Part shown: positions 1 to 64,000 of the stretch, in pieces
Layout: every line of letters starts with the position of its first letter
How positions within the stretch are numbered: the first letter of the stretch is position 1
DNA from: a virus
Length of the DNA: 64,000 nucleotides
Reading direction: 5' to 3' (one strand)
Virus record (IMG/VR): IMGVR_UViG_3300042397_001305
Location: 1-64,000 of that record
Notes under the pieces: model-generated
What the model was told of the DNA's origin: nothing
Database searches by the model: none
The model's input: the letters and a program-made list of their open reading frames with translations, nothing else
Made by a program: the position numbers and the translations under genes

Positions 1-1335
1 AGTTTCTGTTGGGGTTATTGTATTTGTTGGTGTAATACTTGGCGTAGGTGTCGGAGTTTCAGTAGGTGCAATAGTGTTTGTCGGTGTTATTGTAGGCGTC
101 ACACTTGGTGTTAATGTCATAGTAGGCGTCACACTTGGTGTTGGAGGTATTAACTCAACATATAAATCATTGTTTGGTATTATATCGTAATTTAAATCAT
201 TTAAAGGGATGCTTGTTGGTGTGGGTGTTGGAGTTGGGGTAGGACTTGGTGTTGGAGGTATTAACTCAACATATAAATCATTATTAGGTATTATCAAATA
301 ATTAATATCATTTAATGGTATATTTGTTTGTGTAGGAGTTGGTGTTAAAGTAGGAGTTGGTGTTGGGGTGATATTGTAAGTTAAAACATTTGAATATGTT
401 GTTGTTGAATCGTCACAAACTTGTGTAATTCTAAATAAAGTTGAACCGTGTAAATCAACATTAATCAAATATGTTTGAGGAGAACTACACGCAGTATCAA
501 TCGCTTCCCAGTTATCCCCAAAGTCTTGAGAATATTCTAAGAATAATTGAGAACAACTAATAAATAAGTTTGTAAATTCATAAACCCAATTTTGTCCACC
601 ACCATAAGTAACACTAAGTAATTCAATACCACAATAAGGGAATGTTGATGTAGGGGTTAATGTCGGAGTTGGGGTAAGAGTTTCTGTAGGAGTTATTGTC
701 GGAGTTATTGTTGGTGTTGGGGTGTTTGTTGGGGTTTCCGTAGGCGTATTTGTTGGAGTTTCCGTAGGTGTATTTGTTGGAGTCTCTGTTGGAGTTATTG
801 TTGGAGTTAACGTAGGAGTATTTGTTGGAGTTTCTGTTGGTGTTAATGTAGGTGTGGGAGTAAGTGTCATTGTAGGTGTCATTGTAGGGGTAACACTAGG
901 GGATACTGGTGTATACGGAACTATACAGCAAGGATAAACAGATGTATAACAATTCTCATACTCTAAATCATCAGCAATAAATGATTCTTGAATATTGATG
1001 AATAACCTCTCATTAATTGGTAGGATTAAATTACCATCATCATTCTTAACTAAGAATTGACCTTCGTATCTTGCCGATATGTTTGTGTCTGATGAGGTAA
1101 ATTGGTAGTAAATATAATATTCTGTCGGAGTATTTGGGTCGTCAAAAGTTTTTGAGACAATACCCGCCGGCTTAGACATTATTTTTGGAATACCGGTTTC
1201 AATATTAACCATAGAAAAGAAAATAGAAGAAGTCTCTAATAATTGCATAAAATTATTATACTCACTTCTTCCGTCTTTAACTACTTGAAGTTTTAATACC
1301 GGTAATGTTGCGTTTTTCTTTATAAAAAAATCCAT
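1..1335 (-). CDS. Thr-Pro-repeat virion protein, 3' end outside window
   Basis: The ATG at 1335 opens a frame that stays open to the left edge, so the C-terminus is missing. Residues 1 to about 130 are a globular domain starting [14 protein letters not shown]. Then come long Thr-Pro linkers (TPTxTPT), a small beta-rich domain around [11 protein letters not shown] and FRITQVC, and two copies of a 37-residue unit containing [16 protein letters not shown] (DNA copies begin near 134 and 245). The beta domain resembles one in the protein at 10023-12182. The architecture suggests a tail-fibre or baseplate-attached structural protein with mucin-like linkers. A TATTTATA box lies 14 bases before the start. 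The exact function is not recognised; virion location is inferred from context. Confidence 0.75.
126..300 (-). repeat. Two 111-base direct repeats coding a 37-residue unit
   Basis: Near-identical sequence starting at about 134 and again at about 245 encodes [16 protein letters not shown]-type units separated by Thr-Pro linker. The offset is 111 bases, which keeps the reading frame. This looks like an in-frame duplication in a fibre gene. Confidence 0.7.
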
Positions 1336-1349
1336 CTAAAGTTTTTTAT

Positions 1350-1357
1350 TATAAATA
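1350..1357 (-). promoter_or_regulatory. TATTTATA box (late-promoter-like)
   Basis: TATTTATA in the coding direction, followed by ATAAAAAA, 14 bases before the ATG at 1335. Same arrangement as upstream of 35820, 52846, 58722 and 60189. Promoter role is inferred. Confidence 0.4.
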
Positions 1358-1374
1358 CTTCAAATTATCGAATA

Positions 1375-3051
1375 TTAACTTTCTTTTCTTAATGCACCGT
1401 CATAATGTTCAAATCTATTATGTTCGGTTGGTGTTAATAATAATAGACCAGGATTTATTTTTCCTTTAACAGTCTCTTGATAACAATAACTCATTAATGT
1501 TTGTTCAAAAGGATGAGCCCATTTTGTTTCTAAATAACATTTATAATTACCCTCTCTTGTAAATACAATAGGCCAATTACATAAATAAACCTCTCCGGTC
1601 ACATATGGTAAACCTTTATGTGATTTAATTTCCTTGAATTGTGTTTTAGGCGAATTAGGGTCTAATCCTTGTACAGGTAATTTAGGATTGTTTGGCCAAT
1701 GTTTTTGTCTAAAATCTTGAGGTACGTTATACCAACTCCATTGTACACTATTGTCACCAAAAAACTCACTAAAGTTTAGTTTAAGAAAATCAAAATTTTC
1801 TTTTTGAAGAATGTCTAAAGATTTTTGATATAAATTATCAACGTATCTATTAAACCCATTTCTACAAACTTCATCTTTTTTAGGATAAAAAGCCATATCA
1901 TCTTCAAACCACCAATAACAATCTAAATCAGTCTCATTAAAATGTTCGGCAACAAACACTCTACCTCCAACAATACCAATATTATCTTTTTTAATATGTT
2001 CAAAACCATATTGTTCGCATAGTTCAACATACCTTGGTGTTGTAGATAAATCTGTTGAATTATCTAATAAATATTTTTTAGGTTTATCAATGAAATCTTT
2101 ATCATATTCTAACATTGAATTGATTAAAACCTCAAATTGTTTTGGTGAATTAAATGCTATCACATAAAGTCCAACTTTAGAAGTGTCTAAATTATTAATA
2201 ACCACGTTTTTTGAAACTTCGGACTTAACCTCAACAGTTGTATTCTTTAAATCTTCAAAAAACTTACCCATTAACCCATTACCATCTATTTCAGAATAAG
2301 TAATTAATGATGGGTATTTGTATGTCATAATGGTGAATAAAGATTCTTCAGTACCCATTAACCCACTTGATAAGGTACTATCCATTAATCCATAATAGAT
2401 ATTATTAATTTCTGAAATCGTATCTTTCTTACCTCCGAAGAATCCGGCTCTCGCAACTCTATTAACCTGACCACCAGCTAATTCACATAGTTCATTATAT
2501 TTAAACCCGTGTATTTCAGAACTTGTTTCGTATGGGAAACAAACAAAGTGAAAATTTTTAACTAATTTAGGTAATTTATCTAAAACTTTATCGTGAGTAA
2601 AATATCCCGGATGTATTGTGTTTGTTAAACCAGCATCAATCCAAAACATATATTCAGAATCAAATTTATCTAAAATTTTAGCGTCGTGTAACAAAAATAC
2701 TTTTGACATAACTAAAGGATTGTACATCTCTAATTTAGCCTGAGTTGATTCTGTTAACCAACCAACTTGATTAAACCAATCAGGGTTAGTTCTTATATTT
2801 TGTATTTTATTGTAAAACTCATTATTTCTAAACCAAGATAAATCTCTACGAACAAATTGAGTATTTTCACTACGTCTATTACTTGAGACAAATTGTTCTA
2901 ATTCTTCATCTCCAAAAATTATCATATTAACATCAACTTGTAATAGCTGTGCAAATTTATCTAAATAATGTTGGAATGACCGAGACCACCCTTCTTGAAG
3001 GTCACCTCTACCTATATCCCATAATCCTGTTACTAATGTTAATTTACTCAT
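1375..3051 (-). CDS. HtrL/YibB-type protein fused to a GT-A glycosyltransferase domain
   Basis: The first ~285 residues match the HtrL/YibB (WlaTC) family by pattern: an opening TLVTGLWDIGR, a central MIIFGDEEL, then YNPLVMSKVFLLHDA and YMFWIDAGLTN, a DxG-type acidic site. From about residue 287 a second domain begins (VGLYVIAFNSPKQFEVLINS) with YWWFEDDMAF as a likely EDD metal/nucleotide site, as in GT-A glycosyltransferases. The protein is therefore a two-domain sugar transferase, probably cytoplasmic. It is last but one on the left of a minus-strand sugar operon and lies 1 base after the next gene. Start is ATG. Substrate unknown. Confidence 0.75.
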   Translation of the reverse strand: MSKLTLVTGLWDIGRGDLQEGWSRSFQHYLDKFAQLLQVDVNMIIFGDEELEQFVSSNRRSENTQFVRRDLSWFRNNEFYNKIQNIRTNPDWFNQVGWLTESTQAKLEMYNPLVMSKVFLLHDAKILDKFDSEYMFWIDAGLTNTIHPGYFTHDKVLDKLPKLVKNFHFVCFPYETSSEIHGFKYNELCELAGGQVNRVARAGFFGGKKDTISEINNIYYGLMDSTLSSGLMGTEESLFTIMTYKYPSLITYSEIDGNGLMGKFFEDLKNTTVEVKSEVSKNVVINNLDTSKVGLYVIAFNSPKQFEVLINSMLEYDKDFIDKPKKYLLDNSTDLSTTPRYVELCEQYGFEHIKKDNIGIVGGRVFVAEHFNETDLDCYWWFEDDMAFYPKKDEVCRNGFNRYVDNLYQKSLDILQKENFDFLKLNFSEFFGDNSVQWSWYNVPQDFRQKHWPNNPKLPVQGLDPNSPKTQFKEIKSHKGLPYVTGEVYLCNWPIVFTREGNYKCYLETKWAHPFEQTLMSYCYQETVKGKINPGLLLLTPTEHNRFEHYDGALRKES

Positions 3052-3052
3052 A

Positions 3053-3811
3053 TTATCTTTCTAAGTATTGTAATTTATAGAATTTATCTGCATTGTCTGA
3101 TGCGCTTTCTGAACGGTACCACCAACAACCACCTCTCTCATTTGGTAAATGTCCAATAATTGGGAATGATTCGACTCTTGGAGTATAATCCTCGTCTTTA
3201 TCGTAACTAACCACCCATTTCTCAATATTGTGTTTACCCATATATGCCGATAAAATGATATCATCACTCCAAGATTCCCCAACAAATTCACTAAAGAAAT
3301 CCGGTTTGAAGAAACTTCTTCTATACGAAACAGTCTTATACCCTTCAATTATCTTAACTCTAACATCATTTTTAACTGTTGTACAAAAATGACAAGAACC
3401 ATTTATTGCGGATATACCCGCAAACCCAATAGCCGCATTAGGGTATTGTTTTCGTTTTTCTATATGATACTCAATAAAACCATCCTCATATGATAAATCG
3501 TCATCTACTGTGATAATAATAACATCATCACTTTCTTCTGTACGTAATATTGTTGGTAAGATTTTAGTCATAGAACCATAATCATCGGTTCTAAATATTT
3601 TTAATTTTGAATCTGTAATTTCTGTTAACCAAGAAGGTAAAGAGTACTCTTCATTTGTTTTTTTAACAACATAAGGGATGTTAAGATGAATTTCATAATT
3701 GGAATATGAAAGTGTTAGTAATCTATCAATTACCGGACGTAGACCACCTTTTGGGTCGTGATAATTAAGTCTTGAGGGTATAGTCGTTAAACTAATAATT
3801 ATTTTTTCCAT
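3053..3811 (-). CDS. GT-A fold glycosyltransferase
   Basis: 252 residues. Opens with IIISLTTIPSRL, the Rossmann-like first strand of GT-A enzymes. IITVDDDLSY around residue 100 is the DxD-type metal/nucleotide-sugar site. SWSDDIILSAYMG further on resembles the acceptor-side acidic motif of these enzymes. It sits in a tightly packed row of minus-strand transferases (1 to 5 base gaps). ATG start at 3811. Likely transfers a sugar from a nucleotide donor; donor and acceptor cannot be read from sequence. Confidence 0.7.
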   Translation of the reverse strand: MEKIIISLTTIPSRLNYHDPKGGLRPVIDRLLTLSYSNYEIHLNIPYVVKKTNEEYSLPSWLTEITDSKLKIFRTDDYGSMTKILPTILRTEESDDVIIITVDDDLSYEDGFIEYHIEKRKQYPNAAIGFAGISAINGSCHFCTTVKNDVRVKIIEGYKTVSYRRSFFKPDFFSEFVGESWSDDIILSAYMGKHNIEKWVVSYDKDEDYTPRVESFPIIGHLPNERGGCWWYRSESASDNADKFYKLQYLER

Positions 3812-3815
3812 TATT

Positions 3816-4673
3816 TTATTGTAATTTATTTATGTCTATAATTTCTTTTAATATTCTAACATTTGAATCAACCGTCCCATTCTCAAGATACCACCGATAT
3901 CCATTTTCTGAAATATACTTTAAAAACTCAGTATCATTTTTAACCTCGTTATACCTATCTAAAATAATTTTATTTAGAATTATCGGGTCATTGTCCATTT
4001 CAAACGAAATATAATGATAATTTGGAATTAATTTATTATGAAATTGTAAGTCCAATTTAGGTCTTAGTAAAGCCGACCTAGCGGATAATACCTCAATATC
4101 TCGATTACATATTTCACCGGCACCATTTAAAGATAAACAGATTTTATTGTTATTTAATTCTTCATAATATCGGTCAATTGGGAATAATTTTTCATTAGTT
4201 ATTTTTATATCACCAATTTTTGATAACGACAATCTTTCATTATATAAAAACCCTCTAAACCCCAATTCATTATTTTCTTTTTCCTCAATTTTTTTAGAAT
4301 TTTTAGATAAATTATCAAAAATAATAGAATATGGTAAGTAGGTATACGGTGTAAAATTCATTTCAGGTTTAGTCCCCGAAGAAGAAATTAGTTCAACCAT
4401 ATTTTTAGGTTCCCAGCCATTCCATTCCCAAGTTAATTCGATAGCTTTATCCCAATAAGAAACTATTAAATATTTTTTAGTATCTAAATTAGTTATAGTC
4501 ATTATTTGGGCCGAATAAATTCCGGATGGGTTTCCATTATAAAACATTCCTGAACTAACATATGAACATTCTATATGTGGATTTTCATTAATAAATTGTT
4601 TATAAAATTTATCAAAAACGTGTAATACTGACCAATCAGTGTGAGGACCTTCAAATCTAAATTCTAATCTCAT
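3816..4673 (-). CDS. Putative glycosyltransferase-like protein
   Basis: 285 residues, no clear N-terminal motif. The C-terminal third (ICLSLNGAGEICNRDIEVLS, then RSALLRP and a helical tail ending NVRILKEI) resembles the C-terminal half of GT-B/exostosin-like transferases, where a conserved acidic residue contacts the nucleotide-sugar. The assignment rests on this weak pattern plus its position inside an operon of sugar transferases, 3 bases after the next upstream gene. Could be another sugar-operon protein of unknown type. Confidence 0.45.
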   Translation of the reverse strand: MRLEFRFEGPHTDWSVLHVFDKFYKQFINENPHIECSYVSSGMFYNGNPSGIYSAQIMTITNLDTKKYLIVSYWDKAIELTWEWNGWEPKNMVELISSSGTKPEMNFTPYTYLPYSIIFDNLSKNSKKIEEKENNELGFRGFLYNERLSLSKIGDIKITNEKLFPIDRYYEELNNNKICLSLNGAGEICNRDIEVLSARSALLRPKLDLQFHNKLIPNYHYISFEMDNDPIILNKIILDRYNEVKNDTEFLKYISENGYRWYLENGTVDSNVRILKEIIDINKLQ

Positions 4674-4676
4674 ATT

Positions 4677-5534
4677 TTAAAAATATCTATAATACAATGG
4701 GTGTTGAGAGGTAATGTTTTTTTCATTTAAAAACTTTTCTAAAAAAAATCTATTATTATGATGTGTATTAAAATTAAATTTACCAAATCTGATAATTTCA
4801 GAATATAAGAATAAAAAATAATCACCGTCCACGTTTCTTTCATCAAACGCGTAATTAGAAGTGTAAGGTGTTTTATTCAAACAAAGATGTTTAAAATCGT
4901 AATCCCAAAAATCATTTTTTGTTTCATAAAAATCCCCATCCATATTATGTCTTAACTCACCTTTCATATTTTTAACATATGATGTATCAAAATGATGTAA
5001 CGCAACTTTATTATTACTCTGAAGTAGTTTAATTAAAGATTTTCTATTCCAAACTGATGGTTGTACAGATAACATATAACGATAAGATGTGTTTAAATTT
5101 AAAAAAATATTCTGAGGTAAATTATATTTAGAATAATCCATTTCATAGTTTGACCAATTTGTAAAATTATAACTCATAAGGGAAACGTGGTCTATTTTTT
5201 CATCACTCATTACTGAAACAATTTTTTCTAAATTTTCTTTTTTAATTTCAGTAAATAGAGTATAATCGTCAAGCATAAATAAAACATAATCCGTATCAAT
5301 TATTGATAATGCTTTAATCATAACTTCACCAAAGTGAGTTCCTCCACCACAATAAGGTGTTGATGTATTTATTAATTGAAAATCTGAAAAATCTAAATTA
5401 TGTTTAATTTCATTACTTACTAAATATTTTTTAATATCAATATTTTGATTGAATTTATTAAATTCGTCAATTGATAATTTAGCAATCGGTGCGTGATTTT
5501 CAGAAGTGTAATATAATACGGATAAATTATTCAT
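4677..5534 (-). CDS. GT-A-like glycosyltransferase
   Basis: 285 residues. The N-terminus SVLYYTSENHAPIAKL and a central YVLFMLDDYTLF (LDDY as DxD-like site, near residue 90) fit a GT-A fold. GGGTHFGEVMIKAL precedes that site, in the place where GT-A enzymes often bind the donor. It lies between two other transferase genes with 3- and 10-base gaps, so probably one transcript. Specific sugar unknown. Confidence 0.6.
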   Translation of the reverse strand: MNNLSVLYYTSENHAPIAKLSIDEFNKFNQNIDIKKYLVSNEIKHNLDFSDFQLINTSTPYCGGGTHFGEVMIKALSIIDTDYVLFMLDDYTLFTEIKKENLEKIVSVMSDEKIDHVSLMSYNFTNWSNYEMDYSKYNLPQNIFLNLNTSYRYMLSVQPSVWNRKSLIKLLQSNNKVALHHFDTSYVKNMKGELRHNMDGDFYETKNDFWDYDFKHLCLNKTPYTSNYAFDERNVDGDYFLFLYSEIIRFGKFNFNTHHNNRFFLEKFLNEKNITSQHPLYYRYF

Positions 5535-5544
5535 TTTTTTTAAT

Positions 5545-6207
5545 TTAAATTCTGTAAGGTTTTATTTTTGTAAAATATTGATAATCATCGTTGTTTATTT
5601 TTAAATCATTGTGATTACCCTCAAGGTTATCAACAATTAAATTAGTTTTTTTAAAAATAATATCCCAACATCTTTCCATAGCTTTTTGTTGTTCTTTATT
5701 TTCAGGATATACTAATAAATTTTTTTCTATTTTTTGTGAATCTATATACGTAATAGCAAACATTGGCCCAAAAATACCCGTTTCAAATATTGTAGTACCA
5801 AAATGTTTTAATGAAAAATCTTTTTGAATTTGATTATCCCACCATCCACCTTCAAATGTTAGTATTGTGACAATATTTGAGGTTTTTAATTTTTCGTCTA
5901 TTAAATTAAAAAAACCCATATTTTTAATCCTAATAGAATCTTGTAAGAATATAAACCTATCTGATTTTAAATTTTGAATTGCGTAAATATAAGCTCCGGT
6001 ATCAAATCCTTTATAAGGTGTTTGATATACATTAATTTTTAATTTAAATTTATTAAAATATTTTAAATTCTCTAAGTAATCTATAAACTCAGAGTCACTT
6101 GATTGTGTATCAATTATTGATATTTCTTCTTTTATGTTAAGTTTTTCTAAGTCGGATAATAAATTTGGTAAAAAATTTATTCCATTGTTTGTTGCAACAA
6201 CAATCAT
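5545..6207 (-). CDS. Short GT2-like protein
   Basis: 220 residues. The opening MIVVATNNGINFLPNLLSDL and ISIIDTQSSD are typical of GT2 enzymes, and RFIFLQDSIRI near residue 90 takes the place of the DxD region with a single aspartate. GGWWDNQIQKDF follows. It is shorter than most GT2 enzymes and its acidic motif is weak, so activity is uncertain. Embedded in the sugar operon, 3 bases after the HAD-nucleotidyltransferase gene. Confidence 0.5.
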   Translation of the reverse strand: MIVVATNNGINFLPNLLSDLEKLNIKEEISIIDTQSSDSEFIDYLENLKYFNKFKLKINVYQTPYKGFDTGAYIYAIQNLKSDRFIFLQDSIRIKNMGFFNLIDEKLKTSNIVTILTFEGGWWDNQIQKDFSLKHFGTTIFETGIFGPMFAITYIDSQKIEKNLLVYPENKEQQKAMERCWDIIFKKTNLIVDNLEGNHNDLKINNDDYQYFTKIKPYRI

Positions 6208-6210
6208 ATA

Positions 6211-7578
6211 TTATTTATTCTCTAAATAGTAATTTAAATCTTCAGGTGTACCTAATCCCCACATTTGTTTAATATCAAATGTTTTAATTTTTTTATCTCC
6301 TAAAATAGCCTCGTTGAATACCGGACAAACATAAAATTCATTATTAACTCTTATATCTTTTTGAATCATTTGTTCCGCAAATTTTACATAGTCGGAACCT
6401 TTTTTCCAATAATAAACACCAACGGTTGCGATATCAGATATTGGATTTTTTTCCGCAACTTCTGTTACAAAACCGGACTCGTCAATTTTAGCAAAAGACC
6501 ATTTAGGGTGGGTTGACTTAAACGTTACTATACCACCATCACAATTTGTTTCATTCATTTTATACATAAACTCATTTGAATCCCATTCTACAAATTGGTC
6601 AGAATTAGCCATAACTAATGGACTATCATTATCAATAAATTCTTTGGCTAATAATGTTGTACAAGCAGCCCCTTCGGTAACTCCCTCAACTTCAACTATT
6701 TTACAATTAGGTGTTATTAGATTCAATAACGTGTCTAAATTATATTTTTCTCTATGAGATTTTTGCACAATAAAAATAAAATTAGCATCCATATTTAAAT
6801 TATCAACAACAACTTGTATCATAGGTTTACCCTTAACGTCAATTAATGGTTTTGGGAATGTATACCCTGCTTTTTCAAAACGACTACCGGCACCCGCCAT
6901 AGGTATTAAAACGTTTAATTTATTATCAGACCATTTTGGTGTACTCATAACATTTGTATTTTTTATTTTATTTATTTTATTGATTATTAGAGAATACGTA
7001 ACATCATTAGGTTCTTTAACTCTTATTATATTTGAATTACTTCTACTCGCAGCTAATAACCCATATGGAGAATCTTCAACAATTAAGGTTTCCTCAGGTA
7101 AACATTCCATCATAGAAATCCCTTTCCAATATATTTCCGGATGTGGTTTACTATTTTTTACATCTTCATTAGAAAGTATTAAATCAAAATATTGGATAAT
7201 GTCTAATTTACTTAATACCGTTAAAATTGTTTTTCTAATACTATTACTACAACAAACTATTTTATATCCATCATTTGATAATTTTTTCATACATTCAATT
7301 AATTGATTTGATGGTAATAAATTTTGTAAGGATTCTAAAGTTAATTTTTGTTTTTTATCCCATACTCTCGAAAAAGATTCTTTAGGTAAACCTTTGTTGG
7401 AATGTAATAAATCTAATTTTTGATTCGTTTTTAATCCATCATAAAGACTTAAATGTTCATTCCATTCTATTATAAATTTAGGGTCTTCTTCTCTTAAAGC
7501 ATCATTTAAACAATCATAATGTAGTTTTTTTGCTTCAACTAAAACACCATCTAAATCAAAAATTATTGTTTTAATCAT
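6211..7578 (-). CDS. HAD phosphatase fused to sugar-phosphate nucleotidyltransferase
   Basis: Residues 1-~210 are a beta-phosphoglucomutase-like HAD domain: IIFDLDGVLVEA (catalytic Asp pair), CCSNS (motif II), KPHPEIYW (Lys motif III) and VEDSPYGLLAA (motif IV). From ~224 a nucleotidyltransferase begins: LIPMAGAGSRF then FPKPLIDVKGKPMIQ, the signature GxGxR and PKPL sites. It ends MWGLGTPEDLNYYL, as in sugar-1-phosphate nucleotidyltransferases. The fusion may couple a phosphatase or mutase step with formation of an NDP-sugar for the neighbouring transferases. The stop overlaps nothing downstream; its ATG overlaps the stop of the next gene (ATGA), suggesting translational coupling. Confidence 0.85.
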   Translation of the reverse strand: MIKTIIFDLDGVLVEAKKLHYDCLNDALREEDPKFIIEWNEHLSLYDGLKTNQKLDLLHSNKGLPKESFSRVWDKKQKLTLESLQNLLPSNQLIECMKKLSNDGYKIVCCSNSIRKTILTVLSKLDIIQYFDLILSNEDVKNSKPHPEIYWKGISMMECLPEETLIVEDSPYGLLAASRSNSNIIRVKEPNDVTYSLIINKINKIKNTNVMSTPKWSDNKLNVLIPMAGAGSRFEKAGYTFPKPLIDVKGKPMIQVVVDNLNMDANFIFIVQKSHREKYNLDTLLNLITPNCKIVEVEGVTEGAACTTLLAKEFIDNDSPLVMANSDQFVEWDSNEFMYKMNETNCDGGIVTFKSTHPKWSFAKIDESGFVTEVAEKNPISDIATVGVYYWKKGSDYVKFAEQMIQKDIRVNNEFYVCPVFNEAILGDKKIKTFDIKQMWGLGTPEDLNYYLENK

Positions 7579-8012
7579 TTATATTTTTCTATTATATCTG
7601 AACAAATACCAAGACATTCGGTAATATTGTCATTGTTTATTTCTGGCATTACTGCAATACTATTCTTTATTGGTTGATTTCCCGGATATACCCAAATATG
7701 GTTTTGACTTGTTAAGGTTAAAGTATCTTCTTGATGCCAAAAATAATTAACATCATAACCACATTCTTTAAAATAAACAACCGATTCAACATTTTTACAA
7801 TGAACCCATAATTTATTAACTCTATCACGTATCCATCTGAAATCTATACCATACTGAGGTTTATCGTGACCTAGATAAATTAAACCATCAATATACCAAA
7901 CATCAACCTCAACATCATAACCTTGGTTAATTGCTGAGTCAATGTAATTTGGTTCATTTTCATATGACTCAAATTTACCATTAATATTTCCTCTATGTGA
8001 TATTAAAATCAT
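7575..8012 (-). CDS. Glycerophosphodiester phosphodiesterase-like protein
   Basis: 145 residues. HRG at 6-8, EVDVW at 34-38 and GHD at 48-50 match the catalytic His and the Glu/Asp metal ligands of the GDPD/PI-PLC-like barrel. The protein is much shorter than a full GDPD (usually about 240 or more), so it is either a minimal or truncated barrel. ATGA overlaps on both sides couple it to the HAD-nucleotidyltransferase and the upstream gene. In this setting it may act on a glycan- or lipid-linked phosphodiester; that is inference. Confidence 0.65.
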   Translation of the reverse strand: MILISHRGNINGKFESYENEPNYIDSAINQGYDVEVDVWYIDGLIYLGHDKPQYGIDFRWIRDRVNKLWVHCKNVESVVYFKECGYDVNYFWHQEDTLTLTSQNHIWVYPGNQPIKNSIAVMPEINNDNITECLGICSDIIEKYK

Positions 8013-8716
8013 ATTGAATCTAAATTACCGTTTTTTCGTTTTATTTTATAAAAATTAAAAGGTTTCATATCAACTTTAATATTATTTTGAGTAATCTGTT
8101 TATATAGAATATGTTCCGGAGCATTAGTTGTACTAATATGTTCCCACATATCCTCAATCGTGTTGTAAATATTAGAAACTACAGTCATTACATTTGTGGT
8201 GCCATACATAAATACTTCCGGAATCGCCTCACCCCAACTACCCAATAAATTGGTGTAAAGAGTGTTTTCATTAGGTAATTCTAATACCGCATCGTTTAAA
8301 AAAAATAAGTCACCTCTTAATTTTAAAACAACATCGTATTGTTTATTTTGGGAAACAACCATTTCATTACATTGGTATATTTTATAAAACATACCTAACA
8401 CATTTTTCACATATGGTTGAGAATTAACGTGTTGATATTTTTTATCTTTTTCATTAAAAAACGACTCGATTGATAAATAATTTTCAAAAATAAAATCAAT
8501 AGGTTTAAGTTTATCAACAATAGTGTTTTTAATATTCTCAGGAATTAAATCATTAGAATTAAAATCATATTTTTTAGAAACATCACCATAACCATATACG
8601 TCCCAAAAATTTAAATAAACATCACAATCATATTTTGAAATTAAATGTTTAATATGGTTATCAATATTATCCTCAAAATTACGAAGCATTCCTGAGTAAC
8701 AAAGGGCAACTTTCAT
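8009..8716 (-). CDS. Putative glycosyltransferase-like protein, LRGDL type
   Basis: 235 residues. Begins VALCYSGMLRNFEDNI and carries YDVVLKLRGDLFF near residue 130, a pattern seen in capsule/LPS-locus proteins thought to be GT-A-like, with the RGDL Asp in the DxD position. Overlaps the next gene by ATGA. Likely cytoplasmic and part of the same sugar operon. Precise function not known. Confidence 0.45.
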   Translation of the reverse strand: MKVALCYSGMLRNFEDNIDNHIKHLISKYDCDVYLNFWDVYGYGDVSKKYDFNSNDLIPENIKNTIVDKLKPIDFIFENYLSIESFFNEKDKKYQHVNSQPYVKNVLGMFYKIYQCNEMVVSQNKQYDVVLKLRGDLFFLNDAVLELPNENTLYTNLLGSWGEAIPEVFMYGTTNVMTVVSNIYNTIEDMWEHISTTNAPEHILYKQITQNNIKVDMKPFNFYKIKRKNGNLDSI

Positions 8717-8718
8717 AA

Positions 8719-9966
8719 TTACAAATTACCTGTTATTCTATCACACCAACCTTTTGACTTACTATATGGCCAAACAACCCAGTACTTTGGTTTATGAGTA
8801 GTTTGGAACTCCCTCCATACTTTACAATATCCGTCAGGGTCTCTCATCATATTATTAATCTCATTAATGTCCGCATCTTTTCTGTAAATTGTTTCGTCTT
8901 TTTCATCGTGAAAAGCAACAACCCAATATTCATAATCTTTCTCAGGTACTTGAGTAAACCCAATATCGACACAATGTTTAAAGATACTCGCAAAACTTGC
9001 CATCCATTCTTCTTCAGTTTCGTATACTTGAGGATTAGGTGGATATTTTTTATCTAAAACATATTGTTGTACCGCTCTGTTTGAAAATTTAAGACCTGAA
9101 TATATTTCATAGTCTTTAAGTGTTCTTTCGGTACCAAATCCGTATTTACTAAAATCCATAGTAACTTCTTCACCGTCCATACCAAATAACTGACGATTTT
9201 TCTTATGAGATAATTCATTTTTCTTACCCCATTCTTTATCGTCATCCCATTGTTTGGTTCTACCCTTACGAGTATATTCGTGCCAAATCACTGTTTTGTG
9301 TGGGTGGAATAAATCATATCCGTGGGTGAATGCTCTAACGGCAATTGATATCTCTTCTCCGTGGAAATAAAACTCAGGGTCGTGTTGAACCTCAACGCTG
9401 AATTCACCAACAGTAAACGCCATATGTGCGGAGTAAAATCTTGAAGTAACCGGTTCTTTAAGGTCTTGCCATCCCGGAATAGTTTCAGGTAAAAAGAATA
9501 CCGCACCTTCAGGAATGAATCTATCAAAAGCCATTCTCCAAGGTTCTTTAACTCTACCTGCCGGGTCGTTATCCGGGTCAAATGAAGAAACATATCCGGT
9601 TAATAAAGGTTTCTTAAACCCTTTCTTTTGAAGTTGTTTAACCATTTTGATTAAGGTGTCATCCCAATCTTTTTCAAATCTCATATGAGAATCTATTTGA
9701 AGGGTATACTCCTCACCTTTATATAATTGTTGTACTTGATTTCTTGCCCAACACACACCTTTTGATTCTGTATATAGAACATCAACAACTCTAAATCGTT
9801 TATCTTTCGCATATTCAGATAAATCATCAAACCCATCCTCAGGATGATATTGACGACAAATTCCAATCACTAAATTTTTAGGTTTTTTTGCATTCTCCAA
9901 CATATTTTTAATTGTTGGGATAAGTTGGGGGTCACGATAGGCAGCTATCTGTACAAATATTTTCAT
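8719..9966 (-). CDS. GT60-type polypeptide GlcNAc-transferase-like enzyme
   Basis: The ATG at 9966 is preferred over a TTG at 9987 because MKIFVQIAAYRDPQ is the usual family start and AAGAGA precedes it. The pattern IAAYRDP, CWARNQVQQLY (72-82) and LQIDSHMRF with DSH at 92-94 is that of the Skp1/mucin-type GlcNAc transferases (Pfam GlcNAc, CAZy GT60). FYSAHMAF and FFHGEE-like FYFHGEEISIAVRAF follow, then HPHKTVIWHEY. Characterised members attach GlcNAc to hydroxyproline of Skp1 or to Thr in Thr/Pro-rich mucins. The next gene upstream encodes a Thr-Pro-repeat virion protein, a plausible acceptor. The last ~130 residues (DYEYWVVAFHD and KPKYWVVWPY) are an accessory region. Confidence 0.85.
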   Translation of the reverse strand: MKIFVQIAAYRDPQLIPTIKNMLENAKKPKNLVIGICRQYHPEDGFDDLSEYAKDKRFRVVDVLYTESKGVCWARNQVQQLYKGEEYTLQIDSHMRFEKDWDDTLIKMVKQLQKKGFKKPLLTGYVSSFDPDNDPAGRVKEPWRMAFDRFIPEGAVFFLPETIPGWQDLKEPVTSRFYSAHMAFTVGEFSVEVQHDPEFYFHGEEISIAVRAFTHGYDLFHPHKTVIWHEYTRKGRTKQWDDDKEWGKKNELSHKKNRQLFGMDGEEVTMDFSKYGFGTERTLKDYEIYSGLKFSNRAVQQYVLDKKYPPNPQVYETEEEWMASFASIFKHCVDIGFTQVPEKDYEYWVVAFHDEKDETIYRKDADINEINNMMRDPDGYCKVWREFQTTHKPKYWVVWPYSKSKGWCDRITGNL

Positions 9967-10022
9967 ATATCTCTTATTTTTAAACAAAAGATAATAATAC
10001 GAGATAAATAATAAATGGTAAA

Positions 10023-12182
10023 TTATATAAAACCTGAACCATTGAAGTACAATGGGTACTCTAAATCAGGTGGTGGTAATATTGTTGGTAATAAACAAGA
10101 TGGGTCTAACCATAATACTTTATAATATCCTGAAGGTATTGCGGCTCCCGATGTTACAAAAACGTCTTGAGAAAACAAAACACTATCAGGGACACCATTA
10201 TTAAGAATTGATGAGGTACAAGGAGCGACATATCCAATATTAACTGATATATTAATTACTGAGGGTTGGAATGGTTCATCGTTTGGTACCCATATTGTAT
10301 AAAAATATTGTATAGATGGGTTAACACTTGTTGAGTCAACCTCTATAGTATTAAAACCATAAGAATTACAATCAAAATCGTCAATAAGTCTTGAACTTTT
10401 AAGATTACCAACATTAGAAATAAAATTACCACTACCACCAGTAAATCCTGAGTAATGTATGTATATATCTAAATTATTAGAATAACCAACTGTCGAAGGT
10501 AATCCACTATTACCCCACCCTAAGAAAGTACTACCACTACTTGTCATATAAGCACTTAAATCACTTAATGAAGTTGAGTCTTGTGGTTCGGGAACAATAT
10601 ACGTATACTCTAAGTTATTATAAGGATAGGTAGGTGTTGGTGTAGGTGTTGGTGTAGGATTTGGTGACGTTGGAATATACGTTAACGTATTTCCTGTTAA
10701 ATAATTACCCCCACATAATTGAATTATTCTAAAATACCAAGTACCTGAACCATCTCCGGTATCAACAATTCTTGATGTTGAACAAGTACCTGTATCCGCT
10801 GTCCAAGTAATTGTATCTCTAGAGTATTCAATATCGACTGAGGTACAATTGTAACTTGTTGAAAATATGGTCCCATATGTTGACCCCGATAATTGCACCA
10901 CACTATTCAAAACTGGTGTAATACAACCAATTGTTTGAGTCATTGTTGGTGTTGGTGTGGGTGTTGGTACTATAGCACAGCTAGGGTCAGAAGATGCCGC
11001 ATTAATACCTGCGGTTGTTGTTTGAACTAACGTGAATGTTGGAACAGACATACTGTCCACTCTATAGACACTACCATCATATGCGTAAATATAAACATAC
11101 CCATCTTTTGACGATAAACCGTAATTTGACCCAATAGATAATGTAATATCAATATCATATTCAACAGAACCTGTTGTATAATCAAACTGTGTTAACCAAT
11201 TAATACCACCTCCAGCGCTTGATACAAATAATTTATCTGTGGTTGGTAAGTAAGCTAAATCACCACCTAAATTTCTATTAGTTCCGGGTAACGAAAATTT
11301 ATCAATAACCACTAAATTACTACCATTACCACCCGATACATTAAATTCCACAACAATAGATGATGACCCCGGGTCTAATCTTGTAGATATTAAAGTAGTA
11401 TTATCTTTCGCAACTAAACCATTTAACTCAAAAGAATAATTTAAAGTTTTATTATAAGCAGCACTAAATGGTGTTGGAATTATTGAATATTCCGTTAATT
11501 CATATGGAGGTGCAACTGATGTTGTCCAAAATCTACCATAACTATTTGCAACATCACCAATTAATAATGGGTTTGGAAATGTTAGAGGTGTTAAAGTATT
11601 TGTGTTAATATCATATTTTGAAATGGTAGTACCGGTATTAAATACGACATAGGTTGAACAGTCTACAATAACAGGTGTTGCAGATGGTGTAACTGTAGGG
11701 GTTGGGGTTGGTAATACACAAGTATTATTAACACACGGTAATCCCATAGAATATGTTACATCACCAACAATAATTGATGGTGATTTCCCACAAACATAAA
11801 GAGTTGTTCCGGAATTAATTTTAAAATTAATTTCTTGATTATCACAATCAATATAACTAAACGCACCAAGTGTTGTTCCTGTATTTGTAAAAGTTATACA
11901 ATTACAGGAAATATTTGTTGGGGTTATTGTTGGGGTTGGAGTGAATGTTGGTGTTGGTGTAGGGGTAAAACAATTGTAATTTGAAAAGGTCTCACATCCG
12001 GAAGAATCGGTAATCACCACAATTACTTCTTGCGTTCCCGATAGTTCCGTAGGAATCTCTACCGTAATTGGTGCCGACGTAACACCAGATGCGACAACAT
12101 AACAATAAGATTTAGTGATATCACAAATTGTGATATCATATGGGGAATGTCCGGTTAAAGTAGTGATTTCAATTATCTGCAT
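10023..12182 (-). CDS. Multidomain Thr-Pro-linker virion protein
   Basis: 719 residues built from globular domains joined by TPTPTPT linkers. Residues 1-75 are a short beta domain (SPYDITICD). A Cys-containing domain follows, then from ~165 to ~400 a beta-propeller-like region (repeated WxTxF, LAYLPTTDKLFVSS, DGYVYIYAYDG). Next is an EYSRDTITW / FRIIQLC domain shared with the left-edge protein, and a C-terminal domain (FLGWGNSG, IYIHYSGFTGG, FYTIWVP) shared with the protein at 31525-32403. No enzyme motif seen. Likely a tail-fibre or baseplate appendage; its linkers are the best O-glycan acceptor candidates near the GT60-like gene. Confidence 0.7.
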   Translation of the reverse strand: MQIIEITTLTGHSPYDITICDITKSYCYVVASGVTSAPITVEIPTELSGTQEVIVVITDSSGCETFSNYNCFTPTPTPTFTPTPTITPTNISCNCITFTNTGTTLGAFSYIDCDNQEINFKINSGTTLYVCGKSPSIIVGDVTYSMGLPCVNNTCVLPTPTPTVTPSATPVIVDCSTYVVFNTGTTISKYDINTNTLTPLTFPNPLLIGDVANSYGRFWTTSVAPPYELTEYSIIPTPFSAAYNKTLNYSFELNGLVAKDNTTLISTRLDPGSSSIVVEFNVSGGNGSNLVVIDKFSLPGTNRNLGGDLAYLPTTDKLFVSSAGGGINWLTQFDYTTGSVEYDIDITLSIGSNYGLSSKDGYVYIYAYDGSVYRVDSMSVPTFTLVQTTTAGINAASSDPSCAIVPTPTPTPTMTQTIGCITPVLNSVVQLSGSTYGTIFSTSYNCTSVDIEYSRDTITWTADTGTCSTSRIVDTGDGSGTWYFRIIQLCGGNYLTGNTLTYIPTSPNPTPTPTPTPTYPYNNLEYTYIVPEPQDSTSLSDLSAYMTSSGSTFLGWGNSGLPSTVGYSNNLDIYIHYSGFTGGSGNFISNVGNLKSSRLIDDFDCNSYGFNTIEVDSTSVNPSIQYFYTIWVPNDEPFQPSVINISVNIGYVAPCTSSILNNGVPDSVLFSQDVFVTSGAAIPSGYYKVLWLDPSCLLPTILPPPDLEYPLYFNGSGFI

Positions 12183-12196
12183 ATCTATAAATATGA

Positions 12197-15100
12197 TTAC
12201 CTCATCTTTTGTAACTCTTCTAAAGTATATTCGTTAGCGTCAACATCCCAATCATAGAATGTACTATCAACGCCTTTATGTAAAACACCTCCCGGCACAC
12301 ATAACACGAAATTATTGTTTGTCATTCTTGCCGGTGATTTTGGGTTCCAAAATGATACTTCCCAATCTAATCCTGCATACCAAGAAGAATTATGTGGTTG
12401 TCCGTGTTGACTATCTAAATGAATTGGTAATAAACTTTTTAAATCACTTACTCTCATAAACATATGTCCGGCCCTTAATGAGCGTTTTTCACATAGATTA
12501 CCGAATCTAGTATTTCTCCACCCAAGTTCCTCGTGTTCTTTACTCATATACCCGCTAGCAAAAAATATGTCCGGGTTTTCATTTAAAATGTTACAATACG
12601 TGCTTAATGGTTCTAATAATAAATTATCTTGGTCAGTAAATTGAATGAAATCATAATCATCAATGTTAACGTCATCTAACATTTGAAGTAATGCGCCTCG
12701 TTGACCTAAATTAAAACTTGAGGAATAAAACGTAAATTTATCATCAATATTTTCATTAATAACTTTTGTAACTTCCCCTTTTGAATTATCATTAGTATTA
12801 TCCACAATATAGATATCATTGGTATAACCATTTTCTCTAATATCTTTAAGACAATTAATAATGTTTTTAATATGATGTGGTCGTTTATATGATGTTAATA
12901 GTGTTGCTATTTTAACTTCTTTAACTAAGTTAGGTAAGATGTTATTCTCAAAATTATTAGTAATTTTTTCCCAACAATAATTTTCATTAACATACTCGGA
13001 AATTTCTTTTAATTTTTCAGGAGTTGCAAAATCTTCATAATTTTTATATATAGTATCCATTTGAAGTGACAACATTTGAAGATTCGGTTCCCCCCAATTT
13101 CCGGTCATCCAAGGATGACCAACCACAGGGACTTCATTAGTTGGAATATTTATATATTTTCCTCTAACCAATTCAGTAGACCCTGGTTCTGATGTTGAGA
13201 TTACCGGTAAACCACAACCCATAGCTTCTAATACTGTCATACCAAATGTATCGGCTCTTGAAGGGTAAACATAGACGTGACATTCATTGTATAACTCCAA
13301 TGTTCTTTCGTGCCCAACATCGGACTTATCCCAAAATATATTTGAGTTTTCATCAACGTATTTTTGGACTTCATTACCCCCATAGAATAACATAGCGGTA
13401 TTTGATTTTAAATGTAACTCAACATTTGGATTGTCCTTATATAATTCTGTAAACGCCTTTAATAAATGAAAAATACCTTTTCTATCACTACACTCACCAA
13501 CATATAGAAATTTAAACTTATCACCCATCACTCTTGGTTTATACGTAAATTCGTTTTTTTCTATTCCGTGAGGAAATACAAATATTGGTTTGTCGACACC
13601 CATTTTAATCATTCTTTCTTTAGATAAATTGGAAGGTGTTAGGATATAATCAATTTCTTTAGATTTTTCAACAAATCGACTATAACCACCTGTAGTGTCC
13701 ACACCGGTATAAATAACTTTAGTTTTAAATTCTTTTAATTCATTTACCATATCAGGATAAGCAAACATAATACCCAAATCGTGATTAATTGGTTTTTTAA
13801 TTAATTCGTGAATTAATTCGTTTTTGGTTTCGGTAACTCCAATAATTTCTTTACAAGAAGCATCGCTAATTTGTAAATTTTCAAGAATCTTTTGAGATAG
13901 GATTCCCATAGATGCGTAATCATCATATTTTGCTAACCAAGTAAACTTTGGTTTATTAATTGTTCTAAACTCAACTTTTTTTCCTTTGGTTGTTGAAGTA
14001 ACAATGTCTTCAATAACCATTTCTTTTGTACATTCAAAAATATGAGATAGTCTAACAATATCGTCATCATATCTAATTTTTTCAAAATTATCCCCTGATT
14101 TATTCACAATAATAAAAACATCATCCTCATTTAATAATGATTTAACATCTTCATAACTTAAATTTTTTAACACAACAACTTTTTCTGTATTAATAAATTT
14201 TTCAAGTTTTAATTTATTTGTATGTTGTTGACCGGTAATTAAATTACTATCAACTAAATTAAATGATTTACCTTGAGAATGATTAATCGGAAAATTAACA
14301 AATTGGTCTTCCCAATCGTAACCGGATTTAATCTGACTATAACCTAATTCATATCCGTTAGAACTAACTCTATTTGATATATCGTTGTCATCATAATAAC
14401 CTAAACCATATCCTTCATTTAATAATCCTATTTTATTTAAAATAGATTTTTTAACAATAAAACAACAACCTAATATAAACCCATCACATAATACAGGTCC
14501 TACTAACCCATTATTTTCATTTTGACATAAATCAAGTAATTGTGTCTCCCAATTATCATATAATGACGCATCACTATTTAAACAAAGCATATATTCGTTT
14601 TTACAAAGTTTAAATGATTCATTAACAGCTTTGATAAAACCAATCGCTTTCTCAACAATAATCAATTTAATTATTGGGTTTGTTTTGGCAAATAATCTTA
14701 ATTTATCGTTTTCAGATTCTATGGTTCCATTTGAATATAAGATAACCTCATCAATATGTTTTGATGTTGATAAGGTTGTCTGAACATTAACTATTGTGTC
14801 ATCAACATTATTATATATTGGAACAACTAATGAGATGTTATTGGATAAATCTTTTTTTTTTGAGTATTCTATATAACCTATACCGGCAAACCCTCCTTTG
14901 TGATTGGCGGCATTATAAAAATATTCTAAAATATTTCCATCTAATAATTGGGGATACATAAATTCAACACTTTCATATTTTTGTTTAAGTTCTGACCATA
15001 GTGTTGAAACAAAACAATTATTCTCAGCGTGGAATTGACTATCAATAATGTCGTGAAATCCAACAATAGAATTTTCATTTAAGAATTGTTCGTACAAATC

Positions 15101-16333
15101 AAAATCTCCCTTAACACCTTCATATGTATGGTCACCATCAATAAAAAGAAAATCTACCTTTTTACCATCTAAAATTTCCCGTAATCTCTCAACTAAATAA
15201 GGGTGTTTCGAATCTCCATTAATTGCGAAAAATTGTTTGTTTGTTAAATTAGCCTGTTCTAAAGCATCTGAAATAACATAAGTTCTTTCCTCAAATCCTT
15301 GTCCTCCGTGAATACCAATTGGGTAATCAATACTAATAACAATTTCTGCTGATGGAACTTCAAACCATCTTGCCAATGTTCCTCCATTTGCGGTTCCAAT
15401 CTCAACAATAATTTTAGGTTGATGATTATTAACCGTAAGTTGTAGATTTTCAATTTCTAAAGGAATTTGCATCGAACCATTTCTTCTTCTTTTGGTTTCA
15501 GGTTTTAAATAAAGTCGGTCAAAAGTGTTTTTAAAAAATATCTCGTGTCTATAAAATTCAATAGGAAATTCAGATGAAATACTATGATAATGAATTGTTG
15601 GACACTCAGGTCTTTCAAAAATATCAACACCGGTAAACATTCTATGTTTAATTTTATTTAAGTCTGAAAATTCCGGTAAATTATATTCTGTATGTGAGAA
15701 ACTTAAAATCTTCTTTCTAATATCTTCCGGAGACATAAAAAATGATAAGTGATAACCACCATCTTCAATATGAGTACAATTAAAGGTGTAGTCTCTTAAA
15801 TCATTAAACCTTAACATATTTTTTAAAGTAAAATTATTAATAGCGACGGTTGCAAAACAATCAATTAATACTTCAGTTAACGGAGAATAATAGAATGTTT
15901 TCATTTTAAATGAAACCGCATCCATATTAAAATCTTTTGTCATACGACGAGCCTCATCAAACAATTCTTTTTTAGGGAATTCATCCACACACGAAAGAAG
16001 AATCATACAATCATCATCCGAAAATTCTAAAGTTTTTGTTCTTAAACATTCAACTTGTTGTCTTTCTAAATGCCATTTATCTTCTTTTAGTTTTTCCAAA
16101 TCATTTTCAGTTGGTTCATAAACAATATAATGAATTCTATCACTATATTCTTCAAATAAATGAGAAATAGTCGGATAAACCAATTCTTTAGGTATTCCTG
16201 TTAATGTTGTCGTGCTTTCCGAAATAACGAAGTAATCTACACAATCACCATAATAATCCAATCTCATTTTTAACATTTCCAATTCATCGTTGAATAGGAA
16301 ACAATCTACAATTTTATAATTTTTATCTGTCAT
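12197..16333 (-). CDS. Five-domain sugar enzyme: GT17, methyltransferase, GT2, GT4, GT2
   Basis: 1378 residues. Residues 1-285 are GT17-like (IVDCFLFNDELEMLKMRL, VDYFVISEST). From 290 to 490 lies a class I, CmcI-like methyltransferase (IVEIGTANGGTLARWFE, FLFIDGDHTYEGV, GFHDI). From ~495 to 700 a GT2 domain (ISLVVPIYNNVDD, CLNSDASLYDNW). From ~790 to 1125 a GT-B/GT4 domain (FLYVGECSDRKGIFHLLKAF, YPSRADTFGMTVLEAMGCG, PGSTELV). From ~1130 a second GT2 (IATLLTSYKRPHHIKNI, FTDQDNLLL). Such stacking could assemble a multi-sugar, methylated glycan on one protein, as in polymer synthases. Flanked by the GT9-like gene and a Thr-Pro virion gene. No frameshift is evident, so the fusion appears genuine. 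Confidence 0.85.
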   Translation of the reverse strand: MTDKNYKIVDCFLFNDELEMLKMRLDYYGDCVDYFVISESTTTLTGIPKELVYPTISHLFEEYSDRIHYIVYEPTENDLEKLKEDKWHLERQQVECLRTKTLEFSDDDCMILLSCVDEFPKKELFDEARRMTKDFNMDAVSFKMKTFYYSPLTEVLIDCFATVAINNFTLKNMLRFNDLRDYTFNCTHIEDGGYHLSFFMSPEDIRKKILSFSHTEYNLPEFSDLNKIKHRMFTGVDIFERPECPTIHYHSISSEFPIEFYRHEIFFKNTFDRLYLKPETKRRRNGSMQIPLEIENLQLTVNNHQPKIIVEIGTANGGTLARWFEVPSAEIVISIDYPIGIHGGQGFEERTYVISDALEQANLTNKQFFAINGDSKHPYLVERLREILDGKKVDFLFIDGDHTYEGVKGDFDLYEQFLNENSIVGFHDIIDSQFHAENNCFVSTLWSELKQKYESVEFMYPQLLDGNILEYFYNAANHKGGFAGIGYIEYSKKKDLSNNISLVVPIYNNVDDTIVNVQTTLSTSKHIDEVILYSNGTIESENDKLRLFAKTNPIIKLIIVEKAIGFIKAVNESFKLCKNEYMLCLNSDASLYDNWETQLLDLCQNENNGLVGPVLCDGFILGCCFIVKKSILNKIGLLNEGYGLGYYDDNDISNRVSSNGYELGYSQIKSGYDWEDQFVNFPINHSQGKSFNLVDSNLITGQQHTNKLKLEKFINTEKVVVLKNLSYEDVKSLLNEDDVFIIVNKSGDNFEKIRYDDDIVRLSHIFECTKEMVIEDIVTSTTKGKKVEFRTINKPKFTWLAKYDDYASMGILSQKILENLQISDASCKEIIGVTETKNELIHELIKKPINHDLGIMFAYPDMVNELKEFKTKVIYTGVDTTGGYSRFVEKSKEIDYILTPSNLSKERMIKMGVDKPIFVFPHGIEKNEFTYKPRVMGDKFKFLYVGECSDRKGIFHLLKAFTELYKDNPNVELHLKSNTAMLFYGGNEVQKYVDENSNIFWDKSDVGHERTLELYNECHVYVYPSRADTFGMTVLEAMGCGLPVISTSEPGSTELVRGKYINIPTNEVPVVGHPWMTGNWGEPNLQMLSLQMDTIYKNYEDFATPEKLKEISEYVNENYCWEKITNNFENNILPNLVKEVKIATLLTSYKRPHHIKNIINCLKDIRENGYTNDIYIVDNTNDNSKGEVTKVINENIDDKFTFYSSSFNLGQRGALLQMLDDVNIDDYDFIQFTDQDNLLLEPLSTYCNILNENPDIFFASGYMSKEHEELGWRNTRFGNLCEKRSLRAGHMFMRVSDLKSLLPIHLDSQHGQPHNSSWYAGLDWEVSFWNPKSPARMTNNNFVLCVPGGVLHKGVDSTFYDWDVDANEYTLEELQKMR

Positions 16334-16339
16334 TTTTTT

Positions 16340-17623
16340 TTATAATACGTTAATAATATCAGTTAATTGGATTAAGTCCATACATTCTTTTCTTTCAGGT
16401 TGTTGTAAATCCAACCACCATTTTCTAGATGAAAAATCTTTACCACAATCTTTTTCAATATATCTAACACCGGGATGTTTTGCGTGGTCATTATAAAATG
16501 GTGTTAAACAAATCCCAACCTCAGGTTTGATTGATGATGCAAAATGGTGGAAAAATGTGTCAACACTAATCCATAATGAACATTCATCTACCATTGACGC
16601 TAATTTAGGTAATGGTTGGTCCAAGAACTTTAAATCAACCATAGGAATCTGATTATCTTTAAATGACCCAACTTGGACAACATAATAACCTCTTTGTTGT
16701 AGTTCATTAACTAATTTTAACCATCTAATTTCTTTCCAATTTTTATTTGAATCAACATCCTGTATTTTTGCGGCACTACTACAAATTATTGCGATAGGTT
16801 TATCTCCGTTTTGAAGGTCATCACTTTCCCTTTTTCCATTATAAATTAAAACATCTTTATCTGTTCGTTTATAACCATACAACTCAAAAAACGCATCGAC
16901 AATAGTTTTAGAATTATTTGCGGAACCTTGTTCATATACAAATCTTCTATACCCACCAAATAACTCATCATTCCAATGGATATAACCTTTAAACTCTAAG
17001 TGTTCAAATACAACCGGATATTTACAACAAATATGAACATTTTTATGAATTTTCTCTAACAATGGTAACGACATAACGTGGTCCCCCATTCCACCATCAA
17101 GATAAAATATCTTGTCGTAAAAAATAGGGTTATCGACTTTTTTATTATATCTTATACAATCTTCACTATCATCATTAAAATCTAATCTATATTTTTTGTA
17201 TTGGGTTAATAAATCAATAATAAACCATTTAATGGATTGATATTTTGAATCCATATTCAACCCTAAAAATTGTTGTTTAGAACCATATAATGATTCGGTT
17301 ATTTTAGGGTCAAAAGTGTTTAACCTAATTGATGAACAATCCTCATCTAAGATTAATATGAATTCGGTATTACTTTTAGTTATTAATTCAACAATAGAAT
17401 CTGTTTTTGATTTTTCAGTTGGGTTAGCATTATATCTAGAAAAACCAATAATACTTTGTTTAATTTCGTTGTCATTCCAAGGAATATATCCTTTAGAATT
17501 TAAGTTAAGTGAAAAATACCCAACACCTCTAAAGTCTTCAATTACCTTTAATAGTTTTTTTAATTTATCTTGATTCTCAGTATGAATTATTACTGTTATT
17601 TTATTTCTGCTTTGTTGTCTCAT
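16340..17623 (-). CDS. GT9-like (heptosyltransferase-type) protein with N-terminal extension
   Basis: 427 residues. From ~165 on the protein resembles GT9 ADP-heptose:LPS heptosyltransferases: IFYLDGGMGDHVMSLPLLE is the conserved loop with G-G-x-G-D, followed by CCKYPVV, IAIICSSAAK, WLKLVNELQQRG, LASMVDECSLWISVDTFFHHFAS and GICLTPF. The first ~150 residues (ITVIIHTENQDKLKKL) look like a degenerate GT2 domain. The neighbours are HldE-like kinase and nucleotidyltransferase genes, so ADP-heptose or a related donor is plausible. ATG start; 5 bases from the next gene. Confidence 0.7.
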   Translation of the reverse strand: MRQQSRNKITVIIHTENQDKLKKLLKVIEDFRGVGYFSLNLNSKGYIPWNDNEIKQSIIGFSRYNANPTEKSKTDSIVELITKSNTEFILILDEDCSSIRLNTFDPKITESLYGSKQQFLGLNMDSKYQSIKWFIIDLLTQYKKYRLDFNDDSEDCIRYNKKVDNPIFYDKIFYLDGGMGDHVMSLPLLEKIHKNVHICCKYPVVFEHLEFKGYIHWNDELFGGYRRFVYEQGSANNSKTIVDAFFELYGYKRTDKDVLIYNGKRESDDLQNGDKPIAIICSSAAKIQDVDSNKNWKEIRWLKLVNELQQRGYYVVQVGSFKDNQIPMVDLKFLDQPLPKLASMVDECSLWISVDTFFHHFASSIKPEVGICLTPFYNDHAKHPGVRYIEKDCGKDFSSRKWWLDLQQPERKECMDLIQLTDIINVL

Positions 17624-17628
17624 AAAAC

Positions 17629-18360
17629 TTATGGAGTTGCAACCCCCCTTTTTGATACCACAATTGAAGACATTTCATTTGCGTAGATTATTGATGTCTT
17701 AACATCTCTTGTTTGATAATATTTTAATATGAATGATGAAGTAAATGTATCACCGGCACCACTTACATCTATAGTTTCTTGGGGATTTGGACTTGGATAA
17801 ACAACACCTTGATACATAGTTCCTCTCGAACCCAATGTTATCAAAACATTATCTAAATCCGATAATTCTTTATTGTTTATTGATTCTTGTTCGTTTAACT
17901 TAACAAAGTCAAAACAATTAATAATGTCTTGTGTTAATTTTCGTTTTGAATCTAATATGGTAATTCCTCCCATCGTACAAAGTTCTTTTAAAATACTATC
18001 ATCTAAAAACCCTTTGTTATAATCACTAACAATTATGATATTAAAAAATTGATTCATATTAATATCACTAATCTCTTGAACTAAATCTTCACCTTCGTCC
18101 ACTCGAATAAACATATGGTTACTTTTCTTATCCACATATCTTGTCTTTGTAATTGGAGCGAATTGATACCAATGTGTAATATCATTATAATCAACACCCA
18201 ACGCTCTTAAATTCTCCACAACATTTCCCGACATTCCTTTATTCTCGGTGGTTTCCACCGGGATTAGGACAGGAACGGGAGCTTCCGGTGATAATCTATC
18301 AATCTTACAATAAACAAACCTGTCAATACAGGATTCACCTACGACTAAAACTTTAAACAT
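17629..18360 (-). CDS. PfkB-family kinase, HldE N-domain-like
   Basis: 243 residues. VLVVGESCIDRFVYC at the N-terminus and DVSGAGDTFTSSF near 195 (the PfkB anion-hole/catalytic Asp motif) identify a ribokinase-fold kinase. LSPEAPVPVL and the early GMSGNVVENLRALG follow the pattern of the HldE kinase domain, which makes heptose 1,7-bisphosphate. It is shorter than the usual ~310-residue domain. It overlaps by 8 bases the gene for the matching nucleotidyltransferase, so the two functions normally fused in HldE are split here. Confidence 0.8.
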   Translation of the reverse strand: MFKVLVVGESCIDRFVYCKIDRLSPEAPVPVLIPVETTENKGMSGNVVENLRALGVDYNDITHWYQFAPITKTRYVDKKSNHMFIRVDEGEDLVQEISDINMNQFFNIIIVSDYNKGFLDDSILKELCTMGGITILDSKRKLTQDIINCFDFVKLNEQESINNKELSDLDNVLITLGSRGTMYQGVVYPSPNPQETIDVSGAGDTFTSSFILKYYQTRDVKTSIIYANEMSSIVVSKRGVATP

Positions 18361-18736
18361 TCTTTAATGTGTTTGTTGTTGAATACCCCTCGATTCTGTC
18401 AAAGAATATTACCTCTTTAACCAATTCAGAACCAATGACATTCTTATCTTTATAATCCGAACCAACAATCATAACATCAGTTTCCCAATCTTTAATTTGT
18501 CGTCTTAATTCATTATCCGTTGAAAACCCAACTACGTCATAAACATAACGGATGGATTCCATTAATTTTATTCTATCTTTCCAAGTATTAACCGGACGAC
18601 CATCTCCTTTGAATTGTTTAACCCTTGAATCTGTGTCAATGCCTACTCTAACTTTACCAAACACACTCGCAAATTTTAATAACTCAATATGTCCAATATG
18701 AAGAACATCGAATGTTCCGTTTACCCAAACTCTCAT
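18353..18736 (-). CDS. Cytidylyltransferase-family enzyme, HldE C-domain-like
   Basis: ATG at 18736 chosen because it gives MRVWVNGTFDVLHIGH with the nucleotide-binding GTFDVLHIGH at 7-16 and forms an ATGA overlap with the upstream cupin; a longer reading from 18757 would add seven residues. MIVGSDYKDKNVIGSE and EGYSTTN match the RfaE/HldE adenylyltransferase domain, which converts heptose-1-phosphate to ADP-heptose. Pairs with the kinase encoded downstream. Sugar specificity is inferred from the family and the GT9-like neighbour. Confidence 0.8.
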   Translation of the reverse strand: MRVWVNGTFDVLHIGHIELLKFASVFGKVRVGIDTDSRVKQFKGDGRPVNTWKDRIKLMESIRYVYDVVGFSTDNELRRQIKDWETDVMIVGSDYKDKNVIGSELVKEVIFFDRIEGYSTTNTLKNV

Positions 18737-19119
18737 TTTTGAGAATCTCCTTTCCATACTCTATAAGAATCACTATCTGCGTGGGTTGTGGATACCTCGA
18801 AGATTACACCATCAGATAACGCCTCTAATTGGTGGGGCTGACCAGGTCTTTGTCTAACCGTATCACCAACTTTTAATATTTTCTCAATAACCTCAGCAGT
18901 TTCAGTATCAATCCATCTATAGATAAATTCACCTTTATCAACATACCAAGTTTCATCTTTAATCATATGATAGTGCATTGAAAATTTTGCACCTTTGTCA
19001 AAGCACAATAATTTACCACAATAAAGTTCATTATTCTCAATAATGATTTCTTTACCCCATCCTTTTGGGACACAACATCCCTCACATTCAATTACATTAA
19101 TTACATTAGGTTTTTCCAT
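18733..19119 (-). CDS. Cupin-fold sugar-phosphate isomerase-like protein
   Basis: 128 residues, single cupin. KFSMHYHMIKDETWYVDKGE holds the HxHx4-6E metal site, and GDTVRQRPGQPHQLEA holds the second His. This is the pattern of the C-terminal domain of mannose-6-phosphate isomerase/GDP-mannose pyrophosphorylase and related small cupins. An unusual CEGCC occurs at residues 12-16. Overlaps the HAD gene by 19 bases and the nucleotidyltransferase by 4. Probably isomerises or epimerises a sugar in the same pathway; no activity can be assigned with certainty. Confidence 0.7.
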   Translation of the reverse strand: MEKPNVINVIECEGCCVPKGWGKEIIIENNELYCGKLLCFDKGAKFSMHYHMIKDETWYVDKGEFIYRWIDTETAEVIEKILKVGDTVRQRPGQPHQLEALSDGVIFEVSTTHADSDSYRVWKGDSQK

Positions 19120-19445
19120 TCAAAGTCCTCCCACTCGTTCATTCTGATTGCTTTATCGTCAACATAAAAGTCGGCGCTTGGTTTTCCAAAATATACCTCA
19201 TCATAAGGAACATCATATTTCTTTAACCATTCAAATAATATGGGGGATTGAACTGAGATTACTTTCCCAACATTCCCTGAGTAAGTTTGCATATTTCTCG
19301 CAGTATGGAGAATTATGTAATGTCCGTCTTTTCTTAATTTTTTTAAGGTTTCGACAGCACCTTTTTTAGGTAGAACGTCTTGGTATTGTTCACCTTCTTT
19401 TTTTAATTCAGCAATTGTTCCATCAACATCAAAACAAAATCTCAT
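19101..19445 (-). CDS. Small HAD phosphatase, capsule-biosynthesis type
   Basis: The ATG at 19445 is preferred over a TTG at 19475: it starts MRFCFDVDGTIAEL, the HAD motif I. ILHTARNMQTY is motif II and KPSADFYVDDKAIRMNEW covers motifs III/IV. At 114 residues it matches the small EcbF/BcbF-type capsule phosphatases and has no cap domain. As first gene of the sugar operon with HldE-like kinase and nucleotidyltransferase, it could play the GmhB phosphatase role between them. Part of an overlapping run of four genes. Confidence 0.75.
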   Translation of the reverse strand: MRFCFDVDGTIAELKKEGEQYQDVLPKKGAVETLKKLRKDGHYIILHTARNMQTYSGNVGKVISVQSPILFEWLKKYDVPYDEVYFGKPSADFYVDDKAIRMNEWEDFEWKNLM

Positions 19446-19489
19446 ATTATTTAACTTTGTCTTAATAATAAACAATTACGAAAAAACAT

Positions 19490-19517
19490 AAATAAAAAAC
19501 CCCACTAAAAAGTGGGG
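19490..19517 (-). terminator. Rho-independent terminator after the giant fibre gene
   Basis: Six-base stem at 19500-19505 and 19512-19517 (CCCCAC/GTGGGG) with a TTTTTTATTT run on the minus strand. It follows the stop at 19536 and separates the fibre transcript from the sugar operon. Confidence 0.8.
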
Positions 19518-19535
19518 TATGACATAATTATTATT

Positions 19536-22500
19536 CTAACAAGTCCTATCTATATGAAATGTGTAAGAATATTTTATTGTAGATGCAATTTGAGAAACCG
19601 TATTTAAACCAGCAGTAAAAAAATCAGTACAAGCAGATATAAATTCATTTTCTCCCAATGTATATGAAACCCCAAAACAAACATATCCTGCACCACCTGG
19701 ACCATCAATATATTCGTCTTGACCAATACCTAACACATCTATATTATCAAATTCACCATCCGTAACGTTATTACATCTATACAATGAGAATCCGGAACCA
19801 AAATCGTCACCTGAGCTAAAATCTGAAATCCAAGCAACACCACATAAGGTAATAACATCACCTGGGACTAAATCCATAGGTACTGGAATTAAACAATTGC
19901 TATTTTCAATAGGAATTGGGTCATTTCTTTCTTTACCAAATTGGGTTAGTACGTTAAGGTCACAAGCATCCCAACCACAGTCTTTATTACCTATATACCA
20001 TTCTGTTGAGGACTGATTTGCCCCAACTAAGAATGCTCCTGAGTGCGAAGCAATTAAGTTATACTCGTGAGTACATCCTCCACCACCTCCACCGGCAAGT
20101 CCTGAGATACCCTGTGGTCCTTGACTTCCGACAAGACCTGAAATACCACTTCTACCTGAAATTCCTGAAGTTCCGCTAGCTCCCGCAACACCATCTATAC
20201 CGTTTATCCCTGAAATACCTGAAGTTCCGTTTGAACCTGCAATACCTGAAATACCTGACGTTCCATTTGAACCCGCAGAACCTGCAATACCTGAAATACC
20301 TGACGTTCCATTTGAACCCGCAGAACCTGCAATACCTGAAATACCTGACGTTCCATTTGAACCTGCAGAACCTGCGATACCTGAAATACCTGAAGTTCCA
20401 TTCGAACCTGCTGAACCTGCGATACCTGAAATACCTGAAGTTCCATTCGAACCTGCAATACCACTAATACCACTTCTACCTGAAATACCTGAAATACCTG
20501 AAGTTCCATTCGAACCTGCTGAACCTGCTATACCTGAAATACCTGAAGTTCCATTCGAACCTGCTGAACCTGCTATACCTGAAATACCTGAAGTTCCATT
20601 CGAACCCGCAGAACCTGCGATACCTGAAATACCTGAAGTTCCATTCGAACCTGCTGAACCTGCTATACCTGAAATACCTGAAGTTCCATTCGAACCTGCA
20701 ATACCACTAATACCACTTCTACCTGATAAACCTGAAATACCTGAAGTACCGTTTGAACCTGCTATACCTGAAATACCTGAAGTTCCATTCGAACCCGCAG
20801 AACCTGCGATACCTGAAATACCTGAAGTTCCATTCGAACCCGCAGAACCTGCGATACCTGAAATACCTGAAGTTCCATTCGAACCCGCAGAACCCGCTAT
20901 ACCTGAAATACCTGAAATACCTGTTGGTCCAACAGCTCCATCTACGCCATTAACTCCGGATATCCCACTTCTACCTGAAGTTCCTGATAAACCACTTGCC
21001 CCTGAAGTTCCTGATAAACCACTAATACCTGATTGACCTGAAGTTCCTGATAAACCACTGATTCCTGATGTACCAACCAATCCTGATAATCCTGAAGTAC
21101 CACTAGCACCTGAAGTACCTGATAAACCACTAATACCTGAAGTTCCGCTAGCACCTGATAAACCACTTATACCTGAGATTCCACTTCTACCTGATAAACC
21201 ACTGATTCCTGATGTACCAACCAATCCTGATAATCCTGAAGTTCCGCTAGCACCTGAAATACCGCTAATACCAGAAGTTCCACTTAAACCACTAATACCC
21301 GAAGTTCCTGATAAACCTGAAGTTCCACTTGCACCTGAAATACCACTAATACCTGATTGACCACTAGTTCCGGATAATCCACTTAATCCTGAAATACCTG
21401 AAGTTCCAATTAATCCGCTGATACCACTTCTACCTGAAGTTCCTGATAAACCTGAAAGACCTGACTGACCTGATAAACCACTAATACCGCTTTGACCTGA
21501 AGTTCCACTTGTTCCTGATAATCCACTGATACCACTTTGACCCGAAGTTCCTGATAATCCTGAGATACCTGACGTTCCAATTAATCCGCTAATACCACTT
21601 GAACCTGACGTTCCACTTAATCCTGAAATACCCGATTGTCCGCTAGCTCCTGATAACCCTGAAGTTCCCGAAAGTCCTGATGTACCACTTAAACCACTGA
21701 TACCTGATTGTCCGCTAGTACCTGATAAACCTGAGATACCTGATGTTCCACTTGCTCCTGATAAACCTGAGATACCTGATGTTCCACTTGCTCCTGATAA
21801 TCCACTAATACCTGATTGACCTGAAGTTCCAGATAATCCTGAAATTCCGCTTTGTCCTGAGGTACCACTTGTACCTGAAAGACCCGAAGTTCCTGATAAA
21901 CCACTGATACCTGATTGACCGCTAGTCCCTGATAAACCTGAAGTTCCGCTCACCCCTGAAATACCACTAATACCTGATGTTCCAATTAATCCTGAAATAC
22001 CACTTCTACCTGATGTTCCTGATAAACCGCTGATTCCACTTTGTCCTGATGTACCTGATAAACCTGATAAACCTGAAGTTCCACTTGTACCTGAAAGACC
22101 CGAAGTTCCTGATAATCCTGAAATTCCACTTTGACCGCTAGTACCACTTAAACCACTAACACCACTTTGACCTGATGTTCCTGATAAACCTGAAGTTCCA
22201 CTAGTTCCTGAAAGACCACTTAAACCTGACTGACCTGAAGTACCTGATAATCCACTGATTCCACTTGAACCTGATGTTCCTGACAATCCTGACAATCCTG
22301 AAATACCCGATAAACCTGAAGTTCCTGATTGACCCGAAAGTCCTGATGTTCCACTTATACCTGAAACACCTGATTGGCCGCTAGTTCCTGAAAGACCTGA
22401 AGTCCCTGAGGTTCCACTTAACCCTGAAATACCACTCGTACCCGAAGTTCCCGATAATCCTGAGATTCCTGAAGTACCACTTAATCCTGAAATACCTGAT

Positions 22501-25500
22501 GTACCTGAAGTTCCTGATAAACCACTAATACCTGATTGACCTGATAATCCTGATGTTCCGCTAGTACCACTTAAACCACTAATACCACTTGAACCTGAAG
22601 TCCCTGATAATCCTGAGATACCTGATTGACCGCTAGTACCTGATAAACCTGAAGTACCACTTGTTCCTGACAATCCTGAAATTCCACTATTTCCCGATAA
22701 ACCTGAGATACCACTTCGACCACTAGTTCCTGATAATCCTGAAATACCTGATTGACCGCTAGTCCCCGATAATCCACTGATACCACTTGAACCTGATTGA
22801 CCTGAAGTTCCTGATAAACCTGAAGTTCCACTTATTCCACTGATACCTGACTGACCCGAAAGTCCTGATGTTCCACTTATACCTGAGATACCTGATTGGC
22901 CGCTAGTTCCTGATAATCCACTGATTCCACTTGAACCTGATAAACCTGATGTACCTGATGTCCCACTAGTACCACTTAATCCGCTGATTCCACTTTGACC
23001 TGAAGTCCCTGATAAACCGCTGATACCACTTTGACCACTAGTCCCTGAAAGACCTGATAACCCGCTAATACCGCTTTGTCCTGATGTTCCACTTAATCCT
23101 GAGATTCCCGATTGTCCGCTAGTTCCTGATAATCCTGATAAACCTGAAGTTCCACTTGCTCCTGAAATACCGCTAATACCTGATGTTCCAATTAATCCAC
23201 TAATACCACTTTGACCGCTTGCTCCCGATAAACCACTAATACCACTTTGACCCGAAGTTCCACTTAATCCTGAAATACCTGACTGACCTGAAGTTCCTGA
23301 TAAACCTGAAATCCCGCTAATACCTGATTGACCACTAGTCCCTGAAAGACCTGATAACCCGCTAATACCACTTTGTCCACTAGTCCCCGATAATCCTGAT
23401 GTACCACTATTTCCACTTAGACCCGATGTTCCTGATAAACCTGAAGTTCCACTTAAACCGCTGATACCTGATTGACCTGAAGTCCCTGAGGTTCCACTTA
23501 ACCCTGAAGTCCCGCTTAATCCTGAAGTCCCGCTTAATCCTGAAATACCTGATGTACCTGAAGTTCCTGATAAACCACTGATTCCACTTGAACCTGATAA
23601 ACCTGATGTCCCACTAGTACCACTCGTTCCTGAAATACCACTAATACCTGATTGACCTGATAAACCTGAAATACCGCTTTGACCTGAAGTTCCTGATAAA
23701 CCTGAGGTACCTGAAATACCGCTAATACCTGATTGACCTGAAGTACCACTAGTTCCTGATAATCCACTTATTCCGCTAGTACCACTTGTACCTGACAATC
23801 CACTTAATCCTGAAGTACCGGATGCTCCTGATAATCCACTGATTCCACTAGTCCCTGATAAACCGCTAATACCTGATTGTCCTGACGTTCCTGATAAACC
23901 ACTAATACCTGATTGACCACTAATTCCGCTCGTACCTGAAGTTCCTGATAAACCACTAGTACCACTCAATCCTGAAATACCTGATTGACCGCTAGTTCCT
24001 GATAAACCTGAAATTCCACTTGTGCCTGAAAGACCACTTATTCCACTTGAACCTGATAATCCTGATGTACCTGATGTCCCACTAGTACCACTTAATCCGC
24101 TAATACCGCTTTGACCCGAAGTACCTGATAAACCTGAAGTTCCACTTGAACCTGATAAACCACTAATACCTGATTGACCACTAGTTCCTGATAAACCTGA
24201 TGTTCCACTTAAACCGCTAATTCCACTTTGACCGCTAGTTCCTGATAATCCTGAAATACCTGATGTTCCGGATAAACCACTAATACCGCTTGTTCCTGAT
24301 GTTCCGCTTAATCCTGAGATACCTGAAGTACCACTAGTACCTGATAATCCACTTATTCCGCTGGTACCACTTGTACCTGAAAGACCACTATTTCCACTTA
24401 GACCGCTTATTCCACTTGAACCTGATAATCCTGATGTACCTGAAATACCACTTAATCCTGAAATACCTGATTGACCGCTATTTCCACTTAAACCTGAAAT
24501 ACCTGACTGACCTGAGGTTCCGCTATCTCCCGATAATCCACTAATACCGGAAGTTCCGATTAAACCTGAGATTCCCGAAGTACCCGATGTTCCACTTAAT
24601 CCTGAAATACCTGATTGACCGCTAGTTCCGGATAATCCGCTTATTCCACTTTGACCTGAATCACCTGATAATCCTGAGATACCTGACTGACCACTAGTAC
24701 CGGATGTTCCGGATAAACCTGATGTTCCACTAGCCCCTGACAATCCTGAAATACCTGATTGACCTGAAGTACCACTGTCACCACTTAACCCTGAAAGTCC
24801 TGAGATACCGGATGTTCCGCTATTCCCTGATAATCCACTAACACCACTTTGACCTGACGTTCCTGATAAACCTGAAATACCACTAGTACCGGATAACCCA
24901 CTTGAACCTGATAAACCTGACGTTCCACTATCTCCACTTAATCCACTAATACCGGATGTTCCTAAAGTACCACCTATACCACTAATACCTGATTGACCTG
25001 AAGTTCCCGATAAACCACTTAATCCGCTAATACCTGAATCTCCTGATAATCCACTTAAACCTGAAATACCACTAATACCTGAAGTCCCTGACAATCCTGA
25101 AATTCCACTGATACCTGAAAGACCACTATTACCAATTGCTCCTACCGTTGTAACAACAAATGAGTAATATGAATTACCTTCAGTATAATAAACAACTGAA
25201 TGTGACGTTGAATCATTATTACTAAGATATAACCTAGCAATCATTCTATTTGTTGGGTCAATCGTTGTTGTTGGTAAAACAAGGTCAACATTAACTTCGA
25301 CAGGTACTACGGAACTAACCCAACCAATTAATGAAATATTTGTTGATATTGTTGGCCCAATAGGTGTTCCTGCCGAATTCGCTAATTGGATTTCAACGTA
25401 AGCATCAATATCATCATTTGATGCCGGTTTTAAATAATGTAAATGAAATCTTTGTACACCTGCAGGAATTACTGCAAAACCTAATTGTGGTGTTATATAA

Positions 25501-28500
25501 TCAGCGACCAAAACATTTTGTTGGCCACTTGTTAAATTTGTTGTTAATGTTTGTGTAGTTGCCGTTGAAGGGATTCTTGATAAAACTTTATATCCTGAAA
25601 CGTCAGAATTTTGACTTTCATTAAAATAGTATGTTTGACCTGCAGTAATACCGTCTTGACCACTAATACCTGAAAGACCGCTTATCCCCGATAATCCGCT
25701 ATCACCACTTAATCCTGAAATACCTGAATCCCCCGAAAGTCCTGAAAGACCACTATCACCACTTAATCCTGAAATACCTGAGTCTCCCGATAATCCGCTA
25801 TCTCCTGATAAACCTGATGTCCCGCTATCTCCCGATAATCCACTAATACCTGAATCACCACTCAATCCGCTAATACCACTATCACCTGAAAGACCTGAAA
25901 TACCTGAATCTCCACTAAGACCGCTATCACCTGATAAACCTGATTCTCCTGACAACCCACTATCACCGGAAAGTCCTGAGTCCCCACTTAAACCTGAAAT
26001 ACCCGATGTTCCTTCAATACCGGATAAACCACTATCTCCCGATAATCCTGATATACCGCTGTCTCCTGAAATACCACTAATACCCGAATCACCACTTAAA
26101 CCTGAAATACCACTATCTCCGGAAAGACCTGAATCACCACTTAATCCTGAAAGTCCTGAAAGACCTGAGTCCCCTGATAAACCACTAATACCACTCTCAC
26201 CTGAAAGTCCTGAGTCTCCTGACAATCCACTTAATCCACTATCACCTGATAATCCTGAGTCACCGCTAATACCTGATGTCCCTTCAATACCTGAAATACC
26301 ACTATCACCACTTAAACCACTAATACCCGAATCTCCTGACAATCCTGAAAGACCACTATCTCCCGATAATCCGCTATCACCTGAAAGTCCCGATGTTCCT
26401 TCAAGACCTGAAAGTCCTGATATACCTGAATCTCCTGACAATCCTGATGTACCTTCAATACCGGAAATACCGATGTCTCCTGATAATCCACTGATACCAC
26501 TATCACCACTTAATCCGCTAATACCTGAATCTCCTGATAACCCACTTAAACCGCTATCACCTGAAATTCCACTTAAACCGCTGTCACCTGATAATCCGCT
26601 AATTCCGGAATCACCTGACAATCCTGAAAGACCACTGTCTCCTGATAAACCACTGATACCAGATGTTCCACTTAGTCCTGAGATACCTGAATCTCCACTT
26701 AATCCGCTAATACCCGAATCACCACTAAGACCGCTATCACCTGAAAGTCCTGAGTCCCCACTTAAACCTGAAATACCCGATGTTCCTTCAATACCGGATA
26801 AACCACTATCTCCGGAAAGACCACTGATACCCGATGTTCCGGATAAACCTGAAACCCCACTATTTCCACTTATCCCACTAATACCGGAAGTTCCGTTTAA
26901 TCCTGAAATTCCTGAAATACCACTTAAGGCTGCGGTTGTTAAAAGTATTGCCGAGAAATAACTAGCACTACCATTAGCACTACCATTTAAGTCAACACTA
27001 CTTGAGTGACCATTATATGCGGTGAAATCTACATAATCAGTAGACCCATTAAAGTAAATTAGTTTACTATTACCCTGACTAACACCTGTAGGTGTTGTTA
27101 TTTGATTTTGGTAAATAAATACTTGAGTACCATTTTTACGAATTTGTATGTTATATTGGTTGGTAGTAGACGTACTACCATTCCATAATACTTCTAATGT
27201 TACACTATAATAACCTGCAACCGTTGGGGTAAATCTATATGTTGATGTATTCCACCAGTTCTGTGGGTCAAAGTCATCAATAAACTGAATTACTGTGTCC
27301 GATGTTGAAGGTATTGATTGGGCTGTTGATAAGTAACCTTGAGTAACATAATTACTTTGAGTTAATCCTGTCCCGGCAAGACCTTGTAAACCACTATTTC
27401 CTGATAAACCACTTAAACCACTAATACCAGAATCACCGCTTAAACCTGAAAGTCCTGAATCTCCTGATAAACCTGAAATACCTGATGTCCCTTCAATACC
27501 ACTATCACCTGATAACCCGCTAATACCACTTAAACCTGAAAGACCCGATGTTCCTTCAATACCACTATCTCCGGATAAACCTGAGATACCACTTGAACCA
27601 TATATACCACTAATACCTGACGCTCCGTCTACACCTGCAATACCATCCGCACCTACTAAACCTGAAATACCACTATCACCACTTAACCCGCTATCACCTG
27701 AAAGACCTGAATCTCCACTTAAACCTGATAATCCTGAAATACCTGAATCTCCTGATAATCCACTATCACCTGATAAACCACTAATACCTGAATCTCCTGA
27801 TAATCCACTATCACCTGATAATCCTGAAATACCTGAATCTCCCGAAAGACCTGAGTCTCCACTTAATCCACTAATACCTGAATCACCCGACAATCCTGAA
27901 AGACCACTATCACCCGAAAGACCTGAGTCTCCCGATAATCCGCTGTCACCACTTAGTCCACTAATACCCGAATCACCACTTAATCCTGAAATACCACTGT
28001 CTCCTGATAAACCACTAATACCACTATCTCCTGAAAGACCTGAGTCTCCACTTAAACCTGAAACACCACTATCACCTGATAAACCTGAGTCACCACTTAA
28101 TCCACTAATACCTGATATACCTTCAAGTCCTGATAACCCTGAATCTCCCGATAAACCTGAAATACCTGAAATACCTGATTCGCCCGAAAGACCTGAGTCT
28201 CCACTTAAACCACTATCACCTGAAATACCTGAGTCACCTGAAAGTCCCGAAGTCCCTTCAAGACCTGAAATACCACTATCTCCCAATAATCCTGAGATAC
28301 CTGAATCACCACTTAAACCACTATCACCACTTAATCCACTAATACCTGAATCACCACTTAAACCTGAAATACCACTATCACCTGAAAGACCTGAGTCTCC
28401 CGATAAACCACTTAAACCGCTATCACCTGAAAGACCTGAGGTTCCTTCAATACCTGAAAGACCTGAATCCCCACTTAAACCGGAAATACCGCTATCACCT

Positions 28501-31500
28501 GATAATCCACTAATACCCGAATCTCCTGATAAACCACTTAAACCTGAAATACCTGAGTCTCCTGACAATCCACTAATACCACTTAAACCGGAATCACCTG
28601 ATAAACCTGAGTCACCACTTAATCCGCTAATACCAGAATCACCTAAAAGTCCGCTAATACCTGATAACCCTGATTCTCCACTTAATCCGCTATCCCCTGA
28701 TAATCCTGAGATACCTGAGTCACCTGAGATACCTGATTCACCCGAAAGTCCACTAATACCTGAATCTCCGCTTAATCCACTATCCCCGGATAAACCTGAT
28801 GTCCCTTCAAGACCTGAAAGTCCCGAAGTTCCTTCAAGACCTGATATACCTGAATCACCTGATAATCCTGAGATACCTGAGTCACCTGATAATCCTGAGT
28901 CACCTGATAATCCTGAGATACCACTATCTCCTGAAAGACCTGATATACCGCTATCACCCGATAATCCTGAAAGACCTGAATCCCCTGATAACCCACTAAT
29001 ACCCGATAGACCTGAATCACCCGATAAACCTGAATCACCTGATAGACCTGAGTCACCGGAAAGTCCACTAATACCTGAATCACCACTTAAACCACTATCA
29101 CCTGATAAACCTGAAATTCCACTTTGTCCTGAAGTTCCTGATAAACCACTTGAACCATATAAACCACTAATACCGGAAGCACCATCTACACCCGCAATAC
29201 CATCTGCACCTACTAAACCTGATATACCTGAATCACCACTTAAACCTGAGTCTCCTGAAAGACCGCTAATACCTGAGTCACCTGAAAGTCCGATATCTCC
29301 ACTTAAACCTGACATACCTTCAAGTCCTGAGATACCACTATCACCTGATAATCCTGAATCTCCGATTAATCCGCTAATACCTGAAGTCCCTTCAAGACCT
29401 GAAAGACCTGAATCTCCACTTAATCCTGAGATACCACTATCACCTGAAAGACCTGAGATACCACTATCGCCACTAATACCACTATCACCTGAAAGTCCAC
29501 TAATTCCTGATACACCATTGACTCCGGCAACGCCATTCGCACCAATTAACCCACTAATACCTGAATCTCCAATAATACCACTATAACCTGATATACCTGA
29601 AGTACCTATGTCACCTGAAAGACCCGATAATCCCGAATCTCCGATTAATCCACTCACACCTGAAATACCTTCAAGACCTGAATCACCTGATAATCCACTA
29701 TTACCTGAAAGACCTGAAAGACCTGATTCCCCCGATAAACCTGATTCACCAGAAATACCTGATATTCCTTCAAGACCTGAAATTCCTTCAAGACCCGATT
29801 CACCACTAATACCACTTAAACCACTAATACCCTCATAACCACTTAAACCTGATTCACCTGAATCACCACTTAAACCGGAAATACCGCTATCACCTGAGAT
29901 ACCTGAGATACCTGAGATACCTGATATCCCCGAACCACCAATACCTAAAGTTGTTTGAGCAAATGAATAATGTTGTTCACTTTCAGATATAAATGTTATT
30001 CTTCTAGCAACAACTAATAAGTTACTTGCTTGAACTTTAACAACTAATCTATCACTAACATTTAATGTATAACCGGTTTGGAAAATATCGCTAATCTCCA
30101 TCTGAATCAAATTACCATATCCAGTTACAAAAACAGGGTCTGATGAAAATATTAAAGTTTCAGTTGCACCTGTTGTTCTAATATAAACATCACAAAATAC
30201 TTCAAATGACGAAGATTGTAATTCTTTCGACATATGTAAGTAAAAAGACCAAAATCCTGAAGGAATTGCCGTCACCCCCGGTACACCCGGTGGAGTCATA
30301 TATGTTTGGATTGTCGCAATAGAATTACCTGCAACTAATGTTGTTGCACTAGTTTGAATTAAAGTTGCTGGAGTTGTTGAAAATTCTTTGTATGGAGACT
30401 GTGTCTCTGCCGTGTTAAAAAAGTAAATCGCCCCACCTGAACTACCATTGTTTCCTTGAATACCACTTTGTCCTGATAACCCTGAATCACCTTGTAATCC
30501 TGAGATACCAACTAAACCTGAATCACCACTTAAACCTGATGGTCCAGTACCACTTAAACCTGATAAACCTGAAGTTCCCGATATACCACTTCTTCCTGAA
30601 ATACCGCTTAAACCGGAAATACCGTTAAGTCCCGAAACTCCAACACCATTTAACCCTGAAATACCTGAAACTCCAATACCGTTAAGCCCTGAAATACCTG
30701 AAACTCCAATACCGTTAAGTCCCGAAATACCTGAGACACCAAAACCATTTAACCCTGAAATACCACGTAACCCGCTAAGACCTGAAGGACCACGTAATCC
30801 ACTAATACCTGAAATACCTCGTAACCCGCTAAGACCTGAAATACCACCACCGGATGTTATACCGGTAACAGATACTGTATTACCGTCGTTTCTATATAAA
30901 TCTAATGTTGAAGTTGCTGAGAAATAAGTACCTCCCGTAACAAATATATCTGTAGACGATGTTGCTAAAATTCTCCATCGAGCATTTGGTCGGGTTACCC
31001 CGTTTACGCCCTCAATAGTTGAACCTGTCCAAGCATTAATTAACGCTTGACCTGCAGGTGAGTTATTTTTAACTGTTGTCCCAAAATCTGAGATTACTAC
31101 AGTGTTTCCACCAATACCTGATGAAGCAAGAGCATTAGACCATAAAGTATTATAATTATCAATAGAATATTGGTAAATTTGGTTAGTTTGATAAACATAA
31201 ACCAACATACCTAAACGTCGTCTTCCCGATGAAATATTATCAGAATTTAATGTTAATGTATTAAATGAAAATGGTGAACCATTACCAATAAAGAATTGGA
31301 TTGGAATAGTGTTACCACTATTCTCAACATCACCGACGATATTAGGGGGGATTGTATAAACTAAATCATTTAGTGTATAAACCTCCATAAAACCCCCTGT
31401 ATTTAGAACACTAAAAGTTGTACCAAAGGTACTTGTACGTAATAACGATTGACTTCCAATAGAAATTAATGGGGATAATGGATTTTTATAATTTAAGTTA

Positions 31501-31505
31501 GACAT
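19536..31505 (-). CDS. Giant collagen-like (Gly-X-Ser) fibre protein
   Basis: 3989 residues. Residues 1-~220 form an N-terminal globular domain (probable virion attachment). Gly-X-Y triplets fill about 221-358, 522-1378, 1525-1951 and 2123-3805, nearly four fifths of the protein. They are interrupted by three globular domains: ~358-520 and ~1952-2121, which are paralogous (YFFN/YYFN start, FxLHxxK centre, YSFxxTTxG end), and ~1382-1525, C1q/TNF-like ([17 protein letters not shown]). The C-terminal ~185 residues are a Cys-containing beta-rich domain. Position Y is almost always Ser, X is mostly Ile, Leu, Asp, Thr or Gln, and Pro is rare. Likely a trimeric tail or head fibre. It lies next to Thr-Pro fibre genes and ~20 sugar genes. 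Confidence 0.85.
20090..25135 (-). repeat. Longest Gly-X-Ser repeat block
   Basis: 9-base units coding Gly-X-Ser. Unit types change along the block: [13 protein letters not shown]-like through most of it and [12 protein letters not shown]-like at the 3' end of the gene. Other blocks lie at about 25650-26930, 27370-29940 and 30430-30840; the first and third of these are dominated by GDSGLSG units. Confidence 0.85.
20215..20925 (-). repeat. 45-base tandem repeats
   Basis: A 45-base unit encoding 15 residues ([15 protein letters not shown] order) is repeated many times with near-identical DNA. Shorter copies lack the GSA part. Synonymous differences (GCT/GCA, TTC/TTT) mark individual units, indicating unit-level duplication. 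Confidence 0.8.
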
Positions 31506-31524
31506 ATTTTTTTTAAATTAATGG

Positions 31525-32403
31525 TTACGGAGAAATTGTATTTCCTCTAAAATAAATACTTTGATTATTGTTTAATGCGAAGATTCTATTCGGAAATGTT
31601 GTATAAACTTTATATGTGACAGGAGGAATTGTTGTTCCTGTATACGTAAATGTATATTGATTAATAACACCTTCCGTTAATACTGTTACTAATGAATTAA
31701 CGTCACCATCAGTACTAATATCTATAGAGGTTTGGGTTTGGTTATTTGTTAATGAAACAGGTATAATCCAAGTATACCAAGAAACATCAGAAACAGTTCC
31801 TTGTGGTACTATGGTTGTTAAGAAATTATAAGCAACAATTGGTTGTCCAAAACTATCAAAACCTCCACTTTGTTGTGGTACTGATTGTCTAATAATTGAC
31901 GGGAATTGACCACTAGTCCAACCACTAAAATCAATATATCTATTCATATCAATATTAAACTGTGTTTGGTCTTGAGCTGGTTGAGAGTTATTTGAGAACC
32001 CAAAGAAATTAGAACCACCGTCATACATCCATTGTCCAATATCCATTGAACCATTTGTAGGTTCTATAAATAAATTGGCAAAATTTGCTGGTGTTGGGGT
32101 CGGGGTTGGCGTGTTTGTCGGAGTTTCTGTTGGTGTTGGAGTATTTGTTGGGGCGATTGTTAATGTCGGTGTTGGTGTAGGTGTCGGTGTTGCGGTCGCC
32201 GTTGGTTCATAATAATTTAATATACAAGTTTTATTAAACTGTGGTATGTATATTTTGTATTGACCATAATAATCATCAGTTTCATAATCATACGGTAAAA
32301 TATGTGAACCTAAATTTATCACACCACCAGTTGCCGGGTAAAATACAATGCTTCCACTATACCCACTATAATTCTCTGTTAATATTCTAAGGGTTTTTCC
32401 CAT
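31525..32403 (-). CDS. Thr-Pro-linker virion protein with C-terminal appendage domain
   Basis: 292 residues: a ~65-residue N-terminal beta domain (VINLGSHILPYDYE, YYGQYKIYI), a Thr-Pro linker, and a ~190-residue C-terminal domain (FFGFSNNSQP, YIDFSGWTSG, SWYTWIIPV). The N-domain is paralogous to that of the next gene upstream (32423-32839). The C-domain resembles that of the protein at 10023-12182. No enzyme motif. Likely an accessory fibre or baseplate decoration. It lies 19 bases upstream of the giant fibre gene, with an A-rich leader. Confidence 0.65.
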   Translation of the reverse strand: MGKTLRILTENYSGYSGSIVFYPATGGVINLGSHILPYDYETDDYYGQYKIYIPQFNKTCILNYYEPTATATPTPTPTPTLTIAPTNTPTPTETPTNTPTPTPTPANFANLFIEPTNGSMDIGQWMYDGGSNFFGFSNNSQPAQDQTQFNIDMNRYIDFSGWTSGQFPSIIRQSVPQQSGGFDSFGQPIVAYNFLTTIVPQGTVSDVSWYTWIIPVSLTNNQTQTSIDISTDGDVNSLVTVLTEGVINQYTFTYTGTTIPPVTYKVYTTFPNRIFALNNNQSIYFRGNTISP

Positions 32404-32422
32404 ATTTTTTTATTTATTTTTT

Positions 32423-32839
32423 TTAATAGCAACCACAAGGATTTGTACACGTAGCCGATGGTGTTGGTGTATTTGTATTTGTTGGCGTATTTGTTGATGT
32501 TATTGTTGGTGTAGGTGTCGGTACTTTACAAGGGTCAAATGTTGGTGTTGGTGTCATTGTTGGTGTAACTGTTGGTGTTACCGTTCTTGTTATTGTTGGA
32601 GTAACAGTTGGTGTTGGTGTAGGTTCAGGTACATTTATTATTATAGGACAATCTGACCCCTCAACTAAAATTGTGTAAGTTCCGTATACGTCACGAGGAG
32701 GTGATAATAATGCAGGGTTAAATTCATAAGGTAGAATTTGATTACCTAAATTAATTACCACATTAACTTTTGACGGTTTAAATATGATATTTGCCGTCTC
32801 ACCAATATGACTTACACTTTGTATTATTATTGAACTCAT
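32423..32839 (-). CDS. Short Thr-Pro-tailed virion protein
   Basis: 138 residues. The N-terminal ~70 residues ([23 protein letters not shown]) are paralogous to the N-domain of the neighbouring 31525-32403 protein. The rest is Thr-Pro linker ending in a Cys-rich CTNPCGCY. There is no appendage domain, so it looks like a shortened version of its neighbour. It starts 3 bases after the stop of the LamG/protease gene. Presumed structural. Confidence 0.6.
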
Positions 32840-32842
32840 CTT

Positions 32843-35764
32843 TTAAAACTTATTTTCAACGGCCAAACATATTTCACCTCGTTCATTTATTAATCTTGCC
32901 ATATCTGTAAATGAGATAAATGCGTGACCTGATTTACCCCAAGATTTACCCCAACTATTCTTAATTCTAAATAGTCTATTAATTGTGTCAACGCCATTAA
33001 TTACATAAGCGTGACCACCAGATAACGTCCCACCAATAGATATAACTCCATTAGAATTTGGGTAAAACATATTGCGATACCAATTAGTTCCCACAACTAC
33101 CGGCCCAATTTGTAATACTGTATTTATTAATGTTTGAACATCATATGCCCAATAATAATTACCAATCTTACGTGTACTGTTTAAATATTTTGCACCACCT
33201 CTAACAGATGTTCCATTATAATTTGTTCCTGGCCACTCATCAACTAATTGTGCTTGTCGATAAATTAACGTTGGGTTTACCGGTGGTTGTACACCTGAAT
33301 GAACTACAGGTCCATCAGCAATCCAATGAGCCCAAGCGTACCCTACACATTGTGGTGTATTCCCTTGATTCCCCCACCACATATTAGCATCCCAATACTT
33401 ACTTGTTAATCCAACAATTGTTGGTGTAGGTGTTGGTGTTGACATAATACCTCTTGTATTTGTTGGAGTTATTGTCGGTGTAGGTGTTGGAGTAATACTT
33501 CTTGTTTTTGTTGGTGTAGGTGTTGGAGTCGGAGTAATACTTCTTGTTTTTGTTGGTGTAGGTGTTTTAGTTGGAACTACACGTCGTACAACTCTTGTAA
33601 CACTTTTAATTAATTCAAAATGGTCTTTAATTAAATAATTATTATCTCTCTCATCCGGAATATAAATCCTACCTAAATCAAATGGAGGCAGTTCTTCCGG
33701 TGTTGTTATTACATATGTAAAATCATTAACCGGACATACTTCACCACAATCCGGACAATCCGGATTAAACATATTAAAGGTATCTTTTAATAAATTAAAA
33801 TTATGTTTAACCTCATCCGCAGATAATGGTTCAACATACATTCTAAATTGAGATATTCCCCCATCAAAAGAACCTGCAAAATTTTGCTCTAATAATATGT
33901 CAGTAGTTAGTCCACTAAATGTTGTTCCAACTAAATCATTTGTTGGTAAACATTCCGGGTCTTGGATATAAGTTGTTCCGGTTGTTGATGAGAATGTTAA
34001 ATTCTCTCTTAAACCTTGAGTACCTCCACCCCACGAAATATTATAAGGTACCCCAACTTGTTTTTCCTTATCAGTACTTAACGCTCTTGGAATTATTTCC
34101 TCAATATCTTCAAATGTGTAGAATATTCTACCATTAATGTAAATTTTTAATCTACCTTTTCTAAAATCTTTATCGATTAACCATTTTTCATTAAGATTAA
34201 CCAAATCAATTTGTTCAGGGTCTTTACCACAAGTTTGAGTATATGGTACGGTGATTAATTCAGTAGAATTACCAGCAAGACCATCTAAATATTTTTTCTC
34301 AGTGATATCACCAATACCTCCTCTATACCATAAATCACAAGTGTTTAACCAAGTGTATCTTTCCCAAACGGCTGTAATGTGGAACCAATGTTCTAAATCT
34401 AAATACGATGGATTATGTTGTAAACAATATGGGTAAATTGGTGGTGTACAATAGTTGTCTATCGTGTATCCTGTTGTATAAGTGATTCCTGTTGTTGAAC
34501 AAGTTCCACTAGTTTCACATCCTCCGGTAAATCTTAAAATTCTAACACCTATTTGAGGATTATTTGGTGACCCGCATAATTTCATTGCGAACGCATTTGA
34601 CATCGAATCAAACAATGGGTCACTTTCACAAGTATTCTCAACGGAACCCGGAGTTAAATTACAAGTATCACAAGTTTGACATTCATTACAAGATATACAT
34701 TGTGTGCAAGTACACCCTGAAGTACAAGCCGTGATTGGTTCACAATTTGAAGGTACCGGTACCGGAGTAGGTGTTGGTGTTGGAGTCGGGGTAGGACTTG
34801 GACAATCGTGTATTTTATATTCCCAACCACAAGTAATACAACCATCACAGTCTGCTTTGGTTGGTCTTGGTGGGTAAACATAAATACATCTACTATTAAC
34901 CACTGAATTTTCACAACAAGCGCAAGTTGTTAAACCTGTAACATTAGAAGTTACTCTAGTATATCCCGTTAAACATCTCGGATGTCCATCCGCATAATGA
35001 TAAAATTTATTTTCAGCTCGAGCCCCAAAATAAAAGAACATATCCTTATTATTAGGGTAAATTTCATTTAAAGTGGTTTCTCCACTGCTTGGGGAATATT
35101 GATTGAATAGTCTTGGTTTTAATAACATTTCAACTGACCATCCTTTATTCATCCTTTCAGGGAATATTTCATAATCATACCCAAATAATCTATAAAACCC
35201 TTGATAGAACCCACCATATAATTCGTGGTATCTACCAACACTATCGTTCTTACTAACTACCTCATATAATATGGTATCGTCAAAACCTGAGAATCTAACG
35301 TTAGTACTAGTATAACCTGTAACTTGGAATAATTTTAATCTTCTATCAAATGATAATCTGTTAAATTTAGTGTAGTCATTAATTCCATTGGTGAATGTAA
35401 TTGATTGTCCTGTCATTGATTCAACCAACCCATTATCAATACCTGTTAACCCAATATCACAAGAGGTATTGGCGGTTAAACAACTTAAATCTATATTTTC
35501 AGGATTGTAATAATTTTTTGAAACAAAAACATTATTAAAGTTATATTCCTTATAATTTAAAACAATTGGTTGTACCGAAATTGAATCATTAATATCAAAA
35601 TTAATAGGTAATCTATTACCATAGGTTTCGGCAATTAAATAAGGTGAGAAAACCACTTCTTCTTTGTAGTTTCTTTCATCAGTAGATAACGTCATATCAC
35701 TAAGGTCTAACGCTAATTTTACCCCCCAATTCGGTTTCGGAAATTGATTTATATTTTGACTCAC
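32843..35764 (-). CDS. LamG-like virion protein with C-terminal papain-type protease domain
   Basis: 973 residues, GTG start at 35764. Residues ~200-660 show a LamG/concanavalin-like pattern (WSVEMLLKPRLF, MFFYFGARAENKF, WFHITAVWERYTW, GRLKIYINGRIFYTF, FRMYVEPLSADEV), interrupted by a Cys-rich Thr-Pro insert (CTQCISCNECQTCDTC, ~340-375). A Thr-Pro linker (~725-785) leads to a papain-like (C1) domain. Its likely catalytic residues are Cys ~805 (QCVGYAWAHW), His ~918 (GGHAYVINGV) and Asn ~936 (KNSWGKSWG). Such a domain could mature fibres or cut host surface protein. First gene of the minus-strand fibre operon, divergent from 35820. Confidence 0.8.
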   Translation of the reverse strand: MSQNINQFPKPNWGVKLALDLSDMTLSTDERNYKEEVVFSPYLIAETYGNRLPINFDINDSISVQPIVLNYKEYNFNNVFVSKNYYNPENIDLSCLTANTSCDIGLTGIDNGLVESMTGQSITFTNGINDYTKFNRLSFDRRLKLFQVTGYTSTNVRFSGFDDTILYEVVSKNDSVGRYHELYGGFYQGFYRLFGYDYEIFPERMNKGWSVEMLLKPRLFNQYSPSSGETTLNEIYPNNKDMFFYFGARAENKFYHYADGHPRCLTGYTRVTSNVTGLTTCACCENSVVNSRCIYVYPPRPTKADCDGCITCGWEYKIHDCPSPTPTPTPTPTPVPVPSNCEPITACTSGCTCTQCISCNECQTCDTCNLTPGSVENTCESDPLFDSMSNAFAMKLCGSPNNPQIGVRILRFTGGCETSGTCSTTGITYTTGYTIDNYCTPPIYPYCLQHNPSYLDLEHWFHITAVWERYTWLNTCDLWYRGGIGDITEKKYLDGLAGNSTELITVPYTQTCGKDPEQIDLVNLNEKWLIDKDFRKGRLKIYINGRIFYTFEDIEEIIPRALSTDKEKQVGVPYNISWGGGTQGLRENLTFSSTTGTTYIQDPECLPTNDLVGTTFSGLTTDILLEQNFAGSFDGGISQFRMYVEPLSADEVKHNFNLLKDTFNMFNPDCPDCGEVCPVNDFTYVITTPEELPPFDLGRIYIPDERDNNYLIKDHFELIKSVTRVVRRVVPTKTPTPTKTRSITPTPTPTPTKTRSITPTPTPTITPTNTRGIMSTPTPTPTIVGLTSKYWDANMWWGNQGNTPQCVGYAWAHWIADGPVVHSGVQPPVNPTLIYRQAQLVDEWPGTNYNGTSVRGGAKYLNSTRKIGNYYWAYDVQTLINTVLQIGPVVVGTNWYRNMFYPNSNGVISIGGTLSGGHAYVINGVDTINRLFRIKNSWGKSWGKSGHAFISFTDMARLINERGEICLAVENKF

Positions 35765-35776
35765 AATCTTTTTTAT

Positions 35777-35784
35777 GATAAATA
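35777..35784 (-). promoter_or_regulatory. TATTTATC box (late-promoter-like)
   Basis: TATTTATC on the minus strand followed by ATAAAAAAG, 12 bases before the GTG at 35764. One base differs from the boxes upstream of 1335 and 35820. Confidence 0.4.
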
Positions 35785-35797
35785 GTCAGAAACGAAG

Positions 35798-35805
35798 TAT
35801 TTATA
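35798..35805 (+). promoter_or_regulatory. TATTTATA box (late-promoter-like)
   Basis: TATTTATA followed by TATAAAAAG, 14 bases before the ATG at 35820. Read on the other strand it is TATAAATA, the T4 late-promoter sequence, so one site could in principle serve both divergent genes. Confidence 0.45.
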
Positions 35806-35819
35806 TATAAAAAGTTGAT

Positions 35820-36656
35820 ATGATTAATTTTAATACCGAATATTTTGGAAACAATTGTTACTTTTATATTAAAGATAGAGGTAACAAAATATCCCTTTAT
35901 TATAATGTGGCCGACACTTTAACGGAATCAAGAAAGTCTGACGATAAAATTGAGTTTGATAAAAAAGACGAAAAAAAAGTTAAAGGTATGATTTCCGCAG
36001 CGTTAAAAACAAAATCAAAAGTAACGAAGAAAGGTTTAGATAAAAAACTTAAGGGAATTAAATCTAAAGAAGAAATTGACGAATTGGTTGATGAAGACGG
36101 TGGTTTATTAGGGTCTAGAATTCCAGACATTAATCACGCTTTATCACCAAGAAAAACTACCGACCAATATGTTGCGATGTCAAGAACAACAAATGACCCG
36201 GTAACACGAGGTTATAGAGTTTATTATGGTGAGAGTGAGGAAGGTTCTGATAAAATAATTAATGAAGTTGATTATTCTGAAGCTTTCGGATACGAAGAAA
36301 CAAAAGATATGGATTTTAAAAATACAGTTAAAACCCTTAAAGAAATGGGGGTTGAAAATGCTGTTGAAAGAGCCAAAGAGTTTGGTAAATTACCAAAAGC
36401 AAAAAAACAACACGGTGAATTAAAACAACGATTATCTGAAAAAGAAAGTATTGAAGAACACCAAAAAAATATGATGGCTAAAATGGTTGAGGATATTTTA
36501 ACAAAAAAATCAAAAGATGATTCTGACGTTATTAAAAACACCGGTATTAGTAAAATTTTAAAGAAAAACCTTAAATCAATTAAAAATATTGCAGACAAAG
36601 AAGGTATTAGTGTTAATATGTTAATAAAAGCGTTAAAATCGTCAGACGATGAATAG
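35820..36656 (+). CDS. Hypothetical late protein
   Basis: 278 residues, not recognised. The N-terminal ~35 residues are hydrophobic/aromatic (YFGNNCYFYIKD, ISLYYNVADTLTES); LTE-S at about residue 36 fits the T4-type prohead protease consensus (L/I)-x-E. The rest is highly charged and Lys/Glu rich, with a helical C-terminus (ISKILKKNLKSIKNIADKEG). It may be a head-internal or structural protein, suggested only by the leader, the late-type box and position first in the block. Its end overlaps the next gene by 8 bases. Confidence 0.6.
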   Translation: MINFNTEYFGNNCYFYIKDRGNKISLYYNVADTLTESRKSDDKIEFDKKDEKKVKGMISAALKTKSKVTKKGLDKKLKGIKSKEEIDELVDEDGGLLGSRIPDINHALSPRKTTDQYVAMSRTTNDPVTRGYRVYYGESEEGSDKIINEVDYSEAFGYEETKDMDFKNTVKTLKEMGVENAVERAKEFGKLPKAKKQHGELKQRLSEKESIEEHQKNMMAKMVEDILTKKSKDDSDVIKNTGISKILKKNLKSIKNIADKEGISVNMLIKALKSSDDE

Positions 36657-37119
36657 TGACTTATACGGAAAAGTTTTTGATGTACCTCAAGATGTTGTAG
36701 ATTATCTACACCAATGTCATTCGGCTGCCGGAGATGTTGATGAAACTACTGAAGGATATAAAAGAAATAAAGAGTTAAGAGAAAAAAAACAAGTTACTTA
36801 TCAACAACTTAAGAGAATAAAGAATTGGTTTGATGAGTTCAATGGTCACGAGGATGAAATACCTCATATCTTAAATGGTGGTCACTATGTTAAAAATTGG
36901 GTGAACAATACATTACAAGGTAAAAGAGATGATATTGAATTGACAAAACAAAACAAATCTGTAGTTCTACCTAATCAACAAATTGATGTTCACGATAAAA
37001 ATGATATAAGAACAATGAATAGACCAAGTAAAAGTCATAGTTCATCTGTTAATCAATATAATACCGACATTACTGAAAACTTAAAAAGAATAAACGAACT
37101 AATAAAAAAAATATTATAA
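36649..37119 (+). CDS. Hypothetical protein, phage structural neighbourhood
   Basis: 156 residues, no recognised domain. Starts LYGKVFDVPQDVVDYLHQC; middle section has helical RIKNWFDEF and HILNGGHYVKNWVNNTL; C-terminal third is polar (Asn, Asp, Ser rich) ending in a helix. No signal peptide or membrane segment. ATG lies inside the 3' end of the previous gene, so translation may be coupled. Confidence 0.6.
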   Translation: MNSDLYGKVFDVPQDVVDYLHQCHSAAGDVDETTEGYKRNKELREKKQVTYQQLKRIKNWFDEFNGHEDEIPHILNGGHYVKNWVNNTLQGKRDDIELTKQNKSVVLPNQQIDVHDKNDIRTMNRPSKSHSSSVNQYNTDITENLKRINELIKKIL

Positions 37120-37120
37120 T

Positions 37121-37417
37121 ATGGCAAATTTAGAACCTTTAGATTTCGCACAACCGGATAATAAATTATCTCAAATTGCAGCCGCTCAAAGAGCGTTATT
37201 ATTCCCAAAAAACGATTATAAAGACACTGCTAACGAATACTCAGCAGTTAACCCTGACGCTCTTGCAACTGGAGATGCTCAAGGTAAAGGTACAGGTGGG
37301 GACTTAGACACTAATAATGAAAGTGCCGGAGCAATCCAAGATATCCTTGAAAGAAAATCAGAACTTGTATTTAATCAATACAAATCAAATTCTCCTTATA
37401 CAACACCAAGTGCATAA
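37121..37417 (+). CDS. Small hypothetical protein
   Basis: 98 residues, not recognised. Polar and probably flexible: FAQPDNKLSQIAAAQRALLF, a Gly/Asp-rich centre (GKGTGGDLDTNNESAG) and a short helix (IQDILERKSELVF). The stop TAA overlaps the next ATG by one base (TAATG). Operon context suggests a minor virion or assembly protein; nothing more can be supported. Confidence 0.55.
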   Translation: MANLEPLDFAQPDNKLSQIAAAQRALLFPKNDYKDTANEYSAVNPDALATGDAQGKGTGGDLDTNNESAGAIQDILERKSELVFNQYKSNSPYTTPSA

Positions 37418-37824
37418 TGAAACTTTACAACACATTTAAATCTCTTATTTTAGAAGTAGCGTCTGTTGACTCAATTGTCAACGCTATAAAAAATAGAGAT
37501 AAAATTGTCGTATACTACGATGGTGATGAACCAGGTGGTCGTGGTCTAAGAACTATTGAACCTGTTTGTTTCGGATATTCTAAAGCCGGTAACCCTGTGT
37601 TACGAGCTTGGGATAATGAAGGAGCGTCTCATACCGCATATAAAGGAGAACAACCTTTACCGGGGTGGAGATTATTCAGAGCCGACAAAATCGCGTCATT
37701 CAAACCCACAGGTGAGAAATTCAACGAACCAAAACCAGGGTATAATCCAAGAGGTGATAAAGGTATGACAAGAGTTATTATAAACGCAGTTTTTGGTCAA
37801 CCAACAACTGAACCAATACAATAA
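37417..37824 (+). CDS. Single WYL-domain protein
   Basis: 135 residues. KIVVYYDGDEPGGRGLRTIE, PVCFGYSKAGNPVLRAWDN and GWRLFRADKIASFKPTGE follow the WYL beta-fold pattern (a ligand- or nucleic-acid-end-sensing domain). No HTH or WCX partner is present, unlike bacterial WYL regulators. The N-terminal MKLYNTFKSLILEVA is a short helix followed by ILE, which may be a removable leader. Located among late-type genes. Role unknown; could bind nucleotide ends or be a structural derivative of the fold. Confidence 0.6.
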   Translation: MKLYNTFKSLILEVASVDSIVNAIKNRDKIVVYYDGDEPGGRGLRTIEPVCFGYSKAGNPVLRAWDNEGASHTAYKGEQPLPGWRLFRADKIASFKPTGEKFNEPKPGYNPRGDKGMTRVIINAVFGQPTTEPIQ

Positions 37825-37827
37825 AAT

Positions 37828-38445
37828 ATGAACAGCGAATCTGATTTAATTCAAAAATTAATGATATCCAAACAAATAATGGATAAACACAATCAAACAC
37901 CAAGAGGTAATATGCCGTCAATGGACTCTTATAGTTCACCTGATGTAGAATCTTATGAACCAGTTGGGGCAAAATATAATATCCCACAAGAATTCTTACA
38001 AGAATCACAATCAAACGAACCTTATTTATCTTCATTACCAAAAACACCAACAATGCCACAAGCGGTTACTAAAGATAGAGTTATGTCATCAAATCTTCCT
38101 GACGAAATCAAAAGATTAATGATTGAGCATCCAATCGAACAACCGTCATCAATGGGGGGTGGGGCAACATTATCAAATGATTTAGTTGAAAAAGCAGCAA
38201 GATTAATGAATACCGACGCAAGAGGTAATCAACCAAAACAAAGAGTTCAAGAACAATCTCAACCACAGTCATCAAACTTTAATATGAAAGAATTAAAGTC
38301 TATGCTTCGTGAAGTTGTAGAGGAAGTCTTACAAGAAAACGGAATTTTATCAGAATCAGAACAAAAATCAAATGAAGTCTTTTCTTTTAAAGTAGGAAAA
38401 CATATATTTGAAGGTAAGGTTACTAAGATAAAAAAAATCTCTTAA
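37828..38445 (+). CDS. Hypothetical protein with C-terminal helix and small beta domain
   Basis: 205 residues. The N-terminal two thirds are Pro/Ser/Gln rich and low complexity (probably disordered). Then comes a helix (FNMKELKSMLREVVEEVLQE) and a short beta end (FSFKVGKHIFEGKVTKIKKI). ILSES near the C-terminus fits an (L/I)-x-E site. Last gene before a terminator. The layout of a disordered body with a helix-hairpin tail suggests an assembly or virion protein; not recognised. Confidence 0.55.
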   Translation: MNSESDLIQKLMISKQIMDKHNQTPRGNMPSMDSYSSPDVESYEPVGAKYNIPQEFLQESQSNEPYLSSLPKTPTMPQAVTKDRVMSSNLPDEIKRLMIEHPIEQPSSMGGGATLSNDLVEKAARLMNTDARGNQPKQRVQEQSQPQSSNFNMKELKSMLREVVEEVLQENGILSESEQKSNEVFSFKVGKHIFEGKVTKIKKIS

Positions 38446-38465
38446 CTTTATTTACTCTCAAGACT

Positions 38466-38501
38466 AACCCTCATCTACCAAGTTGGGGGTTTTTTGTTTT
38501 T
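38466..38501 (+). terminator. Rho-independent terminator
   Basis: Eight-base stem 38466-38473 / 38484-38491 (AACCCTCA/TGGGGGTT, one G-T pair) followed by a T-rich run. Ends the 35820-38445 block directly before a host-type promoter. Confidence 0.8.
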
Positions 38502-38507
38502 ATATGG

Positions 38508-38538
38508 TTGATATTCTTTTTATTTCTTCTTATATTTT
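38508..38538 (+). promoter_or_regulatory. Bacteroidota-type promoter for the glycosyltransferase/replication block
   Basis: TTG at 38508-38510, a 20-base spacer, then TATATTTT at 38531-38538. This fits the Bacteroidota TTG-N19-21-TAnnTTTG pattern except for the last base. The ATG at 38557 is 18 bases downstream. Confidence 0.55.
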
Positions 38539-38556
38539 CGGATATAATTTAACACT

Positions 38557-39777
38557 ATGAAAGAAAAAATTAATGTATTAGTATTACCCTCAGATAAAAC
38601 AGGTGTTGGGAAATTTAGGTCTGTTGACCCTCACGTATTTCTACAAAACTTATATCCGGATGATTTTCACGTAGATATCGACTACGAACCACAGATAAAT
38701 AACATCAATTATTGGAAGAAATATCAGATAATTCACGCACATAGAACTATCGGTCAAGATTACAATATGGCACCTAATTTAATTGAATGGTTAAAATCGT
38801 TAGGTATTATTGTTATTGTGGATTTGGACGATTATTGGTTACCAACAAAAGAACATCCTATTCATAGTCTTATTGTTCAAAATAAAATTGACGAAAAAAT
38901 TAAAGCCAACTTAAAAGTTGCGTCGTATGTTACGACGACTACGGATATTTTTGCAAATGAAATAAGAAAAATTAACAAAAACGTTATCGTATTCCCAAAC
39001 GCGATTAATCCTAAAGAACCTCAATTTAATCAACCAACTCCACCATCAGACAAAATTAGAGTTGGGTGGTTAGGTGGGTCATCTCACTTACACGATTTGG
39101 CACTTATGGATGGTTTTGTACAAAAAAATAGTATGATAAACGATAAATTACAATATGTAATTTGTGGGTTTGATATTAGAGGTACTGTAACTGAAGTTAA
39201 TCCTCAAACAGGTGAACAAAAACAAAGAAATATTTTACCACACGAAACTGTATGGGCAAGGTATGAAGAAATTTTCACATCAAATTATAAAACAACTGAT
39301 GAGGAATATAAAAAATTCTTATTAAACTTCAAAGAAGAAGAATATAAATCAAATACTGAATTACCATATGTTAGAGTTTGGACAAAACCGGTTAACACAT
39401 ACGCTATGAATTATTCAAAATTTGACATATCTTTAGCACCTATTAAAAACCACATCTTTAATAGAATGAAATCTCAATTAAAAGTTATTGAGGCAGGATT
39501 TTATAAGAAAGCATTAATTGCCTCGGAAATTGGTCCATATACAATTGATTTAGTTCATTGTTTGAAAAATGGTGAGTTTAATGATAATGGTAATGCTATT
39601 TTAATACCTGAAAATAGAAATCATAGTGACTGGTCTAAATCAATTAAAAAATTGGTGGATAACCCTGAAATGATTACCGAGTTAGGTGAGAGATTATATA
39701 ATACCGTAAAAGACAAATATGACCTTAATAAGGTTACAGATGAAAGAGCGTCTTGGTACAAAAGTTTAATTAATTAA
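38557..39777 (+). CDS. GT4-like glycosyltransferase
   Basis: 406 residues, GT-B fold by pattern. N-half: VLVLPSDKTGVGKFRS, IIHAHRTIGQDY, IIVIVDLDDYWLP, VTTTTDIFANEI and VIVFPNAINP. C-half: RVGWLGGSSHLHDL, DISLAPIKNHIFNRMKSQLK and VIEAGFYKKALIASEIGPY, containing the E-x7-E-like nucleotide-sugar region. The insert with GTVTEVNPQTGEQ is unusual. First gene behind the host-type promoter, followed 2 bases later by a cytidylyltransferase gene that may supply its donor. Confidence 0.75.
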   Translation: MKEKINVLVLPSDKTGVGKFRSVDPHVFLQNLYPDDFHVDIDYEPQINNINYWKKYQIIHAHRTIGQDYNMAPNLIEWLKSLGIIVIVDLDDYWLPTKEHPIHSLIVQNKIDEKIKANLKVASYVTTTTDIFANEIRKINKNVIVFPNAINPKEPQFNQPTPPSDKIRVGWLGGSSHLHDLALMDGFVQKNSMINDKLQYVICGFDIRGTVTEVNPQTGEQKQRNILPHETVWARYEEIFTSNYKTTDEEYKKFLLNFKEEEYKSNTELPYVRVWTKPVNTYAMNYSKFDISLAPIKNHIFNRMKSQLKVIEAGFYKKALIASEIGPYTIDLVHCLKNGEFNDNGNAILIPENRNHSDWSKSIKKLVDNPEMITELGERLYNTVKDKYDLNKVTDERASWYKSLIN

Positions 39778-39779
39778 TA

Positions 39780-40235
39780 ATGAATACAAAAAAAACAATC
39801 GGATTTACCGCAGGTAACTTTGACTTACTTCATCCGGGTTACATCTATACCTTTGAGGAGGCAAAACGTCATTGTGATTACTTTATGGTCTTTTTACAAC
39901 GAGACCCTTCTGAAACAAGAAATACCAAATATAAACCGGTAATTCCTTTGTACGAAAGATATAAAACATTAATGTCAATTAAATACATTGATGAGGTTGT
40001 CACATATCAAACAGAAGAAGACTTGATTCAATTAATGGAATTTTATAAACCGGATATTAGAATATTAGGGGATGATTATATTGGTAAAAGATTTACCGGT
40101 GACCATTTACCAATTAAAGTAATTTACACAACAAGGTCACATAATTGGTCAACAACTAAAATAAAAGATTTAATTACGCAACAAACAATAAAACAAAACC
40201 CAGATATAATTAAAAATTTAGAATCAAATGATTAA
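39780..40235 (+). CDS. Glycerol-3-phosphate-type cytidylyltransferase-like protein
   Basis: 151 residues. AGNFDLLHPGYIYTFEEAK contains the GxFDxxHxGH-like site at 12-21, with Tyr in place of the second His. RDPSETRNTKYKPVIPLYER and RILGDDYIGKRF follow, with RSHNWSTTKIKDL as the C-terminal (R/S)xxxS(T)T motif. This is the TagD/GCT family, making CDP-activated polyols or related nucleotides. The second His is part of the catalytic pair, so the substitution may lower or change activity. Overlaps the exonuclease gene by 8 bases. Confidence 0.75.
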   Translation: MNTKKTIGFTAGNFDLLHPGYIYTFEEAKRHCDYFMVFLQRDPSETRNTKYKPVIPLYERYKTLMSIKYIDEVVTYQTEEDLIQLMEFYKPDIRILGDDYIGKRFTGDHLPIKVIYTTRSHNWSTTKIKDLITQQTIKQNPDIIKNLESND

Positions 40236-40929
40236 AATACCTTTAACTAAAATATTATTTTTAGACATAGAAACCGTAGGTGGATGTAAAAACTATACTG
40301 AATGTAAAGTTAACAATCCAAATGTTGCGAAACAATTTGAGAAATATTTTGATTGGTTCCAAAAACGATTTCCGGAAGATGCTGGATTTTCTGCCGATAA
40401 AGTTTTTGAAAAAAGAGCTGCGTTAGTTCCGGAGTTTGCAAAAATTGTTTGTGTTAGTGTTGCCTTTGTTATGGATAATGGAGACATTAAAAAACAATCA
40501 TTTTCAGGTGATGATGAAAAAGTATTATTGAAAGAATGTCAAACATTACTTAATCGTTGTGGTAAGTTAGATTTTTATTTATGTGGACATAACCTTAAGA
40601 ATTTTGATATCCCGATGTTGGCTAAGAGAATGATTATTAATGGATTAATGCCACCAACACTTTTACCATCATACGATACCAAACCGTGGGAAATTAAAGC
40701 AATTGATACTAAAGAAATTTGGCAATACGGTGCTTACACCGCAATTGGTTCATTAGATTTAATGTGTTCTTGTATGGAGGTTCCTTCACCAAAAGAAGGT
40801 GACGTAACCGGAGATAAAGTTCACGACGCATATTGGAATCAAAATATGTTACCTGAAATCACGGCTTACTGTGAACGAGATGTGTTAGTATTAATTGATG
40901 TTATAAAAAAATTAAAAGAATTAGAATAA
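40228..40929 (+). CDS. DEDD-type 3'-5' exonuclease
   Basis: 233 residues. DIET at 13-16 (ExoI motif, Asp and Glu), HNLKNFDIPML near 124 (ExoII, Asp) and YCERDVLVLIDVI near 215 (ExoIII, Tyr/Asp) give a complete DnaQ-fold exonuclease, of the predicted PolB-like family. No polymerase domain is attached. Probably serves phage DNA replication proofreading or end processing. Overlaps its neighbours at both ends (8 bases and TAATG), next to dUTPase. Confidence 0.8.
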   Translation: MIKIPLTKILFLDIETVGGCKNYTECKVNNPNVAKQFEKYFDWFQKRFPEDAGFSADKVFEKRAALVPEFAKIVCVSVAFVMDNGDIKKQSFSGDDEKVLLKECQTLLNRCGKLDFYLCGHNLKNFDIPMLAKRMIINGLMPPTLLPSYDTKPWEIKAIDTKEIWQYGAYTAIGSLDLMCSCMEVPSPKEGDVTGDKVHDAYWNQNMLPEITAYCERDVLVLIDVIKKLKELE

Positions 40930-41543
40930 TGAGTGAATTTGAAGATTTAAACGAATTAAGAAATAAAGTTCTTAAATTACAAGAATCATTATCTCAAGAA
41001 ATGGGTGAAATGAGTTATGAAGACATTTTAAATGAAATGGATATTGACATACACCAGTTAGAAAAAGATATGATTGACAATAAAAACCTTTTAACTTTAG
41101 GTTATAAAGTTTTACATCCTGACGCTACTTTACCTAAATATAATTATGGTAGTGATTCAGGATTTGATTTACACTCTGTTGATGAAATTGAAATTCCTGG
41201 TTTCGGTAGAGCTCTTGTCCCAACCGGTTTATCTTTTGATATCCAAGATGGATATGAGATACAAGTTAGAACTAAAAGTGGTCTAGCAATCAATCAAGGA
41301 CTTATGGTGTTAAACTCACCGGGAACCGTAGATAACGGATATACAGGAGAAGTTAAAGCAATAATCTTTAACACCAATCCAACATCGGTTACAATACCAA
41401 AAGGTATGAAAGTAGGTCAAGCGGTTTTATGTCCTGTAGTAAATGGAGGTTGGGTAGATTTAAAACCAATAAATAAAATAAACGAAAAGGAACGAGGTTC
41501 AAATGGATTTGGTTCAACAGGTATCTTTGATACATTAAAATAA
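40929..41543 (+). CDS. dut: dUTPase with N-terminal helical extension
   Basis: 204 residues. All five trimeric dUTPase motifs are visible: SGFDL (77-81), RTKSG (114-118), GTVDNGYTGEV (132-142, catalytic Asp/Tyr), KGMKVGQ (158-164) and RGSNGFGSTG (189-198). The enzyme hydrolyses dUTP to dUMP and limits uracil in phage DNA. The first ~55 residues are an added acidic helical segment (VLKLQESLSQEMGEMSYE) not found in usual ~145-residue enzymes; it could be a partner-binding arm. TAATG junction with the exonuclease gene. Confidence 0.9.
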   Translation: MSEFEDLNELRNKVLKLQESLSQEMGEMSYEDILNEMDIDIHQLEKDMIDNKNLLTLGYKVLHPDATLPKYNYGSDSGFDLHSVDEIEIPGFGRALVPTGLSFDIQDGYEIQVRTKSGLAINQGLMVLNSPGTVDNGYTGEVKAIIFNTNPTSVTIPKGMKVGQAVLCPVVNGGWVDLKPINKINEKERGSNGFGSTGIFDTLK

Positions 41544-41556
41544 ACAAATAAAAAAT

Positions 41557-42117
41557 ATGATACATCAAACAGGATTTTGGCATAAAGATTTTGCCGAACC
41601 ACATCACATTCATAGCCCAAATGTTAGTAAATGGATAAGTGAATTTTTATCAGATAAAAAAGATAACCAAATTTATGATTTTGGTTGTGGAATGGGAAAT
41701 TATTTAAATGATTTACATTCAAATAATTTTACTAAACTAATTGGTTTGGAAGCCGAGCCACCAAAAACAGATTACGAGTTTAAAATTAATAGTCAAAATT
41801 TGGCACACCCATTTACTTTAGATGAAAAAGGTGTTGTGATTTGTTTAGAAGTTGGAGAACATTTACCAAAAGAATATCAAGATGTGTTTTTAGATAATAT
41901 CGCAAATAATTGTTCGGATTATCTTATTACATCTTGGGCGGTTAAAGGTCAAGGTGGTTATGGTCACTATAATGAATTAAATAATGATGAAATAATCCCT
42001 GAAATAACTAAAAGAGGTTTTACTTATTTACCTGAAAAATCTAATGAACTTAGATTAGTAGTTGAGGATTTTTGTTCTTATTTTAGAAATACATTAATGG
42101 TCTTTAAAAAAGATTAA
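41557..42117 (+). CDS. Class I SAM-dependent methyltransferase
   Basis: 186 residues. DFGCGMGNY at 41-49 is motif I for SAM binding; GLEAEPP carries the acidic residue for the ribose; VVICLEVGEHLPKEYQDVF is a typical post-II region. No DNA-methylase catalytic motif (DPPY or PC) is seen, so small-molecule or sugar methylation is likelier, in line with the flanking glycosyltransferase genes. ATG preceded by an A-rich leader. Confidence 0.75.
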   Translation: MIHQTGFWHKDFAEPHHIHSPNVSKWISEFLSDKKDNQIYDFGCGMGNYLNDLHSNNFTKLIGLEAEPPKTDYEFKINSQNLAHPFTLDEKGVVICLEVGEHLPKEYQDVFLDNIANNCSDYLITSWAVKGQGGYGHYNELNNDEIIPEITKRGFTYLPEKSNELRLVVEDFCSYFRNTLMVFKKD

Positions 42118-42120
42118 ATT

Positions 42121-42957
42121 ATGAATAATAAAGTAGATGTTTGTATAAATGTATTTGGTAAACCTTGGCAAACATTATGTACATTAAAAACTTTAATGAA
42201 ACATAGTGGGGATAAAATTGATAAAATTTATTTAATAAAAGAATCCAATCAACCTTATGAGGAGGATTTAGATTGGATTTTTGAATATTTTGATAATTTA
42301 ATAATTCATATACCTAAAAATTACATTTTCACTAAATTTAATACAAATTATTTAGATGAATCTGATAGACACACCGTTAGATATCAATACGGTATAGAAA
42401 AAAGTGACAAGAAATTTATTTTTATCACACACAATGATGTTTTATATACCGGAGATATTATTGGAGATATGTTAGATAAAATCGGTGACTCAATTGGTAT
42501 TGGTGAAATGGGTCAATGTTGGAATTGTCCGGCATTTAGTGAAGGTCTATGTAGTGGTAGTAAATTCTATGAATGGAACCCTACAATAGATGAGGTTTTA
42601 AGTTTAAAATTACCTCATATTAGAACTGGTTTACATAATATTGATAGAAACAATCCAAAACCAATGCCCGAATGTCGATTAAATGAATGGGCGTGTTTAA
42701 TTAATCGAGAATTAACTAATAAAGAAACATTTCCATATAATGATACACCATTTTTTGGTATGTATGGGTTAGATTTAGGTGACCGTTGGTTCAAAAGTTT
42801 ACATTTAAAAGGGTATAAATTCACTGACTATAGAGACAATTTTGAACATTCTTATTGGTCACCATTAGATGGTGGGTATCCAACACAATTAAACCATAAT
42901 GTCTATAAAATAGCAGAAGAAAATGCTAAAAAATATTTTATAGAAAATTTTAAATAA
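42121..42957 (+). CDS. GT-A-like glycosyltransferase
   Basis: 278 residues. VDVCINVFGKPWQTLCTLKT is the first GT-A strand and helix; KKFIFITHNDVLYTGDII near 100 carries the HND in the DxD position. A Cys cluster (GQCWNCPAFSEGLCSG) follows and may bind metal or disulphide. FGMYGLDLGDRWFKSLHLKG and HSYW near the C-terminus resemble acceptor-side motifs. Three bases after the methyltransferase gene. Substrate unknown. Confidence 0.65.
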   Translation: MNNKVDVCINVFGKPWQTLCTLKTLMKHSGDKIDKIYLIKESNQPYEEDLDWIFEYFDNLIIHIPKNYIFTKFNTNYLDESDRHTVRYQYGIEKSDKKFIFITHNDVLYTGDIIGDMLDKIGDSIGIGEMGQCWNCPAFSEGLCSGSKFYEWNPTIDEVLSLKLPHIRTGLHNIDRNNPKPMPECRLNEWACLINRELTNKETFPYNDTPFFGMYGLDLGDRWFKSLHLKGYKFTDYRDNFEHSYWSPLDGGYPTQLNHNVYKIAEENAKKYFIENFK

Positions 42958-42958
42958 T

Positions 42959-44464
42959 ATGATAACTATTATATATTCCACACATAAAGATGAAAACTAT
43001 AATAACAAATTTAAACAACATTTGTTACAAAGTTCCGGGTTAAAAGATATTCAAATACTTGAATATATAAACCATAATGAATTTAGTCTATCTGAACTTT
43101 ACAATAAAGGTATAACAGAATCTAAATTTAATATTATTATTTGTTGTCACAACGATATTAAACTTGAGAATGGGTGGGGTAAAAAACTATTAAAAGACTT
43201 TTTAGATAATCCAGACTATGGTATTATAGGAAAAGCAGGTTCTTGTTATTTTCCTGAATCAGGTGTTTATTGGGAACGTATGCAACAAACAATGGTTGGT
43301 CAAGTTTATCATCACCCTGACGGTCAAAAAAAATGGGTTAATAATTATTCCGCGAAATTACCTTTTCTAATTCCTGTTGTCACTATTGATGGGTTATTTA
43401 TCTCATTTGATAAAACAAAAATTAAACATCAATTTGATGAGACTATAGGTAAGTTCCATTTTTATGACCATTTATTTTGTATTCCAAATTATTTAGATGA
43501 AGTTAAAATTGGCGTAACATCTTCCTTTGAAATCACACATCAATCAGTTGGACAACCCAATCAAGAGTTTTGGGGAAGTAGAGAAAAATTTGTAGAAAAA
43601 TGGGGTAATAATCTTCCATTAGATTTAAAACCATCTAAAGTATACGTCCCTGAAATTAAAGAAAAACCTATTAAAAATATTGGTAAAGTTGCAATAATTA
43701 TACCGACTAAAGGTAATGTTGAAATGTTATTTGATTGTGTTAACTCATTCTACCAACACTGTAATTCAGAATTGTTTGATGTTTTCATAGCCGACACTGG
43801 GTCGTCAGAAATAGAAAAAGAATGGATAAAAACTAATATATCACCTCTTGGTAATATTAAACTTATCGAATATGATTATTATAATTTTGCCAAAATAAAT
43901 AATGATGTTGTAAAACATCATATTGGTGACGAATATGAATACCTTCTATTTTCAAATAATGATATTAAAATTCTTAATAATGTTATTTATGGTATGTTGA
44001 AGAATTTTAAAACACAAAATAAAATAGGAACTGTTGGGGCGAGACTTTATTTTAAAGACAACACAATTCAACACGATGGGATTGTTGCAATGATACATAA
44101 TAAAAGATTTGACGTTAGTCATTATGGATTAAGAAATTACTACCCTAAATCATCTCTAATTACAGAAGTTATTGGGTCTACCGCAGCATTACTTATGATA
44201 AAAAAATCAGTCTTTATTCAATGCGATTATTTTAACGAAAATTATATTAATTGTTTTGAAGATGTTGAGTTAAATTTTAAAACAACTATCTTAGGTTATA
44301 GAAATATATGTGATGTTAGTTTAGTCTCTTATCATTTTGAAAGTCAAACTAGAAGTGAAGACCCTAAAAATATTGAGAAATTACAATATGACTATATAAA
44401 TAATTTATTACCGTTTACGATGAAAAACATCGATAAATTAAAACATAAAATTATACAACAATAA
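42959..44464 (+). CDS. Two-domain GT-A/GT2 glycosyltransferase
   Basis: 501 residues. N-domain (1-~225) starts ITIIYSTHKDENYNNKF with NIIICCHNDIKLENGW as the acidic site. The C-domain (~240-501) is GT2: VAIIIPTKGNVEMLFDCVNS, IADTGSSEIEKEW, YLLFSNNDIKI, VGARLYFKDNTIQHDGIV, NCFEDVELNFK. The C-domain pattern is like rhamnosyltransferase-type GT2 enzymes. Tandem domains suggest two transfers on one protein. Two bases after the preceding gene, same operon. Confidence 0.75.
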   Translation: MITIIYSTHKDENYNNKFKQHLLQSSGLKDIQILEYINHNEFSLSELYNKGITESKFNIIICCHNDIKLENGWGKKLLKDFLDNPDYGIIGKAGSCYFPESGVYWERMQQTMVGQVYHHPDGQKKWVNNYSAKLPFLIPVVTIDGLFISFDKTKIKHQFDETIGKFHFYDHLFCIPNYLDEVKIGVTSSFEITHQSVGQPNQEFWGSREKFVEKWGNNLPLDLKPSKVYVPEIKEKPIKNIGKVAIIIPTKGNVEMLFDCVNSFYQHCNSELFDVFIADTGSSEIEKEWIKTNISPLGNIKLIEYDYYNFAKINNDVVKHHIGDEYEYLLFSNNDIKILNNVIYGMLKNFKTQNKIGTVGARLYFKDNTIQHDGIVAMIHNKRFDVSHYGLRNYYPKSSLITEVIGSTAALLMIKKSVFIQCDYFNENYINCFEDVELNFKTTILGYRNICDVSLVSYHFESQTRSEDPKNIEKLQYDYINNLLPFTMKNIDKLKHKIIQQ

Positions 44465-44468
44465 TTAA

Positions 44469-45233
44469 ATGGCTACATACAGCAAATCAAAAAACACTAA
44501 ACCAACTCCTACTCCGGAAACTACAGGTAAACCAATAAGTAAAAAAGACCTGATTGGTCAAATTATTAAGAGAAAAACTAAAGAAAAGTTTTTAACTATA
44601 AATCAAAAAAAGTATTACGATACTTTAATAGAAAGTGAGATAACGGTTTGTTCAGGACCAGCGGGTGTTGGTAAAAGTTACATAACAATGAAAGCAGCTA
44701 TTGATTTACTTTCAGACCCAAATACACCTTACGAGAAAATAATTATTGTTAGACCCGCGGTTGAAGCCGAAGAAAAGTTAGGTTCATTACCGGGTAATGT
44801 TGAAGAAAAATTAGACCCATATATTTTTCCATCTTATTATTTATTAAATAAAATTATTGGAAAAGAATCTCGCGAAAAACTTAAAGAGATTGAGGTTATT
44901 GAAGTATTTGCATTAGCATTTATGAGAGGTATGAATATTGATAATTCAATATTAATATTTGAGGAAGGCCAAAACGCATCCCCAAGTCAAATGAAATTAC
45001 TTTTAACTAGAATTGGATTTAATAGTAAATTCTTTATCTCAGGTGATGTGGAACAATCTGACAAATATAAAAATAAAACCTTAAGTGGTTTATGGGACGC
45101 AATAGAAAAATTTAGAGATGATGACTATGTATCAACATTTGAATTTAAAGATAAAAATGATATTGTGAGAAACCCATTAATTAGTAAGATATTACGTAAA
45201 TACGATAACGAACCGGATGAGAATAGCAATTGA
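44469..45233 (+). CDS. phoH: PhoH-like ATPase
   Basis: 254 residues. Walker A GPAGVGKS at 63-70, IIIVRPAVEAEEKLGSLPG (PhoH signature), FALAFMRGMNIDNSILIFEE (Walker B) with GQNASPSQMK, then GDVEQSD as sensor. These residues define the PhoH family common in T4-like and marine phages, thought to act as an RNA/DNA helicase or in nucleic-acid handling. The N-terminal ~25 residues are a Thr/Pro-rich tail (TPTPETTG). Overlaps the next gene by 17 bases. Confidence 0.9.
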   Translation: MATYSKSKNTKPTPTPETTGKPISKKDLIGQIIKRKTKEKFLTINQKKYYDTLIESEITVCSGPAGVGKSYITMKAAIDLLSDPNTPYEKIIIVRPAVEAEEKLGSLPGNVEEKLDPYIFPSYYLLNKIIGKESREKLKEIEVIEVFALAFMRGMNIDNSILIFEEGQNASPSQMKLLLTRIGFNSKFFISGDVEQSDKYKNKTLSGLWDAIEKFRDDDYVSTFEFKDKNDIVRNPLISKILRKYDNEPDENSN

Positions 45234-45813
45234 AATTAATGGAGTGTTAAGAAACACATTGGATAAAATCCAACAAACCTATCAAAAATATATGATAGAT
45301 AAAACTGAGGGTATAGAGGAAGAAGACTCAATAGTTCGTGAAATTAAATTACCGATTAATAGTTTAGAGTTACGAAATCATTTTACGTTTATTAATGACG
45401 AAGAACTATATTCTTTTTTATATGAAGATTTTCCTATGGAAATCTTTGGTCATTCACAATCAACCGAATATCAAACATTTAATGATTTAAATGACATATA
45501 TGTTAATCTAAGAGATAATCACGATTTACTAATAGTTTCGGATGAGATGGGTAGGTCTAAACCAGCATCATTATTCTTCTTATCAAAATTTGGTTGTCAA
45601 TTAGAAAAAGTAAAATTCTATAGTAATTTAACAATAAATTCAATGTGGAACGAGATTGATGTTTTACTTACATCAAACCCTGCACTATTATTAGAACATC
45701 CGGCTGATAAAATATTAATTAAATATCAAACGGAATACAATAAACATATCGAAACAACACATTCTATAACTAATCTTAAAGAATTTGAATTCGAATTAAC
45801 AAAAATACTATAA
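45217..45813 (+). CDS. Degenerate HAD-like protein
   Basis: 198 residues. IAIEINGVLRNTLDKI occupies the place of HAD motif I (DxDGVL) but with Glu and Asn for the Asp pair. LLIVSDEMGRSKPASLFFL resembles motifs II/III and VDVLLTSNPALL motif IV. The loss of catalytic Asp argues against phosphatase activity, so the protein may bind a nucleotide or sugar phosphate only. ATG inside the 3' end of phoH; TAATG junction with the next gene. Confidence 0.5.
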   Translation: MRIAIEINGVLRNTLDKIQQTYQKYMIDKTEGIEEEDSIVREIKLPINSLELRNHFTFINDEELYSFLYEDFPMEIFGHSQSTEYQTFNDLNDIYVNLRDNHDLLIVSDEMGRSKPASLFFLSKFGCQLEKVKFYSNLTINSMWNEIDVLLTSNPALLLEHPADKILIKYQTEYNKHIETTHSITNLKEFEFELTKIL

Positions 45814-46088
45814 TGTTAAAAGTATTAGGAGAACACTACTATTTAGATTTAGATAAAATCGATGATTACGTCCAAATAAAAGAAGTTACACCATCAACAG
45901 GTATTACGGACACAACACATATTAGCATCATAAAATATGAAACCGTTAAATTAATGATGGAAATTATTATGGATGAGCCTGAAGAAATTGATGAAACATT
46001 AGGGGCTAAAGGAACAAATAACTTATCAATACCGTTTAAAATAGCGTTTAACACGTTACTATATAAAAAATTACTAAACAAATTATAA
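45813..46088 (+). CDS. Small hypothetical protein
   Basis: 91 residues, not recognised. A beta-rich start (VLGEHYYLDLDKIDDYVQI) then TTHISIIKYETVKLMMEIIM and an Asp/Glu-rich loop, ending with a helix (FKIAFNTLLYKKLLNKL). Begins by TAATG overlap with the previous gene and is followed 1 base later by a glycosyltransferase-like gene. Its tight operon fit supports it as real. Confidence 0.6.
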   Translation: MLKVLGEHYYLDLDKIDDYVQIKEVTPSTGITDTTHISIIKYETVKLMMEIIMDEPEEIDETLGAKGTNNLSIPFKIAFNTLLYKKLLNKL

Positions 46089-46089
46089 T

Positions 46090-47151
46090 ATGAATCAAGA
46101 ACAACTATCAAAATTAGAATTGTCTATTGAGAATATGAAAAATAAGAAAGCCAGAATTTATCTTATTGCTCAAGACACAAAAGGTAACGCCAAAGCATCT
46201 ATTGCTTACATCTATAGATTAGGTATGGCATTATTAAAAGGAGGGTACAACCCGATAATCCTACACGAAAATTCTGACTATACAGGTGTTTCTGAATGGT
46301 TAGGTGAAGAATATATGACACTTCCTCATAGAGTTATTGAAGGTCAAAATTTAGAAGTGTCTCCTGAAGATTTATTAATTATTCCGGAACTTTTTGGGTA
46401 TGTAATGAGTCAAGTATCTAAATTACCTTGTGGTAAAATTGTACTATGTCAAGCTTACGACCATATTTTTGAAACGTTACAACCTGGAGAAAGTTGGACT
46501 CAGTTAGGGTTTTACAAATGTATTACAACGTCTGATTATCAAAAAGAATTTATTGAGGGTATTATGAGAGGTGTCTCTTATGATGTTTTAAAACCATATT
46601 TCTCAGATAAATTTAAACCAAGTAATTTACCGGCTAAACCTATTATTGCGGTTCACACTAGAGAACATAGGGACACAATTAACTTAATTAAAAGTTTCTA
46701 TATTAAATTTCCACAATATCGTTGGGTAACTTTTAGAGATTTAAGAACATTATCTGAAGACGAATTCGCTAAAGGTATTCAAGAGTGTTGTTTATCTGTT
46801 TGGATTGATGAAACAAGTGCTTATGGAACATTCCCGTTAGAATCGATTAAATCAAATGTTCCTGTATTAGGTTTGGTTCCTAATATGGTACCTGATTGGA
46901 TGAACGAAGATAATGGTCTATGGATTAATAACAAAGTTCAAATTGTTGATTTTGTTGCAGATTATTTACAAAATTGGTTAGAAGATAATGTAAGTGAAAC
47001 TTTACTTGAGGGTATGAAAAAAACATCAGAAGAACTTTTAACTAAAGAAATGTTTGATGAACAAGTATTATCAATTTTTGATAAAGTTATGAATACAAGA
47101 TTAGAATCGTTCACAGAACAATTAAATAAACTAGAAACAATTGAAGAATAA
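46090..47151 (+). CDS. GT-B-like glycosyltransferase
   Basis: 353 residues. The first half has ARIYLIAQDTKGNAKASIAY, IPELFGYVMSQVSKL and a receptor-like CITTSDYQKEFI. The second half starts PIIAVHTREHRDTINLIKSF and includes SVWIDETSAYGTFPLESIKS followed by VPVLGLVPNMVPDW, the usual GT4 C-terminal Glu and loop region. The N-terminus is a 20-residue helix. ATG right after the previous stop. It may act on the same glycan as the next gene; substrate unknown. Confidence 0.6.
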   Translation: MNQEQLSKLELSIENMKNKKARIYLIAQDTKGNAKASIAYIYRLGMALLKGGYNPIILHENSDYTGVSEWLGEEYMTLPHRVIEGQNLEVSPEDLLIIPELFGYVMSQVSKLPCGKIVLCQAYDHIFETLQPGESWTQLGFYKCITTSDYQKEFIEGIMRGVSYDVLKPYFSDKFKPSNLPAKPIIAVHTREHRDTINLIKSFYIKFPQYRWVTFRDLRTLSEDEFAKGIQECCLSVWIDETSAYGTFPLESIKSNVPVLGLVPNMVPDWMNEDNGLWINNKVQIVDFVADYLQNWLEDNVSETLLEGMKKTSEELLTKEMFDEQVLSIFDKVMNTRLESFTEQLNKLETIEE

Positions 47152-47152
47152 T

Positions 47153-47959
47153 ATGGAAAACTATTTTGACGTATCAGTAATATTACCAATTAAATCAGGA
47201 AGAGCCTTTGACTTCTCTGAGTATTTTACAAAATGTATTGAGTCATTAAAAACTCAAAAATTAAAAATTAATGAACTAATCATTGTTCACACTGATGAAG
47301 ATGTTGTTATTGAATTTTTAAATAATTTCGACTTTGGTGACTTAACAGTTATTAAACTTGCTTGGACTGAAGAACCTAATTACACCTTACAAATTAATTT
47401 TGGTGTTAAAAATTCAAATTCTAAATGGGTTTCATTATTTGAATTTGATGATGAGTATTCTACAATATGGTTTAACAATGTTGAGAAATATAGCAAAGCT
47501 TATCCAGATGTTGACGCATTTTTACCAATTGTTGTCGATACAGACCAAATGGGTAAATTTGTCGGATTTACTAATGAAGCAACATTCGCGGCTAACTTCT
47601 CATCTGAAATGGGAATCTTATCAAATGAAACTTTACAAGATTATCAAAATTTCCAAACATCTGGAATGGTTATTAAAAAATCAACATTAGTTGATAATGG
47701 ATTATTTAAATCATCATTCAAGTTAACATATGGATATGAATTATTTCTAAGATTAACAAATAATTCAGTTAAAATTATGTCAATTCCTAAGATTGGTTAC
47801 AAACATACTAACTTAAGAGATGGCTCAATTTTTTGGAACTATAAAAATGGTGAAGATGCTTTAACTCCGGATGAGGTTAAATTTTGGATAGATTCGGCTA
47901 AAAAAGAATATTTCTTTACAAATGATAGAGCCATAAAGTACGAACCACAAGAAGTTTAA
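47153..47959 (+). CDS. GT2 glycosyltransferase
   Basis: The ATG at 47153 is preferred over a TTG at 47141. 268 residues: FDVSVILPIKSGRAF, ELIIVHTDEDVVIEFL, then WVSLFEFDDEYSTIWF (FDDE as DxD) and a C-terminal region with TSGMVIKKSTLV and GYELFLRLTNNS. A complete GT2 core. The TAATG overlap with the sigma factor gene places a sugar transferase and the late transcription switch in one transcript. Confidence 0.75.
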   Translation: MENYFDVSVILPIKSGRAFDFSEYFTKCIESLKTQKLKINELIIVHTDEDVVIEFLNNFDFGDLTVIKLAWTEEPNYTLQINFGVKNSNSKWVSLFEFDDEYSTIWFNNVEKYSKAYPDVDAFLPIVVDTDQMGKFVGFTNEATFAANFSSEMGILSNETLQDYQNFQTSGMVIKKSTLVDNGLFKSSFKLTYGYELFLRLTNNSVKIMSIPKIGYKHTNLRDGSIFWNYKNGEDALTPDEVKFWIDSAKKEYFFTNDRAIKYEPQEV

Positions 47960-48708
47960 TGTCTGAACCAATTAATTTAACAGGAGATACCAGTGTTGAG
48001 TTAAAGAAGAAAGGTAGAAAACCAACCCAATTAAATTATTTTGATGTTCGGGAAGAACTAGCGGTGGTAAGATTTTTAGAATCCACCTCTTACGAAGAAA
48101 AGAATAAAATATATAATGAGTTTTTAAAAAAACCTTTAGATAAGATGATATCTTCAATCATACGAAGATACAAATTATATAGAAAAGATATGGATTTTAC
48201 AGATATCCACGTAGACACTCACTCGTTCTTAATGACAAAAATAGATAAGTTCAAGCCTTCTAAAGAAAAGAAGGCTTACTCTTATTTTGGAACCATATGT
48301 AAAAATTACCTTATGGGTCAAATCATTAAAGACCAAAAAGAAATGAATAGAAAAATATCCTATGAGGATATTTCGTCTAGTTTAGAAAATGATGAAGGAT
48401 TCGCATATTATATTGAAAATGACGGATTAGATTCTGAAAGAGTTATTTATCACTTTTTAATACAATTAGAAGAATTTATTAAAAATGAAAACCTATCAGA
48501 AAATGAAATCAAATTAGGTCAAGCATTATATGATTTATTTGATAACTATGAAAATATATTTGTAGGTAATGATAACAACAAATTTAATAAAAATATCATA
48601 TTACTATCATTAAGAGAAATGACTAATCTATCCACAAAAGAGATTAGAGGGTCAATGAAAAAATATAAAAATATGTATTTTACATTGATTCAAAATATGG
48701 TCAAATAA
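47959..48708 (+). CDS. Late-transcription sigma-like factor (T4 gp55 type)
   Basis: 249 residues. AYSYFGTICKNYLMGQIIKD at 106-125 is the region 2 helix pattern of sigma-70-family factors as in T4 gp55 and relatives, preceded by FLMTKIDKFKPSKEKK. MISSIIRRYKLYRKD is a region 1.2/2.1-like helix, while the C-terminal half (LSTKEIRGSMKKYKN) resembles a shortened region 4. It probably directs host RNA polymerase to late promoters; the TATTTAT boxes upstream of structural genes are candidate targets. Last gene before the structural block starting at 48735. Confidence 0.75.
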   Translation: MSEPINLTGDTSVELKKKGRKPTQLNYFDVREELAVVRFLESTSYEEKNKIYNEFLKKPLDKMISSIIRRYKLYRKDMDFTDIHVDTHSFLMTKIDKFKPSKEKKAYSYFGTICKNYLMGQIIKDQKEMNRKISYEDISSSLENDEGFAYYIENDGLDSERVIYHFLIQLEEFIKNENLSENEIKLGQALYDLFDNYENIFVGNDNNKFNKNIILLSLREMTNLSTKEIRGSMKKYKNMYFTLIQNMVK

Positions 48709-48734
48709 AAAAGACCATCTAAATATTTATTAAT

Positions 48735-49115
48735 ATGGCAAGACCGACAAAAAAAGAAATTAATCTAAGTAAAGAATCAATGTTATCGTTGATGCAGGAA
48801 ATCTACAATGAACTTGTGGAACAAAGAAACACTGCAATTAGAATTCAAAATAAAATGTTAACAATGATGAAAGAACCCGAAGATATGACAATCATCGGAC
48901 CTGTTATTGAAAAACAACAAAAAATTATAAATGATTGTGTTGAGAAAAAACTTACTCTTTCTAAACTTCAAGCGGGGATGTGGGAAAAATCTAACAATTC
49001 TAAAGATAGTAATGGTGGAGGTTTCTCAATCTCTGATTTAGGTGGTGATGATGATTTATTAAAAAGTTTGATTGAGAAAGATATCGCTAAAGATGGTGGT
49101 TCTTATAAAATGTAA
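48735..49115 (+). CDS. Hypothetical helical protein
   Basis: 126 residues. Two long helices (SMLSLMQEIYNELVEQRNTA, IIGPVIEKQQKIINDCVEKK) joined by a loop, then a Ser/Gly-rich linker (SNNSKDSNGGG) and a short helix with an acidic stretch (LGGDDDLLKSL). Coiled-coil character suggests an assembly partner. No known family recognised; a small-terminase or chaperone role is possible but unproven. A TATTTATT box ends 3 bases before the start. Confidence 0.6.
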   Translation: MARPTKKEINLSKESMLSLMQEIYNELVEQRNTAIRIQNKMLTMMKEPEDMTIIGPVIEKQQKIINDCVEKKLTLSKLQAGMWEKSNNSKDSNGGGFSISDLGGDDDLLKSLIEKDIAKDGGSYKM

Positions 49116-49127
49116 AAATAACAAATT

Positions 49128-51035
49128 ATGCCATCAGTAGATTTAAATTATGATTATAATAAAATTCAAAGTAAATTAAACGCGACTAAAACATACAAAA
49201 ATGCTAAGTCGAAGTATGACGACGCCAATAAAAAAGTTGGTGAATCTTTTGAAAAATCTAAAAAAGATGTTTCACAATCATTAGACAAATTTAAAGAACA
49301 AACTAAAAGATACCAAAAACAAATTAAAAACCAATTTGAACAACTTTTAGATTTGGCTAATACTACCGGAGGAAAAGGTAGTGGTTCCCCAAGTTATATT
49401 AAAAGTCTTTTAATTAGAACTGTTAATAATGTTCAACCTAGACTAAGAACAATTGTTATGGAAGATTGTTTAACGGCTTTAGGTTGTGACCAACAACAAA
49501 CTTATGGGTCCAAAGATGTTTGGGTTAAAGTTGGTTCAGTGGATTTATTTAGTAGATTAAAAATTGACCCGGAAGATGAGGTTGGTAAAATTATTTACGA
49601 AAAAGACCCCGTTACTTCATCATCAACATACCCTTTTTCAATGAATCGTAAAATGTATGGTCTTATTCAAGATAATACGACATATAGTTATGTTGGTAAA
49701 TCAGGTCAACCATTATTTAAAATCCAATATAGTGAATTTGGACAAGCCGGTGAAACAGGTCCTTGGTATAAAGTTAGTTTAGAAAATAGAGCAAATAGTG
49801 TTAATAGAGTTGGTGAATTTATGGTTGACTACTACGATACTGTTAAAATGTCTGAAAACACCGATGTTATGGGTTCTATTATGGAATCTTTATGTGGTGC
49901 TGTTTCTATGAAAGTAGATGCCGGAACATCTCAGGTTGAAAACGCCAGTAAATACGAATTAATTTTAGCTAGAATATTAGGTTTGTGTTTTGATAGTGGT
50001 GCCAGCGATGGAGAGATTGATGTTAGTGGTGTTGCAAAAGTACCGGAATTAGATGGTATTGATGATTCATTTTTTGAATTTACTGACATCGATTTAAGAA
50101 ACATTGACCTTCGTGTTGGTAATATTAAAAACGGTGTTGTTCAATTTGAGGATTGTGATAATGTCTTGTTACCGGTAAACTATGAAGAAATCATAACCGC
50201 GTTAGGACAATTAAATTTTGTTGAAGGGTCTGAGTTTGAAAATGCAGCAAATAACATTTCGGATGTATTAGCGAATAATCCAGCGTGGTTAGGAATAGGT
50301 ATTAATGTAAGTCCAAAAGTTGCAGTTGATACTAATTTTATTAAATTAATAACTAACGGAATGATTAGTGCATTAATCACACCAAAAATGATTTTACCAA
50401 TAATTGCAATGTCTAAAGCTTTGGGTAATAATATAACAGACGGTATTAAATCATTTATGGATTTTGCCAAAATATTTAAATCATTCTTCATTAATTTAGT
50501 ATCTAAAGTAGGTGCGATATTTGTTGAAGAACTTTACAGATTAATTAAAAGTGATATTTTACAATTAATACAATCAGTGATTACCGATATTGTTAAAGAA
50601 AAACAAATTAAAAAATACGCAATGATTTTAAAATTAATTTCTTTATTATTATTGTTGGCAGGAATATTAAATGATTTTAGAAAATGTAAAAGTTTAGTTG
50701 ACGATATATTTAGGATATTAAATTTAATTAATCTTCCCGGATTTGGTGGAAGTCCAGTACCGTTACCAATAATGTTGGCGGCTCGATTTTGTGATGGATA
50801 TTCTGAAACAAGAGCGTTTATTGGTGCCGTAGAAGAAATGCAAAAAGCTGGGATTCCAACCGGAGATATGCCAAGTGGCGCACCTAATTTGGAACTGATT
50901 TCAAAATTTTCCCAAATGAAAGCTATGGCTTTTGAAGAAGCTGAGAATAATAAAGTTCAAATTGCGGTTGGTCCATTAACAATAACACCAGCAGGATTTA
51001 CAGTTCCGTCTAACGCTTTTGGTAAAAAGTTTTAA
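49128..51035 (+). CDS. Large tail/baseplate structural protein with hydrophobic C-terminal half
   Basis: 635 residues. Residues ~30-75 form a charged coiled coil (YDDANKKVGESFEKSKKDV). The middle is a mixed-fold domain (LFSRLKIDPEDEVGKIIYEK). From ~410 on, hydrophobic helices appear (MISALITPKMILPIIAMSKA, YAMILKLISLLLLLAGIL). Followed two genes later by the gp5-like baseplate protein. Membrane or tape-measure roles are possible, but the size and layout fit a baseplate-hub neighbour. Not recognised by family. Confidence 0.6.
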   Translation: MPSVDLNYDYNKIQSKLNATKTYKNAKSKYDDANKKVGESFEKSKKDVSQSLDKFKEQTKRYQKQIKNQFEQLLDLANTTGGKGSGSPSYIKSLLIRTVNNVQPRLRTIVMEDCLTALGCDQQQTYGSKDVWVKVGSVDLFSRLKIDPEDEVGKIIYEKDPVTSSSTYPFSMNRKMYGLIQDNTTYSYVGKSGQPLFKIQYSEFGQAGETGPWYKVSLENRANSVNRVGEFMVDYYDTVKMSENTDVMGSIMESLCGAVSMKVDAGTSQVENASKYELILARILGLCFDSGASDGEIDVSGVAKVPELDGIDDSFFEFTDIDLRNIDLRVGNIKNGVVQFEDCDNVLLPVNYEEIITALGQLNFVEGSEFENAANNISDVLANNPAWLGIGINVSPKVAVDTNFIKLITNGMISALITPKMILPIIAMSKALGNNITDGIKSFMDFAKIFKSFFINLVSKVGAIFVEELYRLIKSDILQLIQSVITDIVKEKQIKKYAMILKLISLLLLLAGILNDFRKCKSLVDDIFRILNLINLPGFGGSPVPLPIMLAARFCDGYSETRAFIGAVEEMQKAGIPTGDMPSGAPNLELISKFSQMKAMAFEEAENNKVQIAVGPLTITPAGFTVPSNAFGKKF

Positions 51036-51037
51036 TT

Positions 51038-51262
51038 ATGAATAAAAAAGAAAAAAGTGAAAAAGTTTTAACAATAATTGGTGATATAAAAAACTCATCC
51101 AATAAAGATTTGATGCTAGCGATGGATACAATTCAAGAAGATTTTGAATTTACAAAAAAAATAGTAATTGATTCAACACATCATTTAGATAAGTTAGAAT
51201 TAACTTATAATACTATTCTAAAAGAATATCAAAAAAGAACTAAGGTAAATGAAAGTAGATAA
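51038..51262 (+). CDS. Small helical hypothetical protein
   Basis: 74 residues of mostly charged helix (KEKSEKVLTIIGDIKN, DTIQEDFEFTKKIV, LDKLELTYNTILKEYQK) compatible with a coiled coil. Overlaps the next gene by 14 bases. Position between two baseplate genes suggests a chaperone or linker. Not recognised. Confidence 0.55.
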   Translation: MNKKEKSEKVLTIIGDIKNSSNKDLMLAMDTIQEDFEFTKKIVIDSTHHLDKLELTYNTILKEYQKRTKVNESR

Positions 51263-52823
51263 TCAAAATAAACATCAAATATTATTTCCGGGATTTGTAT
51301 TAGACAATCAAGACCCTATGATGTTAGGGAGAATTCGTGTTGTACCTGAAACAAAAAATTATCAAGATGTAATTAAATCTGTTGCCGATTACAATGAAGA
51401 AACTGATAAATGGTCATCAAAAGACCCTTTAGTGTTTCTACCATTATTACCTTTCTTTATTAATCAAGTACCTAAAATTGATGAATATGTTCAGTTAATT
51501 TATCAAAATAAAAAATACGAATATCAAAACCAATTTTATATACAAGGACCATTTTCATCCCCAATGACAACACCTTTTGAATATTATCAAGGGGCTAAAA
51601 AATTCTTAGCTGCCGGTGATAGAATTAAACAAGGGTTAAGTATTAAAAATTTAGATGGGTCATATGCCAATACCGACAGTAAAGGTGTGTTCCCTGAACC
51701 GGGTGATAACGCATTATTAGGTAGAGGAACAGCTGATGTTATAGTTAAAGAAAATGAAGTATTAATTCGTGCAGGTAAAACAAAAGAACTTTCCACAAAT
51801 TCATTCCCAATCGCTGATAGTAATAGAGCCTTTTTACAATTAACTCGCTTTACTCAAACAAAAACGCCATTACCTGAACAAACTAAATCAAGATTGGTTG
51901 AGAATATCCAATTGGTTAAAAAATTAATTGTGTGGGATATTACAACATTATCAAGTACCTCTAATTTTAGCGGGTCAGTTAAGTTACATAATATACTACC
52001 AACTAGTTCAAAAATTAATACTAAAAATTTTAACTATTCAACGATTGCTGATTTAAAAATTGGTGAGGATTATAATACTGAAATTATGTCGGTTGAATTT
52101 AAAGGTAAAACATTTGATGAGTCTATAGTTATAATCAATAGTTTTATCTCTCAAGTATTTACGCCTGGTATATTATTTACAGGGTTAACTGTAGTTAATG
52201 AAGGTGTAAGACCGGGAGAAACATACCCTCTTGTTGTAACACCATCAAAACAAACATATGAAATTGGTAAAAAGTTTTTACCAAATAGTCTTTCTGTGGA
52301 TGTTTTGGAATATGTTAATTATAGAAGATTTTATCACGCAATTAATTTAAATAATTCAAGTGAAAATGGTTGGTTCTTAGTTTGGGATAATAAAGGTGGT
52401 AAACCTATTTTTGGACCTCAAGCCGATTTAGTTAAAGAAACAATAATCCCTTCTGAATTTCAAAATGAAGATATCACTTATGGAGCGTTAGGTGCTCAAT
52501 ATCTTTATTTATTATCTCAAAATGCAACAATAGGTGATAAACAACCAATCGATTTGTCAAATACATTATACGGTATACCTCAAGATAAATTTGTTGGTGT
52601 TGGAAACACATTATTTAATCAAACCTGTTCATCCGTTAGAGGGGAACCATTAATGGTGTTGATTAATAAAATAATAGACTTTCTAATAAATCACGTCCAT
52701 CCTTGTGCCAACGAAGTTCCGGATTCTCAATGCCAAGGGTCGAAAACTCAAAAGTCAGATATCACTACTTTAGCGGACAACGCAAATAAAAACATCTTAA
52801 ATCAAAATATTCGATTAAACTAA
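51249..52823 (+). CDS. Baseplate protein with gp5-like OB-fold domain
   Basis: 524 residues. FPGFVLDNQDPMMLGRIRVV near residues 14-33 is the OB-fold start of T4 gp5-like and tail-spike hub proteins, followed by FLPLLPFFINQVPKIDEYVQ, where gp5-type OB domains bind the hub. No lysozyme motif or triple-helix repeat is seen. The C-terminal ~40 residues carry HVHPCANEVPDSQCQGSK, a Cys/His cluster. Likely a baseplate hub or needle component. Flanked by structural genes. Confidence 0.7.
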   Translation: MKVDNQNKHQILFPGFVLDNQDPMMLGRIRVVPETKNYQDVIKSVADYNEETDKWSSKDPLVFLPLLPFFINQVPKIDEYVQLIYQNKKYEYQNQFYIQGPFSSPMTTPFEYYQGAKKFLAAGDRIKQGLSIKNLDGSYANTDSKGVFPEPGDNALLGRGTADVIVKENEVLIRAGKTKELSTNSFPIADSNRAFLQLTRFTQTKTPLPEQTKSRLVENIQLVKKLIVWDITTLSSTSNFSGSVKLHNILPTSSKINTKNFNYSTIADLKIGEDYNTEIMSVEFKGKTFDESIVIINSFISQVFTPGILFTGLTVVNEGVRPGETYPLVVTPSKQTYEIGKKFLPNSLSVDVLEYVNYRRFYHAINLNNSSENGWFLVWDNKGGKPIFGPQADLVKETIIPSEFQNEDITYGALGAQYLYLLSQNATIGDKQPIDLSNTLYGIPQDKFVGVGNTLFNQTCSSVRGEPLMVLINKIIDFLINHVHPCANEVPDSQCQGSKTQKSDITTLADNANKNILNQNIRLN

Positions 52824-52824
52824 A

Positions 52825-52832
52825 TATTTATT
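52825..52832 (+). promoter_or_regulatory. TATTTATT box (late-promoter-like)
   Basis: TATTTATT followed by GTTAAAAG, 13 bases before the ATG at 52846. Confidence 0.4.
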
Positions 52833-52845
52833 GTTAAAAGATTTT

Positions 52846-54318
52846 ATGTCAATTAACAATTCCTATTTTAGTAAAAACAACACAATCATATCGAATAGCT
52901 TAACTAACACGGGTAGAAATCCTGTTACCGAGATATTTTATGGTTCGTTGGCAACTACACAATATCCAAATGGGTACAGTAGATTTATCTTCGATTTAGA
53001 CTTAACTCTTTTAAGAGAAAAGATATCTGACGGTACAATTTCAACAGAATGTAGTGACAATATTACCCATACATTAAGAATGGTTAATACTTCAACATTC
53101 AATCTTGAACTTTTAAATACTTCCACATCTCAAGGAAGAATGAGAGCAACTTCATTCGATTTAATCTTATTTAGAATCCCTCCTGTTGTTAACACAAGTA
53201 ATCCTCAATCTTGGGATGAAGGTGTTGGTTATGACTTTGCAGATTTAATTTACGATTACAGTAGTACAGATAGGAACTTTTCGACAAGACCTTCAAATTG
53301 GATTCAGTCAACAACAATTACTAATTGGTCTCAACCAGGAATTTACAACAACAAAAATACCGGAGTCTTTAATTTTGATGAACTATTTATTGTCGACACC
53401 CAACATTTCCAATTCGGAAATGAGAACATATCGTTTGATATGACACAAGAGATTACCAATTTATTAAACGATAATATTGATGGATTCTCAGGGTGGGGAA
53501 TTGCTTATGTTCCTCAAGTAGAAAACTTAACAGGATTAACTTCTAACTACGAAGTTCAATTCTTTACTAGACATACTCAAACTTTTTACGAACCATTTTT
53601 AGAAACTAACTATGACGACATTATTGAAGATGATAGAAATTCATTCTCATTAGGTAAGGTCAATAAATTGTATCTATATCTATATGAAGATGGTAACCCA
53701 ATTAATTTAGACTCAAACCCGAGGGTAACTATTTCAGACGCAAATGGAACAAGTATATTAGGTCTAACCAATTTACCAAGTTGTAGAAAAACAAGAGGGG
53801 TGTATGAAATTACACTTCCACCACTTATTGGATACAAAACCCCTTGTACTTTTTATGATACTTGGAGTAGTGTTAGTGTTAACGGATTTAGTTTACCAAA
53901 TGTTGTAAACGAGTTTGTGATGTATCCGTTAAAAAAATCAATTCAGATTGGTACAACAACTCAAGACCCAAAAATCTATGGGTTTGATTATTTTGGTATT
54001 AAACAAGATGAAAAAATATATAACACCGACATTAGAAAAGTGGGGGTTATAATCAAACAAGCTTATACAACAAATAAATTACTTCCAAACGTAGACGCTT
54101 ATTATAGAATTTATGTAAGAGAAGGACAAACAGAAGTTCAAGTTCAAGATTGGACAAAAATAAACAGAACACCAAATGAATACTATTTTATGTTCGATAC
54201 TAGAGATAAAATACCTAATGAATATTATATTGATATGAAGGTTATTAGTAGTGGGGAGATTAATACCTACAAAAAACAAATCAAATTTCAGATTGTTAAT
54301 GTAAAGTATTCAGAATAA
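52846..54318 (+). CDS. Virion structural protein
   Basis: The ATG at 52846 is preferred over a TTG at 52831. 490 residues, beta-rich, no enzyme motif. The opening region (IFYGSLATTQYPNGYSRFIF, FDLDLTLLREKI) resembles surface-exposed beta-sandwich modules of fibre or adhesion proteins. Two later parts (LYLYLYEDGNPINLD, YYRIYVREGQTEVQ) look like repeats of Ig-like folds. Located directly after the baseplate OB protein, so a tail or baseplate wedge role is plausible. Not recognised as a family. Confidence 0.6.
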   Translation: MSINNSYFSKNNTIISNSLTNTGRNPVTEIFYGSLATTQYPNGYSRFIFDLDLTLLREKISDGTISTECSDNITHTLRMVNTSTFNLELLNTSTSQGRMRATSFDLILFRIPPVVNTSNPQSWDEGVGYDFADLIYDYSSTDRNFSTRPSNWIQSTTITNWSQPGIYNNKNTGVFNFDELFIVDTQHFQFGNENISFDMTQEITNLLNDNIDGFSGWGIAYVPQVENLTGLTSNYEVQFFTRHTQTFYEPFLETNYDDIIEDDRNSFSLGKVNKLYLYLYEDGNPINLDSNPRVTISDANGTSILGLTNLPSCRKTRGVYEITLPPLIGYKTPCTFYDTWSSVSVNGFSLPNVVNEFVMYPLKKSIQIGTTTQDPKIYGFDYFGIKQDEKIYNTDIRKVGVIIKQAYTTNKLLPNVDAYYRIYVREGQTEVQVQDWTKINRTPNEYYFMFDTRDKIPNEYYIDMKVISSGEINTYKKQIKFQIVNVKYSE

Positions 54319-54323
54319 ATAGA

Positions 54324-54331
54324 TATTTATA
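54324..54331 (+). promoter_or_regulatory. TATTTATA box
   Basis: TATTTATAAATAAAAAC begins 38 bases before the ATG at 54362; the spacing is longer than for other boxes (30 bases from box to ATG). Confidence 0.3.
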
Positions 54332-54361
54332 AATAAAAACTAAAAAAATAATACAAAAAAT

Positions 54362-54967
54362 ATGGCAAATTATATTATAAATGAATGTTTAACCAATGAT
54401 GAATACATTGTTTCTGCAGTAACGTTAACTCTTGGAGATACGATAGGGTTTTTTATTGGGGAAGATAGATTTTGCGGTACTGTTATGGATGAAACGAGTA
54501 GTCCTATAACTTCCCTTTCATTTTATGACTCTGTATATACAGATTGTTGTGAGTGTTTAAGTGATATTACAGACTCTTTAAATTTTAAATTTATACGATG
54601 TGGTACATCAGAAGAGATTAATATAGACGCAACTAACTTTTGTAGTGAATATGGTGTTCCTACAACAGGTATTACTTATGAAATACAATATGGTCGTGAA
54701 ACACCATTTTGTGGTACTTTTTCAGAATTAAGTCCAACGGGTGAAACAAATTATCATTACTATTCAGGTCCCTTTTTAGATTGTGAAGATTGTGTATCAC
54801 CACCACCGATATCCGCAGGAACAGAAACAATTATGTGTGTAATTGATTGTAGTGGTAACACTATAACAATTGTTCCACCTCATCCAACGTATTTAAATGA
54901 ATACGGAAAGGCAGTAGTTCAACTGAATATGGTAGAATTAGGTGGTATGAACGGACTAAATTCGTAA
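54362..54967 (+). CDS. Cys-rich small virion-type protein
   Basis: 201 residues. It holds two related units: CGTVMDETSSP with YTDCCECLSD, and CGTFSELSPTGE with FLDCEDCVSP, each ending in a CxxC pair. The N-terminus is NECLTNDEYIVSAV. The pattern suggests metal or disulphide-stabilised beta modules. Similar Cys-rich stretches occur in the LamG/protease protein and the capsid insertion. Last gene before a terminator; likely an accessory structural protein. No family recognised. Confidence 0.55.
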   Translation: MANYIINECLTNDEYIVSAVTLTLGDTIGFFIGEDRFCGTVMDETSSPITSLSFYDSVYTDCCECLSDITDSLNFKFIRCGTSEEINIDATNFCSEYGVPTTGITYEIQYGRETPFCGTFSELSPTGETNYHYYSGPFLDCEDCVSPPPISAGTETIMCVIDCSGNTITIVPPHPTYLNEYGKAVVQLNMVELGGMNGLNS

Positions 54968-54975
54968 ATTAAAAA

Positions 54976-55008
54976 AAAAAGAGAAATTAAATTTTCTCTT
55001 TTTTTTTG
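54976..55008 (+). terminator. Rho-independent terminator
   Basis: Stem AAAAAGAGAAA / TTTCTCTTTTT with a short loop around 54987-54992, then T-run. A+T-rich but long stem. Ends the structural block. Confidence 0.65.
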
Positions 55009-55038
55009 TTAATCATTTTTTTATGTCAGTATTTTAAT

Positions 55039-55046
55039 TACCTTTG
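55039..55046 (+). promoter_or_regulatory. Bacteroidota-type -7 box
   Basis: TACCTTTG fits TAnnTTTG and lies 20 bases before the ATG at 55067. No good -33 TTG at normal spacing was seen. Confidence 0.45.
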
Positions 55047-55066
55047 TCAAACAAATAAAATAAGGT

Positions 55067-55510
55067 ATGATAAAATATATAAAACGTAAATTAAAACGTA
55101 GAGCTGTAAGAAAAAAACTATTAGAGTTCAGAAAAATTTTTGATATTGTTGACCCAGGAAGGTTAGCCGATATTGACGATTGTAAATTTATTTTCCGTAA
55201 TGTCCTTAGACATACCAATTCTGTTTATGAAATTGCTCCACTGTCTGAACATAGAATTATAGAAAATAAAAAATTAGGTGTGTTTATCATTTTAGATGAT
55301 AAAAAAATTACCATAATAAATCACGTTTGTTATTATTCAAATATTCCTCTCACAGATAGAGATTGGAATAAAATGAGTAAAATGTATGATAATAAAGTAC
55401 AATTAAATAGAATGCAACGTATTGAACAAATGAAATCCCAAGTGGAACATTCATTGTCAAAGTTAAAAAATAAAATACTTATTAAATCAAAAACCCCCAC
55501 TGTAGAGTAG
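55067..55510 (+). CDS. Hypothetical basic protein
   Basis: 147 residues, not recognised. Strongly basic N-terminus (IKYIKRKLKRRAVRKKLLEF), a central folded part (LGVFIILDDKKITIINHVCY), then a Lys-rich helix at the C-terminus. No signal peptide. AGG occurs before the ATG. The basic character suggests nucleic-acid or membrane contact. Under its own host-type promoter, separate from the late genes, so it may be expressed early. Its stop lies within a terminator hairpin. Confidence 0.6.
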   Translation: MIKYIKRKLKRRAVRKKLLEFRKIFDIVDPGRLADIDDCKFIFRNVLRHTNSVYEIAPLSEHRIIENKKLGVFIILDDKKITIINHVCYYSNIPLTDRDWNKMSKMYDNKVQLNRMQRIEQMKSQVEHSLSKLKNKILIKSKTPTVE

Positions 55511-55520
55511 GGGTTTGTTT
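55491..55520. terminator. Bidirectional terminator between convergent genes
   Basis: AAACCCC-ACT / AGT-GGGGTTT stem with one mismatch. T-runs on both strands. Contains the stop codon of the plus-strand gene; the minus-strand stop is at 55522. Confidence 0.75.
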
Positions 55521-55521
55521 T

Positions 55522-56760
55522 TTAAAACATATCTTCAAGATTATTTAAATGTTTCTTAACTATATCTAAGTCACCAATATCGGTATAGGTAAATCCTTTA
55601 CTCTTTAAGGTCTGAACTTCTCTATGTAAGTGTAACATCATCTGTCTAATCATATTTGACATTGTAGGGTACGATTCAATCATTCTATCCAAATGATAAG
55701 ATTCTGTGGGTAATTGTAATACATCCCCAATTTTCTTAACCCAATCCTTACCATAATTGTCAGCATCCATTTCCATATCCCAATAGATTTTAAAGAACTC
55801 TTCAAAATCCTCAATATCCCCCATATAAGAATCCTTCATATCAAAATCACTCATTTGTTGTTCGTGTTTTAATTCGTGGAATAATATGTAAACAAATGAC
55901 GCAAAATTAGGTAACATATCCGGTGAACATAATATAATCATATTACTTGTTCTCACCCCTTTAAATCCGGTAGTACAAGAGTTTAATACTTTTATAACAT
56001 ATCCTCTATCCTGAATAAAATCTTTTATCTTCTCAGAAATTAAATTAAACTGATTAATTTTATCCTCAGGAATATCTTTTCTAAATTTATCAATAACTCT
56101 TTCGTAATTTGAGGTGGTTTTTAGACCATTTGGGACGATATCCCCCAAAACGGTACCTTCGGTTACCTCAACCCATTCGTTAACCGTATGAACGTCTTGT
56201 GTGTCTATATTATAGGTACCATCAGTACCTTTTTCCCACATACCAACAATTCGGTTTATATTATTTTTTAAAGTCTTTTTTTTATTGTTTTTATTGTTCT
56301 TAACCAATAGGTGATTTGTATCATCAATAAAAGGCCCCAATTCTGATTTTTTCCATTTTTTCAAACCTATTTCCATAGGACCGTTATATTCCCCCGCTGT
56401 AATACTTGAGGAACTTTCTTTTATTGGTACTATCTTTTTACCTTTAACATCCGGTGTTTGATTAATGTTATTACCATCATCGTCACTAAAGGTTGAATTT
56501 GGATGATTTTTTATATAGTTAGTCACTTTCTTAGCCTTACCTTCAATATTCTTTATTTCTTTGTTAGTCTCATCCATTGAACCATCATAACTATCAAACT
56601 CTAATTCAGGACTATCGTACTTAGACACCGCAATTGTAAATGGTCCCATTTGAGACTTTTTAAATTTTCTGATACCAAGTTGCATCGGTGCGATGTAAGA
56701 ACCTCTTCCACCACCGTCACCTGTAGCCTCTTTAATCTGTATTTTGTTATTTTTGTTCAT
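55522..56760 (-). CDS. HExxH metalloprotease-like protein with duplicated leader module
   Basis: The ATG at 56760 is preferred over a TTG at 56778. 413 residues. HELKH at 295-299 with EMDAD at 330-334 fits a zinc-metalloprotease (HExxH plus later Glu/Asp). Two similar ~30-residue modules lie upstream: IKE at 9-11 then GSYIAPMQLGIRKFKKSQM, and IKE at 113-115 then GEYNGPMEIGLKKWKKSEL, both ending LGPF/MGPF. Each IKE followed by Ala or Ser fits a T4-type prohead protease site. A virion-packaged, processed protease is possible. Convergent to 55067 and divergent from 56789. Confidence 0.7.
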   Translation of the reverse strand: MNKNNKIQIKEATGDGGGRGSYIAPMQLGIRKFKKSQMGPFTIAVSKYDSPELEFDSYDGSMDETNKEIKNIEGKAKKVTNYIKNHPNSTFSDDDGNNINQTPDVKGKKIVPIKESSSSITAGEYNGPMEIGLKKWKKSELGPFIDDTNHLLVKNNKNNKKKTLKNNINRIVGMWEKGTDGTYNIDTQDVHTVNEWVEVTEGTVLGDIVPNGLKTTSNYERVIDKFRKDIPEDKINQFNLISEKIKDFIQDRGYVIKVLNSCTTGFKGVRTSNMIILCSPDMLPNFASFVYILFHELKHEQQMSDFDMKDSYMGDIEDFEEFFKIYWDMEMDADNYGKDWVKKIGDVLQLPTESYHLDRMIESYPTMSNMIRQMMLHLHREVQTLKSKGFTYTDIGDLDIVKKHLNNLEDMF

Positions 56761-56788
56761 ATACTTATAAATATACAAAAATTTAATT

Positions 56789-57016
56789 ATGGAACAACAA
56801 CAAGAACTATTTGGAAAGTTATTTAATTCTATCCCACTCTATAATGAAGAACACTTAGATACGTTATTAGATACAATGAATAAAGATACCTCAATCTATT
56901 ATCTAATACAAGCAATTAAGTTTGCATACGAATCAGGACTCTATTCTATGGGTGAATGTGAAGTGATATCCAAAGCAATTAGAATATCATCTAAAAAAGA
57001 AAAAGAGACCGAATAA
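56789..57016 (+). CDS. Small hypothetical protein
   Basis: 75 residues, mainly helical (LFGKLFNSIPLYNEEHLDTL, YYLIQAIKFAYESGLYSM) with a Lys/Glu-rich end. No known domain. Starts 29 bases from the divergent metalloprotease ATG; TATAAATA lies 15 bases before its own start. The stop codon falls in the loop of a terminator hairpin, a compact end. Real gene status is supported by codon use and context but not by similarity. Confidence 0.55.
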   Translation: MEQQQELFGKLFNSIPLYNEEHLDTLLDTMNKDTSIYYLIQAIKFAYESGLYSMGECEVISKAIRISSKKEKETE

Positions 57017-57028
57017 GGTCTCTTTTTT
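57001..57028. terminator. Bidirectional terminator
   Basis: Stem AAAAGAGACC / GGTCTCTTTT with loop GAATAA (57011-57016) and T-runs both ways. Separates 56789-57016 from the convergent 57032 gene. Confidence 0.85.
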
Positions 57029-57031
57029 TAT

Positions 57032-57739
57032 TTACGATAGTTTTGGAGTTGAAGGTTTAAAACCTATTTCCGTTGGTATGTTTGCCGCTTTAAATTGTAC
57101 CGGTGGTGTCTGTGTTCCTGCTGCCGGAGCCGGAGTTCCTGCCGCAGGTGCTGGAGTTCCTGTTGTTGGTGCTGCTGCCGCTGGTGCTGCAGCCGCTTGA
57201 CTACCAATCGCTTTCAAAGCATTTTCAAAGGCCGTTTGAGTATTCTTACCCCATACACCATCAACACCATCTTTGTTTGGACCACCTGTTCCTAACATAG
57301 CGTTAAATCTAGTTTTTAAAATTGTTTGAATTTGTTTAATTAAATCCGGAGTACTAACATTTGTTGCCGGAGTCGCCGGTGCTGCCGGTGCCGGAGTTGC
57401 TGACGCCACCCCTTTTGCCAAATCTTGAGGTGTCTGCATTTTAAGGTTAATCCCACTCTCAGGAGTAATATTAGGATTAGGATTAAAATTAAATTTTTGT
57501 TGTGCTGCCGGTGCACCTGTTGCCGGAGTTGTTGCTCCCGCTACTGTCGCTTGAGCATTTTTTAACACATCCGCAGGGGCCGTTGGGGTATAATTTATAC
57601 CTCCTTGAGTTAATGCCGGGTTAGCATTGAAATTAAATTTTTGATTACCTACTTGTTGTTCAGAAATCACAACACCTCTTTTATACCCCAAAAGGTATTT
57701 CATTGCATTTATTTCTTCTGATAAAATTTCTTTTTTCAT
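57032..57739 (-). CDS. Peptidoglycan-binding-like Ala/Pro-rich protein
   Basis: 235 residues. N-terminal MKKEILSEEINAMKYLLGYK then ISE at 25-27 is a leader-like stretch. Two repeats with KFNFNANPALTQGGINYTP and KFNFNPNPNITPESGINLK pattern. DLIKQIQTILKTRF with DGVDGVWGKNTQTAFENAL resembles the peptidoglycan-binding domain of phage and cell-wall enzymes. The rest is Ala/Pro low complexity with G+C-richer codons than its neighbours. Shares a one-base overlap with the next gene. Possibly a head- or tail-internal wall-binding protein; inference. Confidence 0.6.
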   Translation of the reverse strand: MKKEILSEEINAMKYLLGYKRGVVISEQQVGNQKFNFNANPALTQGGINYTPTAPADVLKNAQATVAGATTPATGAPAAQQKFNFNPNPNITPESGINLKMQTPQDLAKGVASATPAPAAPATPATNVSTPDLIKQIQTILKTRFNAMLGTGGPNKDGVDGVWGKNTQTAFENALKAIGSQAAAAPAAAAPTTGTPAPAAGTPAPAAGTQTPPVQFKAANIPTEIGFKPSTPKLS

Positions 57740-58722
57740 TATACTGGTCTGTTTGCGTTAGCTTGTAATTGTTTTATGGTATTATTAAGTTGGTCTGATG
57801 TCATACCAAGTTGTGATTGAGTATTACTTACCGGGGCAATACCTGCCGGATTTAAAGTTGATACTGACTGCACCGGTGCCGGAGCCGCCGCTTGTACACC
57901 ACTATTTAATTTTGCCAACATTGATTGTAATGTCGTAGCATCTAAAGTACCTGTAGCGTTTTGTATTCCTAATTGTTTTTGAACCGCTTGAATTTTTGGT
58001 GCAATTGATGATGCAGAACTACCTTTGTTAGATTTATTAGATTCGAATTCGGCACAAGTATATGGATATGTTTTACCATCAACAAGTTTTCTACCATTAG
58101 CATAATAATATATCTTACCTATTTGATATACTATTGAACCGTCTTTCCTTTTAACCGGTGTTGCACCCGGTTGAGATGTAACACATTTATAAGTCGTTGC
58201 CCAAGTAGCATTCAATTCAGCCCCCGTTTTTGCAACAACAGGTTGAGAAGTTATTTTGAATGTATTTTCTTTGAAAAGTTTAGCAACACCTCCGGAATTA
58301 AGTTTTCTCTCCTCTGAACCATATGTTGCCGTAATACCGGCAGTTGATTTTAACGAATCTGTAATTTTTTTAACATCCTCAAGATTGTCTCTACCCATTT
58401 CATCATTAATCACACCGGCAATATCTAATTTACCACTATTAGATGGAAGGTTCTTAACTAATTCATTTACCTTCCAAAATTGAGCAGCTGATTTAATACT
58501 TTGAAGTGCTGTCAACATATTAGCCTCATTTGTACCCGGACCCGCAGCTGATTGATAAAATGCTCTAGCAATCTTTGCATCAGGAGTATCAGTTGCAGGG
58601 TCAACATATGCCGCACCACCTTTTTCAGTCGCCTCACTCAAGTATTGTTTTTTGGTCGCACTCTCGTGAAGATTCAATATTCTATTTTTTTCTTCTTCGT
58701 CTAAGAAATATAATTTTTTCAT
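57739..58722 (-). CDS. Leader-bearing protein with annexin-like and peptidoglycan-binding-like parts
   Basis: 327 residues. The first ~30 residues (FLDEEEKNRILNLHESATKK, then YLSE-A) are shared with the neighbour at 59035-60189. LHE and LSE fit (L/I)-x-E protease sites at 18-20 and 28-30. Residues ~45-125 contain GPGTNEANMLTALQSIKS, reminiscent of annexin-like repeats. IQAVQKQLGIQNATGTLDAT near 245 resembles a peptidoglycan-binding domain. The end is Gln/Asn/Ala rich. Probably packed in the virion; no known enzyme activity. Confidence 0.6.
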   Translation of the reverse strand: MKKLYFLDEEEKNRILNLHESATKKQYLSEATEKGGAAYVDPATDTPDAKIARAFYQSAAGPGTNEANMLTALQSIKSAAQFWKVNELVKNLPSNSGKLDIAGVINDEMGRDNLEDVKKITDSLKSTAGITATYGSEERKLNSGGVAKLFKENTFKITSQPVVAKTGAELNATWATTYKCVTSQPGATPVKRKDGSIVYQIGKIYYYANGRKLVDGKTYPYTCAEFESNKSNKGSSASSIAPKIQAVQKQLGIQNATGTLDATTLQSMLAKLNSGVQAAAPAPVQSVSTLNPAGIAPVSNTQSQLGMTSDQLNNTIKQLQANANRPV

Positions 58723-58735
58723 ATAATATTTTATT

Positions 58736-58743
58736 TATAAATA
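58736..58743 (-). promoter_or_regulatory. TATTTATA box (late-promoter-like)
   Basis: TATTTATA followed by AATAAAAT, 13 bases before the ATG at 58722. Confidence 0.4.
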
Positions 58744-58767
58744 TTAGGCAAATCAAAATAATCTAAT

Positions 58768-58775
58768 TATATTTG
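58768..58775 (+). promoter_or_regulatory. Bacteroidota-type -7 box
   Basis: TATATTTG, a full TAnnTTTG match, 20 bases before the ATG at 58796. -33 element not clear. Confidence 0.5.
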
Positions 58776-58795
58776 TAAAATAAAACACAGACACT

Positions 58796-59038
58796 ATGAA
58801 AAAGTTATTCTTATTATCAGTATTACTTGTTGGAACATTATCGTTTTCTCAAACTAAACCAAAAGAAAAAGACATTGACAAAGAGGCCAACGTCTTATTA
58901 GATTCATTATCCAAAGTTTATAAAGTAAAAGTCCAATCAGTTATGGAAGAAACATATAATGGTGTTACAACAACATCAATTTCTTACGTTAAGGACAAAA
59001 AATTAGTTTATAAAATTATTGCAGTTAGAAAAGATTAA
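58796..59038 (+). CDS. Small exported protein, moron-like
   Basis: 80 residues. MKKLFLLSVLLVGTLSFSQ is a classic Bacteroidota signal peptide with probable cleavage after the Gln or Ser. The mature ~60 residues are charged (KEKDIDKEANVLLDSLSKVY) with a beta end (TTSISYVKDKKLVYKIIAV). It is the only plus-strand gene between two minus-strand leader-type genes and has its own host-type -7 box. Its stop overlaps the stop of the convergent gene at 59035 by 4 bases. Such isolated genes often change host surface or exclusion; role unknown. Confidence 0.75.
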   Translation: MKKLFLLSVLLVGTLSFSQTKPKEKDIDKEANVLLDSLSKVYKVKVQSVMEETYNGVTTTSISYVKDKKLVYKIIAVRKD

Positions 59039-60189
59039 CATTTACCCGTTAAATTGTAACCCGTCTTACCAACCGGGGAGTAAACTATAACTTTATAATC
59101 TCCGGTTTTATTGTCAAACGGTGCCGTTACACTTGATGAAGTAATTGTATAAGCAACAAATTCTCTAACACCTTTACTAAATAACGCTCTCAATTCTTCA
59201 ACACCATTGTAAACTTCAGTTTCACCCATTTTTATAAGAGTGTTATCTTCAGGAATTTGTGTCACACCCGGAGCAAGTATTTGTCTCATTAAATCATCAA
59301 TACTCTTAACTTTTAAGGTAATAAGATTTGCACCACTAACAGATACAGTTTTGTTTAATTGTGTTAATCTTGATACATATAATGGAACATATTTAAAACT
59401 TGTATATTTGTGAGGTGCTGTTGCAACATATCCGGTATCCTGTTTAATACCCCCCTTATTAGTTAGAACAACCATTCTATCAGGAATACTTCCCGTACCA
59501 AATGTTAATATACCTGCTCCTTGTAAGTTAATATCAGTTGTTACATAATCCGCAACATTTGTTCCGGTTCCCGCAGTAATGGTCGCCTTCCAATTACAAA
59601 TACTCGTCACATTATCAACCTGACCCGACCCCTGAATATCAAAAGTCACAAATTGTTCTTTACCGTATTGTTTGATTAATTGGGGATTCTGATTATCTCC
59701 CTTAGTTTTGTCATAAGGAGTTGTTCCTAATATAACCTGACTAACATCCGCAGGTGATTTAATAACCAAAGTTCCATTTTTAATTAAATTCGGAAATAAC
59801 TCTTGAAAATATTGTTTAACCGAATTTGCTCTTGCCAATGCCAAACTACCCTTAGTTTCAAAACCTTTTGGGTTTGTAACATTTGATTCCCCAGCACTGA
59901 TATTAACAATAAATTGTTTACCACCACTATTCTTAATAAATTCCTCAATTTTAGGTTTTAACGCCGCGATAGAATTTTTAACAACATCTGATTGATATTC
60001 ACCAAATTTAAATTGATTCCCAACGTTTTGTTTTGGAAACGATGTACTCGAAGTTGTCGTTGTATTGGTTATACCACCCGATTGTTGACCGGACTGTTCT
60101 AAAGTTAAGTATTGTCTCTTTGTTGCTCCCTCGTGAAGATTTAATATTCTATTTCTCTCCTCACTCGATATCTCAAATAAATTATTCAT
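59035..60189 (-). CDS. OmpA-like domain protein with shared leader
   Basis: 384 residues. The first ~30 residues (FEISSEERNRILNLHEGATK) match the leader of the neighbouring 57739-58722 protein; LHE at 18-20 then Gly fits a prohead-protease site. Residues ~55-190 resemble an OmpA C-terminal fold (FKFGEYQSDVVKNSIAALK, IVNISAGESNVTNP, LALARANSVKQYFQEL), which binds peptidoglycan in bacteria. The rest is beta-rich. Start has a TATTTATA box 13 bases upstream. May be an internal or surface wall-binding virion protein; inference. Confidence 0.65.
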   Translation of the reverse strand: MNNLFEISSEERNRILNLHEGATKRQYLTLEQSGQQSGGITNTTTTSSTSFPKQNVGNQFKFGEYQSDVVKNSIAALKPKIEEFIKNSGGKQFIVNISAGESNVTNPKGFETKGSLALARANSVKQYFQELFPNLIKNGTLVIKSPADVSQVILGTTPYDKTKGDNQNPQLIKQYGKEQFVTFDIQGSGQVDNVTSICNWKATITAGTGTNVADYVTTDINLQGAGILTFGTGSIPDRMVVLTNKGGIKQDTGYVATAPHKYTSFKYVPLYVSRLTQLNKTVSVSGANLITLKVKSIDDLMRQILAPGVTQIPEDNTLIKMGETEVYNGVEELRALFSKGVREFVAYTITSSSVTAPFDNKTGDYKVIVYSPVGKTGYNLTGKC

Positions 60190-60202
60190 AAATTTCTTTT
60201 TA

Positions 60203-60210
60203 TATAAATA
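60203..60210 (-). promoter_or_regulatory. TATTTATA box (late-promoter-like)
   Basis: TATTTATA followed by TAAAAAG, 13 bases before the ATG at 60189. Confidence 0.4.
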
Positions 60211-60219
60211 CCTCAGTAT

Positions 60220-60906
60220 CTATAAAACCTTATTAGATTTACGGATATTTTCCTCACCCCACATCGGTTGAAGGTTATCCAAACACCAACATTTCATAAA
60301 TTCCTCATCCCCCATCTCTTGTATGTCAAATGATGTAATTGGTAATTTATGGTCCACGTGCCAAATCCCGTAGTTATCCCACGTCATATCATCCTTAAAT
60401 TGTTTTTCTAAATGATTAATCAATTCCTCCGGAGTGTATTGTAGAACATCAAAGTAATGTCCATATTTATCTACGTTACTTTCTTTTAATACTGTGTAAA
60501 TTGCTGTTCTAAAGTTTGCGACAAGTTTGTATAAAGGGTCAGAATCTTTACGATTTTTTTCGTAATCACGTTTGGTTTTTCTCCACTTATCAACATTTTC
60601 AGTTCTCCATTGTTTATGGTATTCTGTTAAATGTTCTCTATTTTTTTCAGACCATTTTTTGTGGTTTTCACTTTTTCTTTTTTTTGTTTCAGGTTTTGAC
60701 TCATATTTTCTTAATGTGACTTCTCTACCACCTATGAATCGTCTTCCCGATATACCAACCTTAATACCATTTTCTTTTAATATTCTTAAAATTGTTGGTT
60801 TACTAATCCCTGTTTTTTCTGAAATAGTTTGTGAACCTAAAAGGTCTTCATTATACATTTTAAGTATGTTCTTTAATTCTTCTTCTGTTGGTATAATTTT
60901 TTTCAT
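60220..60906 (-). CDS. HNH endonuclease with N-terminal HTH, homing-like
   Basis: The ATG at 60906 is preferred over a TTG at 60942. 228 residues. An N-terminal HTH (SQTISEKTGISKPTILRILK) is followed by a long charged coil and a Zn-less HNH core: HVDHKLPI at 183-190, DNLQPMWGEENIRKSN with Asn at 211 and 220. It sits just after the major capsid gene and its terminator, with its own TATATTTATA box. Free-standing HNH genes near capsid genes in T4-like phages often act as homing or anti-competitor nucleases. Confidence 0.75.
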   Translation of the reverse strand: MKKIIPTEEELKNILKMYNEDLLGSQTISEKTGISKPTILRILKENGIKVGISGRRFIGGREVTLRKYESKPETKKRKSENHKKWSEKNREHLTEYHKQWRTENVDKWRKTKRDYEKNRKDSDPLYKLVANFRTAIYTVLKESNVDKYGHYFDVLQYTPEELINHLEKQFKDDMTWDNYGIWHVDHKLPITSFDIQEMGDEEFMKCWCLDNLQPMWGEENIRKSNKVL

Positions 60907-60959
60907 ATAATATAAATATACACCATTTTTACAAAAAATCAATTATTAATCTAAAGACA

Positions 60960-60990
60960 TAAAAAAAAGGGACGTATAGTCCCTTTTTGT
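60960..60990. terminator. Terminator downstream of the major capsid gene
   Basis: Ten-base stem 60964-60973 / 60979-60988 (AAAAAGGGAC/GTCCCTTTTT) with loop GTATA and T-runs on both strands. Separates the capsid gene from the HNH gene. Confidence 0.85.
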
Positions 60991-61010
60991 TAAATATTTT
61001 AAGATTTTGA

Positions 61011-62888
61011 TTATCTCAATTCTCTTAAATCGAATGTTCTAACACCATCTACAGTAATTCTGCCATAGAACCTGTTGTTCACCATCTTTTTCGCGTAACG
61101 AGTCATTATACCTTTAATCGGTGTAAAGTTGAATGGGTTGTACATTGTAGGTGTTAATTGTAATGGTACATACGGAGCGTAGATGTATCCTGTATCAAGT
61201 AACGATGTTCCTTTGTGTCCAATTAACACTTGGTTAGCTGGGAAGTAAGGGTCACGGTATACTTGGTAACGTCCTGCTAATGTTCCAACTCTTTCAATAC
61301 CCATATTATATTGGTCTTGTTCAGGTGAAGCATTAGATACGTGGAAGTATTCTAAGTCATCCATAATCGCTGAAACCTCAGAAGATACTACAATCCAGTT
61401 AGCTCCACCTCTTAAAGTAGATTTGTGGATTTGTGCTGACAATTGGTTAATTGCAGTAATCAAAGTTTGGTTCCAATCTTTTTGTGTATAGTTTGTTGTT
61501 GCAGATATTCTTCTCCAACCATTGTAATCCCAACGTAAGTTCCACGCTGCACCTTTACGTAAATCTCTTAAGATTTCACGGTCGATTTCAGCCGCAACTT
61601 GTTCAGATAATAAAGCTGTTAATTCAGCTTCAGCATCGATGTTGTGGAAAGCCGCAACGTCTTGAGCTAACTCAGGAGACCATTGTGCTCTTAATTTTCT
61701 TTCTGTAACAGATACAGTAACTGAATCTAATTCGAAAGAAACCTCACCGATTTTATCTTCAAATTCTAAGTTAGCATATCTTCTGTAAACAGCTTTGAAA
61801 GCTCCGGAAGTTAAAATTCCAATAGTTGTTCCTGTATACCCGTCTAAAGTCTCTCCACAAGAAGGACAAGTTGGACAAGATAAGTCAACTTCTAAGAAGA
61901 TACGACCATCAGGAGAACATACGTCATTGTAAACACCACCATTACCTGTAGTAGCAAATGATGTAGTACTTTGTTTGTTTAAGTTATTAACGATTCCTTG
62001 ACCGTATTGTTGAGTAACAACTCTAAACAATAATGAATTTGGATAACCGTTAACATCTGTAATAACATTACAAGGAGATGTTTCAGCAGTCCACGCAGTT
62101 GTAGAATCACTGTAGATTCTTAAATCAGATAAGAAAGTTTCAGTATCAACTTCATTTCCATCAGGTCCGATTAATTTACCTGTACCTGCAGTTGTGAAAC
62201 CTGATAATGCGATGATGATTTTTCTAACGTTATTACCGTTGAATTGGTTAGTTAACGCTGTACTATCAGCAACTACTAATTCTCCGTTAGACCAAACCAT
62301 AACAACCGCAGTTTTAGTTATAGCTGACCATTGACCTTTAGAATAATCAAACAATCCTGGAGGGTCTAATTGACCTTCTGAACCTTCGTAGAATAAATCA
62401 TAAAGATTTTTCTTGAAAGCATTTGCTCCTGTGTAACCAGCATTTTGTTGTGCGTCAGCAGCAGTTAAACCATCTACAGCACCAACCGGTCCGTAGTGAG
62501 TACCACCACCTACGTAGTCGTTATCAGCAGAAGGAACTTGTCCTGACTCATAACCTTGAATTTTAGGTACGAAGAAGAACAATTTACCGATTGGTAAGTT
62601 CATAGCTTGTACAGATACGATTTCATTCGCTAATAATTTTGAGAATACTCTTCTTACGATAGGGAATACAACAGTTTCGAATGAACCTGATGAACCATCT
62701 GAAGTAGCTTCGTTAATCAAGAAAGACGCTTGGTTCTCATATAATTGAGCTACGTTTTCTCTTAAGTGACCTTTAAGGCCTTCTAGGAATCCTAATTTAT
62801 CCCATTTGTTGATTGTGTCTTCTTTAATAACTTTCAAGTGTTTTAACCCGATGTTACCAACTAGACCTGATTCTAATAATGCTCCCAT
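61011..62888 (-). CDS. 23: Major capsid protein, T4 gp23 family
   Basis: 625 residues. FETVVFPIVRRVFSKLLANE followed by IVSVQAMNLPIGKLFFF and later VSFELDSVTVSVTERKLRAQ and VLIGHKGTSLLDTGYIYAPY match the gp23 fold pattern. The first 60 residues are a pro-region: INE at 58-60 before Ala fits the T4 gp21 prohead protease site (gp23 is cut after residue 65 in T4). An insertion near 337 carries CPTCPSCG, a possible metal site not in T4 gp23. Expressed after the scaffold-like gene; terminator downstream. Confidence 0.9.
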   Translation of the reverse strand: MGALLESGLVGNIGLKHLKVIKEDTINKWDKLGFLEGLKGHLRENVAQLYENQASFLINEATSDGSSGSFETVVFPIVRRVFSKLLANEIVSVQAMNLPIGKLFFFVPKIQGYESGQVPSADNDYVGGGTHYGPVGAVDGLTAADAQQNAGYTGANAFKKNLYDLFYEGSEGQLDPPGLFDYSKGQWSAITKTAVVMVWSNGELVVADSTALTNQFNGNNVRKIIIALSGFTTAGTGKLIGPDGNEVDTETFLSDLRIYSDSTTAWTAETSPCNVITDVNGYPNSLLFRVVTQQYGQGIVNNLNKQSTTSFATTGNGGVYNDVCSPDGRIFLEVDLSCPTCPSCGETLDGYTGTTIGILTSGAFKAVYRRYANLEFEDKIGEVSFELDSVTVSVTERKLRAQWSPELAQDVAAFHNIDAEAELTALLSEQVAAEIDREILRDLRKGAAWNLRWDYNGWRRISATTNYTQKDWNQTLITAINQLSAQIHKSTLRGGANWIVVSSEVSAIMDDLEYFHVSNASPEQDQYNMGIERVGTLAGRYQVYRDPYFPANQVLIGHKGTSLLDTGYIYAPYVPLQLTPTMYNPFNFTPIKGIMTRYAKKMVNNRFYGRITVDGVRTFDLRELR

Positions 62889-62919
62889 TTTTTTGGTTTT
62901 TATTAATTTTAATTTATTT

Positions 62920-64000
62920 TTATTTTATTTTTGACATTAAGTCTTTCATTCTCAAGAACTGTGGATTCTCATATGTTTTAGATTCAATTAAGTTAACTGC
63001 TCCTGTAGAAGGTGATTTAGCAATTGTTCTTTCGATTGACTCGTTCATATTTTGAACTTTAGAGTTACCTGACAATTCGTTTTTAACGACTTGATATAAA
63101 TTTTTAGATTCTTTAATAGTTTCAACACCATCAAATCTTCTTAAAATGTTAATTTTTTCTTGTTTTGATGTTGAATGTTCAGTGAACAAACGTGTAGCGT
63201 AAGCCAAGTTTGAGTTGAAAATTGCAACCTCATTCAATTTATTTCTAAAAATATTAAGTGCTTTTCTGTACTCCTCATTTTTTTCTCTAAGAACTTTTAG
63301 TTCAGAGTTAGAAGTATTTTCTTTAATCGCGGTATTAAAGCTTGAATGAGCTCTTGGTTTTGGTAAACCACCTTTTCTAAAGTTAGACCCTGCACCTAAA
63401 GTACGTGAAGCCTCTTTTGTCTCTTCTTTTTTACCTTCAACTTTTTTAGCCATTGGTTTCATAGTTGACGATTCTTTTGTTTCAGTTTTTTTAACCATTG
63501 AGTTTTTACCCAATTTACTTCCTGAGTTTTCACCTTCTTTGTATTCAAATTTAGGTTTACCTGTTCCCATAGTTTTGTCACCTTGTTTCATTTTTGTTTT
63601 GAATCCGGTACCTTGGTTAGGTTTTGCATCGTATTTGAATTTTGGACTTCCCATTCCAACACCTTTAGGTTTGATAGACATTTTTTTAGATTCCATAACA
63701 GGGTCCATATAATCTTCTTCCATATCGTAAGAATCATCTTCATCCATATCAATGTATTCAGAATCATCTTCATCCATTTCGATTTCATAAACGATTTCGT
63801 CCATTTCATCTTCTTCTAAGTCTTCAGATTCGTCATCAGTACCGAACATTCTTTCAACGATAGATTCGATAGATTCTTCATCCATTTCTTCTTCGTCCAT
63901 TTCGTCCCAAGACTCTTCCATATCAAACATTCCAATGTCTTCACCTTCTTCACCTTCACCAACAATCATATACTCTTTTCCAGTTTCTTCATCTTTAAGG
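62920..64000 (-). CDS. Prohead scaffold-like acidic protein, 5' end outside window
   Basis: The frame is open to the right edge (LKDEETGKEY continues before the Met at 63969), so the start lies beyond the window. The N-part is very acidic (MFDMEESWDEMDEEEMDEES). The middle is Lys/Gly rich with repeated PKFEY/PKFKY units. The C-part (NEEYRKALNIFRNKLNEVAI, YATRLFTEHSTS) resembles T4 gp22-type scaffold helices. It is directly upstream of the capsid gene, as in T4. LIE-S near the end fits a prohead protease site. Homology to gp22 is inferred, not proven. Confidence 0.65.
   Translation of the reverse strand, partial: LKDEETGKEYMIVGEGEEGEDIGMFDMEESWDEMDEEEMDEESIESIVERMFGTDDESEDLEEDEMDEIVYEIEMDEDDSEYIDMDEDDSYDMEEDYMDPVMESKKMSIKPKGVGMGSPKFKYDAKPNQGTGFKTKMKQGDKTMGTGKPKFEYKEGENSGSKLGKNSMVKKTETKESSTMKPMAKKVEGKKEETKEASRTLGAGSNFRKGGLPKPRAHSSFNTAIKENTSNSELKVLREKNEEYRKALNIFRNKLNEVAIFNSNLAYATRLFTEHSTSKQEKINILRRFDGVETIKESKNLYQVVKNELSGNSKVQNMNESIERTIAKSPSTGAVNLIESKTYENPQFLRMKDLMSKIK

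What the first reader, a model, noticed from the sequence alone, without database searches (positions are those of the whole stretch)
8719..12182. GT60-type (mucin/Skp1-like) glycosyltransferase next to a Thr-Pro mucin-like virion protein
The DSH, CWARNQVQQLY and IAAYRDP motifs show a GT60-type enzyme (seen). Characterised members glycosylate Thr in Thr/Pro-rich mucins or hydroxyproline in Skp1 (family knowledge). The adjacent gene, and at least four others in the window, encode TPTPTPT linkers (seen). I infer a phage-encoded O-glycosylation system acting on the phage's own fibres, which I do not know described for phages.
Basis: partly seen in the sequence, partly recalled or inferred. Interest (0 to 1): 0.88.

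Follow-up and report, generated by a model that had tools for sequence, protein, structure and literature searches.

The report
Phage mucin-type O-glycosylation gene set
A large freshwater phage carries an enzyme built like the ones that start sugar chains on animal and parasite mucins, placed next to its own threonine-proline-rich fibre proteins, and the same pairing recurs in other phages and in some bacteria, so these viruses probably sugar-coat their own fibres.

Summary
ORF 8719-9987(-) is a PF11397 (GT60-type) enzyme, E=1e-70. The gene just upstream (10023-12182) and four others carry TPTPTP tracts.

(1) The predicted structure (pLDDT 94.5) matches polypeptide GalNAc-transferases, the mucin-initiating enzymes, as its top 40 PDB hits. 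(2) In 44 non-redundant phage loci the gene directly upstream of GT60 carries a TP run in 32, against 6.7 expected. Four or more unrelated upstream families do so. (3) Genome-wide, 11/11 GT60+ phages have TP runs, against 4/22 GT60-negative T4-like records; 0/12 complete negative isolates have them. (4) GT60 entered phages at least twice, and TP tracts are present both times. (5) Related bacterial GT60 genes also sit beside Ser/Thr-Pro-rich secreted proteins.

Prior art reduces the novelty: XacN1, whose ORF334 is a GT60 homologue, was reported to have virion glycoproteins, and its authors proposed phage-encoded glycosylation. I found no paper linking GT60 to TP tracts.

Acceptor, donor sugar and linkage remain untested. 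Best reading: a phage-encoded mucin-type O-glycosylation cassette acting on TP tracts of virion fibres.

The parts
8719..9987 (-). GT60-type (PF11397) glycosyltransferase; probable start ATG at 9966, 415 aa
   Evidence: Pfam E=1e-70, phrog_24687, GT-A/GT27-like predicted structure
10023..12182 (-). Thr-Pro tract protein, 719 aa, probable fibre protein; gene directly upstream of GT60; proposed acceptor
   Evidence: TP runs; N-terminal domain shared by 49 of 80 GT60-upstream proteins
12197..16333 (-). 1378-aa multi-domain protein: GT17-, Methyltransf_24-, GT2- and GT4-type domains; proposed chain extension or modification
   Evidence: Pfam
16340..17623 (-). GT9 (heptosyltransferase-like) enzyme
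   Evidence: Pfam PF01075 E=5e-7
17629..18360 (-). PfkB sugar kinase, distantly HldE kinase-like; proposed donor synthesis
   Evidence: PF00294; TIGR02198 E=1.6e-33, below its cut-off
18353..18757 (-). Cytidylyl/adenylyltransferase, distantly HldE nucleotidyltransferase-like
   Evidence: PF01467; TIGR02199 E=4e-25, below cut-off
19101..19475 (-). HAD phosphatase, distantly EcbF/BcbF-like
   Evidence: TIGR01689 E=1.7e-27, below cut-off
6211..7578 (-). HAD phosphatase + sugar nucleotidyltransferase fusion; proposed donor synthesis
   Evidence: PF13419 and PF00483
1375..3051 (-). HtrL_YibB domain protein, 558 aa; partner gene of GT60 in bacteria
   Evidence: PF09612 E=2.8e-17; paired with or fused to GT60 in bacterial loci
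1..1335 (-). N-terminal part of a TP-tract (mucin-like) protein running off the contig end
   Evidence: Translation and TP runs
31525..32403 (-). TP-tract protein, 292 aa
32423..32839 (-). TP-tract protein, 138 aa, 21% Thr, 17% Pro
32843..35764 (-). TP-tract protein, 973 aa, with C-terminal papain-like peptidase domain
   Evidence: TP runs; PF00112, phrog_16701 E=1.2e-51
19536..31505 (-). 3989-aa collagen-like ([11 protein letters not shown]) tail-fibre protein; alternative acceptor
   Evidence: PF01391, tail-fibre PHROGs

Best explanation
The 8719-9966 gene encodes a GT-A-fold polypeptide O-glycosyltransferase of the GT60 kind. In the infected cell it transfers a first sugar, most likely HexNAc from a UDP-sugar with a divalent metal held by the DSH motif, to threonines in the Thr-Pro tracts of the phage's own fibre proteins, first of all the product of the gene directly upstream. 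Other glycosyltransferases of the cluster (HtrL_YibB protein, GT17/GT2/GT4 protein, GT9) probably extend or decorate the chain, and the kinase, nucleotidyltransferase and HAD genes probably supply a special donor. The result would be stiff, extended, protease-resistant mucin-like stalks. Shown: family, fold, conserved metal motif, gene pairing, genome co-occurrence. Inferred: peptide acceptor, TP site, donor, chain extension, virion location of the window's TP proteins, benefit to the phage.
For: PF11397 E=1e-70. AlphaFold model pLDDT 94.5; top 40 PDB matches are all polypeptide GalNAc-transferases, best E=4e-11. Characterised GT60 members act on protein: T. cruzi enzyme on KPPTTTTTTTTKPP with UDP-GlcNAc and Mn2+ (PMC3769586), Gnt1 on Skp1 hydroxyproline (PMC6939170). 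Directly upstream gene has a TP run in 32/44 loci against 6.7 expected; +1 and +2 genes 0/44. Upstream proteins fall into at least four unrelated N-terminal families with TP tracts, 47/47 in the largest, up to 308 TP in 1776 aa. Co-occurrence: capsid-selected contigs 8/8 vs 4/10; isolates 3/3 vs 0/12; pooled Fisher 7e-6. Two separate GT60 clades in phages. In phage-like locus L201 the TP tracts sit on a phrog_14478 virion structural protein two genes before GT60. Bacterial GT60: Ser/Thr-Pro-rich neighbours within 3 genes 17/344 vs 2/377 further off, p=1.5e-4, e.g. Saprospiraceae L182 (70% identical enzyme) and L198, L226, L229, L254. XacN1 virions have at least two glycoproteins (PMC5852040).
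Against: No biochemical or glycoproteomic data for any phage or bacterial member. Which XacN1 proteins are glycosylated could not be read. In some loci the directly upstream gene is a fibre without TP runs (L076, L077, L080-L082) or a collagen-like fibre (L062). Many TP-run viral contigs lack PF11397 (16 of 24), so TP tracts alone do not need this enzyme. In XacN1 and RAS14 the enzyme is not next to a TP gene. Phage loci share ancestry, so the p-values are not corrected for kinship. Most bacterial GT60 loci have no mucin-like neighbour.
Confidence: 0.7

Rival explanations
1. The enzyme glycosylates the phage's proteins, but the main acceptor is another Ser/Thr-rich element, above all the collagen-like fibre, and the TP tracts are passive linkers.
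For: A 3989-aa Ser-rich collagen-like fibre is in the same cluster; in L062 the gene directly upstream of GT60 is a collagen-like GTSG fibre.
Against: TP-tract genes, not collagen-like genes, are the recurrent upstream neighbour; bacterial GT60 genes have Ser/Thr-Pro-rich neighbours and no collagen-like ones were noted among those read.
Confidence: 0.1
2. The GT block is only a passenger in fast-evolving fibre cassettes: fibre genes use TP linkers for flexibility, and the enzyme does something unrelated that happens to be stored there.
For: TP tracts exist in many viral contigs without PF11397; fibre cassettes often gather cargo genes (general knowledge).
Against: Position -1 is specific (32/44) whereas +1 and +2 are 0/44; genome-level co-occurrence holds even where the genes are apart, as in XacN1 and RAS14; the pairing recurs in bacteria, outside fibre cassettes.
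Confidence: 0.11
3. The enzyme modifies host surface polysaccharide, for example to block superinfection.
For: The cluster has LPS/capsule-like genes: GT9, HldE-like pair, EcbF-like phosphatase.
Against: Nearest solved folds are polypeptide transferases, with TarS, chondroitin polymerase and GlfT2 weaker; characterised GT60 members use protein; late structural-gene location; no membrane flippase noticed in the cluster.
Confidence: 0.07
4. The enzyme glycosylates phage DNA.
For: Phage glycosyltransferases are often DNA-modifying (discussed in PMC12619734).
Against: Fold is GT27-like; T4 DNA glucosyltransferases are GT-B (established knowledge); gene sits among fibre genes.
Confidence: 0.02

Closest known systems
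CAZy GT60: T. cruzi pp-alpha-GlcNAcT (TcOGNT-2), Dictyostelium Gnt2, Skp1 Gnt1
   Same: PF11397 domain over its cut-off, DSH motif, Thr-rich or Thr-Pro-rich putative acceptor
   Different: Phage/bacterial origin; no Golgi or cytosolic eukaryotic setting; donor, linkage and acceptor untested; paired with HtrL_YibB protein
GT27 polypeptide GalNAc-transferases (mucin initiation in animals)
   Same: Closest solved fold (top 40 PDB hits); mucin-like acceptor
   Different: About 11-18% identity over the aligned part; no ricin-type lectin domain hit; Pfam assigns PF11397
Mycobacteriophage virion glycosylation (Freeman et al. 2023, as cited in PMC12619734)
   Same: Phage-associated glycans on virion proteins
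   Different: There capsid and tail-tube C-termini; here Thr-Pro tracts of fibre-like proteins and a GT60-type enzyme
Xanthomonas phage XacN1 (PMC5852040)
   Same: ORF334 is a GT60 homologue (48.6% identity); virion glycoproteins detected; authors proposed phage GTs
   Different: Acceptors not linked to TP tracts in the text read; GT60 gene not next to a TP gene
Pro-Thr linkers of actinobacterial secreted proteins mannosylated by PMT (general knowledge)
   Same: Glycosylated Thr-Pro linkers
   Different: Membrane Dol-P-Man-dependent enzyme unrelated to GT60

Membership tests
GT60 / PF11397 | Match to PF11397 above the curated cut-off | tested here: met
   239.5 bits vs 21
GT60 / PF11397 | GT-A fold close to GT27 | tested here: met
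   Model pLDDT 94.5; PDB top hits GalNAc-Ts
GT60 / PF11397 | Conserved DxH-type metal motif and catalytic block | tested here: met
   D92 S93 H94, E205, R211, H229 invariant in 37 members; metal role from general knowledge
GT60 / PF11397 | UDP-GlcNAc donor, retaining alpha linkage | not testable with these tools
   Needs enzyme assay
GT60 / PF11397 | Thr or hydroxyproline of a protein as acceptor | tested here: inconclusive
   Strong context support, no direct test
GT27 polypeptide GalNAc-transferase | C-terminal ricin-type lectin domain | tested here: not met
   Only PF11397 found in the protein
Mucin-like domain protein | Long Pro-Thr-Ser-rich tracts | tested here: met
   TP counts and runs in window and relatives
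Mucin-like domain protein | Dense O-glycans on those tracts | not testable with these tools
   Needs glycoproteomics
Mycobacteriophage-type virion glycosylation | Glycans on capsid and tail-tube C-termini | not tested
   The Gp23-like capsid protein has no TP run; glycans cannot be seen from sequence

The most novel reading that the evidence does not exclude
A mucin-type O-glycosylation system older and wider than the eukaryotic one: GT60 starters with HtrL_YibB-type partner enzymes coat Thr/Ser-Pro-rich secreted proteins in several bacterial phyla, and phages took the starter up at least twice together with self-made 'phage mucins' (tracts of up to 308 TP), forming glycosylated fibres.
Probability: 0.4. 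Interest if true: 0.9.

Novelty: new variant of a known kind. Interest (0 to 1): 0.77.

Why it matters
If true, large aquatic phages make mucin-like glycoproteins with an enzyme related to those that start mucin chains in parasites and animals. That would explain why TP tracts and this gene travel together, give HtrL_YibB (annotated as unknown function) a likely role, and bear on fibre stability, receptor binding and shielding. Cultured phages (XacN1, CM1, RAS14) make it testable now, and the bacterial relatives suggest an unrecognised O-glycosylation route that could be used as a cytosolic protein-glycosylation tool.

Tried and rejected
Sequence search of the PDB: phmmer gave only a weak T7 RNA polymerase match judged spurious, and the profile gave none; only fold comparison was informative. 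AlphaFold of the 719-aa TP protein gave pLDDT 39, so no fold search was run on it. PHROGs for the window TP proteins gave no informative hit. TP-run-selected contigs showed that TP runs do not require GT60, so I dropped the idea of a strict two-way dependence. The first bacterial neighbour count used too narrow a motif and found only 18 loci; it was redone. DNA modification rejected by fold and context. The XacN1 supplement (Fig. S4) could not be read. Literature for GT60 with phage: none in the held library; Freeman et al. 2023 is not held.

Full report
What is there. The window is 64,000 of 64,693 bases of an IMG/VR virus record, linear and probably a fragment. A Gp23-type capsid gene at 61011-62888 marks it as a T4-like myovirus. 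ORF 8719-9987(-) matches Pfam PF11397 'Glycosyltransferase (GlcNAc)' at E=1e-70. Homologues start at the ATG at 9966. The gene directly upstream, 10023-12182, carries four TP runs. Proteins at 31525-32403, 32423-32839 and 32843-35764 carry more, and a fifth runs off the contig start at about 1335-1. The tracts use mixed codons and are absent from dinucleotide shuffles (19 vs 0), so they are kept at the protein level. The GT60 gene begins a block of glycosyltransferase and sugar-phosphate genes that ends with a HtrL_YibB gene, followed by the fifth TP protein. Upstream lie GT9, kinase, nucleotidyltransferase and phosphatase genes and a 3989-aa collagen-like tail-fibre protein.

The enzyme. The alignment of 37 phage and bacterial members keeps YRD, D92-S93-H94, E205, R211 and H229 invariant. 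AlphaFold2 gives pLDDT 94.5 and pTM 0.88. The forty best PDB matches are all polypeptide GalNAc-transferases, E down to 4e-11, ahead of TarS, chondroitin polymerase and GlfT2. TM-scores of about 0.5 with large rmsd mean the shared part is the catalytic GT-A domain. Characterised GT60 enzymes modify protein: TcOGNT-2 acts on threonine-rich mucin peptides with UDP-GlcNAc and Mn2+ (PMC3769586), and Gnt1 acts on Skp1 hydroxyproline (PMC6939170).

The pairing in phages. 383 IMG/VR stretches encode close relatives, and 80 loci were read. At 97% identity they form 44 groups. In 32 of these the gene directly upstream has a (TP)3 run, against 6.7 expected from the other genes of the same loci; the next two downstream genes score 0/44. 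Complete upstream proteins fall into several N-terminal families without detectable similarity to each other, and at least four of them carry TP tracts (47/47, 3/3, 2/2, 1/4), plus mucin-only proteins. The tract length is extremely variable, up to 308 TP in 1776 residues. It is therefore the tract, not one inherited gene, that stays beside the enzyme. Exceptions are fibre genes without TP runs (L076, L077, L080-L082) and a collagen-like fibre (L062).

Genome-level test. Eighteen contigs of at least 40 kb were chosen by capsid gene alone: all 8 with GT60 have TP runs, against 4 of 10 without. Among cultured T4-like phages, XacN1, CM1 and RAS14 have GT60 and 16, 6 and 6 pattern hits, while twelve GT60-negative ones have none. 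Pooled 11/11 vs 4/22, p=7e-6; kinship is not corrected for. In XacN1 and RAS14 the genes are not adjacent, so co-occurrence is not simple linkage. The tree requires at least two separate phage groups, the aquatic one next to Bacteroidota enzymes and XacN1/RAS14 apart. A third, phage-like contig binned as a planctomycete (L201) has GT60 between two TP-tract proteins, one of which contains a phrog_14478 virion structural domain (E=1e-71). The converse does not hold: 16 of 24 TP-run viral contigs chosen blind lack GT60 in the sequence held.

The pairing in bacteria. PF11397 relatives occur in many phyla. Ser/Thr-Pro-rich ORFs lie within three genes in 17/344 positions, against 2/377 further away. 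Examples: a Saprospiraceae protein with SP/TP repeats and a Por secretion tail beside an enzyme 70% identical to the window's (L182), a PqqD-domain protein with a Ser/Thr/Pro tail (L198), Tat-like signal plus TP repeats (L226, L229), and a PTTTSAPTTT repeat protein (L254). Burkholderiaceae members sit beside a fimbrial adhesin (L184). GT60 and the HtrL_YibB protein found in the window form a two-gene pair in at least nine bacterial loci and are fused in two from Myxococcota (L209, L211), which suggests that they act in one pathway.

What was known. The XacN1 paper reports at least two virion glycoproteins and suggests that phage enzymes, including ORF334 (the GT60 homologue), make them (PMC5852040). 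Virion glycosylation is also known in mycobacteriophages (cited in PMC12619734). No held paper combines GT60 with phage. The general idea is therefore not new, while the GT60/TP-tract system and its bacterial counterpart appear undescribed.

Conclusion. The best explanation is mucin-type O-glycosylation of phage TP-tract proteins (confidence 0.7). Shown by computation: family, fold, conserved metal motif, pairing and co-occurrence. Inferred: acceptor, site, donor, extension steps, virion location of the window's TP proteins, and benefit. It is a GT60 member by sequence and fold; the biochemical defining features are untested.

Noticed in passing
window 19536-31505 (-): A 3989-aa collagen-like tail-fibre protein made almost wholly of [11 protein letters not shown]-type repeats.
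   Followed up: partly
window 32843-35764 (-): A TP-tract protein ends in a papain-like peptidase domain (PF00112, phrog_16701), a possible virion-borne protease.
   Followed up: no
L198, L200, L246 (Gemmatimonadota), L226 (Halieaceae): Bacterial GT60 clusters with a PqqD-domain protein (fused to GT60 in L226); L198 also has a weak HPr-kinase-like match and NTP_transf_5, and L226 a small Tat-like Ser/Thr/Pro-rich protein: an uncharacterised module.
   Followed up: partly
L209, L211 (Myxococcota): HtrL_YibB ('unknown function') is fused to GT60 in one ORF, pointing to a glycosylation role for HtrL_YibB.
   Followed up: partly
window 17629-19475 (-): Divergent HldE-kinase-like, HldE-nucleotidyltransferase-like and EcbF-like phosphatase genes, with GT9 next to them, suggest a phage-made heptose-like or other unusual sugar nucleotide.
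   Followed up: no
L201, L232: Contigs binned as Planctomycetaceae TMED10 and a gammaproteobacterium look like related phages (a virion structural protein in L201, closely similar TP-tract proteins in both), probably misbinned.
   Followed up: partly
L393 (XacN1 124048-133104): A run of adjacent hypothetical ORFs in XacN1 (ORF232-237), most of them with a TP run; not linked to glycosylation in the parts of the paper read.
   Followed up: partly
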